Positions 1 to 64,000 of a DNA stretch of 64,000 nt are shown here, piece after piece. This DNA is from Lachnospiraceae bacterium. Lineage in GTDB: Bacteria; Bacillota; Clostridia; Lachnospirales; Lachnospiraceae. The notes below the pieces were generated by a model. That model saw only the letters and a list, made by a program, of their open reading frames with translations. It did not search any database and was not told the DNA's origin. The position numbers and the translations under genes were made by a program. Each line of letters opens with the position of its first letter. Positions within the stretch are counted from its first letter, which is position 1. The stretch spans positions 20,957 through 84,956 of the forward strand of contig JAFTWC010000029.1 of the NCBI GenBank assembly GCA_017465475.1, given 5' to 3'.

Positions 1-1
1 G

Positions 2-1747
2 TTGGTGTTATGCTTTTTATTAATTGTGATAGGAATTGTAATTCCTGTAATTACTACGTTTTTGCCCAAGATTGTGATTGAACACATCGAGGAGAGAGCG
101 GCAATGAAAGAGGTTCTGACAGTTACGTTAATCGGAACAGGACTATTGGCTTTGTGTGCCGGAGGTAAAGTATTCTTTGAAAAGCTGTTGTATTTTCAGA
201 AGTTTCGCATGAATACTCACTATACGGAAATGGTGGCCATAAAAGGAATGACAGCGGATTATTGTCACCAGGAAACAGAACGGTTCCGCAAATTACATAC
301 GGAGAGTGCAGGGGCATGCAACGGAAATTATTCTCCCATGATTCAGGTGTACGATGTGGGAATCGGTCTTTTTACAAGTGCTTTGGGATTCGGGTTATAC
401 TTTGGAATTCTGGCACGTTTACATATAGGACTGGTGCTGTTTTTGATTGTGGTGACGGTGTGTAGTTGTCTGCTGAATCATAAGGTAATCCGGTGGACAG
501 AAAAGCACCGGGAGGAAAAGGTGCGGTATCAGCAGAGAACAGACTATTTGACAAGTGTGTCCGGGGATATAAAGTCAGCAAAGGATATTCGGTTGTACCG
601 GATGAACCGGTGGCTGTCGGATGTGTACCGTAAGAACGTAGAGGGCTTAAACGGATGGTATCGCAGATATACAAAGGCTGTGTTAGGTGTGGCGGCAGGA
701 GATGCAGGATTGTCTCTGGTACGGGAAGTGGTTGCTTATCTGTATTTGTTGTATCTTGTTTTAACGAAAGATATGGCTGTTGCGGATTTTGTGTTGTACT
801 TCGGAGTGATTACCGGATTCTCTGCCTGGTTGTCCGGATTGTTCGGTCAGGTAACGGCACTTTCCCGTATCAGCAGTTCCGTAGATTATGTACGTACTTT
901 TTTAGCGTATCCGGATACCTACACGAGAGAAGGAGGATGCGAACTTCCGAAAGATTCGGAGGGACCGAAAGAACTGTCCCTTTGCAATGTAAGTTATCGC
1001 TATGAGGGAGCAAAGCAGGATACCTTGTCCGGTCTTACGTTGACCGTTGCTCCCGGTGAACATCTGGCTATTGTCGGATTAAACGGTGCGGGAAAGACCA
1101 CCCTTGTAAAGCTTTTGTGCGGGCTTACCGATTCGACGGAAGGTTTTGTCCGTTATAACGGAGTAGATGTGAAAGCATATAACAGAGAGGCTTACTACGG
1201 ATTGTTTTCTGCGGTGTTTCAACAATTCTCCCTGCTGCCGGTTACTTTCGCAGAAGCAGTGGCTGAAGATGAGCCGGGGAAGATTGACAGAAATAAGGTG
1301 GAAGCGTGTTTGAAAACCGCCGGACTATGGGAAAAAATCGGGTCTCTTTCAAAGGGCATGGACAGCGAATACAGCAGAGCGGTGAATGATGAAGGAACGG
1401 AGCTTTCCGGCGGTCAGGTGCAGAAATTATTGTTGGCAAGAGCCCTGTACCGAAATGCACCGTTTATGGTACTGGATGAGCCTACAGCTGCATTGGATCC
1501 GATTGCGGAAAGTAATTTATATGAAATGTACCATGAAGTGATGAAGGACTGCTCTACGGTGTTTATTTCTCATCGTTTGGCATCCACCCGGTTTTGCGAC
1601 CGTATTGTACTGATGGAGGACGGGAAGATTATCGAGGAAGGAACTCATACAGAGCTTCTTGCAAAACAAGGGCGGTATTTTGAACTGTACGAGACTCAGG
1701 CGAAGTATTATAGGGAGCATGCGGAAGAAGGAGGTGTTGCAGAATGA
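2..1747 (+). CDS. ABC exporter, fused permease-ATPase, subunit 1 (5' truncated)
   Basis: Half-transporter of the MsbA/LmrA type. An N-terminal membrane region (about residues 1-290 of the visible part, several hydrophobic helices) is followed by an ATPase domain. Walker A GLNGAGKTT lies near residue 359, signature LSGGQ near 467, and Walker B with D-loop VLDEPTAALDP near 490. The reading frame is open to the window edge, so the true start lies upstream. It overlaps the next, similar gene by 4 bp (ATGA), so the two most likely form a heterodimeric exporter. The substrate cannot be read from the sequence; peptides, lipids and drugs are all possible. Confidence 0.9.
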   Translation: MVLCFLLIVIGIVIPVITTFLPKIVIEHIEERAAMKEVLTVTLIGTGLLALCAGGKVFFEKLLYFQKFRMNTHYTEMVAIKGMTADYCHQETERFRKLHTESAGACNGNYSPMIQVYDVGIGLFTSALGFGLYFGILARLHIGLVLFLIVVTVCSCLLNHKVIRWTEKHREEKVRYQQRTDYLTSVSGDIKSAKDIRLYRMNRWLSDVYRKNVEGLNGWYRRYTKAVLGVAAGDAGLSLVREVVAYLYLLYLVLTKDMAVADFVLYFGVITGFSAWLSGLFGQVTALSRISSSVDYVRTFLAYPDTYTREGGCELPKDSEGPKELSLCNVSYRYEGAKQDTLSGLTLTVAPGEHLAIVGLNGAGKTTLVKLLCGLTDSTEGFVRYNGVDVKAYNREAYYGLFSAVFQQFSLLPVTFAEAVAEDEPGKIDRNKVEACLKTAGLWEKIGSLSKGMDSEYSRAVNDEGTELSGGQVQKLLLARALYRNAPFMVLDEPTAALDPIAESNLYEMYHEVMKDCSTVFISHRLASTRFCDRIVLMEDGKIIEEGTHTELLAKQGRYFELYETQAKYYREHAEEGGVAE

Positions 1748-3612
1748 AAGACAGAATTACCATAAAGGAACGGGTGAAAATCACCGGCCGCGGTATCGGA
1801 ATTTTACGAAAGTATTGTCCGGGGCTGGCAGGCGGGAAAGCAGTATCGGCATTGATTGCGGCGATACAACCGTTACTTTCTGTGTGGCTTTCGGCTAAAA
1901 TCATTAATGAACTGGCAGGAGCACGACGGACAACCTATCTGTTGACATATGTGGCAGCGGTGGTACTTTGCAATTTTCTTCTGCTTCTTATGAAAAGTAT
2001 GGTAGACCGGGTGACGGAAGAAAAGGAAGCCCAAATGTGGAACTTTTTCGGAAAGGTGTTTGCCGACAAATCCATGACCATGGATTATGCTGATTTAGAG
2101 GATGTTAGGGTGTTACAGAAAAAGCAGGAGGCATCGGAAAATCTGTTTATGTTCGGAAACGGGCTGGGACAGCTTGTATGGGGGATAAACAGTCTGGTGA
2201 ACGCAACGGCAAGTATTGTACTTTCTTTATCGCTTACCGTAACCTTGTTTTTCACGGATACCGGCAACGGTTGGATGGATTCTCCCCTTTGGATTGTGGG
2301 AATCGGGGGTTGCGTGATCGTGGGAGGCATTGCAAATGCAAATGCGACACGAAAGGAAAACTCTGTATTTGAAACCTGGTGTAAAGAGACTGTATGGTTT
2401 AACCGGGCATTCATGTTTTTCGGGCATGAACTTGCGAAATCCCCGGAGCGTGCAAAGGATGTAAGAATTTATAGTCAGCATAAAGCGGCAACCAGAGCAT
2501 TTGCTGAGATGAGAAAGAGAGATGAGGCTGTGGGAGGTTACCTGCGTGTTATGGCCACCTATCCGGCACTGGCAGCGGTAGTGGTGGGTATCGGTACCGT
2601 AGTATGTTGGGTGTTTGTGGTGCTAAAGGCTTCCTTGGGTGCCTTTGGTGTGGGAAGTATTGTCCAGTATATCGGAGCGTTGGGGAAACTTTCCACCGGT
2701 GTACAGGATATGATGTTTGTGGTGGCGGATAATGAGGTGTATTGCAGACATTTGAAAGGTTTGTACGAGTATCTGGATATTCCGAACCGTAAAGAAGAAG
2801 GAACGCGGACCCTGGCCCCGGATGTTTTCGGCGACGGAAACGATGGACACGAAGCGGATTATGAAATCGAGTTTTGCAATGTCAGTTTCCGGTATCCGGG
2901 TGCAGAAGAATACTCTTTACGCAATCTTTCCCTTAAGTTTAAGATAGGAGAGAGACTGGCAATCGTTGGGAAAAACGGTTCGGGCAAAACTACCTTTATC
3001 AAGCTGTTATGCAGACTGTACGATCCGACAGAGGGAGAAATCCGGTTAAACGGTGTGGATATCAGAGAGTATGCGTACGAAGAATATTTGCGCATCTTTT
3101 CCGTGGTATTTCAGGACTTCAAGCTGTTTTCCTTCTCTTTGGGACAAAATGTGGCTACAGACATGGAATACGACAGGGAGAAAGCAGAGAAGTGTCTTAT
3201 AAAAGCCGGATTTACAGAACGGTTAAAAGCAATGCCTAACGGTTTGGATACTGCTATGTATAAGGATTTTGAATCGGAGGGGGTGGAGATTTCCGGTGGC
3301 GAGGCGCAGAAAGTAGCACTGGCACGGGCCTTATATAAAGACGCACCGATCGTTGTATTGGATGAACCGACGGCAGCCCTGGACCCGATTGCAGAAGCGG
3401 AGGTTTATACGAAGTTTAATGAGTTAATCGGCGAGAAAACAGCTATCTATATCAGTCATCGGTTATCCTCCTGTAAGTTCTGTGATGAAATTGCAGTGTT
3501 TGACGAGGGAACGGTGGTACAGAGAGGTGCCCATGAGGAATTATTACGGGAAGAAGATGGGCTGTACCATAAGTTGTGGACAGCACAGGCGCAGTATTAT
3601 GAAGCGGGGTAG
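1744..3612 (+). CDS. ABC exporter, fused permease-ATPase, subunit 2
   Basis: This 622-residue protein is the second half of the heterodimeric exporter. A membrane domain occupies about residues 25-330. The ATPase domain follows with Walker A GKNGSGKTT near residue 409, signature ISGGE near 516, and Walker B VVLDEPTAALDP near 536. The signature reads SGGE instead of SGGQ. The ATG start overlaps the stop of the upstream subunit in an ATGA junction, which suggests translational coupling. No terminator is evident after the stop. A strong new promoter begins about 10 bp downstream, so the following gene has its own transcription. Confidence 0.93.
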   Translation: MKDRITIKERVKITGRGIGILRKYCPGLAGGKAVSALIAAIQPLLSVWLSAKIINELAGARRTTYLLTYVAAVVLCNFLLLLMKSMVDRVTEEKEAQMWNFFGKVFADKSMTMDYADLEDVRVLQKKQEASENLFMFGNGLGQLVWGINSLVNATASIVLSLSLTVTLFFTDTGNGWMDSPLWIVGIGGCVIVGGIANANATRKENSVFETWCKETVWFNRAFMFFGHELAKSPERAKDVRIYSQHKAATRAFAEMRKRDEAVGGYLRVMATYPALAAVVVGIGTVVCWVFVVLKASLGAFGVGSIVQYIGALGKLSTGVQDMMFVVADNEVYCRHLKGLYEYLDIPNRKEEGTRTLAPDVFGDGNDGHEADYEIEFCNVSFRYPGAEEYSLRNLSLKFKIGERLAIVGKNGSGKTTFIKLLCRLYDPTEGEIRLNGVDIREYAYEEYLRIFSVVFQDFKLFSFSLGQNVATDMEYDREKAEKCLIKAGFTERLKAMPNGLDTAMYKDFESEGVEISGGEAQKVALARALYKDAPIVVLDEPTAALDPIAEAEVYTKFNELIGEKTAIYISHRLSSCKFCDEIAVFDEGTVVQRGAHEELLREEDGLYHKLWTAQAQYYEAG

Positions 3613-3621
3613 TGTTAAAAG

Positions 3622-3650
3622 TTGACAATATGGCATATATGCCATATAAT
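3622..3650 (+). promoter_or_regulatory. Consensus sigma-A promoter with a 20-bp palindromic operator in its spacer
   Basis: The -35 is TTGACA (3622-3627) and the -10 is TATAAT (3645-3650) with 17 bp between them, a perfect match to consensus. The spacer is occupied by a perfect 20-bp palindrome, ATATGGCATATATGCCATAT (3628-3647), which runs into the -10 box. A bound dimer would block RNA polymerase. The nearest candidate is the HTH protein encoded directly downstream, so autorepression is inferred. Confidence 0.85.
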
Positions 3651-3667
3651 GATTGAAAGGAGTACAG

Positions 3668-3703
3668 ATGAAAAGAAGGTGTGAGTCTAATGAAGAACTT
3701 TGA
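3668..3703 (+). other. Possible 11-codon leader ORF before the HTH gene
   Basis: ATG at 3668 lies 5 bp after a good AAGGAG (3657-3662) and opens an 11-codon frame (MKRRCESNEEL) that ends inside the start of the HTH gene in another frame. It could couple translation to the ATG at 3690, or simply be a chance frame. Only the sequence signals support it. Confidence 0.3.
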
Positions 3704-3974
3704 TGATTTTTTAGAAAACCAATTACAGGATGAGGAGTTTCGGAAAGAATATGAGAGTATGCAACCGGAATTTGATGTTATCAAGGCGATGGTTGCAGCC
3801 AGAACTTCTCAGAATCTGACGCAAAAGGAATTGGCGGAACGTACCGGAATTCATCAGGCGGACATCAGCAAGCTGGAAAACGGAACGAGGAATCCGTCGT
3901 TAAATTTGCTGAAACGTTTAGCGGAGGGGATGGGAATGGTGCTAAAAGTAGAGTTTATTCCTAAGGAAAAGTAG
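3690..3974 (+). CDS. XRE/Cro-type HTH regulator, HigA-like
   Basis: A protein of 94 residues with an acidic N-terminal helix and a canonical five-helix HTH. The motif runs NLTQKELAERTGIHQADISK, followed by LENGTRNPS. The layout resembles HigA-type antitoxin/repressors, but no HigB/RelE toxin gene is next to it: upstream is an ABC exporter and downstream a glycosidase. The start is taken as ATG 3690, 10 bp after AGAAGG; an in-frame GTG at 3681 sits too close to that RBS. A consensus promoter filled by a palindrome immediately upstream suggests that it represses itself and, through readthrough, the glycosidase gene 14 bp downstream. Confidence 0.85.
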   Translation: MKNFDDFLENQLQDEEFRKEYESMQPEFDVIKAMVAARTSQNLTQKELAERTGIHQADISKLENGTRNPSLNLLKRLAEGMGMVLKVEFIPKEK

Positions 3975-3988
3975 AAGGAGATGTGACT

Positions 3989-5983
3989 ATGATAGAAAGA
4001 TTCAGATTCGGAACCCCGATTGAGACTTGCGCAGTTGTAGAGCAACTTCCCGTTACGGAAGGGATGCTTCCGTTCTTTGAGATTAGCAGTAAAAATGGGA
4101 TTACAGAGTTCGTCTATAAGCTTGCGGATAAGGATATCGTTTACGGTCTGGGAGAACAGGTTCGCGGTATCAATAAGCGGGGGTGGTGCTATGTCAGCAG
4201 TAACAGTGATAACCCGCATCATCAGGAAGATACCCGGTCTTTATACGGTTCTCATAATTTTATGATTGTTTCCGGAAGAGAGCTATTTGGCGTATTTTTC
4301 GATTATGCAGGAAAAGTTACCTTTGATGTGGGGTATACCAATCGAGATATCTTATGTATCATGCCGGAAGATTTAAATCTGGATGTATATGTGATTACCG
4401 GAGAGAGTGAAAAAGACATTGTAAAGCAGTTTCGTAAGCTTATCGGACGGAGTTATATTGCACCGAAGTGGGCCTTTGGCTACGGTCAGAGCCGTTGGGG
4501 CTATAAGGATGCGAAGGATATTCGTCAGGTGGCGGAGGAGTACCGGAAGCGTAACATTCCGTTAGACAGTATTTATATGGATATTGATTATATGGAGCGA
4601 TACAAAGACTTTACGATTGATGAGGAAGCGTTCCCGGAGTTTGAGGACTTTTGTGCCGAAATGAAAGCACAGGGGATTCATTTGGTGCCGATTATCGATG
4701 CGGGAGTAAAAATAGAAGAGGGCTATGATGTTTACGAAGAGGGAGTGAAGAACGATTATTTCTGTAAGGATGCAAAGGGAAAGGACTTTGTGGGTGCGGT
4801 TTGGCCGGGCAGAGTGCACTTTCCGGATTTTCTAAAGTCTGAGACAAGAAACTGGTTCGGACAGAAGTATAAGTTTTTGTTGGATAAGGGCATCGATGGG
4901 TTCTGGAATGACATGAATGAACCGGCAATTTTCTATACGGAAGAACGTCTTGCAAGTGTAATGGAACGTATCAGTGAGCTTAGTAAAGAAAATCTCGATG
5001 TGAACAGTTATTTTGAGTTTACGGGTTTGGTGGCCGGCATCGGTAATAATGTGGGAGATTATGAGACTTTCTTCCATGATATGGAGGGGAAGAAGGTGCC
5101 CCACAGTAAGGTCCACAACCTTTACGGCTATAACATGACAAAGGCGGCGGGAGAGGCTTTTGAAATGCTTTCGCCGGACAAGAGAATCCTTATGTTTTCC
5201 CGGTCGTCCTATATCGGTGCCCATCGGTACGGCGGTATTTGGCAGGGAGATAATAAGTCCTGGTGGTCTCATCTTTTGATGAATCTGCAGATGATGCCTT
5301 CTTTGAATATGGCGGGATTTCTTTATACCGGTGCGGATGTGGGAGGCTTCGGCAGCGACGTAACGGAGGATTTGATGCTTCGGTGGTTACAGCTTGCGGT
5401 ATTTACGCCACTGATGCGAAATCATTCCTGCAGAGGAACAAGAGAACAGGAATTATATCGGTTTGATAATTGTGATGACTGTAAGAAGATGATAGAGATT
5501 CGTTACGGACTTGTTCCGTATCTTTACAGTGAATATATGAAAGCAGTATTAAGCGATGAGATGATGTTCCGGCCTCTTTCCTTTGACTTCCCGACAGATG
5601 CGGATGCGAGAGGTGTGGAGGATCAGTTACTCCTGGGAAACGAGCTTATGATTGCACCGGTCTATACCCCAAATGCCACGGGACGGTATGTGTATTTGCC
5701 GGAGGAGATGATGTGTGTACGGATGCGGAGTCTTGACGATTACGAGACAAACACATTGGCAGCGGGGCATCATTTTGTAAAGGCAGAACTGAACGAGCTT
5801 GTATTTTTTATCCGGAACGGAAAGGCAATCCCGGTAGGGAAAACGGCAATGAATACAAAGAAGCTGGATGCTGCAACGCTTATGTTACTCGGATTCGAAG
5901 GTGCGGAGTACGATTTGTATGAAGATGACGGATATACGAAGAAGTACGATAGAAGTGCACGAGTGAGAGAAATCAGAAGATAG
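3989..5983 (+). CDS. GH31 alpha-glucosidase
   Basis: A 664-residue glycoside hydrolase of family 31. The catalytic nucleophile is the Asp (about residue 308) in DGFWNDMNEPAIF, and the acid/base region is YTGADVGGFGSDV near residue 447. There is no signal peptide, so the enzyme probably acts in the cytoplasm on imported alpha-linked oligosaccharides. The exact linkage (1,4; 1,6; isomaltose-type) cannot be read. ATG 3989 is preferred because AGAAGGAG (3973-3980) lies 8 bp upstream; an in-frame GTG at 3983 is too near. The gene follows the HTH gene by 14 bp and ends at a hairpin terminator. Confidence 0.93.
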   Translation: MIERFRFGTPIETCAVVEQLPVTEGMLPFFEISSKNGITEFVYKLADKDIVYGLGEQVRGINKRGWCYVSSNSDNPHHQEDTRSLYGSHNFMIVSGRELFGVFFDYAGKVTFDVGYTNRDILCIMPEDLNLDVYVITGESEKDIVKQFRKLIGRSYIAPKWAFGYGQSRWGYKDAKDIRQVAEEYRKRNIPLDSIYMDIDYMERYKDFTIDEEAFPEFEDFCAEMKAQGIHLVPIIDAGVKIEEGYDVYEEGVKNDYFCKDAKGKDFVGAVWPGRVHFPDFLKSETRNWFGQKYKFLLDKGIDGFWNDMNEPAIFYTEERLASVMERISELSKENLDVNSYFEFTGLVAGIGNNVGDYETFFHDMEGKKVPHSKVHNLYGYNMTKAAGEAFEMLSPDKRILMFSRSSYIGAHRYGGIWQGDNKSWWSHLLMNLQMMPSLNMAGFLYTGADVGGFGSDVTEDLMLRWLQLAVFTPLMRNHSCRGTREQELYRFDNCDDCKKMIEIRYGLVPYLYSEYMKAVLSDEMMFRPLSFDFPTDADARGVEDQLLLGNELMIAPVYTPNATGRYVYLPEEMMCVRMRSLDDYETNTLAAGHHFVKAELNELVFFIRNGKAIPVGKTAMNTKKLDAATLMLLGFEGAEYDLYEDDGYTKKYDRSARVREIRR

Positions 5984-6019
5984 AGACCCTTTTGAAAACT
6001 GAAAATAATGGGACGAGAA

Positions 6020-6055
6020 ACGGCGGTTGCATTGTAAAATGTAATTGCCGTTTTT
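6020..6055 (+). terminator. Intrinsic terminator after GH31 gene
   Basis: A 14-bp stem (ACGGCGGTTGCATT against AATGTAATTGCCGT, including G-U pairs) with a GTAA loop is followed by TTTTT. Confidence 0.8.
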
Positions 6056-6081
6056 GGTATGGAAAATGAAAGGAAATACAG

Positions 6082-6099
6082 ATTGTATACAATTATACA
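6082..6099 (+). promoter_or_regulatory. Overlapping palindromes upstream of gdhA promoter
   Basis: ATTGTATACAAT (6082-6093) is a perfect 12-bp palindrome. It overlaps a second inverted repeat, TGTATA-N4-TATACA (6084-6099). They end 17 bp before the gdhA -35 box. ATTGTATACAAT resembles sites used by GntR/FadR-type regulators, but no such regulator is encoded here, so the assignment is open. Confidence 0.45.
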
Positions 6100-6116
6100 T
6101 TTTTTTAGAAAAACAC

Positions 6117-6145
6117 TTGCACAATAGAAAATCTTGGTGTATAAT
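6117..6145 (+). promoter_or_regulatory. Promoter of gdhA
   Basis: TTGCAC (6117-6122), 17 bp, TATAAT (6140-6145). The predicted start leaves an untranslated leader of about 95 nt that includes a short ORF with its own SD. Confidence 0.75.
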
Positions 6146-6205
6146 ATCGAAGAAGCACGGCGGTGACCCCATTTTTTGGAATGTGATTCCGGAGGGAAAG
6201 ACGTG

Positions 6206-6244
6206 ATGTGCACTATTTTTTTGAGGACGAAAGGAGAGCTTTAA
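6206..6244 (+). other. Possible 12-codon leader peptide upstream of gdhA
   Basis: ATG 6206 is preceded by GGAGGG (6191-6196) at 9 bp. It opens a frame encoding MCTIFLRTKGEL that stops (TAA 6242-6244) one base before the gdhA ATG. The gdhA SD (AAGGAG 6231-6236) lies inside this ORF. Translation of the leader would therefore sweep across the gdhA SD and could couple or modulate gdhA initiation. No run of one amino acid codon points to classical attenuation. Confidence 0.4.
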
Positions 6245-6245
6245 G

Positions 6246-7595
6246 ATGGGATACGTTGATGAAGTAATTGAGTTAGTATCTAAGAAAAACGCTACCGAGC
6301 CGGAGTTCCTTCAGACTGTAGAAGAGGTATTATCCTCCCTGAAGCCGGTTGTAGACAAGAATGAAGCAACTTACAGAAAGGCAGCACTTCTTGAGAGAAT
6401 GTGTGAGCCGGAGAGAGTAATTGAGTTCCGTGTTGCATGGGTTGATGACAATGGTCAGACTCAGGTAAATCGCGGTTATCGTGTACAGTTTAACGGTGCA
6501 ATCGGACCGTACAAGGGAGGCTTACGTTTCCATCCGTCCGTAAACTTATCCATCATGAAGTTCCTCGGTTTCGAGCAGACCTTCAAGAACAGCTTAACGA
6601 CCCTTCCGATGGGTGGTGCAAAGGGTGGTTCCGACTTTGACCCGCGCGGTAAGAGCGATGCTGAAATTATGAGATTCTGTCAGGCATTCATGACTGAGTT
6701 ATATCGTCACATCGGTCCGGACGTAGACGTTCCAGCAGGTGACATCGGTGTAGGCGGACGTGAGATCGGTTATATGTACGGTCAGTACCGTCGCATCAGA
6801 GGCGCATTCGAGAATGGTACCTTAACCGGTAAGGGTCGCTCCTACGGCGGTTCCTTGATTCGTCCGGAAGCTACCGGTTACGGCGCAGTTTATTATTTGT
6901 GTGAAGTATTAAAGCATGAGGGCGAGACCATCGAGGGCAAGACCGTTTCCATTTCCGGTTTCGGTAATGTAGCATGGGGCGCAGCAAAGAAGATTGCTGA
7001 ACTCGGCGGTAAGGCAGTAACTCTTTCCGGTCCGGACGGATATATTTACGATCCGGATGGTGTTGTGACGGAGGAAAAGATTAACTTCCTTCTTGAAATG
7101 AGAAATTCCGGCCGTGATAAGGTTCAGGATTACGCTGATAAGTTTGGTTGTCAGTTCTTCCCGGGTCAGAAGCCGTGGGGCCAGAAGGTTGATATCGTTA
7201 TGCCGTGTGCAACCCAGAACGATGTAAATCTTGACGAGGCTAAGAAGATTGTTGCTAACAACATTAAGTACTACATCGAAGTAGCAAATATGCCGACCAC
7301 CAACGACGCTCTGAGCTTCTTAATGTCTCAGAAGAATATGATCGTTGCTCCGTCTAAGGCTGTAAATGCAGGTGGTGTACTTGTTTCCGGTCTTGAGATG
7401 AGCCAGAACAGCGAGAGATACAGCTGGACTGCAGAAGAAGTTGATGCAAAGCTTCATCAGATTATGATCGGTATTCACGATTCTTCCGCAGCAGCAGCTG
7501 AAGAGTACGGCTTAGGTTATAATCTTGTGGCAGGTGCTAACATCGCAGGCTTCTTGAAGGTTGCTGATGCAATGCTGTCTCAGGGTGTATTCTAA
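6246..7595 (+). CDS. gdhA: NADP-type glutamate dehydrogenase
   Basis: This 449-residue enzyme catalyses reductive amination of 2-oxoglutarate with ammonia to glutamate, or the reverse. The Glu/Leu/Phe/Val dehydrogenase dimerisation domain contains the catalytic lysine motif PMGGAKGGSDFDPRGKS (Lys near residue 126). A C-terminal Rossmann domain carries SGFGNVAWGAAKK. Length matches hexameric bacterial GdhA of the small type. ATG 6246 is 9 bp after AAGGAG. The gene is monocistronic between its own promoter and a terminator. Codon use (GGT, GTA, AAG rich) suggests high expression relative to neighbours. Confidence 0.96.
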   Translation: MGYVDEVIELVSKKNATEPEFLQTVEEVLSSLKPVVDKNEATYRKAALLERMCEPERVIEFRVAWVDDNGQTQVNRGYRVQFNGAIGPYKGGLRFHPSVNLSIMKFLGFEQTFKNSLTTLPMGGAKGGSDFDPRGKSDAEIMRFCQAFMTELYRHIGPDVDVPAGDIGVGGREIGYMYGQYRRIRGAFENGTLTGKGRSYGGSLIRPEATGYGAVYYLCEVLKHEGETIEGKTVSISGFGNVAWGAAKKIAELGGKAVTLSGPDGYIYDPDGVVTEEKINFLLEMRNSGRDKVQDYADKFGCQFFPGQKPWGQKVDIVMPCATQNDVNLDEAKKIVANNIKYYIEVANMPTTNDALSFLMSQKNMIVAPSKAVNAGGVLVSGLEMSQNSERYSWTAEEVDAKLHQIMIGIHDSSAAAAEEYGLGYNLVAGANIAGFLKVADAMLSQGVF

Positions 7596-7625
7596 TACAT
7601 ACGCGTGAGAATATTTGTTTGAAAG

Positions 7626-7663
7626 AAAGAGATCCGTAAACAAAGGTTTATGGGTCTCTTTTA
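7626..7663 (+). terminator. Intrinsic terminator after gdhA
   Basis: The stem pairs AAAGAGATCCGTAAAC with GTTTATGGGTCTCTTT around an AAAG loop, and the T-rich end lies within the 3' arm and tail. Confidence 0.75.
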
Positions 7664-7674
7664 TGTTGAAATAC

Positions 7675-7703
7675 TTGCAAAAAGCGGGTCTTTGTGCTAT
7701 ATT
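7675..7703 (+). promoter_or_regulatory. Promoter of the DUF6465 gene
   Basis: TTGCAA (7675-7680), 17 bp, TATATT (7698-7703). Confidence 0.65.
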
Positions 7704-7750
7704 CAATATGAAAGTTGCAATAAACATAGTTTCTGAACGGAGGATTTGAT

Positions 7751-8125
7751 ATGGCAAAAAAAGCAACCGGTAAAAAGGTAGCAGAGGAAGTGAAGGAAAT
7801 GAAAGTGACAGCAGCAGAAACGGTAGCCAAAGTGCAGCCGGCAGAGGAAAAAGTAGCAAAAGAGATGAAGAAACCGGGAAGTGTGAATAAGAGTACGGCA
7901 GCGAAGGCTGTGGAAAAGAAGCCGGAAAAGAAGGATGAAGTATTTGTTCAGTTTGCAGGTGAAGAGTATGCTGTGGCTGAGGTTATGGAGAAAGTGAAAG
8001 CTGCTTATGTGGCAGAAGGTCACAGAGCTTCCGGTGTTAAGTCGGTTCGTTTATATATTAAGCCGGAAGAAAGAAAGGCTTATTATGTAATCAACGATAA
8101 GGCGGCAGGAAGTATTGATTTATAA
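7751..8125 (+). CDS. DUF6465-type protein with Lys/Ala/Glu-rich N-terminus
   Basis: A 124-residue protein of unknown function. Residues 1-60 are low-complexity and rich in Lys, Ala, Glu and Val, histone-tail-like in composition and probably disordered. Residues 62-124 form a compact domain (VFVQFAGEEYAVAEVMEKVK, then YIKPEERKAYYVINDK) that resembles the DUF6465 family common in Lachnospiraceae. The basic tail could bind nucleic acid or another polyanion, but that is inference. It is a single gene with its own promoter and RBS (CGGAGG 8 bp before ATG). Confidence 0.75.
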   Translation: MAKKATGKKVAEEVKEMKVTAAETVAKVQPAEEKVAKEMKKPGSVNKSTAAKAVEKKPEKKDEVFVQFAGEEYAVAEVMEKVKAAYVAEGHRASGVKSVRLYIKPEERKAYYVINDKAAGSIDL

Positions 8126-8149
8126 GAAGAAATGATTTATGCGCTTTGG

Positions 8150-8171
8150 ACGGAGGAGGTAGCTTCTCCGT
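8150..8171 (+). terminator. Weak hairpin after the DUF6465 gene
   Basis: A 9-bp stem, ACGGAGGAG with CTTCTCCGT, closes a GTAG loop. The downstream T tract is interrupted (TCACTTCATTTT), so termination strength is uncertain. Confidence 0.45.
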
Positions 8172-8229
8172 TCACTTCATTTTATGACTGTTTTTTATCA
8201 AAAAACGCGCAAGAAAGGATATGGGAGCA

Positions 8230-9099
8230 ATGAAGTTGAAAAAAATTGTAGGGGCTCTTGGCGTATTAATGACGGTTACTGCCGTTGGTTGCGGGAGTTC
8301 CGATAATACTGCGAAGAACGATATTACCAATAGTCCGTCGGAAACGGTAACGAAGGGGCCTCTATCAGGGGTGGAAGAGGATGTGCCGGGTGGTATTGAG
8401 ATAACGAAGCCGGTACAGGAAGAAGAGTTTTCGTATGAATTGCAATACAGTTTGAAAGAAGAGTCGGAAGAAGAAAAAGACGGAGAGTTTGTATATTTTA
8501 AGTCTGCGATAAATTATCCTGTCTTTGAGGGAAAGTATGCAGAAAATATGAATCGTTTTGTTGCTTCTTTGACGGAAGGGGTTCGGGAAGAACTGTTTAC
8601 GGCAAGGGACAATGCAAAATTTGATTATGAGGAGTCCAAAAACGATGAATACAGGATTGCTATGTTCCCGGAGGAAGAAGAGTATATTGTCAGTTGTATC
8701 CGGAACAAAGAGCAATATTATACGTTATTTACCAAGTGGTTCAGTTATAGCGGAGGAGCCCATCCGAACACATTTTGTAAAGCCTATGTGGTGGATGTGA
8801 CGAAGGGGGAAGAAGAGTCCTTTGAAAATATGATACGTCCCTACGGTGTAAGTGTGGAAGAGGTGGTTGAGTTTGCTATGACCAGAATTCAGAGTGAGCA
8901 TGGGGATGAATTGTTTGAAACGGATGACGAAAGTGCTTTGAAGGAATGGATACATATGTTTACGCAGGAAAATCAATGGTATTTAAACGATAAGGGACTT
9001 GTACTGTTTGCCAATCCTTATGACATTGCTGCATACGCATACGGTATGATTGAATGTGAAATATCCTATGAGGAATTAGAACAAGGCTTGAAAAAATAA
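8230..9099 (+). CDS. Lipoprotein with RsiV/DUF3298-like domain
   Basis: A 289-residue secreted lipoprotein. The signal peptide MKLKKIVGALGVLMTVTAVG ends at a lipobox Cys (VGCGSS). A Ser/Thr/Asn-rich linker follows. The body (about residues 60-289) looks like the DUF4163/DUF3298 fold of RsiV and PdaC N-terminal regions, with the typical YSGGAHPNT turn and C-terminal LFANPYDIAAYAYG. It probably sits on the outer face of the membrane; the ligand is unknown. ATG 8230 is chosen over ATG 8221 because AAAGGA (8214-8219) is 10 bp away and the signal peptide then starts normally. Confidence 0.8.
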   Translation: MKLKKIVGALGVLMTVTAVGCGSSDNTAKNDITNSPSETVTKGPLSGVEEDVPGGIEITKPVQEEEFSYELQYSLKEESEEEKDGEFVYFKSAINYPVFEGKYAENMNRFVASLTEGVREELFTARDNAKFDYEESKNDEYRIAMFPEEEEYIVSCIRNKEQYYTLFTKWFSYSGGAHPNTFCKAYVVDVTKGEEESFENMIRPYGVSVEEVVEFAMTRIQSEHGDELFETDDESALKEWIHMFTQENQWYLNDKGLVLFANPYDIAAYAYGMIECEISYEELEQGLKK

Positions 9100-9115
9100 T
9101 AAGATGTGCTATACT
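9088..9115 (+). promoter_or_regulatory. mscL: Possible promoter of the mscL operon
   Basis: TTGAAA (9088-9093), 16 bp, TATACT (9110-9115). The -35 box lies at the end of the upstream lipoprotein coding region. Confidence 0.5.
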
Positions 9116-9136
9116 TGATGAGTAGGATAAAAAAGT

Positions 9137-9152
9137 ATCTCCTAAAGGAGAT
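9137..9152 (+). promoter_or_regulatory. Small hairpin in the mscL leader
   Basis: A 7-bp perfect inverted repeat, ATCTCCT-AA-AGGAGAT, holds an SD-like AGGAG 27-32 bases before the mscL ATG. It is not close enough to cover the true SD (GGAGG at 9167-9171). Role unknown. Confidence 0.35.
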
Positions 9153-9178
9153 TGGAAGGATTCAAAGGAGGAAATACT

Positions 9179-9640
9179 ATGTTAAAAGAGTTTAAGCAGT
9201 TCGCAATTAAGGGAAACATGATTGATCTTGCTGTCGGTATGATTATCGGTACCGCATTCAATAAGTTGGTATCGTCTCTTGTAAATGATATGATTATGCC
9301 GCTTCTTGGTTTGTTGACCGGAAAGATTGATTTTGCAAAGCTTTTTATTGCGCTGGACGGAAACAAATATGAGACCCTTGCCGAAGCGGAAGAACTTGGT
9401 GTGGCATGCTTTAAGTACGGTGCTTTTATTGCAGGTTTAATCGACTTTATTATCATGGCATTTGTGGTGTTCTTGTTTGTGAAGTGGATGAATAAGCTCC
9501 GCGATATGGGAAAGAAGGAAGAAGTAGTTGTGCCGGCTGCACCGACTACAAAGGTATGTCCGTTCTGTAAGTCTGAAATTGCAATCGAGGCAACCCGTTG
9601 CCCGCATTGTACTTCTGAACAGCCGACGACGGTAGAATAA
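9179..9640 (+). CDS. mscL: Large-conductance mechanosensitive channel with C-terminal zinc ribbon
   Basis: This 153-residue protein opens under membrane tension to release solutes during hypo-osmotic shock. The MscL core is clear: N-terminal amphipathic helix [12 protein letters not shown], pore helix [19 protein letters not shown], periplasmic loop and TM2 ([20 protein letters not shown]). Unlike E. coli MscL, the cytoplasmic end carries a zinc ribbon, CPFC-x10-CPHC, after a short linker. ATG 9179 follows AGGAGG by 7 bp. The gene leads a close run with two metal-GTPase genes (next start 20 bp downstream), which makes a link to metal status thinkable but unproven. Confidence 0.92.
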
Positions 9641-9659
9641 ATTTTGGAGGTAGTAAGTG

Positions 9660-10811
9660 ATGACAAAGATTGATATTATTTCCGGATTTTTGGGTGCCGG
9701 AAAAACGACACTTATTAAGAAATTGTTAGAGGAAGCATACAAAGGTGAAAAGGTTGTTTTAATTGAGAACGAGTTTGGCGAAATCGGAATCGACGGCGGA
9801 TTCTTAAAGGATGCCGGTGTAGAGATTACGGAAATGAATTCCGGTTGTATCTGTTGTTCTTTAGTAGGTGATTTTGGAAAATCTCTGAAAGAAGTGTTAG
9901 AACGCTTTTCTCCGGACCGCGTGATTATTGAGCCGTCCGGTGTGGGTAAACTTTCTGATGTTATTAAGGCAGTACAGGATGTAAAAGAAGAGTTGCCGAA
10001 TGCAAAATTAAACAGCTTTTCTACAGTAGTAGATGTATCAAAGGCTGCAATGTATATGAAGAATTTCGGTGAGTTTTTCAATAATCAGGTAGAGAGCGCA
10101 AAGACCATTATTTTAAGCCGTACGCAGAAGTATGATGCGGCAAAGACCGAAGTGGTAGTAGGAAAGCTTCGTGCACAGAATCCGAAAGCGATTCTTATTA
10201 CAACAGCTTGGGATGAAATTGACGGTAAGGTAATTCTTTCTGCTATGGAGCAGGAGTCTTCCTTTGAAAATGAGTTGCTGAAAGAGGCACAGGAGCATCA
10301 TCACCATCACGAGCATGGGGAGGACTGCACTTGCGGTTGTCATGACCACGACCATCATCATGAGCATGAGCATCACCATGAACACGAGCACCACCACGAG
10401 CATGGGGAGGACTGCACGTGCGGTTGTCACGACCATGATCATCATCATGAGCACGAGCACCACCATGAGCATGGGGAAGACTGCACCTGCGGTTGCCACG
10501 ATCACGACCATCATCACCACCATCACCATGCGGACGAAGTATTTACCAGCTGGGGAAAAGAGACACCGCATAAGTATGAGCGTGATACCATGCGCGAGAT
10601 TTTAAATAAGCTTGCCAATACGGAAGACTATGGAGTGATTCTTCGTGCAAAGGGTATGGTTCCGGCGACAGATGGTACTTGGATTTATTTTGACCTGACT
10701 CCGGGTGAATTTGAACTCCGCGAAGGAACACCGGATTATACCGGACGTATCTGTGTGATTGGTTCAAAAATTAAAGAAGATGCGTTGGAAGTTTTATTTG
10801 AACTTGCATAA
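9660..10811 (+). CDS. CobW/G3E-family GTPase metallochaperone with His/Cys repeat
   Basis: A 383-residue G3E P-loop GTPase of the COG0523 (CobW/YciC/ZNG1) type. Walker A GFLGAGKTT lies near residue 8, and the metal-binding motif GCICCSLV (CxCC) near residue 62. A long insertion at about residues 212-291 is almost entirely His, Asp, Glu and Cys, with three copies of EHGEDCTCGCHDHDHHH. The CobW C-terminal domain follows (FTSWGKE to the end). COG0523 proteins deliver zinc or other metals to client enzymes; the insertion is a probable metal store or loading site. ATG 9660 is chosen (GGAGG 9 bp upstream); an in-frame GTG lies 3 bp before it. Confidence 0.9.
   Translation: MTKIDIISGFLGAGKTTLIKKLLEEAYKGEKVVLIENEFGEIGIDGGFLKDAGVEITEMNSGCICCSLVGDFGKSLKEVLERFSPDRVIIEPSGVGKLSDVIKAVQDVKEELPNAKLNSFSTVVDVSKAAMYMKNFGEFFNNQVESAKTIILSRTQKYDAAKTEVVVGKLRAQNPKAILITTAWDEIDGKVILSAMEQESSFENELLKEAQEHHHHHEHGEDCTCGCHDHDHHHEHEHHHEHEHHHEHGEDCTCGCHDHDHHHEHEHHHEHGEDCTCGCHDHDHHHHHHHADEVFTSWGKETPHKYERDTMREILNKLANTEDYGVILRAKGMVPATDGTWIYFDLTPGEFELREGTPDYTGRICVIGSKIKEDALEVLFELA
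10296..10530 (+). repeat. In-frame tandem repeat encoding a His/Cys metal-binding segment
   Basis: Three copies begin at 10311, 10398 and 10467 (periods 87 and 69 bases). Each opens with GAGCATGGGGA and encodes EHGEDCTCGC followed by His-rich sequence. The first unit carries an extra six codons (EHEHHH). Copies differ at silent sites, so the array is not brand new. Such arrays vary in copy number by replication slippage while keeping frame. Confidence 0.9.
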
Positions 10812-10837
10812 CAGAGGTTAAAGAGAGGAATCTTAAA

Positions 10838-11779
10838 ATGGAGATACCTGTATATATTATTACCGGATTTTTAGAAAGCGGTAAAACTACATTCATTAAA
10901 AACACGTTGGAAGACCCGAATTTTGCTTCCGGAGAAAAGACCATTCTCCTTCTTTGTGAGGAAGGAATGGAGGAGTATGATACGGAGAGTTTGGAAAAAA
11001 ACAATATCTTTATCATTCCGGTGGAAAACGAAGAAGATTTGTCTCCGAGCTTTTTGAAAAAGTGTCAAACCGATTATCGTCCGGAGCGGGTAATGATTGA
11101 GTTTAACGGAACCTGGAGCATGTCCGGTTTTATTGAGCGGGGGATGCCGCGAGGTTGGGAACTGGCACAGATGATTACCATGGCAGATGCAGGCACCTTT
11201 GAAGTGTATATGAGTAATATGCGTCAGATGATGGCGGAACAGATTAATTTTACGGAGCTTGTGATTTTTAACCGATGTACGGCAGACACAAAGAGAAATA
11301 CGTTCCGTAAAGCGGTACGGGCATTAAATCGACGCGCTCAGGTTCTTTTCGAGTCAGAAGACGGAGAAGACGGCTTTGATGATGAGATTGATTTGCCGTA
11401 TGATTTGAATGCAGATGTGATTGAGATAGAGGATGATGATTACGGTATTTTTTATCTGGATGCATTAGACCAACCGCAAAAGTATGCGGGAAAGACCGTA
11501 CGATTTACAGCAATGGTATACAAAGGACGAGATATTCCGAAGGGTTTTTTTGTTCCGGGACGTTTCGCCATGACTTGTTGTGCGGATGATATCGGATTTG
11601 TGGGAATGCTTTGTAAAGGACCTCAAGCGGATAATTTTAAATTGAGAGACTGGGTAAAAGTCACGGCAAAGGTTTCTGTAGAGTACCAGAGAGAATACGG
11701 CGGGGAAGGTCCTGTGTTGTATCTTGTGGACATGGTGCATACGGCAAAACCGAAAGAGCACCTGATTTATATGAATTAG
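10838..11779 (+). CDS. CobW-like GTPase fused to a YcgQ/DUF1980-like C-terminal domain
   Basis: This 313-residue protein begins with a G3E-type P loop (ITGFLESGKTTFIKN). In place of the CxCC metal motif it has LCEEGMEEYD, so it is a divergent member. The C-terminal part (about residues 195-313) matches the C-terminal pattern of the YcgQ/TIGR03943 (DUF1980) family: GKTVRFTAMVYKG, then RFAMTCCADDIGFVGMLC, DWVKVTAKV and YLVDMVHTAKP. YcgQ normally partners the YcgR permease, which is thought to be metal related, and neither is present here. It lies 26 bp after the His-rich CobW gene, probably in one operon. Function in metal handling is inference. Confidence 0.8.
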   Translation: MEIPVYIITGFLESGKTTFIKNTLEDPNFASGEKTILLLCEEGMEEYDTESLEKNNIFIIPVENEEDLSPSFLKKCQTDYRPERVMIEFNGTWSMSGFIERGMPRGWELAQMITMADAGTFEVYMSNMRQMMAEQINFTELVIFNRCTADTKRNTFRKAVRALNRRAQVLFESEDGEDGFDDEIDLPYDLNADVIEIEDDDYGIFYLDALDQPQKYAGKTVRFTAMVYKGRDIPKGFFVPGRFAMTCCADDIGFVGMLCKGPQADNFKLRDWVKVTAKVSVEYQREYGGEGPVLYLVDMVHTAKPKEHLIYMN

Positions 11780-11794
11780 GATTGCGAGGAAAAA

Positions 11795-12646
11795 ATGAAA
11801 CAGACAGGCAGTAAACGGCATATCTTTTCAGTAACGACACGGAAGAAATGCTTAAGGACTGCATGTCTGTTTTTTTTAGTTGCAGTTTTCCTGAGTGTAT
11901 GTATGTTAAAAAGTGAGCGTATGGAGAGGACATTTATGAGAAAAACAATTATGATTACAGCCCACAGAGGAGCATCCTACGGAACTCCGGAAAACACAAG
12001 AGCATCCATAGATTTGGCGATTGCAGAACAGGCGGATTATGTAGAGATAGATGTGAGAATGACAGCAGACAAGGTTCCTGTATTGATGCATGACCGGGCA
12101 TTATTTCGTACCACAGGAGTTGTGAATGATATCGATAAAGTGACGTATGAGGAGGTTTCTTACTATGATGCGGGAGCTGGATATGCAAAAGAATTTGTAG
12201 GAGAACAGGTTCCTTCTTTGCAGGAAGTATTAGAAGAATACGGCGGTAAAATAAAGTTTAACATCGAATTGAAAGAAGAAGAGAACAGAGAACTGGCAGA
12301 ATCCGTAGTGGCATTGATAGAACGGTACGGATTAGAAGAGCGTTGCGTGGTAACTTCTGCATTCTATGAACAGTTGGAATATGTGAAAAAAGAAAATAAA
12401 TCCATTAGAACCGGCTACATTTTGTCTTTGGTATACGGGGAAATTTTTCATTGTGATGCGGCAGACTTTTTCAGTATTAAATGGAATTATATTACGGAGC
12501 AATTGGTAAAGGGGGCACATAAAAGAGGAAAAGAAGTCCATGCATGGACAGTAAATAAGAAACATGAAATAAAACAAATGCAGGAGCTTAATGTAGATAA
12601 TATAATAACGGATAAGCCGGCTTATGTAAGGGAAGTGATTCAATGA
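11795..12646 (+). CDS. Membrane-anchored glycerophosphodiester phosphodiesterase
   Basis: A 283-residue enzyme that hydrolyses glycerophosphodiesters to glycerol 3-phosphate and an alcohol. One N-terminal transmembrane helix (TACLFFLVAVFLSVCML, about residues 22-38) is followed by a GDPD TIM barrel. The catalytic pieces are AHRGASYGTPENT, the metal-binding pair in YVEIDVRMTAD, and the VLMHD histidine. The barrel appears to sit outside the membrane, tethered by the helix. The gene starts 15 bp after the CobW-fusion gene and probably belongs to that run. A shorter start at ATG 11926 or 11937 would give a cytosolic form. Confidence 0.88.
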   Translation: MKQTGSKRHIFSVTTRKKCLRTACLFFLVAVFLSVCMLKSERMERTFMRKTIMITAHRGASYGTPENTRASIDLAIAEQADYVEIDVRMTADKVPVLMHDRALFRTTGVVNDIDKVTYEEVSYYDAGAGYAKEFVGEQVPSLQEVLEEYGGKIKFNIELKEEENRELAESVVALIERYGLEERCVVTSAFYEQLEYVKKENKSIRTGYILSLVYGEIFHCDAADFFSIKWNYITEQLVKGAHKRGKEVHAWTVNKKHEIKQMQELNVDNIITDKPAYVREVIQ

Positions 12647-12712
12647 TGCAACATTTCAAAAAACTGCCGTATTATATTTGTAGAATGTAAACGATATGAT
12701 GCGGAGGTTTGT

Positions 12713-13504
12713 ATGGCAGTAAAGGTTGCACTGGATGCAGGACACGGCGGATATGATAGCGGAGCGGTACATGAAGGTCGCAGGGAAAAGGATGATAATC
12801 TTGCACTTACGCTTGCGGTAGGAGAAATTTTGGAACAAAACGGAGTGAATGTGGTGTATACAAGAACAGAAGATGTGTATGATTCTCCGGTACGAAAAGC
12901 GCAGATTGCAAATGAGTCGGGAGCAGACTATTTTATTTCTTTTCATCGCAATTCCAGTCCCAATGACAATCAGTATACCGGTGTAGAGACTCTTTTGTAT
13001 GATGAAAACGGAGTTAAAGCAGAGATGGCGCGTGCTATCAATGCAGAACTTGCGAAAGTAGGATTCCGGGATTTGGGATTAAATATAAGACGGGATTTGG
13101 CAGTACTTCGGCGTACCCAGATGCCGGCACTTCTTTTGGAAGTAGGATTTATAAATACCGATGCGGATAATGCACTTTTGGATGCTAGATTTGATGACAC
13201 GGCTCAGGCTATTGCCAACGGAGTATTACAGACCATTGGAGGAGAAATCGGTCCGGGAGCAGGAACCGGCTCCGGCAGGCCGGTATCAGAGGCCTACGCG
13301 GTACAGGTAGGCTTGTTCCGGAATCCGGAAAATGCCGATAATTTATATCGGGAGCTGGTAGCTCTCGGAATTCCGTCAGATATTTCAAGAAGCGGAAGTT
13401 TTTATGCGGTACGAGCGGGAAGAACGGAAAGTCTGAATGAAGCGGTGGCATTGCAACAGGAGTTACAGCAGTTGGGATATGATACGTTAGTGGTAACGTT
13501 ATAG
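12713..13504 (+). CDS. N-acetylmuramoyl-L-alanine amidase with SPOR domain, no signal peptide (CwlC-like)
   Basis: A 263-residue zinc amidase of the Amidase_3 family that cleaves the MurNAc-L-Ala bond in peptidoglycan. Zinc ligands are visible in LDAGHGGYDSG, the Glu of GRREKD, and FISFHRNSS; the catalytic Glu is in LLLEVGFI. Residues 190-263 form a SPOR-like domain (AYAVQVGLFRNPENADNLYREL). SPOR domains bind denuded glycan. The lack of a signal peptide and this order match CwlC-type amidases, which lyse the mother cell late in sporulation; the role here is inference. ATG 12713 follows CGGAGG. The stop overlaps the tail of the opposite-strand CmpB gene by 6 bp. Confidence 0.88.
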   Translation: MAVKVALDAGHGGYDSGAVHEGRREKDDNLALTLAVGEILEQNGVNVVYTRTEDVYDSPVRKAQIANESGADYFISFHRNSSPNDNQYTGVETLLYDENGVKAEMARAINAELAKVGFRDLGLNIRRDLAVLRRTQMPALLLEVGFINTDADNALLDARFDDTAQAIANGVLQTIGGEIGPGAGTGSGRPVSEAYAVQVGLFRNPENADNLYRELVALGIPSDISRSGSFYAVRAGRTESLNEAVALQQELQQLGYDTLVVTL

Positions 13505-13921
13505 TTTCTTTTTACAAAGAAGGCGCTCAAATAATAGTCCGGCCAAGGCCCAACAAGGTGCATAATCCAGTCGGATAACGCCTTTATAATTGAGTTTTGC
13601 CTTGCTGTAATCCCAAGGGCAGGCATTGTGACGTTTCAGAAGGACACCGGTAGTGAATTCGCAAAAAAAGATTCCGGTAGCGTAAATCAGACCGCGGACG
13701 ACAGCAGACTTTTCTTTGATTTTGTTATAAACAGCAGGGATAACGGCGGCAAGACCGTAGATGGGAAACATCCACACGGAAGTACGGCAAAAGAGCCGGT
13801 TATCTTTTGTGTGGTTCTTTACGGAATGGAGACCGGTCCAAAAACATTCCAGACACCAACCGGTGAAACCGCAACGGATAAAGTCGGAACAAAAGTGTCC
13901 CACGGAATGAAAAAAATGCAT
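13499..13921 (-). CDS. CmpB-type (putative ABC type IV) integral membrane protein
   Basis: A 140-residue membrane protein of the PF06541 (ABC_trans_CmpB) kind, with about three to four hydrophobic segments and the family pattern GFTGWCLECFW, VWMFPIYGLAAV, and a Trp/Tyr-rich end (CPWDYS, NYKGVIRLDYAPCWALAGLLFE). Function is unknown in the family; the name is historical. ATG 13921 has AGGAGG 5 bp upstream, but that SD sits in one arm of a long inverted repeat, so translation may be controlled. It is transcribed away from tyrA on the same strand. Confidence 0.75.
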   Translation of the reverse strand: MHFFHSVGHFCSDFIRCGFTGWCLECFWTGLHSVKNHTKDNRLFCRTSVWMFPIYGLAAVIPAVYNKIKEKSAVVRGLIYATGIFFCEFTTGVLLKRHNACPWDYSKAKLNYKGVIRLDYAPCWALAGLLFERLLCKKKL

Positions 13922-13922
13922 A

Positions 13923-13987
13923 AAAACCTCCTGTATTATTTTCCGTTTTAGTATGTACCGATAAGGAAAAAATATACAGGAGGTTTT
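13923..13987 (-). promoter_or_regulatory. 14-bp inverted repeat covering the CmpB gene SD
   Basis: AAAACCTCCTGTAT (13923-13936) is perfectly inverted at 13974-13987 with a 37-base loop. Further A/T-rich pairing (ATTTTCC with GGAAAAAAT) is possible inside. In minus-strand RNA the upstream arm contains CCTCC and would pair with the SD of the CmpB gene. The same hairpin ends in TTTTT and lies just after tyrA, so it could also act as the tyrA terminator. Confidence 0.6.
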
Positions 13988-14010
13988 GAATATAGTGCTA
14001 TGGGAACCGA

Positions 14011-15102
14011 TTACCGATATACGGTAAAACGGTTATCTGATAGTAGTGTATATGCACGTTCTAAAGAGTCTCTGTCATAAAACTCGATGCGAAGAGCTCC
14101 TTGTTCGTAGGCACGATTATGCACGATACCGATATTTTTTAAGCTGATGCCGTGGACTGCCAACAGGGTGGCGAAGGTGGCGATGGCACCGGCTTCATCA
14201 CGAAGGTCCGCATGAAGGACAAAGGATTCCGGAAGAACGCCTTTCCGTTCCTGGAGGGAGCTGCGGAATTCGCCGGCCTCGGAAAACAGTGCACGGATTT
14301 CTTCTTTGTTATCTGAAGATAATGCCTGTTCTGCCTCGGTAAGTAAAGAAATGTAGCGACGCAATGTAGGCAAAACATAGTCGGTATTTGCGGATAAAAT
14401 GCTCTCCCAAAGGGATGGGGAGGAAGAGGCAATCCGGGTAATGTCCTTAAAACCACCGGCTGCTAAAAGGCGCATGGTGTCGGCCTCTTCCGAGGTGCGC
14501 ACCAAATTTACAAGCTGTGCCGCAATTAAGTGGGGTACATGACTGATGGCGGACACGGCATCATCGTGTTCTGACGGAGAAAGAACCACAGGAATGGATT
14601 TTATTTGTTTTACCAAAGTAAGAAATGCCTCTACCCGTTCCTGCGGACAATCTTCGGTTAAAGTAACAGCATAGTATGCATTTTCCATAAGAAGAGCATT
14701 GCTGTTTGTAAAGCCGGTTCGTTCAGAACCGGTCATCGGGTGTCCACCGATAAATTGAGTAGAAAGACCTGCGGCTTTTGCAGCGGCATGAATTCCGGAT
14801 TTTACACTGCCTACGTCCGTAAGAATGGTTTTATTCGAAATGACTTCTTTTAATTTCGGCAAATAGGAAATATTGCAATCTACCGGCGCACAAAGAAAAA
14901 TGTAGTCGCAGTTGGAAAGCTCTTTTAACGAAAAAACAACATTATCCAATACCGCAGTGTTTAACGCATTCTTTAAGTCATCAGAGAGTTCCGGTCTTCT
15001 GGAGTATGCCGTAATTTTGCAGGAAGGGGTTGTTTCCCGCAGAGCTCTGGCGATGGAGCCGCCGATTAGGCCGAGACCGATAAAGCCAAATTGTGTATCC
15101 AT
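14011..15102 (-). CDS. tyrA: Prephenate dehydrogenase with ACT domain
   Basis: A 363-residue enzyme that oxidises prephenate to 4-hydroxyphenylpyruvate in tyrosine synthesis. The Rossmann motif [16 protein letters not shown] opens the protein. The conserved [13 protein letters not shown] and [15 protein letters not shown] segments carry the catalytic His residues. A C-terminal ACT domain (about residues 292-363, [20 protein letters not shown]) suggests allosteric feedback by tyrosine. It follows aroF by 12 bp on the same strand, forming an aroF-tyrA operon that commits carbon to the shikimate pathway and then to tyrosine. Confidence 0.95.
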
Positions 15103-15114
15103 GAAAAGACTCCT

Positions 15115-16131
15115 TTATAAAAGTGGTTTGCCCATCATAGCAGAGAGTGGGCGAAGGGTATCACAAAGTTCCTCAAATTGTGCGAAGGTAAGAGACTGCG
15201 GGCCGTCGGAAAGAGCTTTTTCCGGACACGGATGGGTCTCAATCATAAGACCGTCGGCACCTGCGGCGACAGAAGCAAAGGCTAATGGTTTTACATAATC
15301 TCTGACACCGGTGGCGTGACTTGGGTCAACGATAATCGGAAGATGGCTTTTTTGACGAATTACCGGCACTGCAGCCAAATCCAACGTATTTCTGGTGGCG
15401 GTTTCAAAGGTGCGGATACCGCGTTCGCAAAGAACTACATTTGGGTTGCCTTCCGCAAGAATATACTCTGCTGCATTTAACCACTCGTCAATGGTAGCAG
15501 ATAACCCCCGCTTTAACAGTACCGGAAGCCCGGTTTTTCCCACTTCTTTTAACAGGAAGAAGTTCTGCATGTTTCTTGCACCGATTTGTAACATATCTAC
15601 ATACTTTACTGCGGCTTCTACGGCAGCAAGACTGGTTACTTCACAAACAACCGGAAGACCGGTGGCATCTTTGGCTTCTTTCATTAAACGAAGACCGTCT
15701 TCTTCCATACCCTGGAAGGAGTACGGAGAAGTCCGGGGCTTGTAAGCACCGCCGCGTAAAATCTGAGCACCGGCTTTCTTTATTGCGATAGCAGTTTCCA
15801 GTACCTGATCAGCGGATTCCACCGCACACGGCCCTGACATAATAACAAGGTTATTTCCGCCGATGTTTGCATTACCGACTTTTACAACGGTTGGTTCCGG
15901 ATGAAACTTTTTATTGGCAAGTTTATAGCTTTCGGTGACGGCAACAATGCGATCAACGCCTTCTTTAATTTCAAGGTTCTTATCGGCAAGAACCGTTTTA
16001 TCGCCTACCACACCGATAATGGTGACTTCATGGCCGTGGGAGAGGTGGGTATCCAATCCCTGACTCTGAACGAAAGAAACAACATTGTTAATTGCTTCCA
16101 TGGAAGCATTGGGTTTCATTACTATAATCAT
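15115..16131 (-). CDS. aroF: 3-deoxy-7-phosphoheptulonate (DAHP) synthase
   Basis: A 338-residue class I-beta DAHP synthase that condenses phosphoenolpyruvate with erythrose 4-phosphate, the first step of aromatic synthesis. An N-terminal ferredoxin-like/ACT-like regulatory domain ([10 protein letters not shown] to about residue 70) is followed by the KDO8P/DAHP synthase barrel with [25 protein letters not shown], and IVDPSHATG. The start at 16131 is chosen because GGAG lies 8 bp upstream and family members start MIIVMK; the longer frame has no RBS. A consensus promoter lies 54 bp upstream. Confidence 0.95.
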
Positions 16132-16184
16132 GTTCGTATCTCCTCTGTAACAATTTATTTTCATGTGATTTTTGTTCTATCGTT

Positions 16185-16213
16185 ATTGTAAACCCGGTTT
16201 TTTTATTTGTCAA
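16185..16213 (-). promoter_or_regulatory. Promoter of aroF-tyrA
   Basis: On the minus strand, TTGACA (16208-16213), 17 bp, TACAAT (16185-16190). The leader is too short for a T-box and none is visible. Confidence 0.85.
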
Positions 16214-16315
16214 CGCTTTTTTGCTTTAAAGCGCAACGGTTTAAAGTGACAATATCGTAAAACCCGCAGAATATAAGGAAAAATTACGATTTTATTTTAA
16301 AAAATTTTTGTGTAA

Positions 16316-16344
16316 ACTATGCAGGAGATTATTGCAGACTATGC
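16316..16344 (+). promoter_or_regulatory. Direct repeat upstream of the LytTR gene promoter
   Basis: ACTATGC occurs at 16316-16322 and 16338-16344, a 22-bp period that puts both on the same DNA face. They end 8 bp before the -35 box. LytTR proteins bind pairs of roughly 9-bp direct repeats with a similar period, so this is a plausible autoregulatory site. Confidence 0.45.
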
Positions 16345-16352
16345 GAAACCTA

Positions 16353-16380
16353 TTGCGAAAAAAATTTTTTCGTGTATGAT
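16353..16380 (+). promoter_or_regulatory. Promoter of the LytTR gene
   Basis: TTGCGA (16353-16358), 16 bp, TATGAT (16375-16380). The spacer contains CGAAAAAAATTTTTTCG (16356-16372), a perfect inverted repeat with A/T tracts that should bend the DNA. Confidence 0.6.
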
Positions 16381-16422
16381 AAACTTAACGAGCTCGATGG
16401 AAGAGGGAAGGAGGAGCGGGAG

Positions 16423-16875
16423 TTGAACATACGACTGAATGTCAGTGACGAGCATTATGAAGAACTGGAACAAAAGCTAAAGGCAGCAGGCTTTGTCATT
16501 GACGATGAAGCAGAGTTTGTATTGACGGAGCAGGGGCGGTTTGCCGGGCATTTGTCTGTAAAAACAAAGGAAGGGAAAAAACTGAAACTTGCCATAGAAG
16601 AAATTGTTTTTATCGAAAGTCTGGGGCACGATGTACTGGTTCACGGAGCCGACGGGGAATGCTATTATGCTTACGACAGATTATATCAGTTGTGCGCAGT
16701 GTTAGACAATACAAAATTTTTGCGTGTCAGCAATTGTGCCATCATTGCAAAGGCCCATGTAAAAAAGATTAAACCGTCCATTTCCATGAAATTTGTTTTG
16801 GTGATGTCGGACGGAGCGCTGGTGGACGTAACCAGGAGTTATTATAATAGTTTTCGGTCATTTTTTCATATATAA
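16423..16875 (+). CDS. Stand-alone LytTR DNA-binding protein
   Basis: A protein of 150 residues. The first 45 or so form a small alpha/beta segment (LNIRLNVSDEHYEELEQKLK). The LytTR domain follows (about residues 55-150) with IEEIVFIESLGHDVLVHG and the recognition part FLRVSNCAIIAKAHVKKIKPS. No receiver domain is present, so it is not a classical response regulator. The start is TTG 16423: GGAGGAG lies 6 bp upstream, whereas the longer frame would begin inside the -10 box. The next gene, 17 bp downstream, encodes a membrane protein; LytTR-membrane protein pairs often regulate each other, which may apply here. Confidence 0.8.
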   Translation: MNIRLNVSDEHYEELEQKLKAAGFVIDDEAEFVLTEQGRFAGHLSVKTKEGKKLKLAIEEIVFIESLGHDVLVHGADGECYYAYDRLYQLCAVLDNTKFLRVSNCAIIAKAHVKKIKPSISMKFVLVMSDGALVDVTRSYYNSFRSFFHI

Positions 16876-16892
16876 GAATAGGAGGATGAGAG

Positions 16893-17900
16893 ATGAGTGC
16901 AAGTGTAGTTTATTTACCGATTCTTGTTTTATTCGTGTTGGCACTTTGTGTGCTGGGATATTTTATTTGTTACAGGATTATGATAAACCGTAAGCTTAAG
17001 CAACAGGAAAGCGAGGCTCATGTGCCGATGGCATCCACGGAGTCGGTGTTTAAGATAGTGGTGATTATCGGAGTGCTGGTAATTTACAGTTCTTTGAATT
17101 CGAAACTGGTGGACCTTCGGAGTGAATTACGGGATACAAAAAGTGCGCTGTCCGATAAAATTTATGCGTTACAGTATGAGTTGTATGAAATGAAGGAAGC
17201 AGCCAAAAAGGAGGCTTCTTTGATTAGCGGAGCATATTATGAGTTCGGAGAACTTGATGCGAAAGAGCATACGGCAGAGCTGCAGTTTTTTGTGACACCG
17301 AAAAGCTATAGTGAAGGAACGGAAGTATCGGTGGTGTTCCGGGGCGAAACGATTCCGTTAACGCATGAAAGAGGCGGGCGGTTTACGGGAAGTACCATTG
17401 TTTCGATTTTTGAAGATGTCTACGAGAAATGTGTGATCACTGTTACCGAAGACGGTGTGACGAAAACGGAAGTATGGGAGAACGCTCCGCAGGGAAGACT
17501 GTGTTTTAATTGTCTACCGGTATTAGCTGTGGGAGGTGGTGGCGGAAGCCAAATGTCTAAGAACTCGTTACGGGTAGAATATGAGTATGAGCTGTTTCCG
17601 GAGTATGCAGATTCTTTTCGGAATCTAACACTTTATGTGAAAAAAGGCGGCACGACAGTGGAGGAATTTCAGTTTGTGGATGGTCATATATCCATTAACC
17701 AAAGTTATTCGGTAAAGAAGGGAGAAAAGGGAGAGACCATTGAGTTTTATCTAAGAGGTGTGGATGAATACGGCTTTATCCATGAGAAGCTTGAGGGGAC
17801 ATGGAATGTCGGGGAGACCATAGGAAATGAGGCACATAGCACCATGGATAATTATGATTACCAGATTTATGCCCCGGACGGAACCTTATTGACAAAGTAG
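16893..17900 (+). CDS. Two-TM membrane protein with coiled coil and extracellular beta-rich region, unknown function
   Basis: A 335-residue protein I do not recognise. TM1 spans about residues 6-27 and TM2 about 50-67, followed by a coiled coil (LRSELRDTKSALSDKIYALQ, about 73-105). The rest (110-335) is beta-strand-rich with a Gly run (GGGGGS near residue 217). The C-terminal region is probably outside the cell, given two TM segments and a short cytoplasmic-type basic loop between them. It is paired with the LytTR gene and ends at a strong terminator, so the two form an operon. It could be a sensor or a membrane partner that sequesters the regulator. Confidence 0.65.
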   Translation: MSASVVYLPILVLFVLALCVLGYFICYRIMINRKLKQQESEAHVPMASTESVFKIVVIIGVLVIYSSLNSKLVDLRSELRDTKSALSDKIYALQYELYEMKEAAKKEASLISGAYYEFGELDAKEHTAELQFFVTPKSYSEGTEVSVVFRGETIPLTHERGGRFTGSTIVSIFEDVYEKCVITVTEDGVTKTEVWENAPQGRLCFNCLPVLAVGGGGGSQMSKNSLRVEYEYELFPEYADSFRNLTLYVKKGGTTVEEFQFVDGHISINQSYSVKKGEKGETIEFYLRGVDEYGFIHEKLEGTWNVGETIGNEAHSTMDNYDYQIYAPDGTLLTK

Positions 17901-17913
17901 GAGAAGGATTGTG

Positions 17914-17947
17914 AGAAAGGCTGCACGGAATGCAGTCTTTCTTTTTT
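17914..17947 (+). terminator. Intrinsic terminator after LytTR-membrane protein operon
   Basis: AGAAAGGCTGCA pairs with TGCAGTCTTTCT around CGGAA, followed by a run of six T. Confidence 0.9.
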
Positions 17948-18044
17948 CTGAACAATAATTTATATAGAAAAAAAGAAAAAGATGTGATATGATATAAAAT
18001 GATGCAGACTGTTTTGCAAGAAGAAAGGGATAGGTACAGATGTT

Positions 18045-19016
18045 ATGGCGATAAAATGGGGCGTATTAGGTACCGCAGGAATTGCGGCAGGTTGTACAAT
18101 TCCGGGCATGCAGATGGCAGCGGGATGTGAGCTGTATGCCATTGCAGGCAGAAGTGAAACGAAAGTGAATGAGTTTAAGGAACGATTCGGGTTTCAAAAG
18201 GCCTATGTAGGATATGATGCATTGCTTGCAGATAACGAGGTGCAGGCAGTTTATATACCGCTTCCGAATCATTTGCATTTTGAATGGGTTATGAAGGCCA
18301 TTGAGGCAGGAAAGCACGTGTTGTGCGAAAAGCCGTTGGCATTAAATACATTGGAAGCGGAGGAAATGTTCCGGGCTGCAAAGCGCAAAGGAGTGCAGTT
18401 TGCGGAAGCCTATGCGTATCTTCACAGCCCTTATGTGGCGTCTTTGCGTGAAGTCATCGAAAGCGGCAGTATCGGTGAAGTGGATTATATCGAAACTGCA
18501 TTTGTAACCCAGGGATATGAAGAGGATTACCGTCTGCATAAGGAGTTTGGCGGCGGTGCCATGTATGATTTGGGATGTTATTGTACTACCATGATGTTAT
18601 CGTTGGTGGATGCAGAGCCTTCTTTTGTTAGAGCTTGCGCGGAGTTTGGCGGGGATGATGTGGATTTTCATACCGCGGGCATTGTAAGGTTTGAAAACGG
18701 AGTGAGGGCCTCCTTTAATGTAGGGATGATTTTCGGCAGAGGAGCGAACGGCAGATTTGATCGTTTGTATATTCACGGTTCCAAAGGTTGTATCCGCTCC
18801 GAAGTGGAATATAATCAGGCAGGAGAATTAAGTTATCGTGTAGTAACAAACGGTACGGAAACGACAAAGACTGTTACCGCACGGCAGAATTATTGTTTGG
18901 AAGTAGAACAGATGAACCGGGCCATCGAAGGTACGGGAAGGTTACTTGTAACACCGGAGTTTTCCGTCCGGAACGCAAAACTGATGGATGCGGTATTGCG
19001 GGAAATTGGATATTAG
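18045..19016 (+). CDS. Gfo/Idh/MocA-family oxidoreductase
   Basis: A 323-residue NAD(P)-dependent sugar or cyclitol dehydrogenase-like protein. The N-terminal Rossmann fold has WGVLGTAGIAAG, and the family hallmark HVLCEKPLALN (catalytic-type Lys in EKP) lies near residue 95. The C-terminal alpha/beta domain contains KEFGGGAMYDLGCYC. The substrate is not predictable from these motifs. ATG 18045 is preceded by AAAGGG at a longish distance. It is probably transcribed with or just ahead of the YgiQ-type gene (31 bp gap). Confidence 0.9.
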   Translation: MAIKWGVLGTAGIAAGCTIPGMQMAAGCELYAIAGRSETKVNEFKERFGFQKAYVGYDALLADNEVQAVYIPLPNHLHFEWVMKAIEAGKHVLCEKPLALNTLEAEEMFRAAKRKGVQFAEAYAYLHSPYVASLREVIESGSIGEVDYIETAFVTQGYEEDYRLHKEFGGGAMYDLGCYCTTMMLSLVDAEPSFVRACAEFGGDDVDFHTAGIVRFENGVRASFNVGMIFGRGANGRFDRLYIHGSKGCIRSEVEYNQAGELSYRVVTNGTETTKTVTARQNYCLEVEQMNRAIEGTGRLLVTPEFSVRNAKLMDAVLREIGY

Positions 19017-19047
19017 GGAACTGTAGGTTAGAAAGGCAGGATGTGGC

Positions 19048-20973
19048 ATGAAGGATTTTTTGCCGATTTGCAGAGAAGACATGGAAAAGCGTGGCTGGGA
19101 TCAGTGCGACTTTGTATATATTATCGGAGATGCCTATGTGGACCATACTTCCTTCGGTCCGGCAATTATCAGCCGAGTGTTGGAGAGTCACGGCTATAAG
19201 GTGGGCATCATATCCCAACCGGATTGGAAGGATGAGACAAGCGTACAGCGTTTGGGCGAACCGAGACTTGGTTTTTTAGTATCTGCGGGAAATATGGATA
19301 CTATGGTAAACCATTATACCGTAGCGAAAAAACGTCGAAGTCAGGATGCGTATACTCCGGGAGGCGTCATTGGAAAGCGTCCGGACAGGGCTACCATTGT
19401 TTATTGTAATTTGCTTCGTCGTGTGTATAAAAAGAAGCCGATTATTATCGGTGGGATAGAGGCATCCCTGCGTCGTTTGGGACATTATGACTATTGGTCG
19501 GATACGGTGAAGCGTTCTGTTTTATTGGATTCCGGTGCGGATTTGTTATCTTACGGCATGGGAGAAAAGTCCATCGTGGAAATTGCGGATGCGCTTGCCT
19601 CCGGCCTGGCGGTAAAGGACATTACGTTTGTTCCCGGAACCGTATACCGGGCATCGACGTTGGATTCGGTGTATGATGCGGTTCTGCTTCCGGCTTTTTC
19701 CGAGATAAAGGAAGATAAAAAGACCTTTGCAAAAAGCTTTTACGTGCAGTATTGCAATACAGACCCGTTTTCGGGAAAACGGTTGGTGGAAAAGTACAGT
19801 GATACGGAATATGTGGTACAGAATCCGCCGGCAGCCCCTCTTACCCAGGCGGAACTGGACCGGGTGTATTCTCTTCCGTATATGAGAAACTATCATCCGT
19901 CTTATGAAGAAGCAGGCGGGATTCCTGCAATTGATGAGTTGAAATTCAGTCTGGTAAGTAACAGAGGATGTTTCGGGGGATGCAGCTTCTGTGCGTTAAC
20001 CTTCCATCAGGGACGTATTATTCAGACCCGAAGTCATGAGTCCATATTGGAAGAGGCTAAGCTTATGACCTGGGATCCGGATTTTAAAGGATATATCAAT
20101 GATGTGGGCGGTCCGACGGCGAATTTTCGCGCACCGGCTTGCGAAAAGCAACTTACAAAGGGAGTGTGTCCGAATAAGCAGTGTTTGTTCCCGACACCAT
20201 GTAAGAATTTAAAGGTAAATCACGAGGATTATCTGGCTCTGTTAAGAAAATTGAGAGAATTACCGAAAGTAAAAAAGGTATTTATTCGTTCCGGAATCCG
20301 GTTCGACTATTTGATCTATGATAAAGACCGTACATTCTTAAGAGAACTATGTGAACATCATGTCAGCGGACAACTGAAAGTTGCACCGGAGCATGTATGC
20401 GATGCAGTGCTTTCTAAGATGGGCAAGCCGAGCCGTCATGTATATGACACCTTTATTGCTGAGTATAAAAAGATGAATGCACGGTTAGGAAAAGAGCAGT
20501 ATGTGGTTCCGTATCTTATGTCTTCCCATCCGGGATCTACTATGAAGGAAGCGGTGGAACTGGCAGAGTACTTAAGAGATTTGGGCTATATGCCGGAACA
20601 GGTACAGGACTTTTATCCGACACCGTCCACCATTTCCACCTGTATGTATTATACGGGATTGGATCCGCGGACTATGGAGCCGGTGTATGTGCCGAAGTCG
20701 CCTCATGAAAAAGCCATGCAACGTGCGCTCATTCAGTATCGTAATCCAAAGAACTATGAGTTGGTGGAAGAGGCATTAAAACTTGCTCACAGAGAGGATT
20801 TAATCGGATTTGATAAAAAGTGTCTGATTCGTCCGAGAGGACAGAAGCCGTCAGGCGGTTATTCCGGCGGAACATTTTCAGGGAAAAAGAGAAGCGGAAA
20901 AACAGAACAGAAGTCATTGGTTCAGAATAAGAAGAAAACCATACGAAACGTACATAAGAAAAAGAGTAAATAA
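19048..20973 (+). CDS. YgiQ-type radical SAM protein
   Basis: A 641-residue member of the YgiQ/UPF0313 family. The N-terminal B12-binding-like region (about 1-200) precedes the radical SAM cluster motif CFGGCSFC (near residue 310) and the family-specific Cys-rich segment [21 protein letters not shown]. The C-terminal tail (after about 590) is Lys/Arg/Ser-rich and probably disordered. The reaction catalysed by the family is unknown. ATG 19048 lies 7 bp after a weak GCAGGATG. It sits upstream of yqeG and aromatic genes without an obvious functional link. Confidence 0.92.
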
Positions 20974-21010
20974 AGTACAATTCGAGGATTGTTTAGAACA
21001 GGAGGAAGTT

Positions 21011-21517
21011 ATGTTTAAAAAATTGTATCCGAAGGAAGAGTGGGATTCAGCCTATGCTCCGGAATATGAACGTCTGTATGAAAATGGATTCCGTGGTATT
21101 ATTTTTGATATCGATAATACCTTGGTGGAACACGGCGTACCGGCCAATGATAAGGCAATTGCGTTGGTAGATAAGTTACGTCGAATGGGCTTTTCCGTAT
21201 GCTTTTTGTCTAATAATGACAAGCCGAGAGTAAGTGAATTTTGTAAACCCATGGATGCGGTTTATATTTATAAGGCAGGGAAACCGAAGTACAAAGGATA
21301 TGAAGCAGCCATGAAATTAATCGGAACTACAAAGGCGCAGACGGTATCCGTAGGCGACCAGATATTTACCGATATGTGGGGGGCGAACCGCGCCGGTATT
21401 TATACGGTTTTAGTTAAGCCTGTAGGAAAAAAAGAAGAACTTCAGATTGTATTAAAACGATACTTGGAAAAGATTGTATTATTCTTTTATAGAAAAAGTA
21501 AGAAGAAGGGAAAGTAA
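21011..21517 (+). CDS. YqeG-family HAD phosphatase
   Basis: A 168-residue HAD IIIA-type phosphatase. Motif I is FDIDNTLVEHG (nucleophile Asp), motif II is FLSNND, and the C-terminal acidic motif is SVGDQIFTDMWGANRAG. In Firmicutes yqeG commonly precedes aroE or yqeH and its product is assigned to lipid or nucleotide phosphates; here it precedes aroK by 1 bp. AGGAGG lies 5-6 bp before the ATG. Confidence 0.92.
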   Translation: MFKKLYPKEEWDSAYAPEYERLYENGFRGIIFDIDNTLVEHGVPANDKAIALVDKLRRMGFSVCFLSNNDKPRVSEFCKPMDAVYIYKAGKPKYKGYEAAMKLIGTTKAQTVSVGDQIFTDMWGANRAGIYTVLVKPVGKKEELQIVLKRYLEKIVLFFYRKSKKKGK

Positions 21518-21518
21518 G

Positions 21519-22043
21519 ATGAAAAAGAATAATATTGTATTAATCGGATTTATGGGATGCGGAAAAAGTACGGTTGGAAAGAAATTGGCAGGAGCTCTTT
21601 CCTATACGTTTCAGGATACGGATGCAATGATTGAGGAATGCTACGGTAAGACTATTTCGAAAATGTTTGAAGAAGACGGAGAAGAGTTCTTTCGGAATGC
21701 TGAGACCGCACTTTTAAAGCAACTTTCAGAGGAGGCAAGGGGAGTGGTTCTTGCCACCGGCGGAGGAATGCCCATGAGGGAAGAGAATGTGGCGTTTCTT
21801 CATAACATCGGTACGGTTGTATTTTTGGAAGCAAAGATAGAAACCATTTTAGAACGTTTGCAGAATGATACGGGAAGACCTCTTGCTGACGGAGAGGACA
21901 GAGAAAAACGACTTCGTCCGTTGTATGAAAAACGTTTGCCGGTATATCGGGCGGCAGCAGATTATATTTTAGATACCGAGGACAAGTCCTTTTACGGAAT
22001 GATAGAAGAAATCAAGAAGGTTATGGACAACGTAACGGAATAA
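21519..22043 (+). CDS. aroK: Shikimate kinase
   Basis: A 174-residue P-loop kinase that phosphorylates shikimate at the 3-hydroxyl. Walker A is GFMGCGKST (residues 11-19), the shikimate-binding Asp/Arg pair lies in TDAMIEECYGKTISKMFEEDGE and FFRNAE, and the GGG loop is ATGGGMPM. The lid carries DTGRPLADG. ATG 21519 is chosen because GAAGGG lies 9 bp upstream and the P loop is then near the N-terminus; the longer frame starts inside yqeG. The yqeG stop is one base before this ATG, so translational coupling is likely. Confidence 0.95.
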   Translation: MKKNNIVLIGFMGCGKSTVGKKLAGALSYTFQDTDAMIEECYGKTISKMFEEDGEEFFRNAETALLKQLSEEARGVVLATGGGMPMREENVAFLHNIGTVVFLEAKIETILERLQNDTGRPLADGEDREKRLRPLYEKRLPVYRAAADYILDTEDKSFYGMIEEIKKVMDNVTE

Positions 22044-22060
22044 AAAAGGAGGCAGAAGCT

Positions 22061-22489
22061 ATGAGAATTTTGGTGATAAACGGACCGAATTTAAATTTTC
22101 TGGGGATTCGTGAACCGTCTCAGTACGGTACGGAAAACTACGAGGCACTGTGTGCAAAGATAAAGGCTGCGGCTGCGGAAAAAAATGATACGGTGGAAGT
22201 TTTCCAGAACAACTGCGAAGGCGCCATTATTGATCGGATTCAGGCTGCTTACAGTGACGGAACGGAAGGTATCATTATTAATCCGGGAGCCTATACTCAT
22301 TACAGCTATGCTATCCGGGATGCGCTTTCGTCCATTACGGTAAAAAAAATCGAAGTACATATTTCAAATATACATAAGCGGGAAGAGTTTCGCCATATGT
22401 CTGTGACGGCACCGGCGTGTGACGGACAGATTGTGGGTCTGGGAACCAACGGTTATTTGCTTGCTATGGAAGCTTTGCACATGGCTTAA
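22061..22489 (+). CDS. aroQ: Type II 3-dehydroquinate dehydratase
   Basis: A 142-residue dodecameric-type enzyme that dehydrates 3-dehydroquinate to 3-dehydroshikimate. Characteristic sequences are INGPNLNFLGIREPSQYG (catalytic Tyr on the mobile loop, with Arg), EGAIIDRIQ, and NPGAYTHYSYAIRDAL (catalytic His). It lies 17 bp after aroK with AAAGGAGG before the ATG. With aroK here and aroF-tyrA nearby, four steps of aromatic synthesis or tyrosine formation lie within 8.5 kb. Confidence 0.96.
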   Translation: MRILVINGPNLNFLGIREPSQYGTENYEALCAKIKAAAAEKNDTVEVFQNNCEGAIIDRIQAAYSDGTEGIIINPGAYTHYSYAIRDALSSITVKKIEVHISNIHKREEFRHMSVTAPACDGQIVGLGTNGYLLAMEALHMA

Positions 22490-22565
22490 AGAAGGTTTAT
22501 GAATCGAATTTTTGCTAAATCCGTGAAAATCGGATAAAACAAATACATTTTTTTGAAATTTGGTA

Positions 22566-22594
22566 TTGAAAAAATTGTCAGAGTGCGATACACT
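22566..22594 (+). promoter_or_regulatory. Promoter of efp
   Basis: TTGAAA (22566-22571), 17 bp, TACACT (22589-22594). Confidence 0.65.
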
Positions 22595-22625
22595 AGAGAG
22601 TAGTGAATTCTAAGGAGGATTTTAT

Positions 22626-23183
22626 ATGATTTCTGCAGGTGATTTCAGAAACGGTATTACCCTTGAGATTGAGGGAAACGTTTATCAGATCGTTGAGTTC
22701 CAGCACGTTAAGCCGGGTAAGGGCGCAGCGTTTGTTAGAACAAAGTTAAAGAATATTAAAAACGGTGGTGTTGTCGAGAAGACTTTCCGTCCGACGGAGA
22801 AGTTCCCGGCTGCACATATCGAGAGAGCAGATATGCAGTATCTGTATTCCGATGGTGAGATGTATCACTTCATGGACGTAGAAACCTACGACCAGATTGC
22901 TATGACCGAAGATCAGATTGGTGATTCCTTAAAGTTCGTTAAGGAAAACGACATGGTTAAGATGCTTTCTCACAATAAGCAGGTATTTGCTATCGAGCCG
23001 CCGTTGTTTGTAGAACTTGTAATTACCGATACAGAGCCGGGCTTCAAGGGTGACACCGCAACCGGTGCTACTAAGCCGGCTACCGTAGAGACCGGAGCTG
23101 TTGTACAGGTGCCGTTATTCGTTGAGAATGGCGAGACCATCCAGATTGACACCAGAACCGGTGAATACATGAAGAGAGTATAA
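22626..23183 (+). CDS. efp: Elongation factor P
   Basis: A 185-residue translation factor that relieves ribosome stalling at proline runs. Three beta-barrel domains are recognisable: KOW-like residues 1-65 with the conserved loop [12 protein letters not shown], whose tip Lys is K32, then two OB folds ending in GEYMKRV. Firmicute EF-P with Lys at this tip is commonly modified (5-aminopentanol in Bacillus); no epmABC-like genes are present here. AAGGAGG precedes the ATG. Codon choice suggests high expression. Confidence 0.97.
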
Positions 23184-23192
23184 GCTTCGTGT

Positions 23193-23207
23193 AGGCAAAG
23201 TGAGCAT
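23193..23207 (+). repeat. 15-bp sequence shared with the element before rnr
   Basis: AGGCAAAGTGAGCAT occurs here after efp and again at 44941-44955, both in the same orientation near a terminator. The significance is unknown; two copies of 15 bp are unlikely by chance in 64 kb but not proof of function. Confidence 0.5.
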
Positions 23208-23211
23208 ATGG

Positions 23212-23247
23212 CAGGCACTAAGGAATACATTCCTTAGTGCCTGTTTT
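23212..23247 (+). terminator. Intrinsic terminator after efp
   Basis: A perfect 15-bp stem CAGGCACTAAGGAAT with a 2-base loop region, followed by TTTTC. The symmetry allows function on both strands. Confidence 0.85.
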
Positions 23248-23251
23248 CTTG

Positions 23252-23295
23252 CTTTATAGGAAATTACACATTTCCAATAGAGCAAAAATGCTCCG
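23252..23295 (+). repeat. Dispersed palindromic repeat, degenerate copy
   Basis: The sequence runs CTTTATAGGAAATT, a spacer, ATTTCC, then AAAAATGCTCCG. A better-preserved copy with both arms lies at 59000-59045. Here the second arm is eroded (ATTTCCAATAGAG). It is an intergenic palindromic repeat of unknown family. Confidence 0.6.
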
Positions 23296-23414
23296 CTATG
23301 ATACACCCGTGTTATATAAAATCTGGAAATCCCTTCCATGTATAAGCCTCTTTTCTTGCGGAATACTAAAGAAGCAACTAAGTATATGCATGATATGCGA
23401 ATAAGGAGGCTTTT

Positions 23415-23855
23415 ATGAAAAGAAAAATTTTCTGCCTTATGGCAATGTGCTGTATGTCTCTGTTTTTGATGGCGTGTGCCTGCGGAGAAGACATGGGAAA
23501 TGAAGATGTGACTCCGAGCCCGGCAGTAACACAACAGCCGACTACCACTCCTGTGCCGACTGCTGCTCCGACGACAACACCGAGTCAGAACAACGATTCT
23601 GATATGAACGGAAACAATGTGGGCGGAACCGATACGGATGGAATCGGCGGAACCGGAGATAACGGCGTTATCGGTGACATCGGTGATGGTGTAGGTGATG
23701 TGATTGACGGTGTAGGCGACGGTGTGAATGACGTTATGGATGGTGTGGGAAACGCTGTGGATGACGTAACCGGAGGAAACGGAACCAACGGTGACGCAGG
23801 TGCCGGTGCAACCGGCGGTATGGGAAGCGGCGGAAGCGCAGCAGGTGCAAGATAG
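23415..23855 (+). CDS. Low-complexity lipoprotein, unknown function
   Basis: A 146-residue protein. The signal peptide MKRKIFCLMAMCCMSLFLMA ends at a lipobox Cys. A Pro/Thr-rich stretch (about 32-58) precedes a Gly/Asp/Val-rich imperfect repeat (GDGVGDVIDGVGDGVNDVMD, about 90-125) and a Gly/Ala tail. No enzymatic domain is visible. It is a surface-anchored extended protein, perhaps a spacer or cell-wall-associated stalk. AAGGAGG precedes the ATG, and a strong terminator follows. Confidence 0.7.
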   Translation: MKRKIFCLMAMCCMSLFLMACACGEDMGNEDVTPSPAVTQQPTTTPVPTAAPTTTPSQNNDSDMNGNNVGGTDTDGIGGTGDNGVIGDIGDGVGDVIDGVGDGVNDVMDGVGNAVDDVTGGNGTNGDAGAGATGGMGSGGSAAGAR

Positions 23856-23884
23856 TCGTTATTTCTGTCATAAAGGAAAAGAAA

Positions 23885-23929
23885 AAAGATGTCTCGGACT
23901 TTTTAGTGAGTTTGAGACATCTTTCTTTT
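23885..23929 (+). terminator. Bidirectional terminator between convergent genes
   Basis: AAAGATGTCTC pairs with GAGACATCTTT, flanked by A and T runs, between the lipoprotein gene (plus) and the HAD-GNAT gene (minus). Confidence 0.85.
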
Positions 23930-23930
23930 G

Positions 23931-24797
23931 TTATTTGTCTAAATCAATTCGAAATATCAGTGCATCGGAAGTTTCAGCGGTACATTTATAAGGAAAAAGG
24001 CAACGTTCCAGCACTTTTAAGGAAATGGAATTGTTTTTTCTTATTTTGGCAGAAACGTAGCGGCATCCTTGGCAGCTTGCAAAGTGTAAAACAGCAGGAA
24101 TGCATTCTTTGGCGTAACCACGGTTACGATATGGAGTATCAATCAAATATCCCAGCCAATAGCAATTGGAATCATCCTCCGGGAGGGAGAAGCCGACACG
24201 ACCGATTAACTTACCGGATTCACGTTCATAGACACCCCAGAGGGCCAGTTCGTAAAAGGGGTAGATGTTTTTTATGTAAGAACGGTGCTTTTCCTGCTCT
24301 GTATCGTAATCAGAGAGAGTTTCATCCATAAAAGCGGCAGACTCCGGTTTAGTGCACATGGTATATAGGGATGGAAAATCCTCCATGGAAAGTTCTTGAA
24401 TGATCAGTCGTTCGGTGCGAATGATAAATGCCGGATAAGAAAGTGCATGAGCGTGGGTTCGACTTAAGTAGCCCGGATCTACTTGCCGGAAACTTTGAAT
24501 GACGGAATATGCGCCGAATAGGTTGTTGGAGTTTCCCGGCGGTTCATAACCGATACAAGGAATGCCGGCAGCTTTTGCGGCATAAACACCTTCTGAGGAA
24601 TCAGTAATGACAAGACAGTCTTGCGGAGGAAGAGCCAGCCGATGCGCCATATCCCAATAGAGGTCTGAGGATGGCGATGCTCCGCTTTGCTTTTGTATAA
24701 AATCGATGCCCCAGTTGCCGAAATCTTCACATAAAAAAGGAAGATGGTGGATATCTTCGGCAGTAGGTGTGAAATCAAACAGTACTCCCTTTAACAT
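23931..24797 (-). CDS. Degenerate HAD-like domain fused to GNAT acetyltransferase
   Basis: A 288-residue two-domain protein. The N-terminal part (1-105) resembles a HAD phosphatase of reduced size: motif I reads LFDFTPT instead of DxDGT, the cap is almost absent, and the acidic motif CLVITDSSEGVYAAKAAGIP is kept. Loss of the second Asp of motif I suggests loss of phosphatase activity. The C-terminal part (about 122-288) is a GNAT N-acetyltransferase with YLIDTPYRNRGYAKECI as the acetyl-CoA binding segment. The acceptor substrate is unknown. It has its own promoter and is convergent with the upstream lipoprotein gene. Confidence 0.8.
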   Translation of the reverse strand: MLKGVLFDFTPTAEDIHHLPFLCEDFGNWGIDFIQKQSGASPSSDLYWDMAHRLALPPQDCLVITDSSEGVYAAKAAGIPCIGYEPPGNSNNLFGAYSVIQSFRQVDPGYLSRTHAHALSYPAFIIRTERLIIQELSMEDFPSLYTMCTKPESAAFMDETLSDYDTEQEKHRSYIKNIYPFYELALWGVYERESGKLIGRVGFSLPEDDSNCYWLGYLIDTPYRNRGYAKECIPAVLHFASCQGCRYVSAKIRKNNSISLKVLERCLFPYKCTAETSDALIFRIDLDK

Positions 24798-24827
24798 AAA
24801 TGTTCCCTTTCTTTTTCCTTTTTTATA

Positions 24828-24856
24828 AGTTTATCACGGTAACAAAGAAGTGTAAA
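24828..24856 (-). promoter_or_regulatory. Promoter of the HAD-GNAT gene
   Basis: On the minus strand, TTTACA (24851-24856), 17 bp, TAAACT (24828-24833). Confidence 0.5.
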
Positions 24857-25005
24857 GCAGAAAAAAAGGTTTCGTTTCACAAAAAAATGAAAAAAAATAA
24901 AAAAAAGACTTGATTATCTTCTCGTTTTGTGTTTTTCTATTAGTATGGATTTTTATTAGCAAAAAATCTGATTCTATATGAACTGAAAGGTTGGTAAGAA
25001 GCATT

Positions 25006-26325
25006 ATGAAAAAGGTAGTTAAGTTTGGCGGTAGTTCTTTAGCCAGTGCAGAGCAGTTTAAGAAGGTAGGCGATATCATTCGTGCGGACGAAAGCCGCGT
25101 ATATGTAGTACCGTCTGCACCGGGTAAGCGTCATTCCAAAGATACAAAGGTAACCGATATGTTATACGGTTGTTACGCGTTGGCAGAAGCGGACAAGGAC
25201 TTCTCCAAGGAACTTAAGGCAATCGAGGCACGTTACAATGAGATTATCGAAGGTTTAGGTTTAAAGCTTTCCTTAAAGGAAGAGTTCGAGGTTATCGAGC
25301 AGAACTTTAAGTTAAAGGCCGGCAGCGATTATGCAGCTTCCCGTGGAGAGTATTTAAACGGTCACATTATGGCGGCTTATCTCGGTTACGAGTTCATTGA
25401 TGCTGCTGAGGTGATTTTCTTCCACAGTGACGGAAGCTTTAATGCAGAAAAGACCGATTCTATTCTTAGTAAGCGCCTTGCACAGACGCCTCGTGCGGTA
25501 ATTCCGGGATTCTACGGTGCGAAGAAGAGCGGTGAAGTAAAGACTTTTTCCCGTGGCGGTTCCGACGTAACCGGTTCCATTGTTGCAAGAGCAGGTAAGG
25601 TTGATCTTTACGAGAACTGGACCGACGTTTCCGGTTTCCTCGTGACGGATCCTCGTATCATCGACAATCCGAAGCCGATTACCACCATTACATACAGAGA
25701 GCTCCGTGAGCTTTCCTACATGGGTGCAGGTGTTCTTCATGAAGACGCTATCTTCCCGGTTCGTAAAGCTGGTATTCCGATTAATATCCGTAATACCAAT
25801 GCTCCGGAAGATGAGGGTACCATGATTGTAGAAAGCACATGCCGTATTCCGGAATATACCATTACCGGTATCGCAGGTAAGAAGGGTTTTGTTGCTGTTA
25901 ATATTGAAAAAGATATGATGAATGCCGAAGTAGGTTTCGGACGTAAGGTATTGCAGGCTTTCGAAGAGAACGGTATTTCTTTTGAGCATGTACCGTCCGG
26001 TATCGATACCATGACCGTATTTGTACATCAGCCGGAGTTCGAAGGTAAGGAGCAGAATGTGCTGGGCGCACTTCATCGTTTGGCGGCTCCGGATTCCATC
26101 GATTTAGAAGCAAATCTTGCATTGATTGCGGTAGTAGGTCGCGGTATGAAGTCCAATCGTGGTGTGGCTGCTCGTATTTTTGCTGCACTTGCTCATAACA
26201 ACATTAACATCAAGATGATTGACCAGGGTTCCAGTGAGCTTAACATCATTATCGGTGTTCGTAATGAGGACTTTGAAAATGCTATTAAGGCAATCTACGA
26301 TATTTTTGTTACCGTAGCGCTTTAA
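25006..26325 (+). CDS. lysC: Aspartate kinase
   Basis: A 439-residue enzyme that phosphorylates aspartate, the first step to lysine, threonine and methionine. The N-terminal amino acid kinase domain opens with VVKFGGSSLAS and has SRGGSDVTGSIVA and TDVSGFLVTDPRI. Two ACT domains follow, the last containing GRGMKSNRGVAARIFAALA, which indicates feedback control. ATG 25006 is chosen because residues upstream of MKKVVKFGG are not family-like and the RBS region (GGTTGGTAAGAAG) fits. The 208-bp AT-rich upstream region shows no lysine riboswitch. Confidence 0.95.
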   Translation: MKKVVKFGGSSLASAEQFKKVGDIIRADESRVYVVPSAPGKRHSKDTKVTDMLYGCYALAEADKDFSKELKAIEARYNEIIEGLGLKLSLKEEFEVIEQNFKLKAGSDYAASRGEYLNGHIMAAYLGYEFIDAAEVIFFHSDGSFNAEKTDSILSKRLAQTPRAVIPGFYGAKKSGEVKTFSRGGSDVTGSIVARAGKVDLYENWTDVSGFLVTDPRIIDNPKPITTITYRELRELSYMGAGVLHEDAIFPVRKAGIPINIRNTNAPEDEGTMIVESTCRIPEYTITGIAGKKGFVAVNIEKDMMNAEVGFGRKVLQAFEENGISFEHVPSGIDTMTVFVHQPEFEGKEQNVLGALHRLAAPDSIDLEANLALIAVVGRGMKSNRGVAARIFAALAHNNINIKMIDQGSSELNIIIGVRNEDFENAIKAIYDIFVTVAL

Positions 26326-26367
26326 TATAAAGAGAATGACAATTAAGAGAAAGCGGGGTATTGCAAC

Positions 26368-26982
26368 ATGAAGATTCAAAACGTAACTGATGCAGCATTT
26401 AAGAAGTACGGTAAGGTTGTAACCGGAATTGATTTTTCCGATATGATCGCCGAGATGAAGAAGATGGAGATTCCGGCAGATGTAGTGTATGAGCCGGGTC
26501 TTGCAAGCCTTGAGGCTTGTGCTTCCGCAAAGGATCTTTGCGAGAGCGTATACGGCGGTATGCCGATTCAGGTTGGTCACTGCAGCGGTAACAACAACAA
26601 GTTAAACGCAGTGGAGTACCACAGAGATTCTGAAGTGAACATTTCCGTAGACGGTATGATTTTACTCCTTGGCTTGGAGCAGGACATCGAAGACGACTTT
26701 ACTTACGATACTGCAAAGATTGAGGCATTCTTAGTACCGGCCGGTGTAGCAGTAGAGCTTTATGCAACTACGCTTCACTATGCTCCGTGTAATTCCGAAG
26801 CAACCGGATTCCGTGGCATCGTAGTGCTTCCGAAGGGAACCAACTATGATCTTAAAAAGCAGCCGAATAAGACTCCGGAAGATAAGCTTATGACCGCTGT
26901 AAATAAGTGGCTCATTGCACACGAAGATGCAAAGATTGCAGGTGCATGGAACGGCTTAAAGGGTGAGAACATTACGCTGTAA
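26368..26982 (+). CDS. DUF4867 family protein
   Basis: A 204-residue protein that matches the DUF4867 family by pattern (KKYGKVVTGIDFSDMI, PIQVGHCSGNNNKLNAVEYH, AFLVPAGVAVELYATTLHYAPC). The predicted fold is cupin-like, with His/Glu-rich strands that could bind a metal, related in style to ureidoglycolate lyases. No enzymatic activity is established for the family as far as I know. It lies 42 bp after lysC and may be co-transcribed. Optimised codon use suggests appreciable expression. Confidence 0.8.
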   Translation: MKIQNVTDAAFKKYGKVVTGIDFSDMIAEMKKMEIPADVVYEPGLASLEACASAKDLCESVYGGMPIQVGHCSGNNNKLNAVEYHRDSEVNISVDGMILLLGLEQDIEDDFTYDTAKIEAFLVPAGVAVELYATTLHYAPCNSEATGFRGIVVLPKGTNYDLKKQPNKTPEDKLMTAVNKWLIAHEDAKIAGAWNGLKGENITL

Positions 26983-27003
26983 GTCAGAAATAGTTTAAAC
27001 TTT

Positions 27004-27050
27004 AAGAGGTCATCCTACGGACTATGGTCCGCTGGGATGACCTCTTTTTA
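27004..27050 (+). terminator. Intrinsic terminator after DUF4867 gene
   Basis: AAGAGGTCATCC pairs with GGATGACCTCTT, with an inner CGGAC/GGTCCG hairpin, then TTTTT. It lies between convergent genes. Confidence 0.9.
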
Positions 27051-27068
27051 CGGAATGGATTCCGTTAT

Positions 27069-27923
27069 CTACAATATCATAGAAATTAAATACAGTATCA
27101 GCAAATGTGCCGGATAAAAGATGTAGAAGAAATACTTAAACTTTTGTGAAAGGATGATTTTACCGTTGTACATGGCAATCGGAACAAATGCCAATAAAGA
27201 GGCAATGTTCATACCGGTGCTTAAGAAAATAACACAACCAAAGATGATTTGCATTTTCTTGGAATTACGGAAATAATACAATACGGCAATAAATAAAATA
27301 CCGATGTAGCTGTAATCCGTTTTGCAAAATACAGACAGGATACATGCGGTGATGACACATAATAAATGCCCGAACATTTGCTTTATAACGGCTTTTGGGA
27401 GAATCTCCGTGGTTTCGAACCGCTTCATTCCGTACAGCATCAACAGACCGATAAACAGGGTAAATACGGTATTCTGGTACTGTGGGAAGAAGAAAGATGC
27501 ACCGTCAGCTTCCCATCCGTAAATCGGAGCGGCGTTGGTTACGATTAGGTTAAACGGAAGTTCTGCAACGAGGGCGCAAATGCCTACCCGAAGAAGATAA
27601 CGTTTGTAGTTGGATGTATGCATAAACCCTTCGTAAAGAAGAAATGCAAACAGAGGAAATGCAATACGGCCTACGAGACGCATAACAGTATAGGCAGAAT
27701 AGAGATTTAAGTAGTCTGCCGGAATGGCCTGAATCTGTTCTGCTGTGGTATCCTGGGAAAAAAGCAGGCTCAGATACTCCGGAAATTTTGCCATTTTTGC
27801 ATAAACCAATGTGATTGCCGCATGGTCGATTAACATAGTCAAAGCCGCAAAAATCTTTAAAAAGTTTGCCGGAAATCCGGATTGCGGTGTGGAATTGTTT
27901 ATGGTTGTTGATTGATTTGTCAT
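27069..27923 (-). CDS. TraX family membrane protein
   Basis: A 284-residue polytopic membrane protein with about eight hydrophobic helices. It has the TraX pattern NFLKIFAALTMLIDHA near the N-terminus and RLVGRIAFPLFAFLLYEGF around residue 85. TraX is known as an N-acetyltransferase for F pilin in plasmids, but chromosomal homologues in Firmicutes have no pilin partner. The role here is probably acylation of a surface molecule; inferred only. GAGGAGG lies 7 bp before the ATG. It is divergent from the AI-2E permease gene. Confidence 0.88.
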   Translation of the reverse strand: MTNQSTTINNSTPQSGFPANFLKIFAALTMLIDHAAITLVYAKMAKFPEYLSLLFSQDTTAEQIQAIPADYLNLYSAYTVMRLVGRIAFPLFAFLLYEGFMHTSNYKRYLLRVGICALVAELPFNLIVTNAAPIYGWEADGASFFFPQYQNTVFTLFIGLLMLYGMKRFETTEILPKAVIKQMFGHLLCVITACILSVFCKTDYSYIGILFIAVLYYFRNSKKMQIIFGCVIFLSTGMNIASLLAFVPIAMYNGKIILSQKFKYFFYIFYPAHLLILYLISMIL

Positions 27924-28014
27924 TGATGTTTCCTCCTCTTTATGTTATGATTATATAGAACAAAGGAAAGAATTTCAAGTAAGGAATTTCTTTTTTTCAT
28001 GAAGGAGGAGAAAA

Positions 28015-29223
28015 ATGGAACGGCGGCGTTTTTTGAGCTATTTTCTTGCGGCGGCGGGATTGATTGTATTGTATTGTTTATTGCAAAAATTATCAGTGGT
28101 TGGTGTGGCCGTGAAATGGGTATTGGGTATTTTTTCTCCTATATTTACCGGGTTTATTGTTGCATTCGTTTTAAATCTTCCCATGCGTGGTTTGGAGAAG
28201 CTTTGGGATAAATGTGAACTGGGAATAAAAGCGCTTTTTTATAAAAAACGAAAGAAAAAAGCCGGCGATACGGTTCAAATCAGTCGGTTCAGCGCAATAA
28301 TGCGCCGACCGTTGTGTTTGTTATTGTCTATTTTGATTATTGTTGTAATTCTTGTTGCTGTGGTGAATTTGGTACTTCCGGAACTGGGAAATGCAGTGAG
28401 ACTTTTGGTGGAAGGTGTACCGGAATGGTTGAAGAAGGCCATGGAGTGGTGCATGCAGTATGCAGAGGAATATCCGTTTATTTATGAGACCATTATGGAA
28501 ATCAATATTGATTGGGAGACTACTGCAAAGGGGTTACTGAATTTGATAGGGTCCGGAACCATTGATGTGGTAGGAAATACGATTACCAGTATAATCGGTG
28601 CTCTTGGTGGTGTGGTAGACTTTGTAATTGCATTAATTTTTGCAATTTATGTCTTGTTAAACAAAGAAACCTTGTCCGGTCAGATTAAGAGATTATTTCA
28701 GGCATTTTTACCGAATAAGGCCAGAGATACCATATTGCATGTGGCAACCACTGCCCACGGGGTATTTTGTGCATTTATAACCGGTCAGTGTATCGAAGCG
28801 GTGATTTTAGGAAGTCTTTGTGCGGTGGGTATGTTGATTTTCCGGTTCCCGTACGCGGCTATGATTGGTGTGTTGGTGGGTGTGACAGCCTTGATTCCGG
28901 TGGTGGGAGCCTTTATCGGAGCCGGAGTGGGAGCTTTTCTGATTTTAATGAACGACCCGTTCCAGGCATTGATGTTTATTATATTTATAGTGATTTTGCA
29001 ACAGATTGAAGGAAATGTCATTTATCCGAAAGTAGTAGGAAATTCGGTAGGCCTTCCTGCTATGTGGGTGCTGGCGGCAGTAACGGTTGGTGGCGGTATC
29101 GGCGGTATTGTAGGTATGTTGTTTGCAGTTCCTACAGCGTCGGTAGTATACACATTACTTCGTGAAGCAACGGAAAAACGTATAGAGAAAAAGAAAGAAA
29201 TGAACAATGGGGGAAGTTTTTGA
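28015..29223 (+). CDS. AI-2E family transporter (YdiK/PerM type)
   Basis: A 402-residue membrane protein of the AI-2E/UPF0118 family with about eight TM segments. Diagnostic regions are FIYETIMEINIDWE (extracellular helix region), ITGQCIEAVILGSLC, PYAAMIGVLVGVTALIPVVGAFIG, and the conserved QQIEGNVIYPKVVGNSVGLP. Some members export AI-2; others act as Na+/H+ antiporters, so the substrate is open. GAAGGAGG precedes the ATG. The stop overlaps the lepB ATG (TGATG), which suggests coupling. Confidence 0.92.
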   Translation: MERRRFLSYFLAAAGLIVLYCLLQKLSVVGVAVKWVLGIFSPIFTGFIVAFVLNLPMRGLEKLWDKCELGIKALFYKKRKKKAGDTVQISRFSAIMRRPLCLLLSILIIVVILVAVVNLVLPELGNAVRLLVEGVPEWLKKAMEWCMQYAEEYPFIYETIMEINIDWETTAKGLLNLIGSGTIDVVGNTITSIIGALGGVVDFVIALIFAIYVLLNKETLSGQIKRLFQAFLPNKARDTILHVATTAHGVFCAFITGQCIEAVILGSLCAVGMLIFRFPYAAMIGVLVGVTALIPVVGAFIGAGVGAFLILMNDPFQALMFIIFIVILQQIEGNVIYPKVVGNSVGLPAMWVLAAVTVGGGIGGIVGMLFAVPTASVVYTLLREATEKRIEKKKEMNNGGSF

Positions 29224-29785
29224 TGAAACATGAAAATGTACAGACTAACAGAAAAAGTGTAATAAAGGAAATTCTCAGTTGGATTGTAGTGTTTGTAGTA
29301 GCTGTAGGACTTGGTACCGTGATTAACAATTTTGTGTTGATGAAAGCCGTAATACCGTCCGGTTCGATGGAACATACATTGAATGTGGGAGATAAAGTAT
29401 TCGGATATCGTATGGCCTATTTGTTTTCGGAACCGGAACGTGGAGATGTGGTGATGTTTGACTATCCGGACGATGAAGAAATTTTATATGTGAAGCGGGT
29501 AATCGGATTGCCGGGAGAAACAGTAGAAATTGTTGACGGAAAGGTATACATCTGGCAGGACGAGACCGGAGAAGAAAAGTTGTTACTGGAGGAGACTTAT
29601 TTAAAGGAAGAAGCTGTGGGGTCTTACGGACCGTTTCATGTACCGGAAGACAGCTATTTTATGCTGGAGATAACCGAAATAATTCCTGGGATTCCAGAAA
29701 ATGGGAAAACAAGTTTGTAAGTAAAGAAAAAATCAGGTGTAAAGCGTGGTTTCGCTATAAACCTGATTTCGGAATCATTAAATAA
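29223..29785 (+). pseudogene. lepB: Signal peptidase I gene with a single-base frameshift
   Basis: As read, the frame stops at 29720 after 165 residues. It has one N-terminal TM helix, the catalytic Ser box (PSGSMEHTLNVGDKV) and the Lys box (EILYVKRVIGLPGE). The conserved box E is missing in this frame, where MLEITEI replaces it. Moving one base after CTGG (29664-29667) restores GDNRNNSWDSRKWENKF and a typical C-terminus to TAA 29785, about 187 residues in all. The simplest reading is loss of one G from GGG. It may be a real mutation or a sequencing error. ATG 29223 overlaps the upstream stop. Confidence 0.85.
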
Positions 29786-29790
29786 ATGGG

Positions 29791-30057
29791 TTAGTGACGC
29801 GGGTGCTTGCTGATAATCGCATGTGCCTGCGTGATTTCTGCCATGATGGAAGCTTTGAACTGACCGTCAAACTCGCAGAGACGAGACATGAGTTCTCCCT
29901 GTGTGGTTGCCACATATTTGGGTTTAAGACGATTTAAGGTATAGGATGCAATGTCAAGGCGACAGCGTTCGCATTTACAACCGTCCAAAAAGCCTAACAT
30001 TTCGTCTAAGGTGATGATTACATATTCTTCCATAATATTCCGTAGAATTAATTGCAT
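29791..30057 (-). CDS. ComFB-like late competence protein
   Basis: An 88-residue protein of the ComFB family (PF10719). The Cys-rich segment GCKCERCRLDIASYTLNRLKPKYV matches the zinc-binding-like ComFB core. It is encoded without comFA or comFC here, so a role in DNA uptake is doubtful; free-standing ComFB proteins occur in many non-competent bacteria. The start at 30057 has GGAGG 8 bp upstream; a later ATG at 30033 is possible but lacks an RBS. Confidence 0.8.
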   Translation of the reverse strand: MQLILRNIMEEYVIITLDEMLGFLDGCKCERCRLDIASYTLNRLKPKYVATTQGELMSRLCEFDGQFKASIMAEITQAHAIISKHPRH

Positions 30058-30158
30058 AGGTAAAGCCTCCGTTCATTTATATACTGATACATTCCCCACC
30101 TAATATGGTATCACTTTTTTGTCGGAATGTAAAGAAAAACATAAAGGAAGTTAGCAAG

Positions 30159-31214
30159 ATGACAGATAACAAATGGATAGCGGATAAACTACTTGCAGAA
30201 CGCAGTTTGTCAATGCAAGAATGGCGTAATCTTTTGGAGAATCCGCAGGAAGATATCGTGGAATATGTTCGTCTGAAGGCAAGAAAAGTGACGGATCGCG
30301 TGTTCGGACGACAGGTTTATGTGCGAGGTCTGATTGAGTTTACTAATATATGCAAAAAAGATTGTTATTATTGCGGAATTCGGAAAAGTAACAATGAAGT
30401 GGAACGATATCGTCTGACAGAGGAAGAAATTCTTATTTGCTGTGAAGAAGGATATGATGCCGGTTTTCGTACCTTTGTATTACAAGGAGGGGAAGACGGG
30501 TATTATACGGAAGATCGTCTTTGCGGATTGGTAAAAGAGATACACAAAACGTATCCGGATTGTGCGATTACCTTATCGGTGGGAGAATGGGAAACGGAGA
30601 GTTATCGAAAGTTTTATGAAGCGGGAGCAGAGCGCTTTTTGCTCAGACAGGAGACCGCCAATGAGGTACACTATGGAAAGCTTCATCCGAAAATGCAGAC
30701 ATTTTCCAATCGGATGAGGTGTTTGCATGATTTAAAAGAAATCGGTTACCAGACCGGATGCGGTTTTTTGGTAGGTTCTCCGTACCAGTCTTTCGATTGT
30801 ATTATAGAGGATTTATTGTTTTTGGAACGGTTTCAACCACATATGGTGGGAATCGGACCTTTTTTACCGGCGAAGAATACTCCGTTTTCCGAGGAGCAGG
30901 CCGGTAGCAGTGAGATGACGTTGTTCCTTCTTTCTGTTATTCGCCTGATGCTTCCGACGGTTCTTTTGCCGGCTACGACAGCCCTGGGAACGGCCAGAGC
31001 AGATGGTCGTATCAAAGGTCTTCTACACGGCGCCAATGTTATTATGCCGAATTTGTCTCCGAAAAGAGTAAGAGATAAATATGCGTTATATGATAATAAA
31101 GTGCATAGCGGAACCGAAGCGGCAGAACATTTGGAAGCATTACGAAAAGAACTTGCAAAAGAAAACTTTACAGTGGCAATTTCCCGAGGTGACGCACCCG
31201 GGTTTGCAAAATAA
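30159..31214 (+). CDS. hydE: [FeFe] hydrogenase H-cluster radical SAM maturase HydE
   Basis: A 351-residue radical SAM enzyme that builds the dithiomethylamine/diiron precursor of the H-cluster. The cluster motif CKKDCYYC lies near residue 66, followed by GIRKSNNEVERYRLTEEEI. HydE-type barrel segments include QGGEDGYYTEDRL and LRQETANEVHYGKLHP. ATG 30159 is chosen since AAGGAAG lies 9 bp upstream; the longer frame has no RBS. It is the first of three maturase genes in the order E, G, F with gaps of 52 and 102 bp. Confidence 0.95.
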   Translation: MTDNKWIADKLLAERSLSMQEWRNLLENPQEDIVEYVRLKARKVTDRVFGRQVYVRGLIEFTNICKKDCYYCGIRKSNNEVERYRLTEEEILICCEEGYDAGFRTFVLQGGEDGYYTEDRLCGLVKEIHKTYPDCAITLSVGEWETESYRKFYEAGAERFLLRQETANEVHYGKLHPKMQTFSNRMRCLHDLKEIGYQTGCGFLVGSPYQSFDCIIEDLLFLERFQPHMVGIGPFLPAKNTPFSEEQAGSSEMTLFLLSVIRLMLPTVLLPATTALGTARADGRIKGLLHGANVIMPNLSPKRVRDKYALYDNKVHSGTEAAEHLEALRKELAKENFTVAISRGDAPGFAK

Positions 31215-31266
31215 ATTATTTTACTAACGGGAAAGTGTTTCTGACCCGGAAGAAAGGAAAAAGAAT

Positions 31267-32685
31267 ATGTATAACAAAGCATCATTAAGAGCAGATGAGT
31301 TTATCTCTCATGAGGAAATCACTGCCACCCTTGCGTATGCTGAGGAGAACAAGGAAAATTTCGCCCTGATTGACGAAATCCTTGCGAAAGCAGAGCTGTG
31401 TAAGGGACTTGACCACAGGGAAGCCTCCGTGCTTCTTGCCTGTGAAGAGCCTACAAGAGTAGCCAGAATGTACACTATGGCGGAAGAACTGAAGAAGAAG
31501 TTCTATGGGAACCGTATTGTTATGTTTGCCCCGTTGTATCTTTCAAATTATTGTGTCAACGGTTGTGTGTATTGTCCGTATCACATGAAAAACAAGCACA
31601 TTGCAAGAAAGAAACTGACGCAGGAAGAGATTGTAAAAGAAGTAACCGCATTACAGGATATGGGACACAAACGTCTTGCACTGGAAGCAGGAGAAGACCC
31701 GGTAAATAACCCGATTGAGTACATTTTGGAGTGTATTGATACTATTTACCGTATTAAGCATAAGAACGGTGCCATTCGAAGAGTAAATGTCAATATTGCC
31801 GCAACGACGGTTGAAAACTATCGGAAGTTAAAAGAGGCAGGTATCGGTACGTATATTTTGTTCCAAGAGACGTATCACAAGGAAAGTTATGAAAAGCTGC
31901 ATCCTACGGGACCGAAGCATGATTATGCGTACCATACGGAGGCCATGGATCGTGCCATGGAAGGCGGGATTGATGATGTGGGCCTTGGTGTATTGTTTGG
32001 ATTAGAGCTGTATAAGTACGAGTTTGCGGGACTTTTAATGCATGCGGAGCATTTGGAGGCAGTACACGGCGTAGGTCCCCATACCATCAGTGTACCTCGT
32101 ATTAAGCGTGCGGATGATATTGATCCGACGGTATTTGATAACGGCATCAGCGATGAGATTTTTGCAAAACTTTGTGCACTCATCCGTATTTCCGTGCCAT
32201 ACACCGGTATGATTATCTCTACCAGAGAAAGTAAGGAAGTTCGAGAGAAGGTCATTCGTCTCGGGGTTTCCCAAATCAGCGGTGCATCGAAAACCAGCGT
32301 GGGCGGATATTCCGAACCGGAACCGGAGGAGGAAAATTCCGAACAGTTTGATGTCAGCGACAAGCGTACCCTAGATGAAGTAGTACGCTGGCTCATGGAA
32401 TTCGGCTATATTCCGTCCTTCTGTACGGCATGTTACAGAGAAGGCAGAACCGGTGACCGGTTTATGAGCCTTTGTAAAAGCGGTCAGATTCAGAACTGCT
32501 GTCATCCGAATGCACTGATGACATTAAAAGAATATTTGATGGACTATGCTTCCGAAGAGACGAAGAAAATCGGAGAAGCATTGATTCAGGCAGAACTTAA
32601 TAACATTCCGAAGGAAAAAGTAAGAGAAGTCTGTGAGGATCATTTAAAGAAGATAGAAGAAGGAATCCGGGATTTCCGGTTCTAG
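31267..32685 (+). CDS. hydG: [FeFe] hydrogenase H-cluster radical SAM maturase HydG
   Basis: A 472-residue enzyme that cleaves tyrosine to supply CO and CN- ligands for the H-cluster. The N-terminal radical SAM motif is CVNGCVYCPYH (near residue 97). The C-terminal motif CTACYREGRTGDRFM (near residue 389) holds the auxiliary cluster specific to HydG and separates it from the related ThiH. It follows hydE. No hydrogenase structural gene (HydA) is within the window, so the target enzyme is encoded elsewhere. Confidence 0.97.
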   Translation: MYNKASLRADEFISHEEITATLAYAEENKENFALIDEILAKAELCKGLDHREASVLLACEEPTRVARMYTMAEELKKKFYGNRIVMFAPLYLSNYCVNGCVYCPYHMKNKHIARKKLTQEEIVKEVTALQDMGHKRLALEAGEDPVNNPIEYILECIDTIYRIKHKNGAIRRVNVNIAATTVENYRKLKEAGIGTYILFQETYHKESYEKLHPTGPKHDYAYHTEAMDRAMEGGIDDVGLGVLFGLELYKYEFAGLLMHAEHLEAVHGVGPHTISVPRIKRADDIDPTVFDNGISDEIFAKLCALIRISVPYTGMIISTRESKEVREKVIRLGVSQISGASKTSVGGYSEPEPEEENSEQFDVSDKRTLDEVVRWLMEFGYIPSFCTACYREGRTGDRFMSLCKSGQIQNCCHPNALMTLKEYLMDYASEETKKIGEALIQAELNNIPKEKVREVCEDHLKKIEEGIRDFRF

Positions 32686-32787
32686 TTCTTAACAATGGGA
32701 TTTGAAATATAATTGCGATAACGATGAGAGAAGAAGTCGGGTTCCTGATACAGATAGGAATCCGATATCTTCTTAGGAGGAATAACT

Positions 32788-33999
32788 ATGAGTTTGCAAA
32801 ATACACCCGCCTCCGAGCGGGTACATATTGCATTCTTCGGGAGAAGAAATGCCGGGAAATCCAGTTTGATTAATGCGATTACCGGACAGGAGCTGTCTGT
32901 GGTATCTGATGTGAAGGGAACCACCACGGACCCGGTGTACAAAACCATGGAATTACTTCCTATAGGACCGGTGGTGCTTATTGATACACCGGGCTATGAT
33001 GATGAGGGAGAATTGGGTGAACTTCGGGTAAAGAAGACCCGTCAGGTATTAAATCGTACCGACTGTGCTATTTTAGTAGTAGATGGCTCGGTGGGATTAG
33101 GCGATTGTGAGCAGTCATTAGTGGCGCAGTTTGAGGAACGAAAGATTCCGCATCTGATTGTGTATAATAAAGCAGATTTGGAAACAAAGGCTAAGTCTGA
33201 TGTTATCCGGGAAGGTCAGAGGTTTTCGGTCAGTGCAAAGACGGGAACCGGAATCTATGAATTAAAAGAAGGAATCGGAGCCTTACTTCATACCGAAGAG
33301 GAAAAACGTCTGCTTATCGGAGATAAGATAAAACCACAGGATGCAGTGGTGCTTGTGGTGCCCATTGATGAAGCAGCGCCCAAAGGACGACTTATTTTAC
33401 CGCAACAGCAGACTATCCGCGATATACTGGACGCAGAAGGGATTCCGGTGGTGGTGAAAGATACCGGTTTGCCGGCAGCGTTTTCTTCCTTGACGAAGCA
33501 ACCGGCCATGGTGATTACGGACAGTCAGGTGTTCGGAAAAGTAGCAAAACAGGTACCGGAAGAAGTGCCGTTAACGTCGTTTTCCATTCTGATGGCGCGA
33601 TACAAAGGATTTTTATCTACGGCTGTAGAAGGAATCCGAACATTGGAACGGATTCAGAATGGGGACAAAATACTTATTTCCGAAGGCTGTACCCATCACA
33701 GACAATGCGGAGATATCGGTACGGTGAAGCTTCCGGCCATGATTCGGAAGTTTACCGGAAAAGAGCCTGAGTTTGTGTTTACGTCAGGAAAGGACTTCCC
33801 GGAAGAATTAAGCGGGATTCGTCTTGTAATCCATTGCGGAGGCTGTATGCTTACGGAACGGGAGCTTTCCTACCGGAAAAAGACGGCAGAAGGTGAAAGG
33901 GTTCCGTTTACCAATTATGGAATTGCCATGGCGTTTATGAACGGCATTTTGGAACGGAGTGTGGCATTATTTCCGGAAGTGGCGGAGTTGTTGAAATAA
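32788..33999 (+). CDS. hydF: [FeFe] hydrogenase maturation GTPase HydF
   Basis: A 403-residue scaffold GTPase that assembles and transfers the 2Fe precursor to HydA. GTPase motifs are FGRRNAGKSSLINAI (G1), VKGTTTDPVYK (G2), DTPGYDD (G3), and VYNKADL (G4). The C-terminal iron-sulfur site reads CTHH, then HCGGC about 46-50 residues later. TAGGAGG lies 8 bp before the ATG. A hairpin with arms near GGGTTCCT and AGGAATCC sits in the 102-bp gap upstream, possibly a processing or modulating structure. Confidence 0.96.
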   Translation: MSLQNTPASERVHIAFFGRRNAGKSSLINAITGQELSVVSDVKGTTTDPVYKTMELLPIGPVVLIDTPGYDDEGELGELRVKKTRQVLNRTDCAILVVDGSVGLGDCEQSLVAQFEERKIPHLIVYNKADLETKAKSDVIREGQRFSVSAKTGTGIYELKEGIGALLHTEEEKRLLIGDKIKPQDAVVLVVPIDEAAPKGRLILPQQQTIRDILDAEGIPVVVKDTGLPAAFSSLTKQPAMVITDSQVFGKVAKQVPEEVPLTSFSILMARYKGFLSTAVEGIRTLERIQNGDKILISEGCTHHRQCGDIGTVKLPAMIRKFTGKEPEFVFTSGKDFPEELSGIRLVIHCGGCMLTERELSYRKKTAEGERVPFTNYGIAMAFMNGILERSVALFPEVAELLK

Positions 34000-34019
34000 A
34001 AACGGAAGGATTTTAAAGT

Positions 34020-34979
34020 ATGAATATTGTAGTGTTGGAGCGAAATAGTGTGGGACCGGATATTTCAGTGGAGTGTTTCAGTGAATTGGGAACTGTGACC
34101 TGTTATACAAATACAGTGACCATGCAAGAGGTCAGAGAACGGGTAAAGAATGCGGACATTATTGTGGCAAACAAGTCTCCCATGTGTGAGGAGAGTTTAA
34201 AGGACGCGCCGAATGTGAAAATGATTTGCGAGTTGGCCACCGGCTATGATAACTGTGATTTGGAGTATTGTAAGTCAAGAGGTATCCGTGTGACCAATGT
34301 GGTGGATTATTGTTCTGCTATGGTGGCACAGCATACTTTTACACTGGCACTGGCATTGTCCCAGAAGCTTCCGTACTATGATAATTATGTAAAGTCAGGT
34401 GCTTATAGTGCCCAGGACCGATTTTCAAATTTCGACTGTTCGTTTTATGAATTGGAAGGAAAGACCTGGGGCATCGTTGGCATGGGTAATATCGGAAAGC
34501 GGGTGGCAAAGATAGCTACAGCTTTCGGGTGTAAAGTTATCTTCCATTCCGTTACAGGAAAAAGTACTGTTACCGAGTACCAACAGGTAGATAAGGAGAC
34601 CTTGCTTTCTGAAAGCGATTTTCTTTCATTACATTGTCCTCTCAGCGATTTGACTCGTAATTTCATTGACAAAAAAGCGTTGCAACAGATGAAGCCGATG
34701 GCTTATTTGGTCAATGTGGCAAGAGGACCGGTGGTTAACAACACCGATTTATATGAGGCGTTGGAAGCGGGACAGATTGCCGGAGCGGGATTGGATGTAT
34801 TGGAGAAAGAGCCCCTGGAGCTTACCAATCCTCTCAGTAAAGTGAAAGACAGCAACAAACTGATTATCACGCCGCACCTTGCCTGGGGCAGTGTGGAAGC
34901 CCGTAGGCGCTGTGTAGAGGGGGTATACGAGAATATAAAGGCGTTTCAGAGAGGGGAAGAAAGGAACGTAGTGATTTAA
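34020..34979 (+). CDS. D-2-hydroxyacid dehydrogenase
   Basis: A 319-residue NAD-dependent enzyme of the D-isomer 2-hydroxyacid dehydrogenase family. The nucleotide-binding motif is WGIVGMGNIGKRVAKIA (near 147-165). The catalytic triad is visible: Arg in VNVARGPVVN, Glu in GLDVLEKEPL, and His in ITPHLAWGS. Lactate, glycerate or hydroxyisocaproate specificity cannot be told apart by motif. It starts 20 bp after hydF and ends at a strong terminator, so it may be the last gene of the hyd operon, perhaps as a redox sink. Confidence 0.93.
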   Translation: MNIVVLERNSVGPDISVECFSELGTVTCYTNTVTMQEVRERVKNADIIVANKSPMCEESLKDAPNVKMICELATGYDNCDLEYCKSRGIRVTNVVDYCSAMVAQHTFTLALALSQKLPYYDNYVKSGAYSAQDRFSNFDCSFYELEGKTWGIVGMGNIGKRVAKIATAFGCKVIFHSVTGKSTVTEYQQVDKETLLSESDFLSLHCPLSDLTRNFIDKKALQQMKPMAYLVNVARGPVVNNTDLYEALEAGQIAGAGLDVLEKEPLELTNPLSKVKDSNKLIITPHLAWGSVEARRRCVEGVYENIKAFQRGEERNVVI

Positions 34980-34998
34980 TCTAAGAGATAACTATAAA

Positions 34999-35039
34999 AG
35001 AGCGGTACTCCGAACAGGTGGGAGTGCCGCTTGTTTTAT
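34999..35039 (+). terminator. Intrinsic terminator between convergent genes
   Basis: AGCGGTACTCC pairs with GGAGTGCCGCT, followed by TTGTTTTA. It serves the dehydrogenase gene; the opposite-strand glycosylase gene ends inside it. Confidence 0.85.
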
Positions 35040-35512
35040 AGTATAATCTGTTTCCATTTTTCTGTCAAACGTTCCAAAGACCATGCCGCGTTAGCAGGAG
35101 AGGTGGAAGGAAGACAAACAGCGTCGCGACCGATGGTATTTCGGATGTATTTATTATAATATTTTTCTGCGGTTTTCCCGTTTACAAAAATCTGTTCTAT
35201 ATTCGCAACATTCAAAATCGTTGTCAAATCATTCGGTACCACGTTTTTGATGGAGCTGTCGGAACTTCCTATAATGTCGCAGGACGCAATCACATCCCAT
35301 ACGGCAATGCCGTGGGAGAGAAGAAAGGCTTTTTTCTCTTCCACTGTGTGTGGCTCCGATACCCCAAACACGGCAGAAGTCACCTTCCAAAAGCGATTCT
35401 GCGGATGACCGTAGAAAAACTGTGCTTCCCGGGATTTTACGGAAGGAAAACTACCAAGGATGAGAATTTTTGAATTGTGGTCGAAAACCGGCGAAATCGG
35501 GTGGAAAATCAT
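35036..35512 (-). CDS. DNA-deoxyinosine glycosylase-like uracil-DNA glycosylase family protein
   Basis: A 158-residue base-excision repair glycosylase of the UDG superfamily. ILILGSFPSVKSRE forms the active-site strand, FYGHPQNRFWKV the conserved pocket, and LPSTSPANA the C-terminal motif, a pattern assigned to the hypoxanthine-DNA glycosylase family (TIGR04274). It would remove deaminated bases such as hypoxanthine or uracil. Genes on this strand follow in series from padR, but its transcription unit is unclear. Confidence 0.88.
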   Translation of the reverse strand: MIFHPISPVFDHNSKILILGSFPSVKSREAQFFYGHPQNRFWKVTSAVFGVSEPHTVEEKKAFLLSHGIAVWDVIASCDIIGSSDSSIKNVVPNDLTTILNVANIEQIFVNGKTAEKYYNKYIRNTIGRDAVCLPSTSPANAAWSLERLTEKWKQIIL

Positions 35513-35515
35513 AGT

Positions 35516-35728
35516 TTATTGAATGTCAAAGCTGCCTTTGTGCTTTGTGGCAATGATTTTTATGATGACGTCTCCCGTAACGTCGATTTCATAGTTTCCG
35601 GATGCAAGCGTTGTTTCCTCGAAGAGAATTTGATCTTCTATGTCTTTGATTGTAAGAGATATATCACCGGATTCCGTTTCTACGGTAACTGTAAGGGTGT
35701 CGTTATTTGGATTAAGTCTTTTTGTCAT
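35516..35728 (-). CDS. Small beta-rich protein of unknown function
   Basis: A 70-residue protein with alternating short strands (TLTVTVETESGDISLTIKDI, NYEIDVTGDVIIKIIATKHK), acidic and without a signal peptide or Cys. I do not recognise it. AGGAG lies 7 bp before ATG 35728. It sits 1 bp after the DUF2812 gene and 3 bp before the glycosylase gene, so the four minus-strand genes padR to glycosylase look like one operon. Confidence 0.7.
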   Translation of the reverse strand: MTKRLNPNNDTLTVTVETESGDISLTIKDIEDQILFEETTLASGNYEIDVTGDVIIKIIATKHKGSFDIQ

Positions 35729-35729
35729 T

Positions 35730-36317
35730 TTACCACTCCTTTGTTTTTGCGCTTTTTTTAAGTCGTTCTATTTCAATCTGAATCAGAATGATACAAACAA
35801 GATCCAGAGCTACAAGCAATGCAGTGAAAAAGGACGGACGAACAATGAAAAGGATCAAAAAGAACACCAAAAACCAAATCCATGGAGTGCGCATGCGCAT
35901 TGTATACAGTAAGCGGTCCTCAAAGGTAGTATGAAGTTCAAATGGAGTACCGTCTTTTTTCTTTTCCACAATCAAAAGTTCTTTGTTCAGCGTAGTTTTT
36001 GAGGTTCCCCATTTGCCTCCTTTTTCCGCACCGGGACGCCAGTAAACTTTTCCGGTGGAGTAGTTTATATTGATATTTTTGTAAAAAGTACGATATCCCA
36101 AATCCTCTAACAAGGTCTTATATTCTTCCATATGCTCCGGTGTCATATAACCGATGTATTCCACAGCGTATTCGTATTCATCCGGGGAACAAGGTTCAAA
36201 TTCATAATGGGTCAGATCGGTGCGAATCAAACGGTAGCCTTGAGATGCCATTTTGTTTAACCATCGAGCTTGGGAATGCATAAACCCTGCAAAATAACGA
36301 AAAACTTTTTTATTCAT
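35730..36317 (-). CDS. DUF2812 membrane protein
   Basis: A 195-residue protein with the DUF2812 pattern at the N-terminus (FRYFAGFMHSQARWLNKMASQGYRL, where the Glu/Trp-Leu-Asn motif is typical) and two C-terminal TM helices (WIWFLVFFLILFIV and FFTALLVALDLVCIILI). DUF2812 proteins are regularly encoded next to PadR regulators, as here, and are thought to be membrane stress partners; the function is unproven. The start at 36317 follows GGGGGGAG and overlaps padR by 8 bp. Confidence 0.85.
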   Translation of the reverse strand: MNKKVFRYFAGFMHSQARWLNKMASQGYRLIRTDLTHYEFEPCSPDEYEYAVEYIGYMTPEHMEEYKTLLEDLGYRTFYKNININYSTGKVYWRPGAEKGGKWGTSKTTLNKELLIVEKKKDGTPFELHTTFEDRLLYTMRMRTPWIWFLVFFLILFIVRPSFFTALLVALDLVCIILIQIEIERLKKSAKTKEW

Positions 36318-36645
36318 GAGAACTCCCCCCTTGTAAAATGATTGCTTCCGCAACAGGAAGCAGTTGTTGCAGACGCAAAAGTTCCGTTTTTGCAATATGT
36401 TTGCCTAGCGTAGTAATTAAATACTCTTTCTTTCTTCCGGATGCGGTTCCGTAGGGCGCAATCCATCCCTTTTCCGTAAGAGAAGTCAGGGCACCATACA
36501 GTGTACCGGCACCTAATGTCAACCGTCCACCGGTAGTATCTTCAATAAACTGCATAATGGAATATCCATGCCTCGGTACATACAAAGCAAGCAAAATATA
36601 GAACGTTACCTCTGTAAGAGCTCCGCCTTTTACATTGTCACGCAA
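36310..36645 (-). CDS. PadR family transcriptional regulator
   Basis: A 111-residue winged-helix repressor. The PadR core is clear: ILLALYVPRHGYSIMQFIED, then GAGTLYGALTSLTEKGWI and GRKKEYLITTLGK. The start is TTG 36645, supported by GAGGTG six bases upstream; no ATG fits. A consensus promoter with two TTACTGTAA half-palindromes lies directly upstream, so autorepression is likely. Inducer unknown. Downstream DUF2812 is the expected partner. Confidence 0.9.
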   Translation of the reverse strand: MRDNVKGGALTEVTFYILLALYVPRHGYSIMQFIEDTTGGRLTLGAGTLYGALTSLTEKGWIAPYGTASGRKKEYLITTLGKHIAKTELLRLQQLLPVAEAIILQGGSSHE

Positions 36646-36667
36646 ATAATCACCTCTTTTATTACGG

Positions 36668-36709
36668 TTACTGTAATATGATTATATCGTTTACTGTAAT
36701 AAATGTCAA
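36668..36709 (-). promoter_or_regulatory. padR promoter with doubled TTACTGTAA operator
   Basis: On the minus strand TTGACA (36704-36709), 17 bp, TATAAT (36681-36686). TTACTGTAA, itself a palindrome, occurs in the spacer (36691-36699) and just past the -10 (36668-36676), 23 bp apart. Both sites block polymerase contacts, matching a PadR autorepressor. Confidence 0.8.
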
Positions 36710-36797
36710 TAAAAAAAGCGGACCGAAATGAAACGAAGACGAACTAGAAGCCTGGGTAAAAAGGCCCATTCGCTTCGGGAAACAAAGCTAATCTTGG

Positions 36798-36922
36798 TTT
36801 ATGCGGATGGTGGGGTGAGACGGAAAAAGAAAAAGGTCCTGTGGACCTTTTTCCGTTGAACCGACCGACGAGGCGTTGTACGCCGAGGAGACCTTGAACA
36901 TGGGTTCAAGGTCTTATCCGCA
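36798..36922. repeat. Structured element carrying a copy of the tRNA-Leu 3' end
   Basis: TTTATGCGGATGGTGGG (36798-36814) repeats exactly at 36964-36980, where it is the 3' end of tRNA-Leu. The element closes with ATCCGCATA (36914-36922), the complement of its own first bases. Inside are three hairpins: AAAAAGGTCC/GGACCTTTTT, GGCGT/ACGCC, and CCTTGAAC/GGTTCAAGG. It looks like a folded RNA or a remnant of tRNA-end recombination. Confidence 0.55.
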
Positions 36923-36967
36923 TAAAAAAGAAGGCCCCCGGCAATAAGCCGAGAGCCTTCTTTTTTA
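36923..36967. terminator. Bidirectional terminator after tRNA-Leu
   Basis: AAAAAAGAAGGC and GCCTTCTTTTTT enclose an inner CGGC/GCCG stem; the poly-T on the minus strand serves the tRNA. Confidence 0.85.
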
Positions 36968-37050
36968 TGCGGATGGTGGGACTTGAACCCACACGATCGT
37001 GAAACCGGCAGATTTTGAGTCTGCTGCGTCTGCCATTCCGCCACATCCGC
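36968..37050 (-). tRNA. tRNA-Leu (CAA anticodon)
   Basis: An 83-nt cloverleaf on the minus strand. The acceptor stem is GCGGATG with CATCCGC, discriminator A. The anticodon arm GCAGA-CTCAAAA-TCTGC reads CAA (decodes TTG). A class II long variable arm (CGGTTTCACGATCG region) and T loop GGTTCAAGT are present. CCA is not encoded. The 3' end is duplicated 167 bp further on. Confidence 0.96.
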
Positions 37051-37085
37051 ATGTACCGACGAAACAACCTCGCCGAACAGGAAAT

Positions 37086-37114
37086 AGTGTACCATACTTT
37101 TTCCTGTTTGGCAA
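37086..37114 (-). promoter_or_regulatory. Promoter of tRNA-Leu
   Basis: On the minus strand TTGCCA (37109-37114), 17 bp, TACACT (37086-37091). An inverted repeat AACAGGAAA/TTTCCTGTT (37076-37108) overlaps it and could terminate trkH transcription. Confidence 0.6.
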
Positions 37115-37150
37115 GAGATATTTTGAAATTTTTTGAAAAACTTAAATAAT

Positions 37151-38590
37151 TTATTTCTTCCAGGTGGAAGGGTGGAAGAGAACCATCATTGGGATAATTT
37201 CCAAACGTCCCGCTAACATGTCAAACATAAAAACAAACTTTGAAAGAGTGGAGAACTCGGAAAAGTTTCCGGTAGGTCCAACAACGTTTAATCCCGGACC
37301 AATGTTGTTTAAAGTTGCAGCCACGGAAGTAAAGTTTGTAGTCATATCAAAACCGTCTAAGCAAATAAGCAGTAAGGATACAATAAAAATAACGATGTAA
37401 GCCATCAGTAAGGTATTACAAGAATGCACTACGGAGTGTTCCAGTGCTTTTCCGTCCATCTTTAAAACTCGAATTCGTTTCGGATGAATTTGTTGCATCA
37501 GTTCCTTTCGAACCTGTTTTAAGTAAATCATAATACGGGAAACTTTGATTCCGCCGCCGGTGGAACCGGCACAAGCACCGATAAACATAAGACAAACCAT
37601 AATGGCTCGCCCAAACTCCGGCCAGAGATTAAAATCGGTGGTGGCATATCCGGTGGTGGTCATGACCGATGCTACTTGGAAGGCTACGGTCTGAATACTT
37701 TCTCCGATGCCACCGCCTTCTGCGACGAGAGAAACGGTAATAAGTGCAACGGCACCTAGAAAGATAATAAAGTACCAACGTACTTCTTCCATACGGAAAG
37801 CATCCTTTACCTTGCGAATCAAAATGTAATAATAGAAGGTAAAGTTTACACCAAATAAAAACATGGATATGGTGATTACGTTTTGTAAATAGGTGGAGTA
37901 TCCCGCTAAACTGTCATTTTTGATGCCGAAGCCACCAGTACCTGCCGCACCGAAGGCATGGCAAAGGGAGTCAAAGAGGGGCATGCCGCCAAACAAAAGA
38001 AAAATCACGGTAATAATGGTCATAACCAAATAGATAGCGTACAGTAAAAATGCGGTCCGCTGCATTTTGGGAACCAGTTTTCCCACGGAAGGCCCCGGGC
38101 TTTCCGCTTTCATGAGGTTTGTGGTGGAACCTCCGGTCATAGGAAGAATAGCAAGAATAAATACAAGCACACCCATACCGCCGATCCAGTGACTGAAACT
38201 TCTCCAAAGAAGATTTGCATGGGAGAGAGCCTCTACATCGGTTAAAATGCTGGAACCGGTGGTGGTAAAACCGGAAATGATTTCAAACAGTGCATCCGGA
38301 TAGTACGGAATGTCCTTGGTAAGTACGAAGGGAAGAGCACCGATAGCACTCATTACAATCCAGCTTAAAGCCACGGCAACAAAGCCTTCTTTTGCATAAA
38401 AGGCGGTCTTGTTTAATTTTTGCCGACGAATCAAACCGCCGCTAATAATGCAGAGAATGCCCAGCAGAAGATAAATCAAGGCATCATTGTATTCTTTATA
38501 AATGAATCCGGTTAGGGCCGGAGGTAAAAAGAAAATACCTTCTAATTGTATGACCCAGCCGATAATTTTAAAAATGATGGAATAGTTCAT
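37151..38590 (-). CDS. trkH: Trk/Ktr potassium transporter membrane subunit
   Basis: A 479-residue polytopic protein with four K+-selectivity-like half-repeats: ISGFTTTGSSIL near residue 105, AFGAAGTGGFG near 213, VASVMTTTGYATTDF near 309, and ATLNNIGPGLNVVGP near 427. It forms the K+ pathway and is gated by the TrkA protein encoded 11 bp upstream. The system probably sets K+ uptake in response to osmotic or nucleotide signals. Confidence 0.94.
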   Translation of the reverse strand: MNYSIIFKIIGWVIQLEGIFFLPPALTGFIYKEYNDALIYLLLGILCIISGGLIRRQKLNKTAFYAKEGFVAVALSWIVMSAIGALPFVLTKDIPYYPDALFEIISGFTTTGSSILTDVEALSHANLLWRSFSHWIGGMGVLVFILAILPMTGGSTTNLMKAESPGPSVGKLVPKMQRTAFLLYAIYLVMTIITVIFLLFGGMPLFDSLCHAFGAAGTGGFGIKNDSLAGYSTYLQNVITISMFLFGVNFTFYYYILIRKVKDAFRMEEVRWYFIIFLGAVALITVSLVAEGGGIGESIQTVAFQVASVMTTTGYATTDFNLWPEFGRAIMVCLMFIGACAGSTGGGIKVSRIMIYLKQVRKELMQQIHPKRIRVLKMDGKALEHSVVHSCNTLLMAYIVIFIVSLLLICLDGFDMTTNFTSVAATLNNIGPGLNVVGPTGNFSEFSTLSKFVFMFDMLAGRLEIIPMMVLFHPSTWKK

Positions 38591-38601
38591 GGCAAATTCT
38601 C

Positions 38602-39975
38602 CTATTTCACGGAATCGTCCAGAATATCGGAGATATCCTGTAATCCCTTATGGGTAGTAACGACAATAACTTTATCACCTTTTTGGATAAAGTCCCGGCC
38701 ACTCGGGGTGATGATGCGTCCGTTCCTGATAATACAGCAAATCAAAAGGTTTTTCTTTAAATTCAAGTCGATAAACGGAATATCGGTCACAGCGCATTCC
38801 TCTTTTACAAGGAACTCCAATGCTTCTACCTGATTATCCATCAGGCGGTAAAGTGCTTCCACATTACTTCCGTAAGAATTATTTTGGGAGCGTACATACT
38901 GTAATATGTACTCAGTGGTTATGTCTTTAGGAGAGATGGTGCTGCCAATCGGTAAATCGTTTATAATCTCGTTCAGTGCTAAACGATTTACTTTTGTTAT
39001 TTTTTTACAGGTCGAATTCGATTTGTTGGCATATAGGGAGAGGAAGATGTTTTCTTCGTCTACCGCAGTCAAAGAAACGAAAGCGTCAGTCTTTTCAATG
39101 CCTTCTTCCAGTAAGAGGTCATGATCCGTAGCATCGGAATGGATAATGGTTGCCTTTGGAAGGGCATCACTTAAGAAATCACAGCGTTCACGATTGCGTT
39201 CAATGATTTTTACTTCGATACCGGAACGAAGCAGCATTTGAGCAAGATAGTAAGGAATCATACCGCCACCGGCGATCATGACATCCTTGATTTCCCGAAT
39301 GGTGGCCAGATTGCTCATTCGATAAAAACTGTTGATTTTCTTTCTTGGTAAAATAATGGAGATAGTGTCTCCTGCCATAAGTACGGAATTACCGTTCGGA
39401 ATACAAACCTGGTGGTCATGAACTAAAATGCAGATGAGGATTTCATGGTTGAATTTGCGGGAAAACTCCTGAACCTTCATGTTGTGAAGAGGGGAGTTCT
39501 CAGTTATTACTACCTGCATTAAGTCAACCTTCCCTTTTGCGAAGGAATCAATGTCCATAGCATCCGGAATCTGAATCAGCTGTGCGATTTCCGTAGCTGC
39601 TGCGAATTCCGGATTAATTATCATGGAAATGTCCATGCAATCTTTAAAGTAATTGACTTCTTTAAAATACTCCGGATTCCGGACTCTGGCAATGGTGCGA
39701 CAGTGACTGGATTTTTTCGCAAGCAGACAAGAGATGAGATTGATTTCATCCTGATTGGTAACTGCAATGAACAAATCAGCATGCTCTATACCGGCTTCCT
39801 GTAAAGTTAACACACTGGAAGCATTTCCTACCACACCTTGTAAATCTAAATTGGACAGGGCGGGTTGTAAACGCTCTGCAGAGTTATCGATTAAAGTAAG
39901 ATCGTGTCCTTCGTCATTTAACTGTTGTGCAAGAGCGTAGCCCACCCGGCCACAGCCCGCAATGATGATTTTCAT
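38602..39975 (-). CDS. trkA: Trk potassium system regulatory NAD-binding protein
   Basis: A 457-residue peripheral protein with two RCK/TrkA modules: MKIIIAGCGRVGYALAQQLN (Rossmann), TrkA_C around 140-225, a second Rossmann at about 230 (DVMIAGGGMIPYYLAQ), and a second TrkA_C to the end. It binds NAD(H) or ATP and gates TrkH. The start at 39975 is chosen because AGGAG lies 7 bp upstream; the longer frame has no RBS. trkA and trkH form one minus-strand operon. Confidence 0.95.
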   Translation of the reverse strand: MKIIIAGCGRVGYALAQQLNDEGHDLTLIDNSAERLQPALSNLDLQGVVGNASSVLTLQEAGIEHADLFIAVTNQDEINLISCLLAKKSSHCRTIARVRNPEYFKEVNYFKDCMDISMIINPEFAAATEIAQLIQIPDAMDIDSFAKGKVDLMQVVITENSPLHNMKVQEFSRKFNHEILICILVHDHQVCIPNGNSVLMAGDTISIILPRKKINSFYRMSNLATIREIKDVMIAGGGMIPYYLAQMLLRSGIEVKIIERNRERCDFLSDALPKATIIHSDATDHDLLLEEGIEKTDAFVSLTAVDEENIFLSLYANKSNSTCKKITKVNRLALNEIINDLPIGSTISPKDITTEYILQYVRSQNNSYGSNVEALYRLMDNQVEALEFLVKEECAVTDIPFIDLNLKKNLLICCIIRNGRIITPSGRDFIQKGDKVIVVTTHKGLQDISDILDDSVK

Positions 39976-40069
39976 AGGAAAACTCCTTTCATATACAAAA
40001 TGTCCTACGCTATCAGTGTAGCACAAAACGGAAAAAAAGTCATTATAAATACGTGTTAGGAAAGCGAAA

Positions 40070-40822
40070 TCAGAGTTTCTTTATACGTTCTAAGCGATGC
40101 AATTGCGGTTGCATCGTCAATTCTGTTAGGTTGAGCCCTTCCCTGGCAGTAAGGGCAAAGAGTGCATAATCGGCTACTTCTTCCGGTGTAAGGGAAGCAT
40201 CGGCATCGTTTGCGGCACAGAATGAAGCGTTTCGGTATAAGTCGGTTTGGGTCATATCGGGAGCCAGAACTGTCACGCGGACACCGTATTTTCGTACTTC
40301 TTCAAACAAGCTTTTAGCGAAGTTCGAAATCCCTGCCTTTGTGGCACCGTAGGCACACCCGTGGGTATTGTTTGTTTTTGAAGCAGTTACGGAAGAAATA
40401 AACAGGATATGTCCCCGGTTGTTTTTTATGTCTCGTAAAAAGCGGTTGGTTAATAGGAGCGGAGCCGTAAAATTGACGGCAGAAAGCTCAGCAATGTGTT
40501 TTGCGGAAAGCTCTTCGTGGGGACCGTAAAAACCCACACCGGCATTTAAAAGAAGTAAATCCGGGTGTAGGTTCTCTTTGTGCATGGCGTCTGCCAAGGA
40601 TTCGATTTCGGAGGTGTTTCGTAAATCACAGACGAACAGAACAACCCGTTGTAATTCCTCGTTTGTTAAGGAAGAAGAGAGTTCTGCCCATAAGACTTCT
40701 TTGCGGTCCTGGTTCTTTACAACGCCGTAAACTAAACATCCTTCTTTTAATAAGCGAAGCAATAAGCATTTTCCGATGCCGGAAGAAACACCGGTGATTA
40801 GTGCGAGTTTATTTTTTAACAT
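40070..40822 (-). CDS. Short-chain dehydrogenase/reductase
   Basis: A 250-residue SDR oxidoreductase. The cofactor motif is LITGVSSGIGKCLL, the NAG motif is LLNAGVG, and the active site Ser-Tyr-Lys shows as ISSVTAS followed by YGATKAG. Substrate unknown. ATG 40822 has GGAG 8 bp upstream. It follows the SPL fusion gene by 22 bp and is probably co-transcribed with it. Confidence 0.9.
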   Translation of the reverse strand: MLKNKLALITGVSSGIGKCLLLRLLKEGCLVYGVVKNQDRKEVLWAELSSSLTNEELQRVVLFVCDLRNTSEIESLADAMHKENLHPDLLLLNAGVGFYGPHEELSAKHIAELSAVNFTAPLLLTNRFLRDIKNNRGHILFISSVTASKTNNTHGCAYGATKAGISNFAKSLFEEVRKYGVRVTVLAPDMTQTDLYRNASFCAANDADASLTPEEVADYALFALTAREGLNLTELTMQPQLHRLERIKKL

Positions 40823-40844
40823 AATGTTCTCCTTCTTGTGAAAA

Positions 40845-42755
40845 TTATATTTCCCCGGACTCGTCGGGAGTCCAGAGAAAAAGTTGGTTTTCTGTGATAC
40901 CGTGACGACAGAGGGTATCACGTACTACCGAAAGCAGTTCTTCGCAACGTTCCTTACGGTAGTGACACACATTGTTGGTCAGTTCATAAGGATAATGAGA
41001 AACGGAACAGCTTGGCTTAGCCTTTTTTAGCTGTTTTAAGTAATCCTTTGATATGCGGAAGACGCCCAGGCTGACGTCGGTAAGATCTTCCGGTGAAAGT
41101 ACGGAAAATACATTATCTACAAGAGTAGAATATAATTCCGACGCATTCGGTACATCTAATATCGGGTCAAAACAAAGTCTTAAAGAAAAGCCACGCTTTA
41201 CAGCTTCTTTTGCGGTACGCAATCTTGCCCGCAAGGATGGTGTGTAATGTTCGTATCGACAAATCAACTCATCCGGAGACAGGGTAAATGCCATGATGAT
41301 ATTTTTCGCTGCCGGAAGTTCTCTTACAAAGGGAAGGGCAGCACTTTTTGTACGCAATTCCAATCGTAACTCGGGATGAGTCGCGGCATACTCGCAAAAG
41401 GCTTTTGCATGAGGAAGCAAACCATTTAAAGCAGCCAAATCCGAATCATAGGAACAGCAAAGGTAAACAGGATGATTCGCAAGAAGTGTATCCAGTTCCT
41501 TAAAGTAATCTTCCAAATTCACAAAAACTACCATGTTTCTGCCGGGATACATGCCCTGTAAGTAGCAGTAGTCACAGTCATACAGACAATTCATGACGCA
41601 GGAGGTGTACATAAAGTGTTCTTCTCCGAAACTTTGACAAACCGGGGCGCCCGGATAAAAATAAGTTCCGTTATTTTTTGCAAGGATAAGAGAAGGTTCT
41701 TTTTCCTGCATGGATAAATCCTGTTTTCCACGGTTAAAGACATCCTTATAGTGTTCCACCGGAATGACGGAAGAATTTGGCAGGCGGGAAAGAATCTGTC
41801 GGGTAACCGGGTGTGTCAAAACATCCCGCTCCACGTAAATGTGCCGAAACGGTCGACGGGGGTCTGAAGATAAATCGAATGGCTTCCCGGAATCGGAAGT
41901 GCTTTTATTCGTAAGGACAAAGGATTCCAGTGCGTCCAAAAGCTGCAAGGCTTCCTTTTTCTTGTGAGGAGTATCTGTTGGCTTTGGCAAAGCAGAAAAT
42001 AGTTCCTGTTCTGATAAGCCTGCATGGAATGCATAGGTGAGAAGTCCCTTCAGCTTGCGCTCCATGGTGGTGGAAAAGGTATAGTCAGCGGCTATATTCT
42101 TTGCCATGGAATCGATTTTATGTTGCGGGGCATTGTTTTCGGTTAGGAAAAGGGAAAGCTCTTCTTCTTTCATTTTCAAATAAGTAAGTAACGGAGCAAG
42201 TTGACGTTGTATCAGTTTCGTGACTGCTTCCGGAGAAGGAACTGTTCCGTCACAAATATCGGAAACAATTTTATAGAAGAAACAATGGGACGGCATAACC
42301 TTGCGAAATAATGGGACGGCAACACCATAGGCTTCCATATCGTAAAGGACAGGGAGATTTCCCTCCTGTTTTATAAAAGGGGAGGTAACCGGAGTGTCGG
42401 ACGTAAACAAGCGGGCTTCCGGGAAAGGGTGATGGTACAACTCCGGGTAAACGGATTTTCCTGTGGTAAGCTCTGTAACAGAGGCGCAAAGATAAGCATC
42501 TCCCACAGAAGAATCGGAATCTCCGCCGCAAATACCGATATTACAAAAAATGTCCTGTGGAGAAACGGAATGAATGGTTAAATACTCCGTCATTGCCATA
42601 GCAGCATTTAATTTGCCGGAACCGGTAAGCAGAAGGCGCAGAGCATCCTGCTCAGATTCGTACAGTGTAAAGCTGTTGTATGCCACCTTTTTCATGGAAA
42701 ACCCCGAAAGAATTGCATTTGCCTCCGGAAAAATTGCAGTAATCAGTATAATCAT
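40845..42755 (-). CDS. Nucleosidase-like domain fused to a spore photoproduct lyase-like radical SAM domain
   Basis: A 636-residue protein with two recognisable halves. Residues 1-190 resemble the nucleoside phosphorylase/nucleosidase fold (ILITAIFPEANAI, LLTGSGKLNAAMA, NIGICGG, YDMEAYGVA). After a linker (about 195-310) comes a spore photoproduct lyase-like radical SAM domain: YTSCVMNCLYDCDYCYLQGMYPGRNMVVF carries the SPL Cx3Cx2C pattern near residue 410, with further SPL-like strands (LELRTKSAAL, AFTLSPDELI). SPL repairs spore thymine dimers. The fusion may link base salvage or damage sensing to repair, but this is unproven. Confidence 0.8.
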   Translation of the reverse strand: MIILITAIFPEANAILSGFSMKKVAYNSFTLYESEQDALRLLLTGSGKLNAAMAMTEYLTIHSVSPQDIFCNIGICGGDSDSSVGDAYLCASVTELTTGKSVYPELYHHPFPEARLFTSDTPVTSPFIKQEGNLPVLYDMEAYGVAVPLFRKVMPSHCFFYKIVSDICDGTVPSPEAVTKLIQRQLAPLLTYLKMKEEELSLFLTENNAPQHKIDSMAKNIAADYTFSTTMERKLKGLLTYAFHAGLSEQELFSALPKPTDTPHKKKEALQLLDALESFVLTNKSTSDSGKPFDLSSDPRRPFRHIYVERDVLTHPVTRQILSRLPNSSVIPVEHYKDVFNRGKQDLSMQEKEPSLILAKNNGTYFYPGAPVCQSFGEEHFMYTSCVMNCLYDCDYCYLQGMYPGRNMVVFVNLEDYFKELDTLLANHPVYLCCSYDSDLAALNGLLPHAKAFCEYAATHPELRLELRTKSAALPFVRELPAAKNIIMAFTLSPDELICRYEHYTPSLRARLRTAKEAVKRGFSLRLCFDPILDVPNASELYSTLVDNVFSVLSPEDLTDVSLGVFRISKDYLKQLKKAKPSCSVSHYPYELTNNVCHYRKERCEELLSVVRDTLCRHGITENQLFLWTPDESGEI

Positions 42756-42791
42756 GGAAAACTCCTTTATATCAAAGTAATGTATGGCTTT

Positions 42792-42820
42792 ATTATAGCG
42801 AAGGGGAGAAAACATTACAA
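42792..42820 (-). promoter_or_regulatory. Promoter of the SPL-fusion operon
   Basis: On the minus strand TTGTAA (42815-42820), 17 bp, TATAAT (42792-42797). Confidence 0.75.
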
Positions 42821-42956
42821 GGAAAAACGTGGTTTTAGAAAGGAAAATCTACTTTTTTCCAAAACATACTTGAAAATTTTTGCAAAGTATGAGAAACTAT
42901 GTAAGGATTTCAAAAAGATTGTTAAAAAAATGTTTATAGAAAAGGAGACAAAGAAC

Positions 42957-44486
42957 ATGAGCAAAAAGACAACGGTTCTGATGATTTTAGACGGTTACGG
43001 CGTAGAAAACAGTGAGAAAGGCAATGCAATCGCACAGGCAAAGAAGCCGGTAATGGATAAGCTTACCTCTATGTATCCGACGGTACAGGGTGAGGCAAGC
43101 GGATTGTTTGTAGGTCTTCCGGATGGTCAGATGGGGAACTCCGAAGTGGGTCATACCAACATGGGCGCAGGAAGAATTGTATATCAGATGCTTGTTAAGA
43201 TTTCCAAGTCCATTAAGGACGGAGATTTCTTCGAGAATCCGGCGCTGGTGGCGGCTATGGAAAATTGTAAGAAGAAGGGTTCTGCACTTCATTTAATGGG
43301 TCTGTTGTCTCCGGGCGGTGTACACAGCCATACGGAGCATATGTACGGTTTAGTTGAGATGGCTAAGAGAAACGGTCTTGATAAGGTATATGTACATTGT
43401 TTCCTTGACGGACGTGATGTTCCGCCGTCTTCCGCAGCAGAATATATGGAAGAAGCTGCAACGAAGCTTTCTGAAATCGGTGTAGGTAAGATTGCAACCA
43501 TCGCAGGTCGTTTCTATGCAATGGATCGTGATAACGCTTGGGACAGAGTGGAAAAGGCATACAACGCCCTTGTATTCGGTGAAGGCGTAGAAGAGAAGGA
43601 TCCGGTAGAAGCTGTAAAGAATTCTTACGCAAACGGTGTAACCGATGAGTTCATGCTTCCGACCGTAATTGAGAAAGACGGTATGATTAAGGAAAACGAC
43701 AGTGTTGTATTCTTCAATTTCCGTCCGGACCGTGCAAGACAGATTACAAGAGCATTTGTTGATAAGGATTTTGCAGGATTTACCAGAAAGAACGGTTTCT
43801 TTGATACGACTTTTGTATGTATGGCACAGTATGATGCGGAGATGCCGAATGTACTCGTTGCATTCCCGCCGGAAGAACTGACCATGACCTTCGGTGAGTT
43901 CCTTGCAAAGAATAACAAGACCCAACTTCGTCTTGCCGAGACCCAGAAGTATGCTCATGTAACCTTCTTCTTTAACGGTGGTGAAGAAAAGCAGTTTGAG
44001 GGAGAAGACAGAATCCTTGTAAATTCTCCGAAGGTAGCAACCTTTGATTTACAGCCGGAAATGAGTGCTTACGAGGTGGCTGATAATCTTGTGGATGCCA
44101 TTAAGTCTGAAAAGTACGATGTAATCGTAGTGAACTTTGCAAATCCGGATATGGTAGGTCATACCGGTATTATGGAAGCTGCGGTAAAGGCAATTGAAGC
44201 AGTAGACGAATGCGTAGGAAAGGCTTACGACGCATTGATGGAAAAGAACGGTCAGATGTTTATTTGTGCAGACCACGGTAATGCAGAGAAGTTAGTGGAT
44301 ACAGACGGTTCTCCGTTTACGGCACATACGACCAATCCGGTTCCGTTTATCCTTGTTAACTACGACGAGGCATATACCTTACGTGAAGGCGGTTGTCTTG
44401 CGGATATCGTTCCGACTTTAATCGAGATGATGGGCATGGAACAGCCGAAGGAAATGACCGGTAAGTCTCTTTTGATTAAGAAATAA
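42957..44486 (+). CDS. gpmI: Cofactor-independent phosphoglycerate mutase
   Basis: A 509-residue glycolytic enzyme that interconverts 3- and 2-phosphoglycerate using two Mn ions. Motifs are VLMILDGYG (metal), GQMGNSEVGHTNMGAGR (catalytic Ser), HLMGLLSPGGVHSHTEHM, HCFLDGRDVPPSSA, and ICADHGNAEKLVD near the C-terminus. AAAGGAG lies about 10 bp before ATG 42957; the longer frame upstream is AT-rich noncoding. The optimised codon use fits a highly expressed glycolytic gene. Confidence 0.97.
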   Translation: MSKKTTVLMILDGYGVENSEKGNAIAQAKKPVMDKLTSMYPTVQGEASGLFVGLPDGQMGNSEVGHTNMGAGRIVYQMLVKISKSIKDGDFFENPALVAAMENCKKKGSALHLMGLLSPGGVHSHTEHMYGLVEMAKRNGLDKVYVHCFLDGRDVPPSSAAEYMEEAATKLSEIGVGKIATIAGRFYAMDRDNAWDRVEKAYNALVFGEGVEEKDPVEAVKNSYANGVTDEFMLPTVIEKDGMIKENDSVVFFNFRPDRARQITRAFVDKDFAGFTRKNGFFDTTFVCMAQYDAEMPNVLVAFPPEELTMTFGEFLAKNNKTQLRLAETQKYAHVTFFFNGGEEKQFEGEDRILVNSPKVATFDLQPEMSAYEVADNLVDAIKSEKYDVIVVNFANPDMVGHTGIMEAAVKAIEAVDECVGKAYDALMEKNGQMFICADHGNAEKLVDTDGSPFTAHTTNPVPFILVNYDEAYTLREGGCLADIVPTLIEMMGMEQPKEMTGKSLLIKK

Positions 44487-44548
44487 GGGTTGTACAAACA
44501 AAAGTACGAAAAAAGTGTGGGAAAATGTAACAATTTAAAAAATAACTC

Positions 44549-44577
44549 TTTACAAAGAGGACAAAATATTTTATAAT
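44549..44577 (+). promoter_or_regulatory. Promoter of secG
   Basis: TTTACA (44549-44554), 17 bp, TATAAT (44572-44577). Confidence 0.8.
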
Positions 44578-44633
44578 GAATTTTGCGTTATTCTTTGATA
44601 AAAAGGAAATACTCGGTATTGGAGGTGTGATAA

Positions 44634-44870
44634 GTGGACGCATTAAGAATTATTGTGACAGCATTATATGTACTGATTTGTATCGCATTAGTAATCGTGG
44701 TTATTATGCAGGAAGGTAAGTCCGCAGGACTTGGAGCAATCAGCGGTATGGCTGAGACTTACTGGGGTAAGAACAAAGGTCGTTCTATCGAAGGTAAGTT
44801 AGAGCTTGCAACGAAGATTCTCGCTGCATTATTCATTGTTATTTCGTTTGTATTGAATATGAAGTGGTAA
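44634..44870 (+). CDS. secG: Preprotein translocase subunit SecG
   Basis: A 78-residue inner membrane protein that assists SecYEG translocation. It has TM1 (IIVTALYVLICIALVIVVIMQ), the cytoplasmic loop EGKSAGLGAISGMAETYWGKNKG, and TM2 (ATKILAALFIVISFVLN). It starts with GTG 44634, 7 bp after GGAGG. A strong terminator follows. Confidence 0.94.
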   Translation: MDALRIIVTALYVLICIALVIVVIMQEGKSAGLGAISGMAETYWGKNKGRSIEGKLELATKILAALFIVISFVLNMKW

Positions 44871-44884
44871 AACTACAAGCGTAA

Positions 44885-44934
44885 AAAACCCGAAGAACCT
44901 TGCAAAAGATGCAGTTCTTCGGGTTTTCTTTTTT
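44885..44934 (+). terminator. Intrinsic terminator after secG
   Basis: A perfect 14-bp stem AAAACCCGAAGAAC/GTTCTTCGGGTTTT with a 15-base loop and a following run of T. Confidence 0.95.
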
Positions 44935-45066
44935 CCGTGCAGGCAAAGTGAGCATTGAGGAAACGGATGCAAGCCGGCTTGCAAGACGTTATCGAAAAGC
45001 GAACGCGCCCACGACCGAGCGGCTTTGCAGCGAGGGTGGGCAAGGGGCGGAGCACCGCCTGCACGG
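44935..45066 (+). ncRNA. GC-rich structured intergenic element between secG and rnr
   Basis: A 132-base segment, clearly GC-richer than its surroundings, closed by the inverted repeat CCGTGCAGGC (44935-44944) and GCCTGCACGG (45057-45066). Inside are GCAAGCCGGCTTGC (self-complementary) and GCCCAC/GTGGGC. It could be a structured leader of rnr, a small RNA or a palindromic mobile repeat. I cannot assign it to a known family. Confidence 0.5.
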
Positions 45067-45095
45067 ATAGTGAAAGTAGAAAGAAAGTAGGGTAT

Positions 45096-47240
45096 ATGAC
45101 AGAAAAAGAGTTAAAAAAACGGAAAGAGCAAATTCTAAAATTTATGAAGGAGCCGGAGTATGTTCCCATGCGAAAGAGGGACATTGCGGCATTATTTCGT
45201 GTGCCGGTTGAAGCAAGAGAGGAATTATCTTATATCTTAGAACTTCTGTTGCAGGACGGCAGTATTACTATGGATACGAAGGGACGCTACCATGCGGAAG
45301 ATGTTTTGATTCTTTCCGGAGAATATCGGGGAACTTCCAGGGAATTCGGCTTTTTGTCTCCGGAGGACGGAAGTCCGGATGTTTATATCGAAGCCGGTTC
45401 CACATTGGGAGCATTAAACGGAGATGTGGTACAAGCGGTTATTTTTGAGGATACATCCCAAAAAGCGGGCAAAAGCCGTTTGGGCCGTGTTGTAAAAATC
45501 GTGAAGCGTGCCAATGAAATCGTAGTGGGAACTTTTTTTCGAAAAAAAGAGTACGGTTTTGTGGTTTCGGAGGATAAGCGCCTGGGAAGTGATATTTTTA
45601 TAGACGGAAAATATTCCATGGGAGCGGTAAGCGGTCATAAAGTGGCGGTGAAAATTACGGATTTCGGAAACGGTAAGCAGAATCCTATGGGGAAAGTGAT
45701 AGAGATACTGGGACACATCAATGACCCCGGAAGTGATGTGGTGACGGTGTTGCGTGCCTTCGGAATCCCGGAAACCTTTCCGGTGGACGTGATGGAAGAA
45801 ACAGAATCGGTGCCGGAACAGATTACGGAAAAGGAGTGTGTCGGTCGTCTGGATTTACGAGACGAAGTGATGATTACCATAGACGGAGAAGATGCGAAGG
45901 ATTTGGATGATGCCGTTTCCTTAAAAAAGACGGAGAATGGGTATCTTCTCGGGGTGCACATTGCGGATGTGACGGAATATGTAAGAGAAGGCAGTGCCTT
46001 GGATACGGAAGCAAAGAAACGCGGGACAAGCGTGTATTTGATTAATAAGGTAGTACCGATGTTACCTCATCGTCTTTCTAACGGAATTTGCTCGTTAAAT
46101 GCAGGAGAAGACAGACTGGCGCTTAGTTGTATCATGGAACTGAATGAGGAGGGCACTATTGTGGGACATCGTCTGGCAGAAAGCGTCATTCATGTCAACA
46201 GGCGGACATCCTATACAGAAGTGGCGGCACTTCTTTCGGCAGACGAGGAGAACAAAGAAGCACTGGAAGCCGAATACGGGGAAATCTATTCCATGTTACT
46301 TATGATGGCAAAAGTTTCCGGGTTACTTCGTCAAAAAAGAAAAGACAGAGGCGCCATTGATTTTGATTTTCCGGAAAGTAAGATTATTCTGGATGAGACC
46401 GATAAGCCGGTAGAAATTAAACCATATGAAAGAAATGATGCCACACGGATGATTGAGGACTTTATGTTGGCGGCGAATGAAACTGTTGCGGAGGATTTCT
46501 TCTGGCAGGAGATTCCGTTTGTATACCGTGTGCATGAAAGTCCGGATGAAGAGAAAATCAAGCGTCTCGGGATTCTGATTCAAAATTTCGGATATAACTT
46601 ACGAGGGTCAAAAACCGCGCCGCATCCGAAGGTGCTGCAAAGTCTTTTGGAAAAGGCGGACGGAAGTCCGGAGGAAGCACTGATAGCAAGGCTTACGCTT
46701 CGTTCCATGAAGCAGGCAAAGTATATGACGGAGTGTGAAGGGCATTTCGGATTGGCAACAAAGTATTACTGTCATTTTACTTCTCCGATTCGCAGATATC
46801 CCGATTTGCAGATTCATCGTATTATAAAGGAGAATTTGAGAGGAGAATTGTCGGAGAGAAGAAGGGCACATTACAGTGTCATACTTCCGGAAGTGGCACA
46901 GAATTCCTCTAAGACGGAGCGTAGAGCCGAAGAAGCAGAACGCGAACTTTTAAAGATGAAGAAGTGTGAATATGCCGAAGAGCACATTGGTGAGGTGGCC
47001 GAAGGAATTATTTCCGGTATTACAAATTACGGAATGTATGTGGAACTTCCGAATACAGTGGAGGGAATGATACGGCTATCCGATATGGTGGACGATTATT
47101 ATTGGTTCGATGAAGAAAACTATCGTTTGGTAGGAGAACGGACGTATCAGGTGTTTCAGTTGGGGCAAAAGATAGAAATAAGGATAAATCATGTAGATAA
47201 ATTATTAAAGACTATTGATTTTTTGCTTGTTTCGCGGTAA
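45096..47240 (+). CDS. rnr: Ribonuclease R
   Basis: A 714-residue 3'-5' exoribonuclease of the RNB family that degrades structured RNA and takes part with SmpB in clearing stalled messages. An N-terminal winged-helix region (about 1-70) and two cold-shock-like OB folds precede the RNB catalytic domain with [17 protein letters not shown] (Mg-binding Asp residues), then a C-terminal S1 domain ([20 protein letters not shown]). There is no Lys-rich tail. ATG 45096 is chosen; the upstream extension of the frame is the GC-rich element. secG-rnr-smpB is the usual order in Firmicutes. Confidence 0.96.
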
Positions 47241-47271
47241 ACTGAAAGTAGTGACAATAAAGGGGATTTGT

Positions 47272-47745
47272 ATGGCAGAAAAAAAGCAGGCAGTAAAGTT
47301 GATTGCCAACAACAAGAAAGCATATTTTGATTATTTTATAGAGGATAAGTATGAAGCCGGAATTGAGTTATTCGGCACAGAAGTGAAGTCACTTCGTATG
47401 GGAAAGTGCAGTATTAAAGAGTCATTTATCCGGATAGAACGAGGAGAAGTGTATGTGTACGGTATGCATATCAGCCCTTATGAAAAAGGAAATATTTTTA
47501 ATAAAGATCCGTTAAGAGTAAGAAAGCTGTTGTTGCATAAAAGGGAAATTCTAAAGCTTTCCGGGGAACTGGCACAGAAGGGATATACACTGGTACCGCT
47601 TTAGGTTTATTTTAAAGTAAGACTTGTAAAGGTTGAAATCGGTTTAGCAAAGGGTAAAAATCTTTATGATAAGCGAGAAACCATGGCCAAGAAGGATCAA
47701 AGACGAGAAGTAGAGAAAGAGTTTAAAGTAAGGAATCTGTATTAA
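47272..47745 (+). pseudogene. smpB: smpB, interrupted by an in-frame TAG codon
   Basis: The gene encodes SsrA-binding protein, which carries tmRNA to stalled ribosomes. The frame stops at TAG 47602-47604 after 110 residues (end GYTLVPL). The same frame then continues with [20 protein letters not shown] and [20 protein letters not shown] to TAA 47745. That is the normal SmpB C-terminus (157 residues in all). The stop stands where homologues have Lys (VPLKVYFK), so AAG to TAG is the likely change. The C-terminal tail needed for tmRNA accommodation would be lost. ATG follows AAAGGGG. Confidence 0.9.
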
Positions 47746-47777
47746 TTATTGTGGGTTACAAAGGAGGAGGTAATTCG

Positions 47778-48860
47778 GTGAAAAGAGTAAAGACTGCGCT
47801 TTTAGTACCGGGAATGATCATCGCAAAGGATGTTCATAATGCCAATAATATATTGGTGATGGGTAAAAATACAATTTTGACAGATGAAAGTATTACCAAG
47901 CTTACGTTTCACAGTATTTATTCAGTCTATATTAAAGAAGAAGTGGCAGAAGTGCCGAAGAAGCCGACTTATGAACGGACGTATATACCTTCCAAAATCA
48001 AAGAATCTCCGGAGTTTAAGGCGTTCAAGGAGAACTATGAGAAGGAAGTAGAAAATCTGGAGGTTACATTCCAGGATATTATATCCATGCAGTCTCAGAA
48101 AATCGGTATTTCCGAATTGTGTCAGAAGGCGACCAGTATGTTGGATGATACCAGAGGCGGTATTCATGTGTTTGATATTCTGCATAATATGCGGGATTAT
48201 GACGATAGTACCTTTAATCATTCCATGAACGTGGCATTGATTTGTAATGTATTTGCAGACTGGATGCATATGTCTGCCATGGAGAAGGAGATTGCCACGG
48301 TATGCGGCTTGCTGCATGATATCGGAAAGCTTCGCATACCGGAGAAGATTGTGAAAAAAACTTCCAGATTGACAGATGAGGAGTATGATTTAATAAAGAC
48401 ACATCCGATGGAAGGGTACAATATTTTGTTTGAGTCTCGTTTTATAGCCAGTGTACAAAATGCAGCACTGATGCATCATGAGCGTAGCGACGGTTCCGGT
48501 TATCCGCTGGGACTGAAAGGAAATCAGATTGATAAGTTTGCAAAGATGGTAGCTATTGCAGATGTATATGATGCTATGACGGCAGCAAGAGTGTATCGCG
48601 GAGCATTGTGTCCGTTTAAGGTGATTGAGATGTTTGAGCAGGAAGGCTTAAGTATGTTTGATCCGGAATACATTTTAGTCTTTTTGGAAAATATTGTACA
48701 GACGTATATTAAGAATTGGGTTCGCTTGAGTAACGGTCGAGAGGGAGAGATTGTTATGTTAAATAAACATAAGCTGTCTCGTCCGGTCATTTTGTGCGGT
48801 ACAGAGTTTATCAATTTGGCAGAGCATCCGGAAATCTCCATTGAAGAAATTTTAATTTAA
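47778..48860 (+). CDS. HD-GYP domain phosphodiesterase
   Basis: A 360-residue protein. An N-terminal region of about 150 residues, with a DUF3391-like start, leads to an HD-GYP domain: LLHDIGKLRIPEKIV (HD), HHERSDGSGYPLGL (the GYP motif), and AIADVYDAMTA. HD-GYP enzymes hydrolyse cyclic di-GMP or related nucleotides. No membrane or receiver domain is seen, so the signal is unknown. The start is GTG 47778, 8 bp after AAAGGAGGAGG; the track start upstream lies before the RBS. Confidence 0.92.
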   Translation: MKRVKTALLVPGMIIAKDVHNANNILVMGKNTILTDESITKLTFHSIYSVYIKEEVAEVPKKPTYERTYIPSKIKESPEFKAFKENYEKEVENLEVTFQDIISMQSQKIGISELCQKATSMLDDTRGGIHVFDILHNMRDYDDSTFNHSMNVALICNVFADWMHMSAMEKEIATVCGLLHDIGKLRIPEKIVKKTSRLTDEEYDLIKTHPMEGYNILFESRFIASVQNAALMHHERSDGSGYPLGLKGNQIDKFAKMVAIADVYDAMTAARVYRGALCPFKVIEMFEQEGLSMFDPEYILVFLENIVQTYIKNWVRLSNGREGEIVMLNKHKLSRPVILCGTEFINLAEHPEISIEEILI

Positions 48861-48881
48861 GTATGGATTTAAAAAAAGTGC

Positions 48882-48910
48882 TTTACTTTTAAGCTAAGAT
48901 ATGTTACAAT
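48882..48910 (+). promoter_or_regulatory. Promoter of rpsO
   Basis: TTTACT (48882-48887), 17 bp, TACAAT (48905-48910). Confidence 0.7.
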
Positions 48911-48927
48911 TTAGGAGCTTTCGGGCG

Positions 48928-48976
48928 AGCCGCTACTCAGAAGTCGGATACTCCAACCGCTTACTTAGTAGCAGGC
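48928..48976 (+). promoter_or_regulatory. Structured rpsO leader, possible S15 autoregulatory site
   Basis: GCCGCTACT pairs with AGTAGC(A)GGC to enclose a 29-base loop. This puts a stem 15 bases upstream of the SD AGGAGG. Leaders of rpsO in several bacterial groups bind S15 and block translation, but classes differ and this structure is unmatched to a specific class. Confidence 0.45.
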
Positions 48977-49005
48977 GATTATATTATAATTAGGAGGTTG
49001 CTATT

Positions 49006-49272
49006 ATGATTAGCAAGGAAAAGAAGGCTGAGATTATCGCAGCATACGGAAGAAACGCAAATGACACCGGGTCTCCGGAGGTTCAGATTGCAATTCTTAC
49101 CGCAAGAATCAACGAGCTCACTGAGCATTTAAAGGTTAACCAGAAGGATCACCACTCTCGTCGTGGTCTCTTAAAGATGGTTGGTCAGAGACGTGGTATG
49201 TTAGAGTACTTAAAGAAGAACGACCTTGAGGGATATCGTTCTTTGATTGAGCGTTTGGGCTTGAGAAAGTAG
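49006..49272 (+). CDS. rpsO: Ribosomal protein S15
   Basis: An 88-residue small-subunit protein of full length that binds the 16S rRNA central domain. Typical sequence: [70 protein letters not shown] precedes the ATG. It is monocistronic with its own promoter, leader and terminator. Confidence 0.98.
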
Positions 49273-49285
49273 TATTCAGAGGAGA

Positions 49286-49323
49286 ACGGGGCCGTCGCAT
49301 GAAAATGCGCGGCTCCGTTTTTT
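49286..49323 (+). terminator. Terminator of rpsO, left copy of an inverted repeat
   Basis: ACGGGGCCGTCGCAT, GAAA-type loop, ATGCGCGGCTCCGT, then TTTTT. The same 38 bases appear inverted, with one change, at 49537-49574. Confidence 0.9.
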
Positions 49324-49536
49324 GTTTGCAAAAAGTGTATGGGCGCCAATAACGAATCTCTTTTTGCAAGTCGCAACGCTCCGTCAAACTTCCTTCAAGA
49401 GTGGCTAAGCCTTTCGGGAGCGACCTCAAGCCTAAGCCACTCTAGAAGGTGATTTCGACTGCGCTAAAAACGCGACCCTTCGGGAAAAGCAAAAAGCAGA
49501 TTCTCTATTGTCAACCATACATTGAATCTATAGCAT
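49324..49536. other. Gene-free structured segment between inverted terminators
   Basis: This 213-base segment has no ORF with an RBS. It contains the inverted repeat TTGCAAAAAG/CTTTTTGCAA, a stem AGAGTGGCT/AGCCACTCT around a CTTTCGGGAG loop, and CCCTTCGGGAAAAGCAAAAAGC. With its 38-bp flanks it forms an element of 289 bp that may be a mobile palindromic unit or RNA gene. No promoter was identified. Confidence 0.5.
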
Positions 49537-49574
49537 AAAAAACGGAGCCGCGCATTTTCATGCGACAGCCCCGT
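49537..49574 (-). terminator. Terminator of pyrBI, right copy of the inverted repeat
   Basis: Inverted copy of 49286-49323 with one base different; its T run serves the minus-strand pyrI. Confidence 0.9.
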
Positions 49575-49579
49575 AAACG

Positions 49580-50005
49580 TTAGCCTCTCTTAAATTGTTG
49601 TTCACAGTACTCGCAACGGTATACACCCTTTGCTCGGTTTGTAAGCTTAAAGCGATGCGGAAGTTCCTGCTCGATGGAAGTGATACAACGTGGATTCTTA
49701 CAACGGATGATGTTGGTAACACGCTCCGGTAAGTTCAATTTTCTTTTTTCTGCGATTACGCCTTCTTTAATAATGTTGATGGTGATATTCGGGTCAATGA
49801 CACCAAGGACATCGAAATCAAAATCTGTATATCCTTCAATTTTTATAATATCTTTTTTTCCCATAACGTTACTTTTTGCGTTTTTGATAATTGCAACGGT
49901 AGCGTCTGATTTATCCAGTTCAAGGTAATGATAGATGTCCATGGCACATCCCGCTACGATATGGTCCATAACAACACCGTTTTGAATTCCTCCGATATTT
50001 AACAT
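49580..50005 (-). CDS. pyrI: Aspartate carbamoyltransferase regulatory subunit
   Basis: A 141-residue regulatory chain that binds CTP/ATP through its N-terminal domain and zinc through its C-terminal domain. The zinc Cys residues are in CKNPRC and, further on, CEYC. It associates with PyrB into the allosteric holoenzyme. It follows pyrB by 24 bp; GAAAGGAG lies before ATG 50005. Confidence 0.96.
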   Translation of the reverse strand: MLNIGGIQNGVVMDHIVAGCAMDIYHYLELDKSDATVAIIKNAKSNVMGKKDIIKIEGYTDFDFDVLGVIDPNITINIIKEGVIAEKRKLNLPERVTNIIRCKNPRCITSIEQELPHRFKLTNRAKGVYRCEYCEQQFKRG

Positions 50006-50029
50006 GGTAGTTCTCCTTTCTGCAACGAT

Positions 50030-50950
50030 TTAGTTTGTCTTAATTCCGAGTAAAGTTAAAATAAGTGCCATACGGGCATACACACCGAAATTAGCCTGTT
50101 TGAAATAAGCTGCACGCGGGTCATCATCAATATCGGTGGAAATCTCGTTCACACGCGGAAGCGGGTGAAGAACCAACATATCATCTTTGGCCAGCTGCAT
50201 TTTCTGCTTGTCCAAAATAAAGGTATCTTTTAAACGGATATAGTCCTCTTCGTTGAAGAAACGTTCTTTCTGTACACGGGTCATGTAAAGGATATCAAGT
50301 TTCGGAAGTGCTTCTTCTAAGTTAGAGGTTTCTTCATACGGAATGTTGAGAACATCTAATGTTTCCTCTTTTAAGTAGGTCGGAATCTGTAATTCTTTCG
50401 GAGAAATCAAAACAAATTTTGTATTCGGATAACGTACCATGGCATTAATAAGGGAATGTACGGTACGACCGAACTTTAAATCACCGCAGAATCCGATGGT
50501 GAGTCCGTCTAAGTGTCCTTTTAAGTTTTTTATAGTAAGAAGGTCCGTTAATGTTTGAGTCGGATGGTTATGTCCGCCGTCACCTGCATTGATGACCGGA
50601 ATGGAAGAGTGCATGGATGCAACTAACGGAGCACCTTCCTTCGGATGACGCATCGCACATATATCGGCATAGCAGGAAATGATGCGTATGGTGTCTGCAA
50701 CGCTTTCTCCTTTTGATGCAGAGGAAGAGTCGGCAGAAGAAAAACCAAGAACACTACCACCGAGATTCAGCATTGCGGCTTCAAAACTGAGGCGGGTACG
50801 TGTACTTGGTTCGTAAAATAAAGTAGCTAATTTTTTGCCGGTACAGCAATGGGAATACTTTTCAGGAGAGGAATAGATATCCTCAGCAAGATTAAGTAAA
50901 TCGGTTACTTCATCCGGCGACAAATCTAAAGGGCTGATTAAATGTCTCAT
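50030..50950 (-). CDS. pyrB: Aspartate carbamoyltransferase catalytic subunit
   Basis: A 306-residue enzyme that forms carbamoyl-aspartate, the first committed step of pyrimidine synthesis. The carbamoyl phosphate site [17 protein letters not shown] lies near residue 50, with [20 protein letters not shown] around 130 and [11 protein letters not shown] near 262. It forms an operon with pyrI. GGAGG precedes the ATG. The promoter region carries a long inverted repeat (see separate entry). Confidence 0.97.
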
Positions 50951-50996
50951 AAAATACCTCCATAAGTCATTTTGTTTTAATCCTATATTCCAATCT

Positions 50997-51040
50997 ATTA
51001 TACAGTATTATAGTAACTTTGACAAGACCAAATAATACTG
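50997..51040 (-). promoter_or_regulatory. pyrBI promoter with CAGTATTAT inverted repeat
   Basis: On the minus strand TTGTCA (51020-51025), 17 bp, TATAAT (50997-51002). CAGTATTAT (51003-51011) in the spacer is inverted as ATAATACTG (51032-51040) above the -35. This flanking arrangement suits a repressor that bends across the -35; the cognate protein is unknown. Confidence 0.65.
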
Positions 51041-51056
51041 TTTTTGTCGGAAAAAG

Positions 51057-51092
51057 AAAAAGAACTGTCCCGGGAACGAGGCAGTTCTTTTT
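51057..51092 (-). terminator. Intrinsic terminator after uxaC
   Basis: AAAAAGAACTG/CAGTTCTTTTT with a GC-rich loop, T run on both strands. Confidence 0.85.
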
Positions 51093-51117
51093 CAAGAGGG
51101 GGGTATATTATAAACAA

Positions 51118-52518
51118 TTAAAAGTGAAAATAGCGTAAGCAGTTGTTGTAGGAAATATCCTGTACCATTTTACCGAGAAAATCCATATCGGCAGGATATT
51201 CACCGTTTTCAACCCAGGTACCGACCAGGTTACACAGAATGCGACGGAAGTATTCGTGTCTGGTGTAAGACAAGAAACTTCTGGAATCGGTAAGCATACC
51301 TACAAAATTTGCTAAAAGGCCTAAGTTGGCAAGAGAGGTCATCTGTTCTACCATGCCGGTTTTGTTGTCGTTGAACCACCATGCGGAGCCTTGCTGAATC
51401 TTACCTACTGCGGAAGAGTCCTGGAAGCAACCGATAATGGTGCCGATGGCAGCGTTATCAATCGGATTGATAGAATACAAAATAGTGCGCGGAAGCTCAT
51501 CGGTCTGAGCTAAGGCATCTAAGAAGGCTGCAAGCTGCTCGGAACAGTTAACGGAATTGATACAGTCAAAACCGGTATCCGGACCTAATGCCTTAAAGAG
51601 TCTGGTGTTGTTGTCGCGACGTACGCCGTAATGAAGCTGCATTGCCCAATCAAGGCGATTGTATTCTCTTCCCATAAATAAAAGGAACGCGTATTTAAAC
51701 TTAAGCTGTTCTTCCGGGGACGGCATTTCACCGGATAATCTCTTTTCAAAGATAGAAGTTACTTCTTCATCAGAAGCAGGAGCGTACATCACATACTCTA
51801 AACCATGATCGGAAATCTTACAGCCCATGGAAGCGAAGAATGCAAGACGAGCTTTCAGTGCTTCTTTTAAATCAGCAAAAGATTCGATTTTTATACCGCT
51901 GACAGCGGAAAGCTTTGTCAAATAGTCAATATAATCCGGTTTTTCTAAGTTCATAGCTTTATCCGGACGCCATGCAGGAAGTACCTGTACATCAAAAGTT
52001 GGGTCTTCCGCAATCATTTTGTGCCATGCCAAAGAATCAATCGGGTCATCGGTAGTACATACGGTGGTGACATTGGACATTTTTATCAGGTTACGGGCGC
52101 TGAAATTAGCCTGTGCAAGCTTTTCATTACAAATATCCCACACTTCCTTTGCTGTTTCCGGAGAGAGGGTACCTTCGTATCCGAAATAACGCTTAAGTTC
52201 CAAGTGACTCCAGTGATAGAGCGGATTGCCGATGGCCTTTTGTAAAGTACCGGCCCAGGCAACAAATTTATCATAATCGCTGGCATCGCCGGTAATGTAT
52301 TTTTCTTCAACACCGTTAGAACGCATCTGACGCCATTTGTAATGATCGCCACCTAACCATACTTGGGTGATGTTCTCAAATTTACGGTCCTCAGCAATTT
52401 CCTGAGGATTGATATGGCAGTGGTAGTCGATAATCGGCATTTTGGATGCGTAGTCATGATACAATACTTTTGCTGTGTCATTGGTCAGTAAAAAATCATT
52501 TCCCATAAATGGTGTCAT
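51118..52518 (-). CDS. uxaC: Glucuronate/galacturonate isomerase
   Basis: A 466-residue enzyme that isomerises uronates to fructuronate or tagaturonate at the head of hexuronate catabolism. The N-terminal MTPFMGNDFLLTND, IDYHCHINPQEIAEDRKF (metal His pair) and GLLANFVGMLTDSRSFLSYTRHEYFRR are typical. GAAGGA lies before ATG 52518. It lies downstream of lacI on the same strand with a 90-bp gap and may be co-transcribed with it. Together with kdgK it indicates use of pectin-derived uronates. Confidence 0.95.
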   Translation of the reverse strand: MTPFMGNDFLLTNDTAKVLYHDYASKMPIIDYHCHINPQEIAEDRKFENITQVWLGGDHYKWRQMRSNGVEEKYITGDASDYDKFVAWAGTLQKAIGNPLYHWSHLELKRYFGYEGTLSPETAKEVWDICNEKLAQANFSARNLIKMSNVTTVCTTDDPIDSLAWHKMIAEDPTFDVQVLPAWRPDKAMNLEKPDYIDYLTKLSAVSGIKIESFADLKEALKARLAFFASMGCKISDHGLEYVMYAPASDEEVTSIFEKRLSGEMPSPEEQLKFKYAFLLFMGREYNRLDWAMQLHYGVRRDNNTRLFKALGPDTGFDCINSVNCSEQLAAFLDALAQTDELPRTILYSINPIDNAAIGTIIGCFQDSSAVGKIQQGSAWWFNDNKTGMVEQMTSLANLGLLANFVGMLTDSRSFLSYTRHEYFRRILCNLVGTWVENGEYPADMDFLGKMVQDISYNNCLRYFHF

Positions 52519-52608
52519 AGCGGTATCCTTCTTTCTTTAAATAATGATAGTTATAATCCGGAAATCCCGGAAGTGAATTTATATGGAATGTAAGGCAATA
52601 CCATAGCC

Positions 52609-53607
52609 TTAATATGCGGTTCCCCTAACGATAAAATCGTTGGAAATAGTGGTTTTGTTCGGGACATCCGCACCTTGCAACACGCGCATCAGCGTATTAA
52701 CCGTAGTGATACTTAAAGTTTCCACATGATTATCCAGTGTGGAAAGCTCAGGTTCCGTACAAATGCCCAAAAGAGAGTTGTTGTAGCCTACGATTTCCAG
52801 ATCCTGCGGAATACGAAGCCCCAGACTTCCTGCGAATTTGACAGCTGCAACGGCGAGACTGTCTTCGGAGGTTAAAATGGCATCACATTTGGCACCCTCC
52901 CGGTAGTAAGAAAGTAGGATTTCTTTGGTTTCTGAAATATCATTGGGACAAAACATGACGGCGTCTTCCGCAAGGGTAAGTCCGGCGGCCTCTATGCCGT
53001 CTCTGAAACCACGGATTTTGGTACGGCTGCTGTTACTGTCGGAGCGGTAAAGGAACATAAAATCCTTTTTTCCGTGGGAAGCAATACGACCGACGGTATC
53101 ATAGACAGCTTGGTAGTCATCACAAAGTGTACAATAAATATTCGGATGGTTTAAATATCCGTTAATCATCATGACTGGAACTTCGTTAGCAGCGGAAATG
53201 ATGTAATCGTTATCCGCCTTGTTCGGTTCTAAATAATGGGAACCGACTAAAATGACGGCATCCACCCGCTTAGAGAGCAGAAGACGAAGGTAATTCTTTT
53301 TGTTTTCCAATTCATAGCCGGTACAACAAAGAAAAGACTCATAACCGTTTTTACGAAGTGCTTGTTCAATATAATACACCGCATTAGCCAGGAAGGCATC
53401 GGAAGAGTCTGAACACAGAATACCGATGGTATGCATGGTGTTTAATCCGAGACCGCGGGCAAACACATTGGGAGTGTAGCCAAGTTCCTTCATAACGGAA
53501 AGTACTTTGTCTTTTGTTTTGTCACTGACGTTTTGATTGCCGTTTAATACACGGGATACGGTGGCAATGGATACGCCGGCCTTTTTTGATACGTCATAAA
53601 TATTCAT
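52609..53607 (-). CDS. LacI family transcriptional regulator
   Basis: A 332-residue repressor. The HTH MNIYDVSKKAGVSIATVSRVLNGNQNVSD is followed by a periplasmic-binding-like domain (IGILCSDSSDAFLAN to the end). The start at 53607 puts the HTH at residue 1 as is normal; the longer frame lacks support. It is divergent from kdgK, whose start region carries the palindrome TGTAAACGCTTACA. It probably controls kdgK and perhaps uxaC; the inducer may be a uronate or KDG. Confidence 0.93.
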   Translation of the reverse strand: MNIYDVSKKAGVSIATVSRVLNGNQNVSDKTKDKVLSVMKELGYTPNVFARGLGLNTMHTIGILCSDSSDAFLANAVYYIEQALRKNGYESFLCCTGYELENKKNYLRLLLSKRVDAVILVGSHYLEPNKADNDYIISAANEVPVMMINGYLNHPNIYCTLCDDYQAVYDTVGRIASHGKKDFMFLYRSDSNSSRTKIRGFRDGIEAAGLTLAEDAVMFCPNDISETKEILLSYYREGAKCDAILTSEDSLAVAAVKFAGSLGLRIPQDLEIVGYNNSLLGICTEPELSTLDNHVETLSITTVNTLMRVLQGADVPNKTTISNDFIVRGTAY

Positions 53608-53733
53608 AATATGAAAGCCCTTACAAAAAATATTAAAAAAATAAATATGGTACATAAAATATTATACACTAGGCAACGCAGGTCTGCAAGTGGAAATTTA
53701 AAAAGATTTTAAGTAAAATCAATGAAAAACAGA

Positions 53734-53781
53734 TTGACAGTTTGAAAGAAAATGTGTACAATCAAGGTGTAAACGCTTACA
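53734..53781 (+). promoter_or_regulatory. kdgK promoter with LacI-type operator
   Basis: TTGACA (53734-53739), 17 bp, TACAAT (53757-53762). TGTAAACGCTTACA (53768-53781), a 14-base LacI/CcpA-type palindrome with central CG, starts 5 bp after the -10 and covers the expected start site. The divergent LacI is the likely ligand; CcpA is an alternative since cre sites look similar. Confidence 0.85.
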
Positions 53782-53853
53782 AAGAAATAGAAGTGAGAAA
53801 GCGGCAAAACAGAGCAGAAAAACATAATATATATTAAAAAAGGAGACAAGACT

Positions 53854-54885
53854 ATGGCAAAGGTTGTTACAATGGGTGAAATCATGTTAAGACTTTCTAC
53901 CCCGGGAAATGAAAAGTTTATTCAGGCAGACGAGTTTGATGTGTGCTACGGCGGCGGTGAGGCAAACGTAGCGGTTTCTTTGGCAAACTATGGTCATGAT
54001 GCACATTTTGTAACCAAGGTTCCGAAGAATCCGATTGGTGAGTGTGCGGTAGCTGCTCTTCGTAAGATGAACGTTGGTACAGAAAACATTGCTTACGGCG
54101 GGGAGCGTCTCGGTATTTATTTCCTTGAGACCGGTGCTGCAATGCGTGCGTCTAATGTCGTTTATGACAGAGCACATTCTTCTATTTCCACAGCAGTTGC
54201 GGAAGATTTTGATTTTGATAAGATTTTTGAAGGCGTAGATTGGTTTCACTTTACCGGTATTACTCCGGCAGTGTCCGACGCTGCAGCAGAGCTTACCGAG
54301 GTGGCTTTGAAGGCTGCTAAGAAGGCAGGAGTGAAGGTTTCTGTTGACCTTAACTTCCGTAAGAAGTTGTGGACTTCCGAGAAGGCACAGAAGGTTATGA
54401 GCAATCTGATGCAGTATGTAGATGTATGTATCGGTAACGAAGAAGATGCAGAGAAGGTGCTTGGTTTCAAACCGGGTAATACTGATGTAACCAGCGGTGA
54501 ATTAGAACTTGCCGGATATAAGGATATTTTTGAGCAGATGGTAGCAAAGTATAACTTTGAGTATGTGATCAGTTCCCTGCGTGTCAGTCATTCTGCATCC
54601 GATAACGGTTGGTCTGCTTGTATCTACTCCAGAGATACGAAGGAGTTCTACCACTCCAGAGAATACAGAATTTCTCCTATTGTAGATCGTGTGGGCGGCG
54701 GCGATTCCTTTGCCGGCGGTACCATTTGCGGATTCCTTGACGGAAAGAATTTTAAGGACGCATTAGAGTTCGGTGTGGCTGCATCTGCATTAAAGCACAC
54801 CATTCCGGGAGACTTTAACTTGGTTTCCAGAGCTGATGTTGACAATTTAGTCGGCGGGGACGGAAGCGGAAGAGTACAGAGATAA
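53854..54885 (+). CDS. kdgK: 2-keto-3-deoxygluconate kinase (PfkB family)
   Basis: A 343-residue ribokinase-like enzyme that phosphorylates 2-keto-3-deoxygluconate to feed the Entner-Doudoroff aldolase. VTMGEIMLRLSTPG at the N-terminus and the anion-hole motif DRVGGGDSFAGGTICGFLDG are typical. AAAGGAG lies 9 bp before ATG. KDG aldolase (eda) is not in the window. Expression probably depends on the LacI operator just downstream of the promoter. Confidence 0.9.
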   Translation: MAKVVTMGEIMLRLSTPGNEKFIQADEFDVCYGGGEANVAVSLANYGHDAHFVTKVPKNPIGECAVAALRKMNVGTENIAYGGERLGIYFLETGAAMRASNVVYDRAHSSISTAVAEDFDFDKIFEGVDWFHFTGITPAVSDAAAELTEVALKAAKKAGVKVSVDLNFRKKLWTSEKAQKVMSNLMQYVDVCIGNEEDAEKVLGFKPGNTDVTSGELELAGYKDIFEQMVAKYNFEYVISSLRVSHSASDNGWSACIYSRDTKEFYHSREYRISPIVDRVGGGDSFAGGTICGFLDGKNFKDALEFGVAASALKHTIPGDFNLVSRADVDNLVGGDGSGRVQR

Positions 54886-54919
54886 GTTTGATAGATGAGC
54901 GGTCGTTTTGATCGGATAT

Positions 54920-54950
54920 GGGCTCCGTTTGTATGACGGGGCCCTGTTTT
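54920..54950 (+). terminator. Terminator after kdgK
   Basis: GGGCTCCGT pairs with ACGGGGCCC (one G-U), then TGTTTTATT. Confidence 0.75.
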
Positions 54951-54954
54951 ATTC

Positions 54955-54983
54955 TTGTCACTATCCTTGTTTTAAGATAAAAT
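54955..54983 (+). promoter_or_regulatory. Promoter of the GH28 gene
   Basis: TTGTCA (54955-54960), 17 bp, TAAAAT (54978-54983). Confidence 0.6.
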
Positions 54984-55027
54984 ATAGTTGCAGTGAGATT
55001 CGTATGTGAAGAAAGAGGAGTGTACTT

Positions 55028-56530
55028 ATGGAATTACATGTAGTAGAGACAGCAGCAAGATATGCGGTCATTGAAATTGTGGCAGGCGGTTATTTCCATA
55101 CGGAGAAGACATATGATATTGTATTAAACGGAATACCTTACGGAAAAACGAATAAAGTGATTACAACAGTTCGTGGGTTGTTACCGAATACAGTGTATGA
55201 GTGCTCTTTTTATAACGGAGAGGAGCAGGGAACAGCTTCTTTTTCCACAAAACAGGAAAGTGCCACACTGAATGTTTTGGAGTTTGGAGCAAAAGGTGAC
55301 GGAAAACAGGATGATACCCTGTTTCTCCAAACGGCGATTTTGGCCTGCCCGCCTTCGGGAAGAGTGCTGGTGCCGGAAGGAACATATCGTGTTACGTCCG
55401 TGTTTTTAAAAAGTCACATATGTTTGGAGTTGGAAAAAGGGGCCGTATTGTCTGCCTTTACGGAGCGGGAACGATTTCCTGTGTTGCCGGGAAGTGTATC
55501 TGCGGATAATGAGGCGGGAGAACTCCTTTACGGTACGTGGGAAGGAGAAAGAGATGCTTGTTTTACAGGGATTTTAAATGGAATTGATGTAGAAGATGTT
55601 ACTGTAACAGGAGAAGGAATCATTGATGGGAATGCTACCTGGGAGAACTGGTGGAAGGAGTCGAAAATCAAACGGATAGCATGGAGACCCCGCTTGGTGT
55701 ACCTTTGTCGGTGTAAGAATATAACTGTGGAAGGAATTACGGTACAGAACAGTCCTTCCTGGACCGTGCATCCGTATTTTTCCGAATGTTTGAAATTCTA
55801 TAATATGAAGATAATGAATCCGTCTTATTCTCCAAATACAGATGGGTTAAACCCGGAATCCTGTAACGATGTGGAGATTGCCGGAGTGTATTTTTCCGTG
55901 GGAGATGATTGTATTGCGGTAAAATCAGGAAAGCTTGCCATGGGAGAAAAGTATAAAAAGCCTTCGGAAAAGATTCGTGTGAGACATTGCCATATGCAGG
56001 ACGGCCACGGTGCGGTAACTATCGGAAGTGAATGCGCCGGAGGGGTAAAGAATCTTCATGTGCAGGATTGCGTGTTTCAAAATACGGACAGAGGACTTCG
56101 GATCAAGACCAGACGAGGGAGAGGAAAACAGGCAGTTGTAGATAATGTATGTTTCGAACGTATTAAAATGGACGGAGTGTTGACACCGGTGGTGATTAAT
56201 GCCTTTTATTTTTGTGATGCAGACGGCCATAGCGACTATGTGCAGACAAAAACGGCATTACCGGTGGATTCACGTACACCGCGATTGGGACGATTTGTAT
56301 TTCGTGATATTAAGGCTACCGATTGTCATATTGCTGCGGCATATTTATATGGGTTGCCGGAACAAAAGATTGAAAGTATACGATTCGAAAGGTTTGAGGT
56401 TAGCTTTGCAGAAGAGGCGAAAGCCGGAGTACCCGCGATGCATGACGGATGTCCGGAGTTTGTAAGGGCGGGAATCATTGCCCGTGAGGTAGAAGAGTTC
56501 ATCGAAGTGGATACGAAAATAAATAATTAA
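55028..56530 (+). CDS. GH28 polygalacturonase-like glycoside hydrolase
   Basis: A 500-residue right-handed beta-helix enzyme. The GH28 catalytic set is complete: NTDG (270-273), GDDC (292-295), GHG (326-328) and RIK (358-360). An N-terminal fibronectin III-like segment (about 1-78) precedes the helix. No signal peptide is visible, so it would act inside the cell on imported oligogalacturonides, consistent with uxaC and kdgK beside it. Exo-acting or rhamnogalacturonan specificity remains possible. GAAAGAGG precedes the ATG. Confidence 0.93.
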   Translation: MELHVVETAARYAVIEIVAGGYFHTEKTYDIVLNGIPYGKTNKVITTVRGLLPNTVYECSFYNGEEQGTASFSTKQESATLNVLEFGAKGDGKQDDTLFLQTAILACPPSGRVLVPEGTYRVTSVFLKSHICLELEKGAVLSAFTERERFPVLPGSVSADNEAGELLYGTWEGERDACFTGILNGIDVEDVTVTGEGIIDGNATWENWWKESKIKRIAWRPRLVYLCRCKNITVEGITVQNSPSWTVHPYFSECLKFYNMKIMNPSYSPNTDGLNPESCNDVEIAGVYFSVGDDCIAVKSGKLAMGEKYKKPSEKIRVRHCHMQDGHGAVTIGSECAGGVKNLHVQDCVFQNTDRGLRIKTRRGRGKQAVVDNVCFERIKMDGVLTPVVINAFYFCDADGHSDYVQTKTALPVDSRTPRLGRFVFRDIKATDCHIAAAYLYGLPEQKIESIRFERFEVSFAEEAKAGVPAMHDGCPEFVRAGIIAREVEEFIEVDTKINN

Positions 56531-56554
56531 GAATTTCTTAAGGTCGTAACTTTT

Positions 56555-56582
56555 TTGACAAAAATTGTACTAATTTTATGAG
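56555..56582 (+). promoter_or_regulatory. Possible promoter of the ABC exporter pair
   Basis: TTGACA (56555-56560), 16 bp, TATGAG (56577-56582); the -10 is weak. Confidence 0.45.
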
Positions 56583-56608
56583 AGAATACTATAAGGGAGG
56601 ATTTTTTT

Positions 56609-57322
56609 ATGTTACACATTGAAGGTTTTACAAAGCGTTACGGAGATAAGGTAGCGGTAAATGACCTGAATCTGCATATTGCTCCGGGGGAAATTTACGG
56701 TTTCATCGGTCATAACGGTGCCGGAAAGACTACTACTTTAAAGGCCTGTTGCGGTCTTTTAAAGCCGACGGCCGGAACAATTACGATAAACGGTAAGTCG
56801 ATTTCCGCAGATCCGTTGGGATGTAAAAAGGAGATGGCTTATATTCCGGATAATCCGGATTTGTATGATTTCCTGACAGGATACGATTACTTGAATTTTG
56901 TGGCAGATGTATACGGCGTTTCCAAGGAAGACAGAGACGAGCGTACGGATCGTTACGGAGAACTGCTTGGGATTACGGATGCTCTTTCCCTTCCGATTTC
57001 CGAGTACTCCCACGGTATGAAGCAGAAGGTGGCGATTATTTCCGCTTTGATTCATGCACCGAAGTTGATTTTAATGGATGAGCCGTTTGTAGGTCTTGAT
57101 CCGTCTGCGTCCCACCAGTTAAAGCAACTGATGGCAAAGCATTGTGAAGAGGGTGGTGCAATTTTCTTTTCTACTCACGTTCTGGAGGTGGCAGAGAAGC
57201 TTTGTCATAAAGTGGCAATTATTAAGGGTGGTAACTTGGTGGCTTCCGGCACTATGGAGGAAGTAAAGGGTGATTCTTCCTTGGAAAATGTATTCCTGGA
57301 ATTGGAGGATAAGGCAGAATGA
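56609..57322 (+). CDS. ABC transporter ATP-binding protein
   Basis: A 237-residue ATPase. Walker A GHNGAGKTT lies near residue 34, signature YSHGMKQK (SHG instead of SGG), and Walker B LILMDEPFVGLDP. The type is that of YhaQ/EcsA-like exporters. It is coupled to the permease by a 4-bp ATGA overlap. Substrate unknown. Confidence 0.92.
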   Translation: MLHIEGFTKRYGDKVAVNDLNLHIAPGEIYGFIGHNGAGKTTTLKACCGLLKPTAGTITINGKSISADPLGCKKEMAYIPDNPDLYDFLTGYDYLNFVADVYGVSKEDRDERTDRYGELLGITDALSLPISEYSHGMKQKVAIISALIHAPKLILMDEPFVGLDPSASHQLKQLMAKHCEEGGAIFFSTHVLEVAEKLCHKVAIIKGGNLVASGTMEEVKGDSSLENVFLELEDKAE

Positions 57323-58905
57323 GGTTATTGATTAAAATTCGTTTGAAATCCATGTTCGGCGGAATAAAAAAATCAATGAAATCTAAAAAGGCCGGAGCGG
57401 GAGCATTGCTTATCCTTGCGGTTCTGATTTGTATTGCGTCGGTGGAAGTGGTATTGTTCGGAGCCTGTAATTTGTTGGCACCGTTTCTTGAAACAAGCTT
57501 TGCATGGCTGTATTTTTCCTTAATCGGAATTCTTGCTTTTGCCATCGGTATTCTGGGTACGGTGTTTACGACCCAGAGCCAGATGTATGAAGCAAAGGAT
57601 AACGAAATGCTTCTTGCCATGCCGATAAAACCGTTTCATATTATTTTCAGTCGTGTGTTGGCTTTGTACATACTGACCTTAGGATTTACGGCATGCATTA
57701 TGCTTCCGGCAGGATTGGTTTACGGATTAAAAGTCGGTTTTTCCGTAAAGTTTGTGGTGATTTATTTAGTATCCATATTTCTTCTTTCCATGATTATACA
57801 AACCATCACCTGCTTGCTTGGCTGGTTGTTGCATTTTGTTTTGGCAGGTTTCAAGCACAAGGCATTGGTGGCAACCTTCTTTATGACCATTGTGATGGTA
57901 GCGTATATGTTTGGAATTAATCAGTTGGAAGGTTTGCTGATGATGCTGATACAAAACGGCGGTAAGATTGCGGAAGCGATTCAAAGTTTTGTATGGCCGT
58001 TTTATGCGCTGGGGCAGGCATGTATGGGAGATATGGTACAGTTCCTTTTATTTACACTTTTTTCCGTCGGAGTGTTTGCGGGAGTAATGTTCTTGTTATC
58101 AAAGACCTTTACGAAGGCTATGTTAGCGGGCGGCAAGACCAAAAGTGCGGGAAAACAAAAGAGAGATCGCAAAATCCGTACGCCGGAAGCTACTATCTGC
58201 AGAAAGGAATCCAAGCGGTTCTTCACCAGTACAACCTATCTGGTAAATGTAGGTATGGGTATTTTTATGATGGTGGCTCTGGTGATAGCCGGCATAGTGT
58301 TCAAATCCAAAATAACGGCGGTAGCTGCTTTGTTGGGAGATGTAAAGAGATATTATTCGTTTGTAATCGTAGCAGTTATGGGATTTATGGCAGCCATGAC
58401 TACCATTTCCGCACCGGCGGTTTCCTTGGAAGGAAAGCATATCTGGATTTTGCGTTCCATGCCGATTTCCGGTGCTGCGGTACTTAAGGCAAAACTTCGT
58501 TTTCATTGTATGGTGGCAGCATCGTTAGCGTTTATAGGTGGGTTGATTCTCGGTATTGTGTACGAATGTTCCTTGGCAGAAATTTTGATTGCTGCGATTG
58601 GATCGGCCTTGTTGCATGTACTTTGCGGAGTACTGGGACTTGTTCTCAATATGTGCTTCCCGCGTCTTGACTGGCCGACGGAAGCAGCACCGTGTAAGCA
58701 GTCTATGGCAGTGTTTTTAGCCATTATTATCATGATGTTCCTTTGCATCGGTGTGTTTGCACTCAGTATTTTCGGCATAAATCTGGTGGGAAAAGAGTTC
58801 TCGGTATTTGTTCTTTTGGGTGTGACGCTGATTATTGCGTTGGTAACCTATTTGCTGTATTTATTGATGGTAAAGTGGGGCGGAAAGAAGTTTGAGACGC
58901 TGTAA
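57319..58905 (+). CDS. ABC-2-like exporter permease, ten or more TM segments
   Basis: A 528-residue membrane protein with about 12 hydrophobic helices and a mid-protein hydrophilic stretch (KTKSAGKQKRDRKIRTPEATIC, about 272-296). The pattern resembles the putative permeases that accompany EcsA-like ATPases in Firmicutes. Its start overlaps the ATPase gene stop. It ends at a strong terminator, so the pair is a two-gene operon. Antibiotic or peptide export is a guess, not shown. Confidence 0.85.
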   Translation: MRLLIKIRLKSMFGGIKKSMKSKKAGAGALLILAVLICIASVEVVLFGACNLLAPFLETSFAWLYFSLIGILAFAIGILGTVFTTQSQMYEAKDNEMLLAMPIKPFHIIFSRVLALYILTLGFTACIMLPAGLVYGLKVGFSVKFVVIYLVSIFLLSMIIQTITCLLGWLLHFVLAGFKHKALVATFFMTIVMVAYMFGINQLEGLLMMLIQNGGKIAEAIQSFVWPFYALGQACMGDMVQFLLFTLFSVGVFAGVMFLLSKTFTKAMLAGGKTKSAGKQKRDRKIRTPEATICRKESKRFFTSTTYLVNVGMGIFMMVALVIAGIVFKSKITAVAALLGDVKRYYSFVIVAVMGFMAAMTTISAPAVSLEGKHIWILRSMPISGAAVLKAKLRFHCMVAASLAFIGGLILGIVYECSLAEILIAAIGSALLHVLCGVLGLVLNMCFPRLDWPTEAAPCKQSMAVFLAIIIMMFLCIGVFALSIFGINLVGKEFSVFVLLGVTLIIALVTYLLYLLMVKWGGKKFETL

Positions 58906-58953
58906 ATGATACGAGTAAAATAGGGATGAGTAGAGTGTGTTCGTGAACATAAT

Positions 58954-58998
58954 AAAGTCGTCGTTTCGGTTATGGGAGACCGAGACGACGACTTTTTC
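58954..58998 (+). terminator. Intrinsic terminator after the ABC operon
   Basis: A 17-bp stem, AAAGTCGTCGTTTCGGT with one G-U pair, ends in TTTTT. Confidence 0.9.
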
Positions 58999-58999
58999 A

Positions 59000-59045
59000 C
59001 TTTATAGGAAATTGTGCAATTTCCTATAAAGTTAAAAATGCTCCG
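59000..59045 (+). repeat. Dispersed palindromic repeat, intact copy
   Basis: CTTTATAGGAAATTG is inverted as CAATTTCCTATAAAG with a 1-2 base loop, followed by TTAAAAATGCTCCG. A related copy lies at 23252-23295 with the same order of parts. Both are intergenic next to terminators. Confidence 0.65.
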
Positions 59046-59086
59046 AGTGTGTGGATAAGGGACTGATTGGAAAAAGTACAGAATCC

Positions 59087-59785
59087 TTATCTGTTCCAAG
59101 GACGTTTTTTGCCGAGTAAACCGTTTTCTTCCCAATAGGTTTTCTCTATAGGAGAAGATCCCATTCCGGCTGCCTGCATCTTACTCATGGCAAAGAAAAT
59201 AAAACGGGTTTTGAACCCGACAAAAGGCTTTTTGTTGTTTGTAAGTTTCTTTGCCAATTTTGTTGTAATCTTATCCAACTTTTCTTTTTTCTTTCGGGAA
59301 ACCATATTCCAGTTCATAGCCTGTAAGGCCACACCGACGGATTTTATGTAAGGAACTCCCCAGTAAAACAGAGCGGTGGAAACGTCCTTAGTAGCGGATT
59401 TTGCACTTGCGCCTGCTGACGTTGAGATAACAACGGCTTTTTTTGAAAACATGCAAGCTCTTGGCCTGTGTGTCATCCAGTAGGTGAACGTTAAATCAAT
59501 AAAGGATTTCATAGGTGCAGAAGCTCTGAGACAATAGGTCGGTGTGGTGAAGATAAGCAAATCAGCAGCCTCTACAGCTTCCATAATCCTCTTTTTTTCT
59601 TCGTAAAACGGGCAGTTATGGTCTCCTTCGATGCATTGGTAACATCCAAGACAGAAATGATTCAAATCCTTGGGGAGAAAGAACTCCGTAATTTCTTTTT
59701 CCTCACTTACTTTATCTGCTATCATACGTCCGATATGATAGGTACTTCCCTTGTGGTTTTGTCCGTGAATCAATACAATATTCAT
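59087..59785 (-). CDS. NAD(P)H-dependent flavoprotein oxidoreductase
   Basis: A 232-residue flavodoxin-like FMN reductase. VLIHGQNHKGSTYHIG begins the FMN-binding loop. The motif CLGCYQCIEGDHNCPFY (near residue 45) is of the kind found in iron-sulfur flavoproteins, but only some Cys positions match a 4Fe-4S pattern. It overlaps the TetR gene by 4 bp, so it is co-transcribed under the doubled operator. Likely role: quinone or drug reduction induced by a xenobiotic. Confidence 0.85.
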   Translation of the reverse strand: MNIVLIHGQNHKGSTYHIGRMIADKVSEEKEITEFFLPKDLNHFCLGCYQCIEGDHNCPFYEEKKRIMEAVEAADLLIFTTPTYCLRASAPMKSFIDLTFTYWMTHRPRACMFSKKAVVISTSAGASAKSATKDVSTALFYWGVPYIKSVGVALQAMNWNMVSRKKKEKLDKITTKLAKKLTNNKKPFVGFKTRFIFFAMSKMQAAGMGSSPIEKTYWEENGLLGKKRPWNR

Positions 59786-60405
59786 TGTGTGTTCTCCTTT
59801 TTGTAGATTAGATTGAATTGTTTGATGTGTTGTTCCAAAAGCAGTAGTGCTTCTTGTTCACGTTCCGGTTCTCTGTCGCAAAGGGTCAGCAGAAGATAAA
59901 GGGGGGCATAAAAATGGAGTGCCATGACATCGGTGTATGCCGTGCGGAACAATCCGCAAGCACTAAGCATGGAAAATATCTGACTTTGATACGATAGTGG
60001 ATCATCGGCATACTGTTTTGTGTAAAGTGTAGCCAGTTCTGCGTCGTGAAACTGTTCCATGGTCAGCATTTTACGGAAGCGGCAAACATAGTCATCATGC
60101 AAAAAGTAAGTAAATAAGCCGATGCCCATCTGAATCAAAGAATCCTCCGTAACGGAGGAAAAAATGCCGGCATCAGCTGTGGGATTGCTTCCGTTCATTT
60201 GTAGTGCTGCGGTTTGTTTCTCATACCTTACCTGCATTTCGGAAAGAATACCGTTAAAAATATCCCGTTTGCTCTTATAGTGCTTGTAGAGGGAGGGGGC
60301 TTTGATACCTACAGCATCTGCTATTTCGGCTACAGAGACAGTATGGTACCCTTTTTCGGAAAAAAGGGTCAGTGCAGCGTCTAAGATTCGGAATTTTGTG
60401 TTCAT
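59782..60405 (-). CDS. TetR family transcriptional regulator
   Basis: A 207-residue repressor. The N-terminal HTH (FRILDAALTLFSEKGYHTVS, VAEIADAVGIKAPSLYKHYK) is followed by a helical ligand-binding domain without a recognised inducer. It is encoded ahead of, and overlapping, a flavoreductase gene. Two near-identical palindromes lie in its promoter, so autoregulation is very likely. Confidence 0.93.
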   Translation of the reverse strand: MNTKFRILDAALTLFSEKGYHTVSVAEIADAVGIKAPSLYKHYKSKRDIFNGILSEMQVRYEKQTAALQMNGSNPTADAGIFSSVTEDSLIQMGIGLFTYFLHDDYVCRFRKMLTMEQFHDAELATLYTKQYADDPLSYQSQIFSMLSACGLFRTAYTDVMALHFYAPLYLLLTLCDREPEREQEALLLLEQHIKQFNLIYKKENTQ

Positions 60406-60449
60406 GGGAACCTCGTTTCTTAAAAGTGTTATTTGTTTTTTTAAAACAA

Positions 60450-60505
60450 GCTAATGAATATTAGCCTTTCGAGATGAGTATATGCTAATGACTGTTAGCT
60501 GTCAA
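60450..60505 (-). promoter_or_regulatory. tetR promoter with two GCTAAT operators
   Basis: On the minus strand TTGACA (60500-60505), 17 bp, TATACT (60477-60482). GCTAATGACTGTTAGC (60484-60499) fills the spacer. GCTAATGAATATTAGC (60450-60465) lies downstream of the -10, 34 bp away. Both are 6-4-6 palindromes that differ at few bases. Confidence 0.85.
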
Positions 60506-60559
60506 GGTGTTTTTTAGAAATTGATTTGAATAAAAAGATTGAAAAGTATTAAACAGAAC

Positions 60560-60588
60560 TTGTGTTCTGATGCGATTTATGATATAAT
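60560..60588 (+). promoter_or_regulatory. Promoter of the small toxin gene
   Basis: TTGTGT (60560-60565), 17 bp, TATAAT (60583-60588). The transcript would begin with a stable hairpin, GCCGGTAG-G-CTACCGGC (60600-60616 region). Confidence 0.6.
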
Positions 60589-60675
60589 AATCATAGTAGC
60601 CGGTAGGCTACCGGCAATCGTGTACATACCGTATGGTAAAGGGTGGGTGACCTTCATTCGAACGGAATGGAGGTG

Positions 60676-60771
60676 ATGCCGATGAAGAATCGTTTTGATT
60701 TTAAGGATTTGATGTCCTTTGGAATGTTCCTTCTGGCATTGTTGACATTCATTGTTTTAGTTTGTCAATAA
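60676..60771 (+). CDS. Putative holin-like small toxin
   Basis: A 31-residue peptide: basic/polar start MPMKNRFDFKDLMSFG, then one TM segment FLLALLTFIVLVC. GGAGGTGATG (the ATG included) gives a very strong SD 6 bp upstream of ATG 60676, and a second in-frame ATG follows at 60682. The size and layout match type I holin-like toxins of Firmicutes. An opposite-strand promoter and a bidirectional terminator downstream provide the expected antisense RNA. Too short for ordinary gene callers. Toxicity is inferred. Confidence 0.65.
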   Translation: MPMKNRFDFKDLMSFGMFLLALLTFIVLVCQ

Positions 60772-60780
60772 CATAGTAAC

Positions 60781-60822
60781 AAAAAACCTTCCCTGTACTT
60801 TGACGAGTAGGGAAGGTTTTTT
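60781..60822. terminator. Bidirectional terminator of the toxin locus
   Basis: AAAAAACCTTCCCT is inverted as AGGGAAGGTTTTTT with a 14-base loop; works for the toxin mRNA (plus) and the antisense RNA (minus). Confidence 0.9.
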
Positions 60823-60866
60823 CTCTTACCCAAGGTCAACCACTCTGTGGCGATTGCCTTTTTCTA
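60781..60866 (-). ncRNA. Probable antisense RNA of the toxin locus
   Basis: A minus-strand promoter (TTGAAA 60894-60899, 16 bp, TATAAT 60872-60877) would start a transcript near 60866. It runs to the shared terminator, about 85 nt, and overlaps the toxin mRNA 3' end through the hairpin. Start and end are predicted, not mapped. Confidence 0.5.
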
Positions 60867-60871
60867 AGTTT

Positions 60872-60899
60872 ATTATATCATAAGTTTTAAGAGTTTCAA
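60872..60899 (-). promoter_or_regulatory. Promoter of the antisense RNA
   Basis: TTGAAA and TATAAT spaced by 16 bp on the minus strand. Confidence 0.6.
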
Positions 60900-60996
60900 G
60901 TACATTTTGCGAAAAGTTCGTACAGAACCGTAGAATTGTGTTATTTCGAAAAAAGTGCTTTTCTTTTTCAACATATTGTGGTATCATATATATTTA

Positions 60997-61072
60997 GCGG
61001 AGATATATCCCGAGACTTCTGAAAAGCAAGTTGGTTCCGGCGTGTTTTTCAGTTGTTTCGGCTCATCTCCGC
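60997..61072 (+). promoter_or_regulatory. Long hairpin in the pnp leader
   Basis: Three nested stems: GCGGAGAT/ATCTCCGC, CCGAGAC/GTTTCGG and CTGAAAA/TTTTCAG. A long stem before pnp recalls the RNase III-processed, autoregulated pnp leader of E. coli. The mechanism here is inferred. Confidence 0.6.
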
Positions 61073-61095
61073 AATACAACAAAAGGAGATTTGAA

Positions 61096-63189
61096 ATGGC
61101 ATTTAAGAGTTTTTCAATGGAACTTGCAGGCAGAACTTTGACCGTAGATATCGGCAGAGTTGCCGCACAGGCAAACGGTGCAGCTTTCATGCACTATGGT
61201 AACACCACGGTTCTTTCCACCGCTACGGCTTCCGAAAAGCCGCGTGACGGTATCGATTTCTTCCCGCTCAGCGTAGAGTATGAGGAGAAGTTGTACGCAG
61301 TAGGTAAGATTCCGGGAGGCTTCAACCGCAGAGAGGGTAAGGCTTCCGAAAACGCAATCCTTACTTCTCGTGTAATTGACCGTCCGATGCGTCCGTTATT
61401 CCCGAAGGATTACAGAAACGACGTTACCTTAAACAACATGGTTATGTCCGTAGATCCGGAGTGCAGCCCGGAGCTTACCGCAATGCTTGGTTCCGCAATC
61501 GCAGTAGCGATTTCCGATATTCCGTTTGACGGTCCGTGTGCTACCACCCAGGTAGGTATGATTAACGGAGAGTTCGTATTCAACCCGAATTCTTCCCAGA
61601 ACAAGGTTTCCGACTTAAAGCTTACCGTAGCTTCCACCCGTGATAAGGTGATCATGATCGAAGCAGGCGCAAACGAAGTACCGGAAGCAAAGATGATTGA
61701 GGCAATTTATGCCGCTCACGAGATTAACCAGCAGGTAATCGCATTTATCGATAAGATTGTTGCAGAGTGCGGTAAGGAAAAGCACACCTACACCAGTTGT
61801 GCGGTTCCGGAAGAGTTATTCGCAGCGATTAAGGAAATTGTTCCGCCGACAGAGATGGAAGAGGCCGTATTTACGGATGAGAAGCAGACCCGTGAGGAGA
61901 ACATCCGTCAGATTACCGCTCGTCTCGAGGAAGCTTTCGCTGATAACGAAGAGTGGCTTGCAGTACTTGGCGAGGCTATTTATCAGTATCAGAAGAAGAC
62001 CGTTCGTAAGATGATTTTAAAGGATCACAAGCGTCCGGACGGCAGAGAGCTTACCCAGATTCGTAAGTTAGCAGCAGAAGTAGATATTATCCCGCGTGTA
62101 CATGGTTCCGCTATGTTCACCAGAGGTCAGACCCAGATTTGTAACGTAACCACTTTGGCTCCGCTTTCCGATGCACAGAAGCTTGACGGACTTGATGAGA
62201 ACGAAGTGTCCAAGCGTTACATGCATCACTACAACTTCCCGGCTTACTCCGTAGGTGAGACCAAGGTTTCCAGAGGTCCGGGACGTCGTGAAATCGGTCA
62301 CGGTGCACTTGCTGAGAGAGCACTCCTTCCGGTTCTTCCGACCGAGGATGTATTCCCGTACGCTATTCGTACCGTATCTGAGACCTTTGAGTCCAACGGT
62401 TCTACCTCCATGGCATCTACCTGTGCTTCCTGTATGTCCCTTATGGCTGCAGGTGTTCCGATTCGTAAGATGGTTGCAGGTATTTCCTGTGGTCTTGTAA
62501 CCGGTGATACTGATGATGATTATGTATTGTTAACCGATATTCAGGGTCTTGAGGACTTCTTCGGTGATATGGACTTTAAGGTAACCGGTACTGATGAAGG
62601 TATTACTGCAATTCAGATGGATATTAAGATTCATGGTCTTACCAGAAGTATCGTTGAGGGTGCTATCGCAAGATGTCGTGAAGCAAGAATGTTCATCATG
62701 GAGAACTGCATGAAGCCGGCCATCGCAGAGCCGAGACCGGAAGTAAATGAGTACGCTCCGAAGATTGTTCAGATTCAGATTGATCCGGCGAAGATCGGTG
62801 AGGTGGTTGGTCAGAGAGGTAAGACCATCAACGAAATCATCGCTCGTACCAATGTAAAGATTGATATTACCGATGATGGTAAGGTATCTGTTTGCGGTAC
62901 TGACAAGGAAATGATGGACAAGGCAGTAGAGATGATTAAGATTATCACTACTGAGTTTGAAGAAGGCCAGATTTTCAAGGGTACTGTTGTAAGCATTAAG
63001 GAATTCGGTGCATTCATCGAGTTCGCACCCGGTAAGGAAGGTATGGTTCATATTTCCAAGATTGCTAAGGAAAGAATCAACCATGTAGAAGATGTACTTA
63101 CTTTAGGTGACAAGGTAACTGTTGTATGCTTAGGTAAGGATAAGATGGGCAGAATCAGCTTCTCTATGAAGGATGTAGCTCAGGCTTAA
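61096..63189 (+). CDS. pnp: Polynucleotide phosphorylase
   Basis: A 697-residue 3'-5' phosphorolytic exoribonuclease that also makes RNA tails. Two RNase PH-like domains (about 1-230 and 310-540) with GKIPGGFNRREGKASENAILTSR and RGQTQICNVTTLAPL, then a KH domain (KIGEVVGQRGKTINEII) and an S1 domain (GTVVSIKEFGAFIEFAPGKEGMVHISK). ATG 61096 follows AAAGGAG; the longer frame runs through the structured leader. rpsO and pnp, adjacent in many bacteria, are 12 kb apart here. Highly expressed codon use. Confidence 0.98.
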   Translation: MAFKSFSMELAGRTLTVDIGRVAAQANGAAFMHYGNTTVLSTATASEKPRDGIDFFPLSVEYEEKLYAVGKIPGGFNRREGKASENAILTSRVIDRPMRPLFPKDYRNDVTLNNMVMSVDPECSPELTAMLGSAIAVAISDIPFDGPCATTQVGMINGEFVFNPNSSQNKVSDLKLTVASTRDKVIMIEAGANEVPEAKMIEAIYAAHEINQQVIAFIDKIVAECGKEKHTYTSCAVPEELFAAIKEIVPPTEMEEAVFTDEKQTREENIRQITARLEEAFADNEEWLAVLGEAIYQYQKKTVRKMILKDHKRPDGRELTQIRKLAAEVDIIPRVHGSAMFTRGQTQICNVTTLAPLSDAQKLDGLDENEVSKRYMHHYNFPAYSVGETKVSRGPGRREIGHGALAERALLPVLPTEDVFPYAIRTVSETFESNGSTSMASTCASCMSLMAAGVPIRKMVAGISCGLVTGDTDDDYVLLTDIQGLEDFFGDMDFKVTGTDEGITAIQMDIKIHGLTRSIVEGAIARCREARMFIMENCMKPAIAEPRPEVNEYAPKIVQIQIDPAKIGEVVGQRGKTINEIIARTNVKIDITDDGKVSVCGTDKEMMDKAVEMIKIITTEFEEGQIFKGTVVSIKEFGAFIEFAPGKEGMVHISKIAKERINHVEDVLTLGDKVTVVCLGKDKMGRISFSMKDVAQA

Positions 63190-63205
63190 TTTCAAAAAGA
63201 ATCAT

Positions 63206-63240
63206 ATACCACTGTGGGGTGACTTGCAGTGGTATTTTTT
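63206..63240 (+). terminator. Intrinsic terminator after pnp
   Basis: ATACCACTG/CAGTGGTAT stem with a 12-base loop and six T. Confidence 0.9.
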
Positions 63241-63360
63241 CGTATTTACTTCTACATTTACAGTTTTTTTAGAAATGTTTATTTTTAGATAATTGTATTT
63301 GTAGATTGACAGGAGTACTATTTATTACAAAGAGTGATTCTGTCAGGAGAGGTATCTATA

Positions 63361-63753
63361 ATGAAAGAAAAATTTATGCGTTTTATGCAAGGAAGATATG
63401 GAAATGACCAGTTCAATCGTTTTTTAATGATTGTAGCGATGGTGTTGTTGATTTTATCGGTGTTTGGATTGGATTTATTGTATTTCATCGCTATTGCAGT
63501 AATGGTATACGTATATTTTCGTATGTTTTCCAAACAGATATATAAGCGCTCAGCAGAAAATCAGAAATACTTGCAATATGAGTGGAAGGTAAAGGCCAAG
63601 TTACAGAAAAAGAAAAGTCAGCTGCAACAGTCCAAGACTCATCGTATATATAAATGTCCTAATTGTAAGCAGAAGATTCGTGTTCCAAAGGGACGTGGAC
63701 GAATTGCCACTACCTGCAGAAAGTGTGGGCATGAGTTTATTAAAAAGAGTTAG
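63361..63753 (+). CDS. Two-TM protein with C-terminal zinc ribbon, unknown function
   Basis: A 130-residue protein. TM1-TM2 region: FLMIVAMVLLILSVFGLDLL and YFIAIAVMVYVYFRMF (about residues 21-55). A Lys/Gln-rich helix follows (about 60-92), then a zinc ribbon CPNCKQKIRVPKG-x7-CRKCGHEF. The ribbon should be cytoplasmic, given the positive residues beside it. Not a family I can name. ATG 63361 has GGAGAGG 8 bp upstream; the longer frame has none. The DUF5685 gene starts 9 bp downstream, so the two are probably co-transcribed. Confidence 0.75.
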   Translation: MKEKFMRFMQGRYGNDQFNRFLMIVAMVLLILSVFGLDLLYFIAIAVMVYVYFRMFSKQIYKRSAENQKYLQYEWKVKAKLQKKKSQLQQSKTHRIYKCPNCKQKIRVPKGRGRIATTCRKCGHEFIKKS

Positions 63754-63762
63754 GAGGCCGCA

Positions 63763-64000
63763 ATGTTTGGATATATTATTGTAAACAAGGCGGAAATGAA
63801 ATTTAAAGAATTTGATGTATATCATTCCTATTATTGCGGACTATGTCAGGTGTTAAAGAAACGTAGCGGCTGGAGAGGACAGATTACACTTAGTTATGAT
63901 ATGACTTTTGTGTTGATGCTGTTGACTGCGCTCTATGAGCCGGAAACTGTTCATGGTACATGTAAATGTGTAGCTCATCCTTTTTAAAAGCATGAAATCC
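63763..64000 (+). pseudogene. DUF5685 gene with an early in-frame stop (continues past the window)
   Basis: The start matches DUF5685 proteins: MFGYIIVNKAEMKFKEFDVY, then SYYCGLCQVLKKR, LSYDMTFVLMLLTALYEPET and CKCVAHPF. TAA at 63985-63987 follows HPF, but the same frame continues KHEI, where family members read HPF(E/K)KH. The stop therefore looks like a single-base change of a Lys or Glu codon. Full-length members run several hundred residues; the rest lies beyond the window. Family recall is from memory. Confidence 0.65.

Follow-up and report, generated by a model that had tools for sequence, protein, structure and literature searches.

A private in-frame TAG codon in smpB of a Lachnospiraceae draft genome, possibly an error of the consensus sequence

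We analysed a window of 64,000 nucleotides, comprising bases 20957-84956 of contig C41 in a Lachnospiraceae draft genome (3.07 Mb, 81 contigs, 88.8% complete) that is probably metagenome-assembled. The gene of interest, smpB (47272-47745, forward strand), spans 157 codons from an ATG at 47272-47274 to a TAA at 47743-47745, is interrupted by an in-frame TAG, and lies among intact neighbours, namely secG, rnr and an HD-domain gene. The main features around it are as follows.

45096-47240, forward strand: rnr (ribonuclease R), intact, upstream of smpB; TIGR02063, 816.4 bits; gene order kept in sibling genomes
47272-47601, forward strand: smpB codons 1-110, the part translated ahead of the TAG; NF003843 152.1 bits and TIGR00086 137.3 bits, both above cut-off
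47602-47604, forward strand: the in-frame TAG, smpB codon 111, seen in the sequence and its translation and also recovered by the whole-genome family search
47605-47745, forward strand: smpB codons 112-157 and the ordinary TAA, cut off by the TAG; NF003843 46.2 bits
47778-48860, forward strand: HD-domain protein gene, intact, downstream of smpB; PF13487, 100 bits; aligned with siblings G007 and G004

The sequence-only reading had placed a TAG inside smpB, followed by 47 further codons of SmpB-like C-terminal sequence. The stop is confirmed, in frame with the ATG, while the continuation amounts to 46 sense codons before the TAA. The SmpB character of that continuation is borne out: the score against the NCBIfam SmpB model NF003843 rises from 152.1 bits for the 110-codon part to 210.1 bits when the whole frame is read through, and the 46-residue tail alone matches the model with an E-value of 3.7e-12, so the SmpB tail after the TAG is not a chance match (the tail piece falls below the cut-off of 130, as is expected because this applies to the whole protein). 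In the genome-wide search, the gene matched PF01668 with 208 bits against a cut-off of 27, and no other smpB match was found in the 81 contigs of the 88.8% complete assembly, making it single-copy there. Restart of translation past the TAG was considered and rejected, as the sole in-frame ATG, GTG or TTG is an ATG at codon 138 that leaves 20 residues.

Checking related genomes at this site had been proposed together with the original observation, and no relative was found to carry the stop. smpB was present in 58 of the 61 genomes searched, and in the 57 others the SmpB frame runs uninterrupted through body and C-terminal tail, whereas in the window genome alone it is broken, at codon 111. We also aligned 110 loci, consisting of the best 80 of 569 related stretches from named species genomes and 30 loci from the 61-genome search; these represent 106 distinct aligned sequences, with at least one genome occurring in both sets. 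None of the 110 loci, which include those best 80 of 569, contains an in-frame stop within the aligned stretch. Codon 111 is itself a variable position, occupied in this set (again including the best 80 of 569) by Gln (53), Lys (20), Ser (17), Arg (12), Asn (3), Ala (2), Thr (2) and Glu (1). The proposal that homologues hold Lys at the TAG site thus applies to a minority of 20 of the 110 loci but not to the seven genus siblings used for codon analysis (G001-G005, G007 and G009), which hold Ser (6) or Ala (1). Of the remaining siblings, G006 had no smpB match and G008, with a match, was left out of the codon analysis. The nearest smpB DNA among the genomes compared is 80.6% identical, and none of these genomes is from the window species. 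Within the reach of our tools, the lesion is therefore private to this one genome.

A genuine stop at this codon would be expected to inactivate SmpB. Truncation or mutation of the tail of E. coli SmpB has been reported to abolish in vivo activity while tmRNA binding is kept (PMC4151336). Moreover, five shorter solved SmpB chains (1k8h, 1zc8, 2czj, 1wjx, 6q9a) align as far as window residues 127-134; by our reading, the ends of these chains may mark the folded body of SmpB, so the stop would also remove about 20 residues of that body besides the tail. The expectation that tmRNA-based rescue would be crippled is accordingly supported as far as the damage is concerned, with a loss exceeding the tail, but the stop is seen in one draft genome only and may be absent from the organism.

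Taken together, the TAG is best explained as a lone lesion of one codon, private to this genome and without a programmed role, in a conserved single-copy smpB that is ordinary in other respects. The most likely single origin would be a consensus error in the draft genome, the living cell then making normal SmpB, a reading to which we assign a probability of about 0.5. Its main competitor is a true strain-level null, than which an error appears slightly more likely. One argument for an error is that selection on the body should be relaxed along with that on the tail in a true null, a pattern that the replacements in smpB do not follow. Window-specific replacements at genus-invariant smpB codons occur only at codons 116, 117 and 130, all within 60 bases past the TAG, amounting to 3 of 36 such codons in the tail against 0 of 91 in the body (Fisher p=0.021), but the tail cluster reaches only p=0.051 when judged by the window-wide replacement rate (232/10115), which counts against an error. 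Residue 130 is Lys in all 106 relatives of the set that includes the best 80 of 569 stretches, and another residue in the window. Rare residues are likewise more frequent in the tail (4/46) than in the body (1/110; p=0.027). We considered on this basis a decayed tail and rejected it, since despite the excess of rare residues an equal tail count occurs in 12 of the 106 intact relatives (this set, too, including the best 80 of 569 stretches); the same count weakens the argument for an error drawn from the tail. Ratios of dN/dS were mostly undefined, with synonymous sites saturated.

The same comparison of genus-invariant codons drew attention to two further open reading frames, which we record as separate observations. 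The first, at 57319-58905 on the forward strand, is an intact 528-residue frame matching neither Pfam nor NCBIfam and has window-specific replacements at 20 of its 243 genus-invariant codons, a share clearly higher than the 2.3% averaged over the window. The second, at 13499-13921 on the reverse strand, matches PF06541 (putative ABC transporter type IV) and has such replacements at 11 of 96 codons.

A consensus error is also supported by a second broken gene on the same contig and by the incomplete, draft nature of the genome. The signal peptidase I gene at 29217-29782 of the window (forward strand; family TIGR02227 as assigned from a sibling copy) contains a frameshift near 29657-29666, just ahead of its GDNR stretch; the gene is intact in siblings G003, G004, G005 and G007, and a search of some 480 kb of overlapping stretches from the window genome revealed no further copy. 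In the scan for broken genes on C41, which covered the window and bases 1-20000, comparison with G003 flagged 3 of 46 genes, namely smpB, the signal peptidase gene and an open reading frame that lacks a Pfam match and was therefore discarded, and comparisons with G004 (2 of 41) and G005 (2 of 40) flagged the same two genes again. In an equivalent scan, sibling open reading frames were set against a 200 kb portion of contig C50 (G003 contributing 108 genes and G004 73, in overlapping sets). This gave four flagged cases at three places, all dropped on inspection: three of the four belong to two open reading frames without a Pfam match that are probably not genes, and the other is a LysM-domain gene whose change of frame lies ahead of the probable start codon. 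No convincing break thus remained among the roughly 108 genes of this C50 stretch, which argues against pervasive consensus error, as the consensus is not poor everywhere; the contrast with C41 (2 of 46 against 0 of 108) gives only p=0.088. The same script gave 5 raw flags for the sibling genomes in 509 overlapping comparisons, and another sibling comparison yielded 12 flags, most of them near the starts of open reading frames, so that the rate of breaks in siblings may be above zero. We also looked for a mutator or oxidative-damage signature. Changes from G:C to T:A make up 27 of the 161 window-specific single-base replacements (16.8%), the highest share among eight genomes, but this is barely above that in G005 (14/85), with G009 at 37/253 and the lowest share in G003 (5/90), and we did not find such a signature convincing.

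Two further observations are incidental. On contig C50 of the window genome, an element of about 100 bases (L241:6975-7173) has many scattered matches in all five siblings searched and resembles a dispersed genus-wide repeat. In sibling G001, the copy of positions 40845-42815 of the window (L232-L233) has in-frame stops at residues 343 and 345 within a 66%-identical alignment, hinting at a broken gene in that genome.

That the strain truly carries a recent nonsense mutation is a tenable though tentative alternative to a consensus error. Translation would then end at residue 110, trans-translation would be lost, and quality control of the RqcH type would cope, possibly helped by further factors. 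The genome has an intact RF1 and uses TAG as an ordinary stop, most of the C50 stretch is without broken genes, and the unusual residues past the TAG would also fit relaxed selection. By contrast, all 91 genus-invariant codons of the body are unchanged, so any loss would have to be very recent, and smpB was found in 97% of 15,259 genomes in a published survey (PMC11633108).

Under a true mutation, the load would fall on other means of ribosome rescue, for which the sequence-only reading had suggested looking, and here the genome offers a candidate. The smpB contig encodes an intact NFACT protein of 588 aa with both the N-terminal (PF05833, 501 bits) and the RNA-binding domain (PF05670, 57 bits), which, judged by its domains, is probably of the RqcH type; it scores below the cut-offs of both matching NCBIfam models (archaeal RqcH and EfbA). 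The search for ArfB came out differently: PF00472 matches in the genome comprise RF1, a second release factor (a 370-aa open frame) and PrfH, and none of these three proteins fits ArfB by length or score. PrfH (TIGR03072, 186.4 bits; cut-off 166.65) is encoded directly beside an RtcB-like RNA ligase gene (G000:C56, L195:1471-3201, reverse strand), whose product scores below its family cut-offs; we presume that this pair may act on damaged ribosomes. Among surveyed Firmicutes, more than 90% have RqcH, and B. subtilis is reported to require trans-translation only if it lacks both BrfA and RqcH (PMC11633108). The same source describes severe fitness defects in B. subtilis double mutants lacking smpB together with brfA or with rqcH, which weighs against a true mutation (PMC11633108). 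Given the intact RqcH-type protein, a true smpB null would probably be viable here, at a cost.

Loss of the whole trans-translation system from the lineage, ssrA included, would be a more far-reaching version of a true null, and we regard it as quite improbable. A search for ssrA had also been proposed; no tmRNA above cut-off was found in the 88.8% complete assembly, compared with 7 of 9 genus siblings in which one was found, with tags AEDNLAYAA (5) and AEDNLAIAA (2). However, a gap in the assembly is the best explanation for the missing gene, because contig C39 breaks off within pyrE, about 4 kb short of the ssrA position in sibling G007. In G007, pyrE (TIGR00336) starts about 4.2 kb ahead of ssrA; C39 (26686 bases) stops 41 bases into pyrE, and the stretch preceding pyrE on this contig is common to three siblings. 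Neither the stretch from pyrE through ssrA (40 of 58 candidates scored) nor its final 1.8 kb, which finishes with ssrA (33 of 33 scored), has any other match in the window genome. The partner RNA of SmpB is thus missing from an assembly in which its locus, lying beyond the end of C39, is unassembled. In addition, G005 and G008, both incomplete, are likewise without a tmRNA above cut-off, and an assembly gap suffices as an explanation.

Readthrough or suppression of the TAG, giving full-length SmpB in regulated amounts, seems very improbable, although the 46 codons past the stop form an open frame that can still be recognised as SmpB. General recoding of TAG had been judged unlikely on the ground that other genes end in TAG, and both points hold: TAG terminates 8 of the 43 window open reading frames having at least 40 sibling-invariant codons, one of the eight (9142-9666, reverse strand) being doubtful, as it lacks a Pfam match and is interrupted by stops in siblings. 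RF1 is 356 aa long. A search for suppressor tRNAs, which had been suggested as well, found no CUA anticodon among the 30 tRNAs called by ARAGORN at 30 listed places, in a set that is incomplete since several amino acids are not represented and the assembly is a draft. A CUA tRNA-like pattern gave 20 matches against 83 in a reversed control, and ARAGORN calls no tRNA at those 20 loci; the best PylS match (24.9 bits) is far below the cut-off of 178. Therefore, with RF1 intact, TAG ending other conserved genes, and neither a CUA tRNA nor a PylS above cut-off detected in this incomplete assembly, recoding is unsupported, and the lack of any relative with a stop at codon 111 speaks further against regulated readthrough. 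Retention of a body-only SmpB of 110 residues for a non-tagging function is the least probable reading: the body is conserved, the tail has three unusual replacements, and E. coli tail mutants retain binding to both ribosomes and tmRNA (PMC4151336), but the truncation falls about 20 residues before the end of what even the shorter solved chains retain, which would leave an incomplete fold, and it is seen in one genome only.

We thus lean only slightly towards a consensus error over a true mutation, and on this slightly more likely reading the case is a caution against inferring biology from a single codon of a draft genome. If the stop is real, the strain would represent a naturally occurring smpB null with a full-size genome and a natural case for RqcH standing in for trans-translation. 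The fuller picture, of a Lachnospiraceae lineage with a full-sized genome living without trans-translation, its SmpB ending at residue 110, on RqcH-type quality control and with PrfH and the RtcB-like protein present, is in our view unlikely.

Literature searches aimed at SmpB in general, rather than at this organism, listed nothing that names the present case, though similar ones are on record. The gene resembles other members of the SmpB family (PF01668, TIGR00086, NF003843) in its sequence, its single copy, its site beside rnr and secG and its C-terminus, which is conserved when read through, and differs from them in the TAG at codon 111 and the unusual residues at 116, 117 and 130. Hudson et al. 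(2014; PMC4131195) compiled 16 strains whose smpB is pseudogenized, frameshifted or truncated, two of them Clostridium difficile, and cautioned that all but one of the frameshifts could stem from errors of sequencing. The window smpB would be one more broken-smpB case of this kind, with a lesion in the consensus of the only copy found and the same caveat of error. It differs in that the lesion is a single nonsense codon in a full-size draft genome, whereas the stop-codon case listed there, Hodgkinia, is a highly reduced endosymbiont (PMC4131195).
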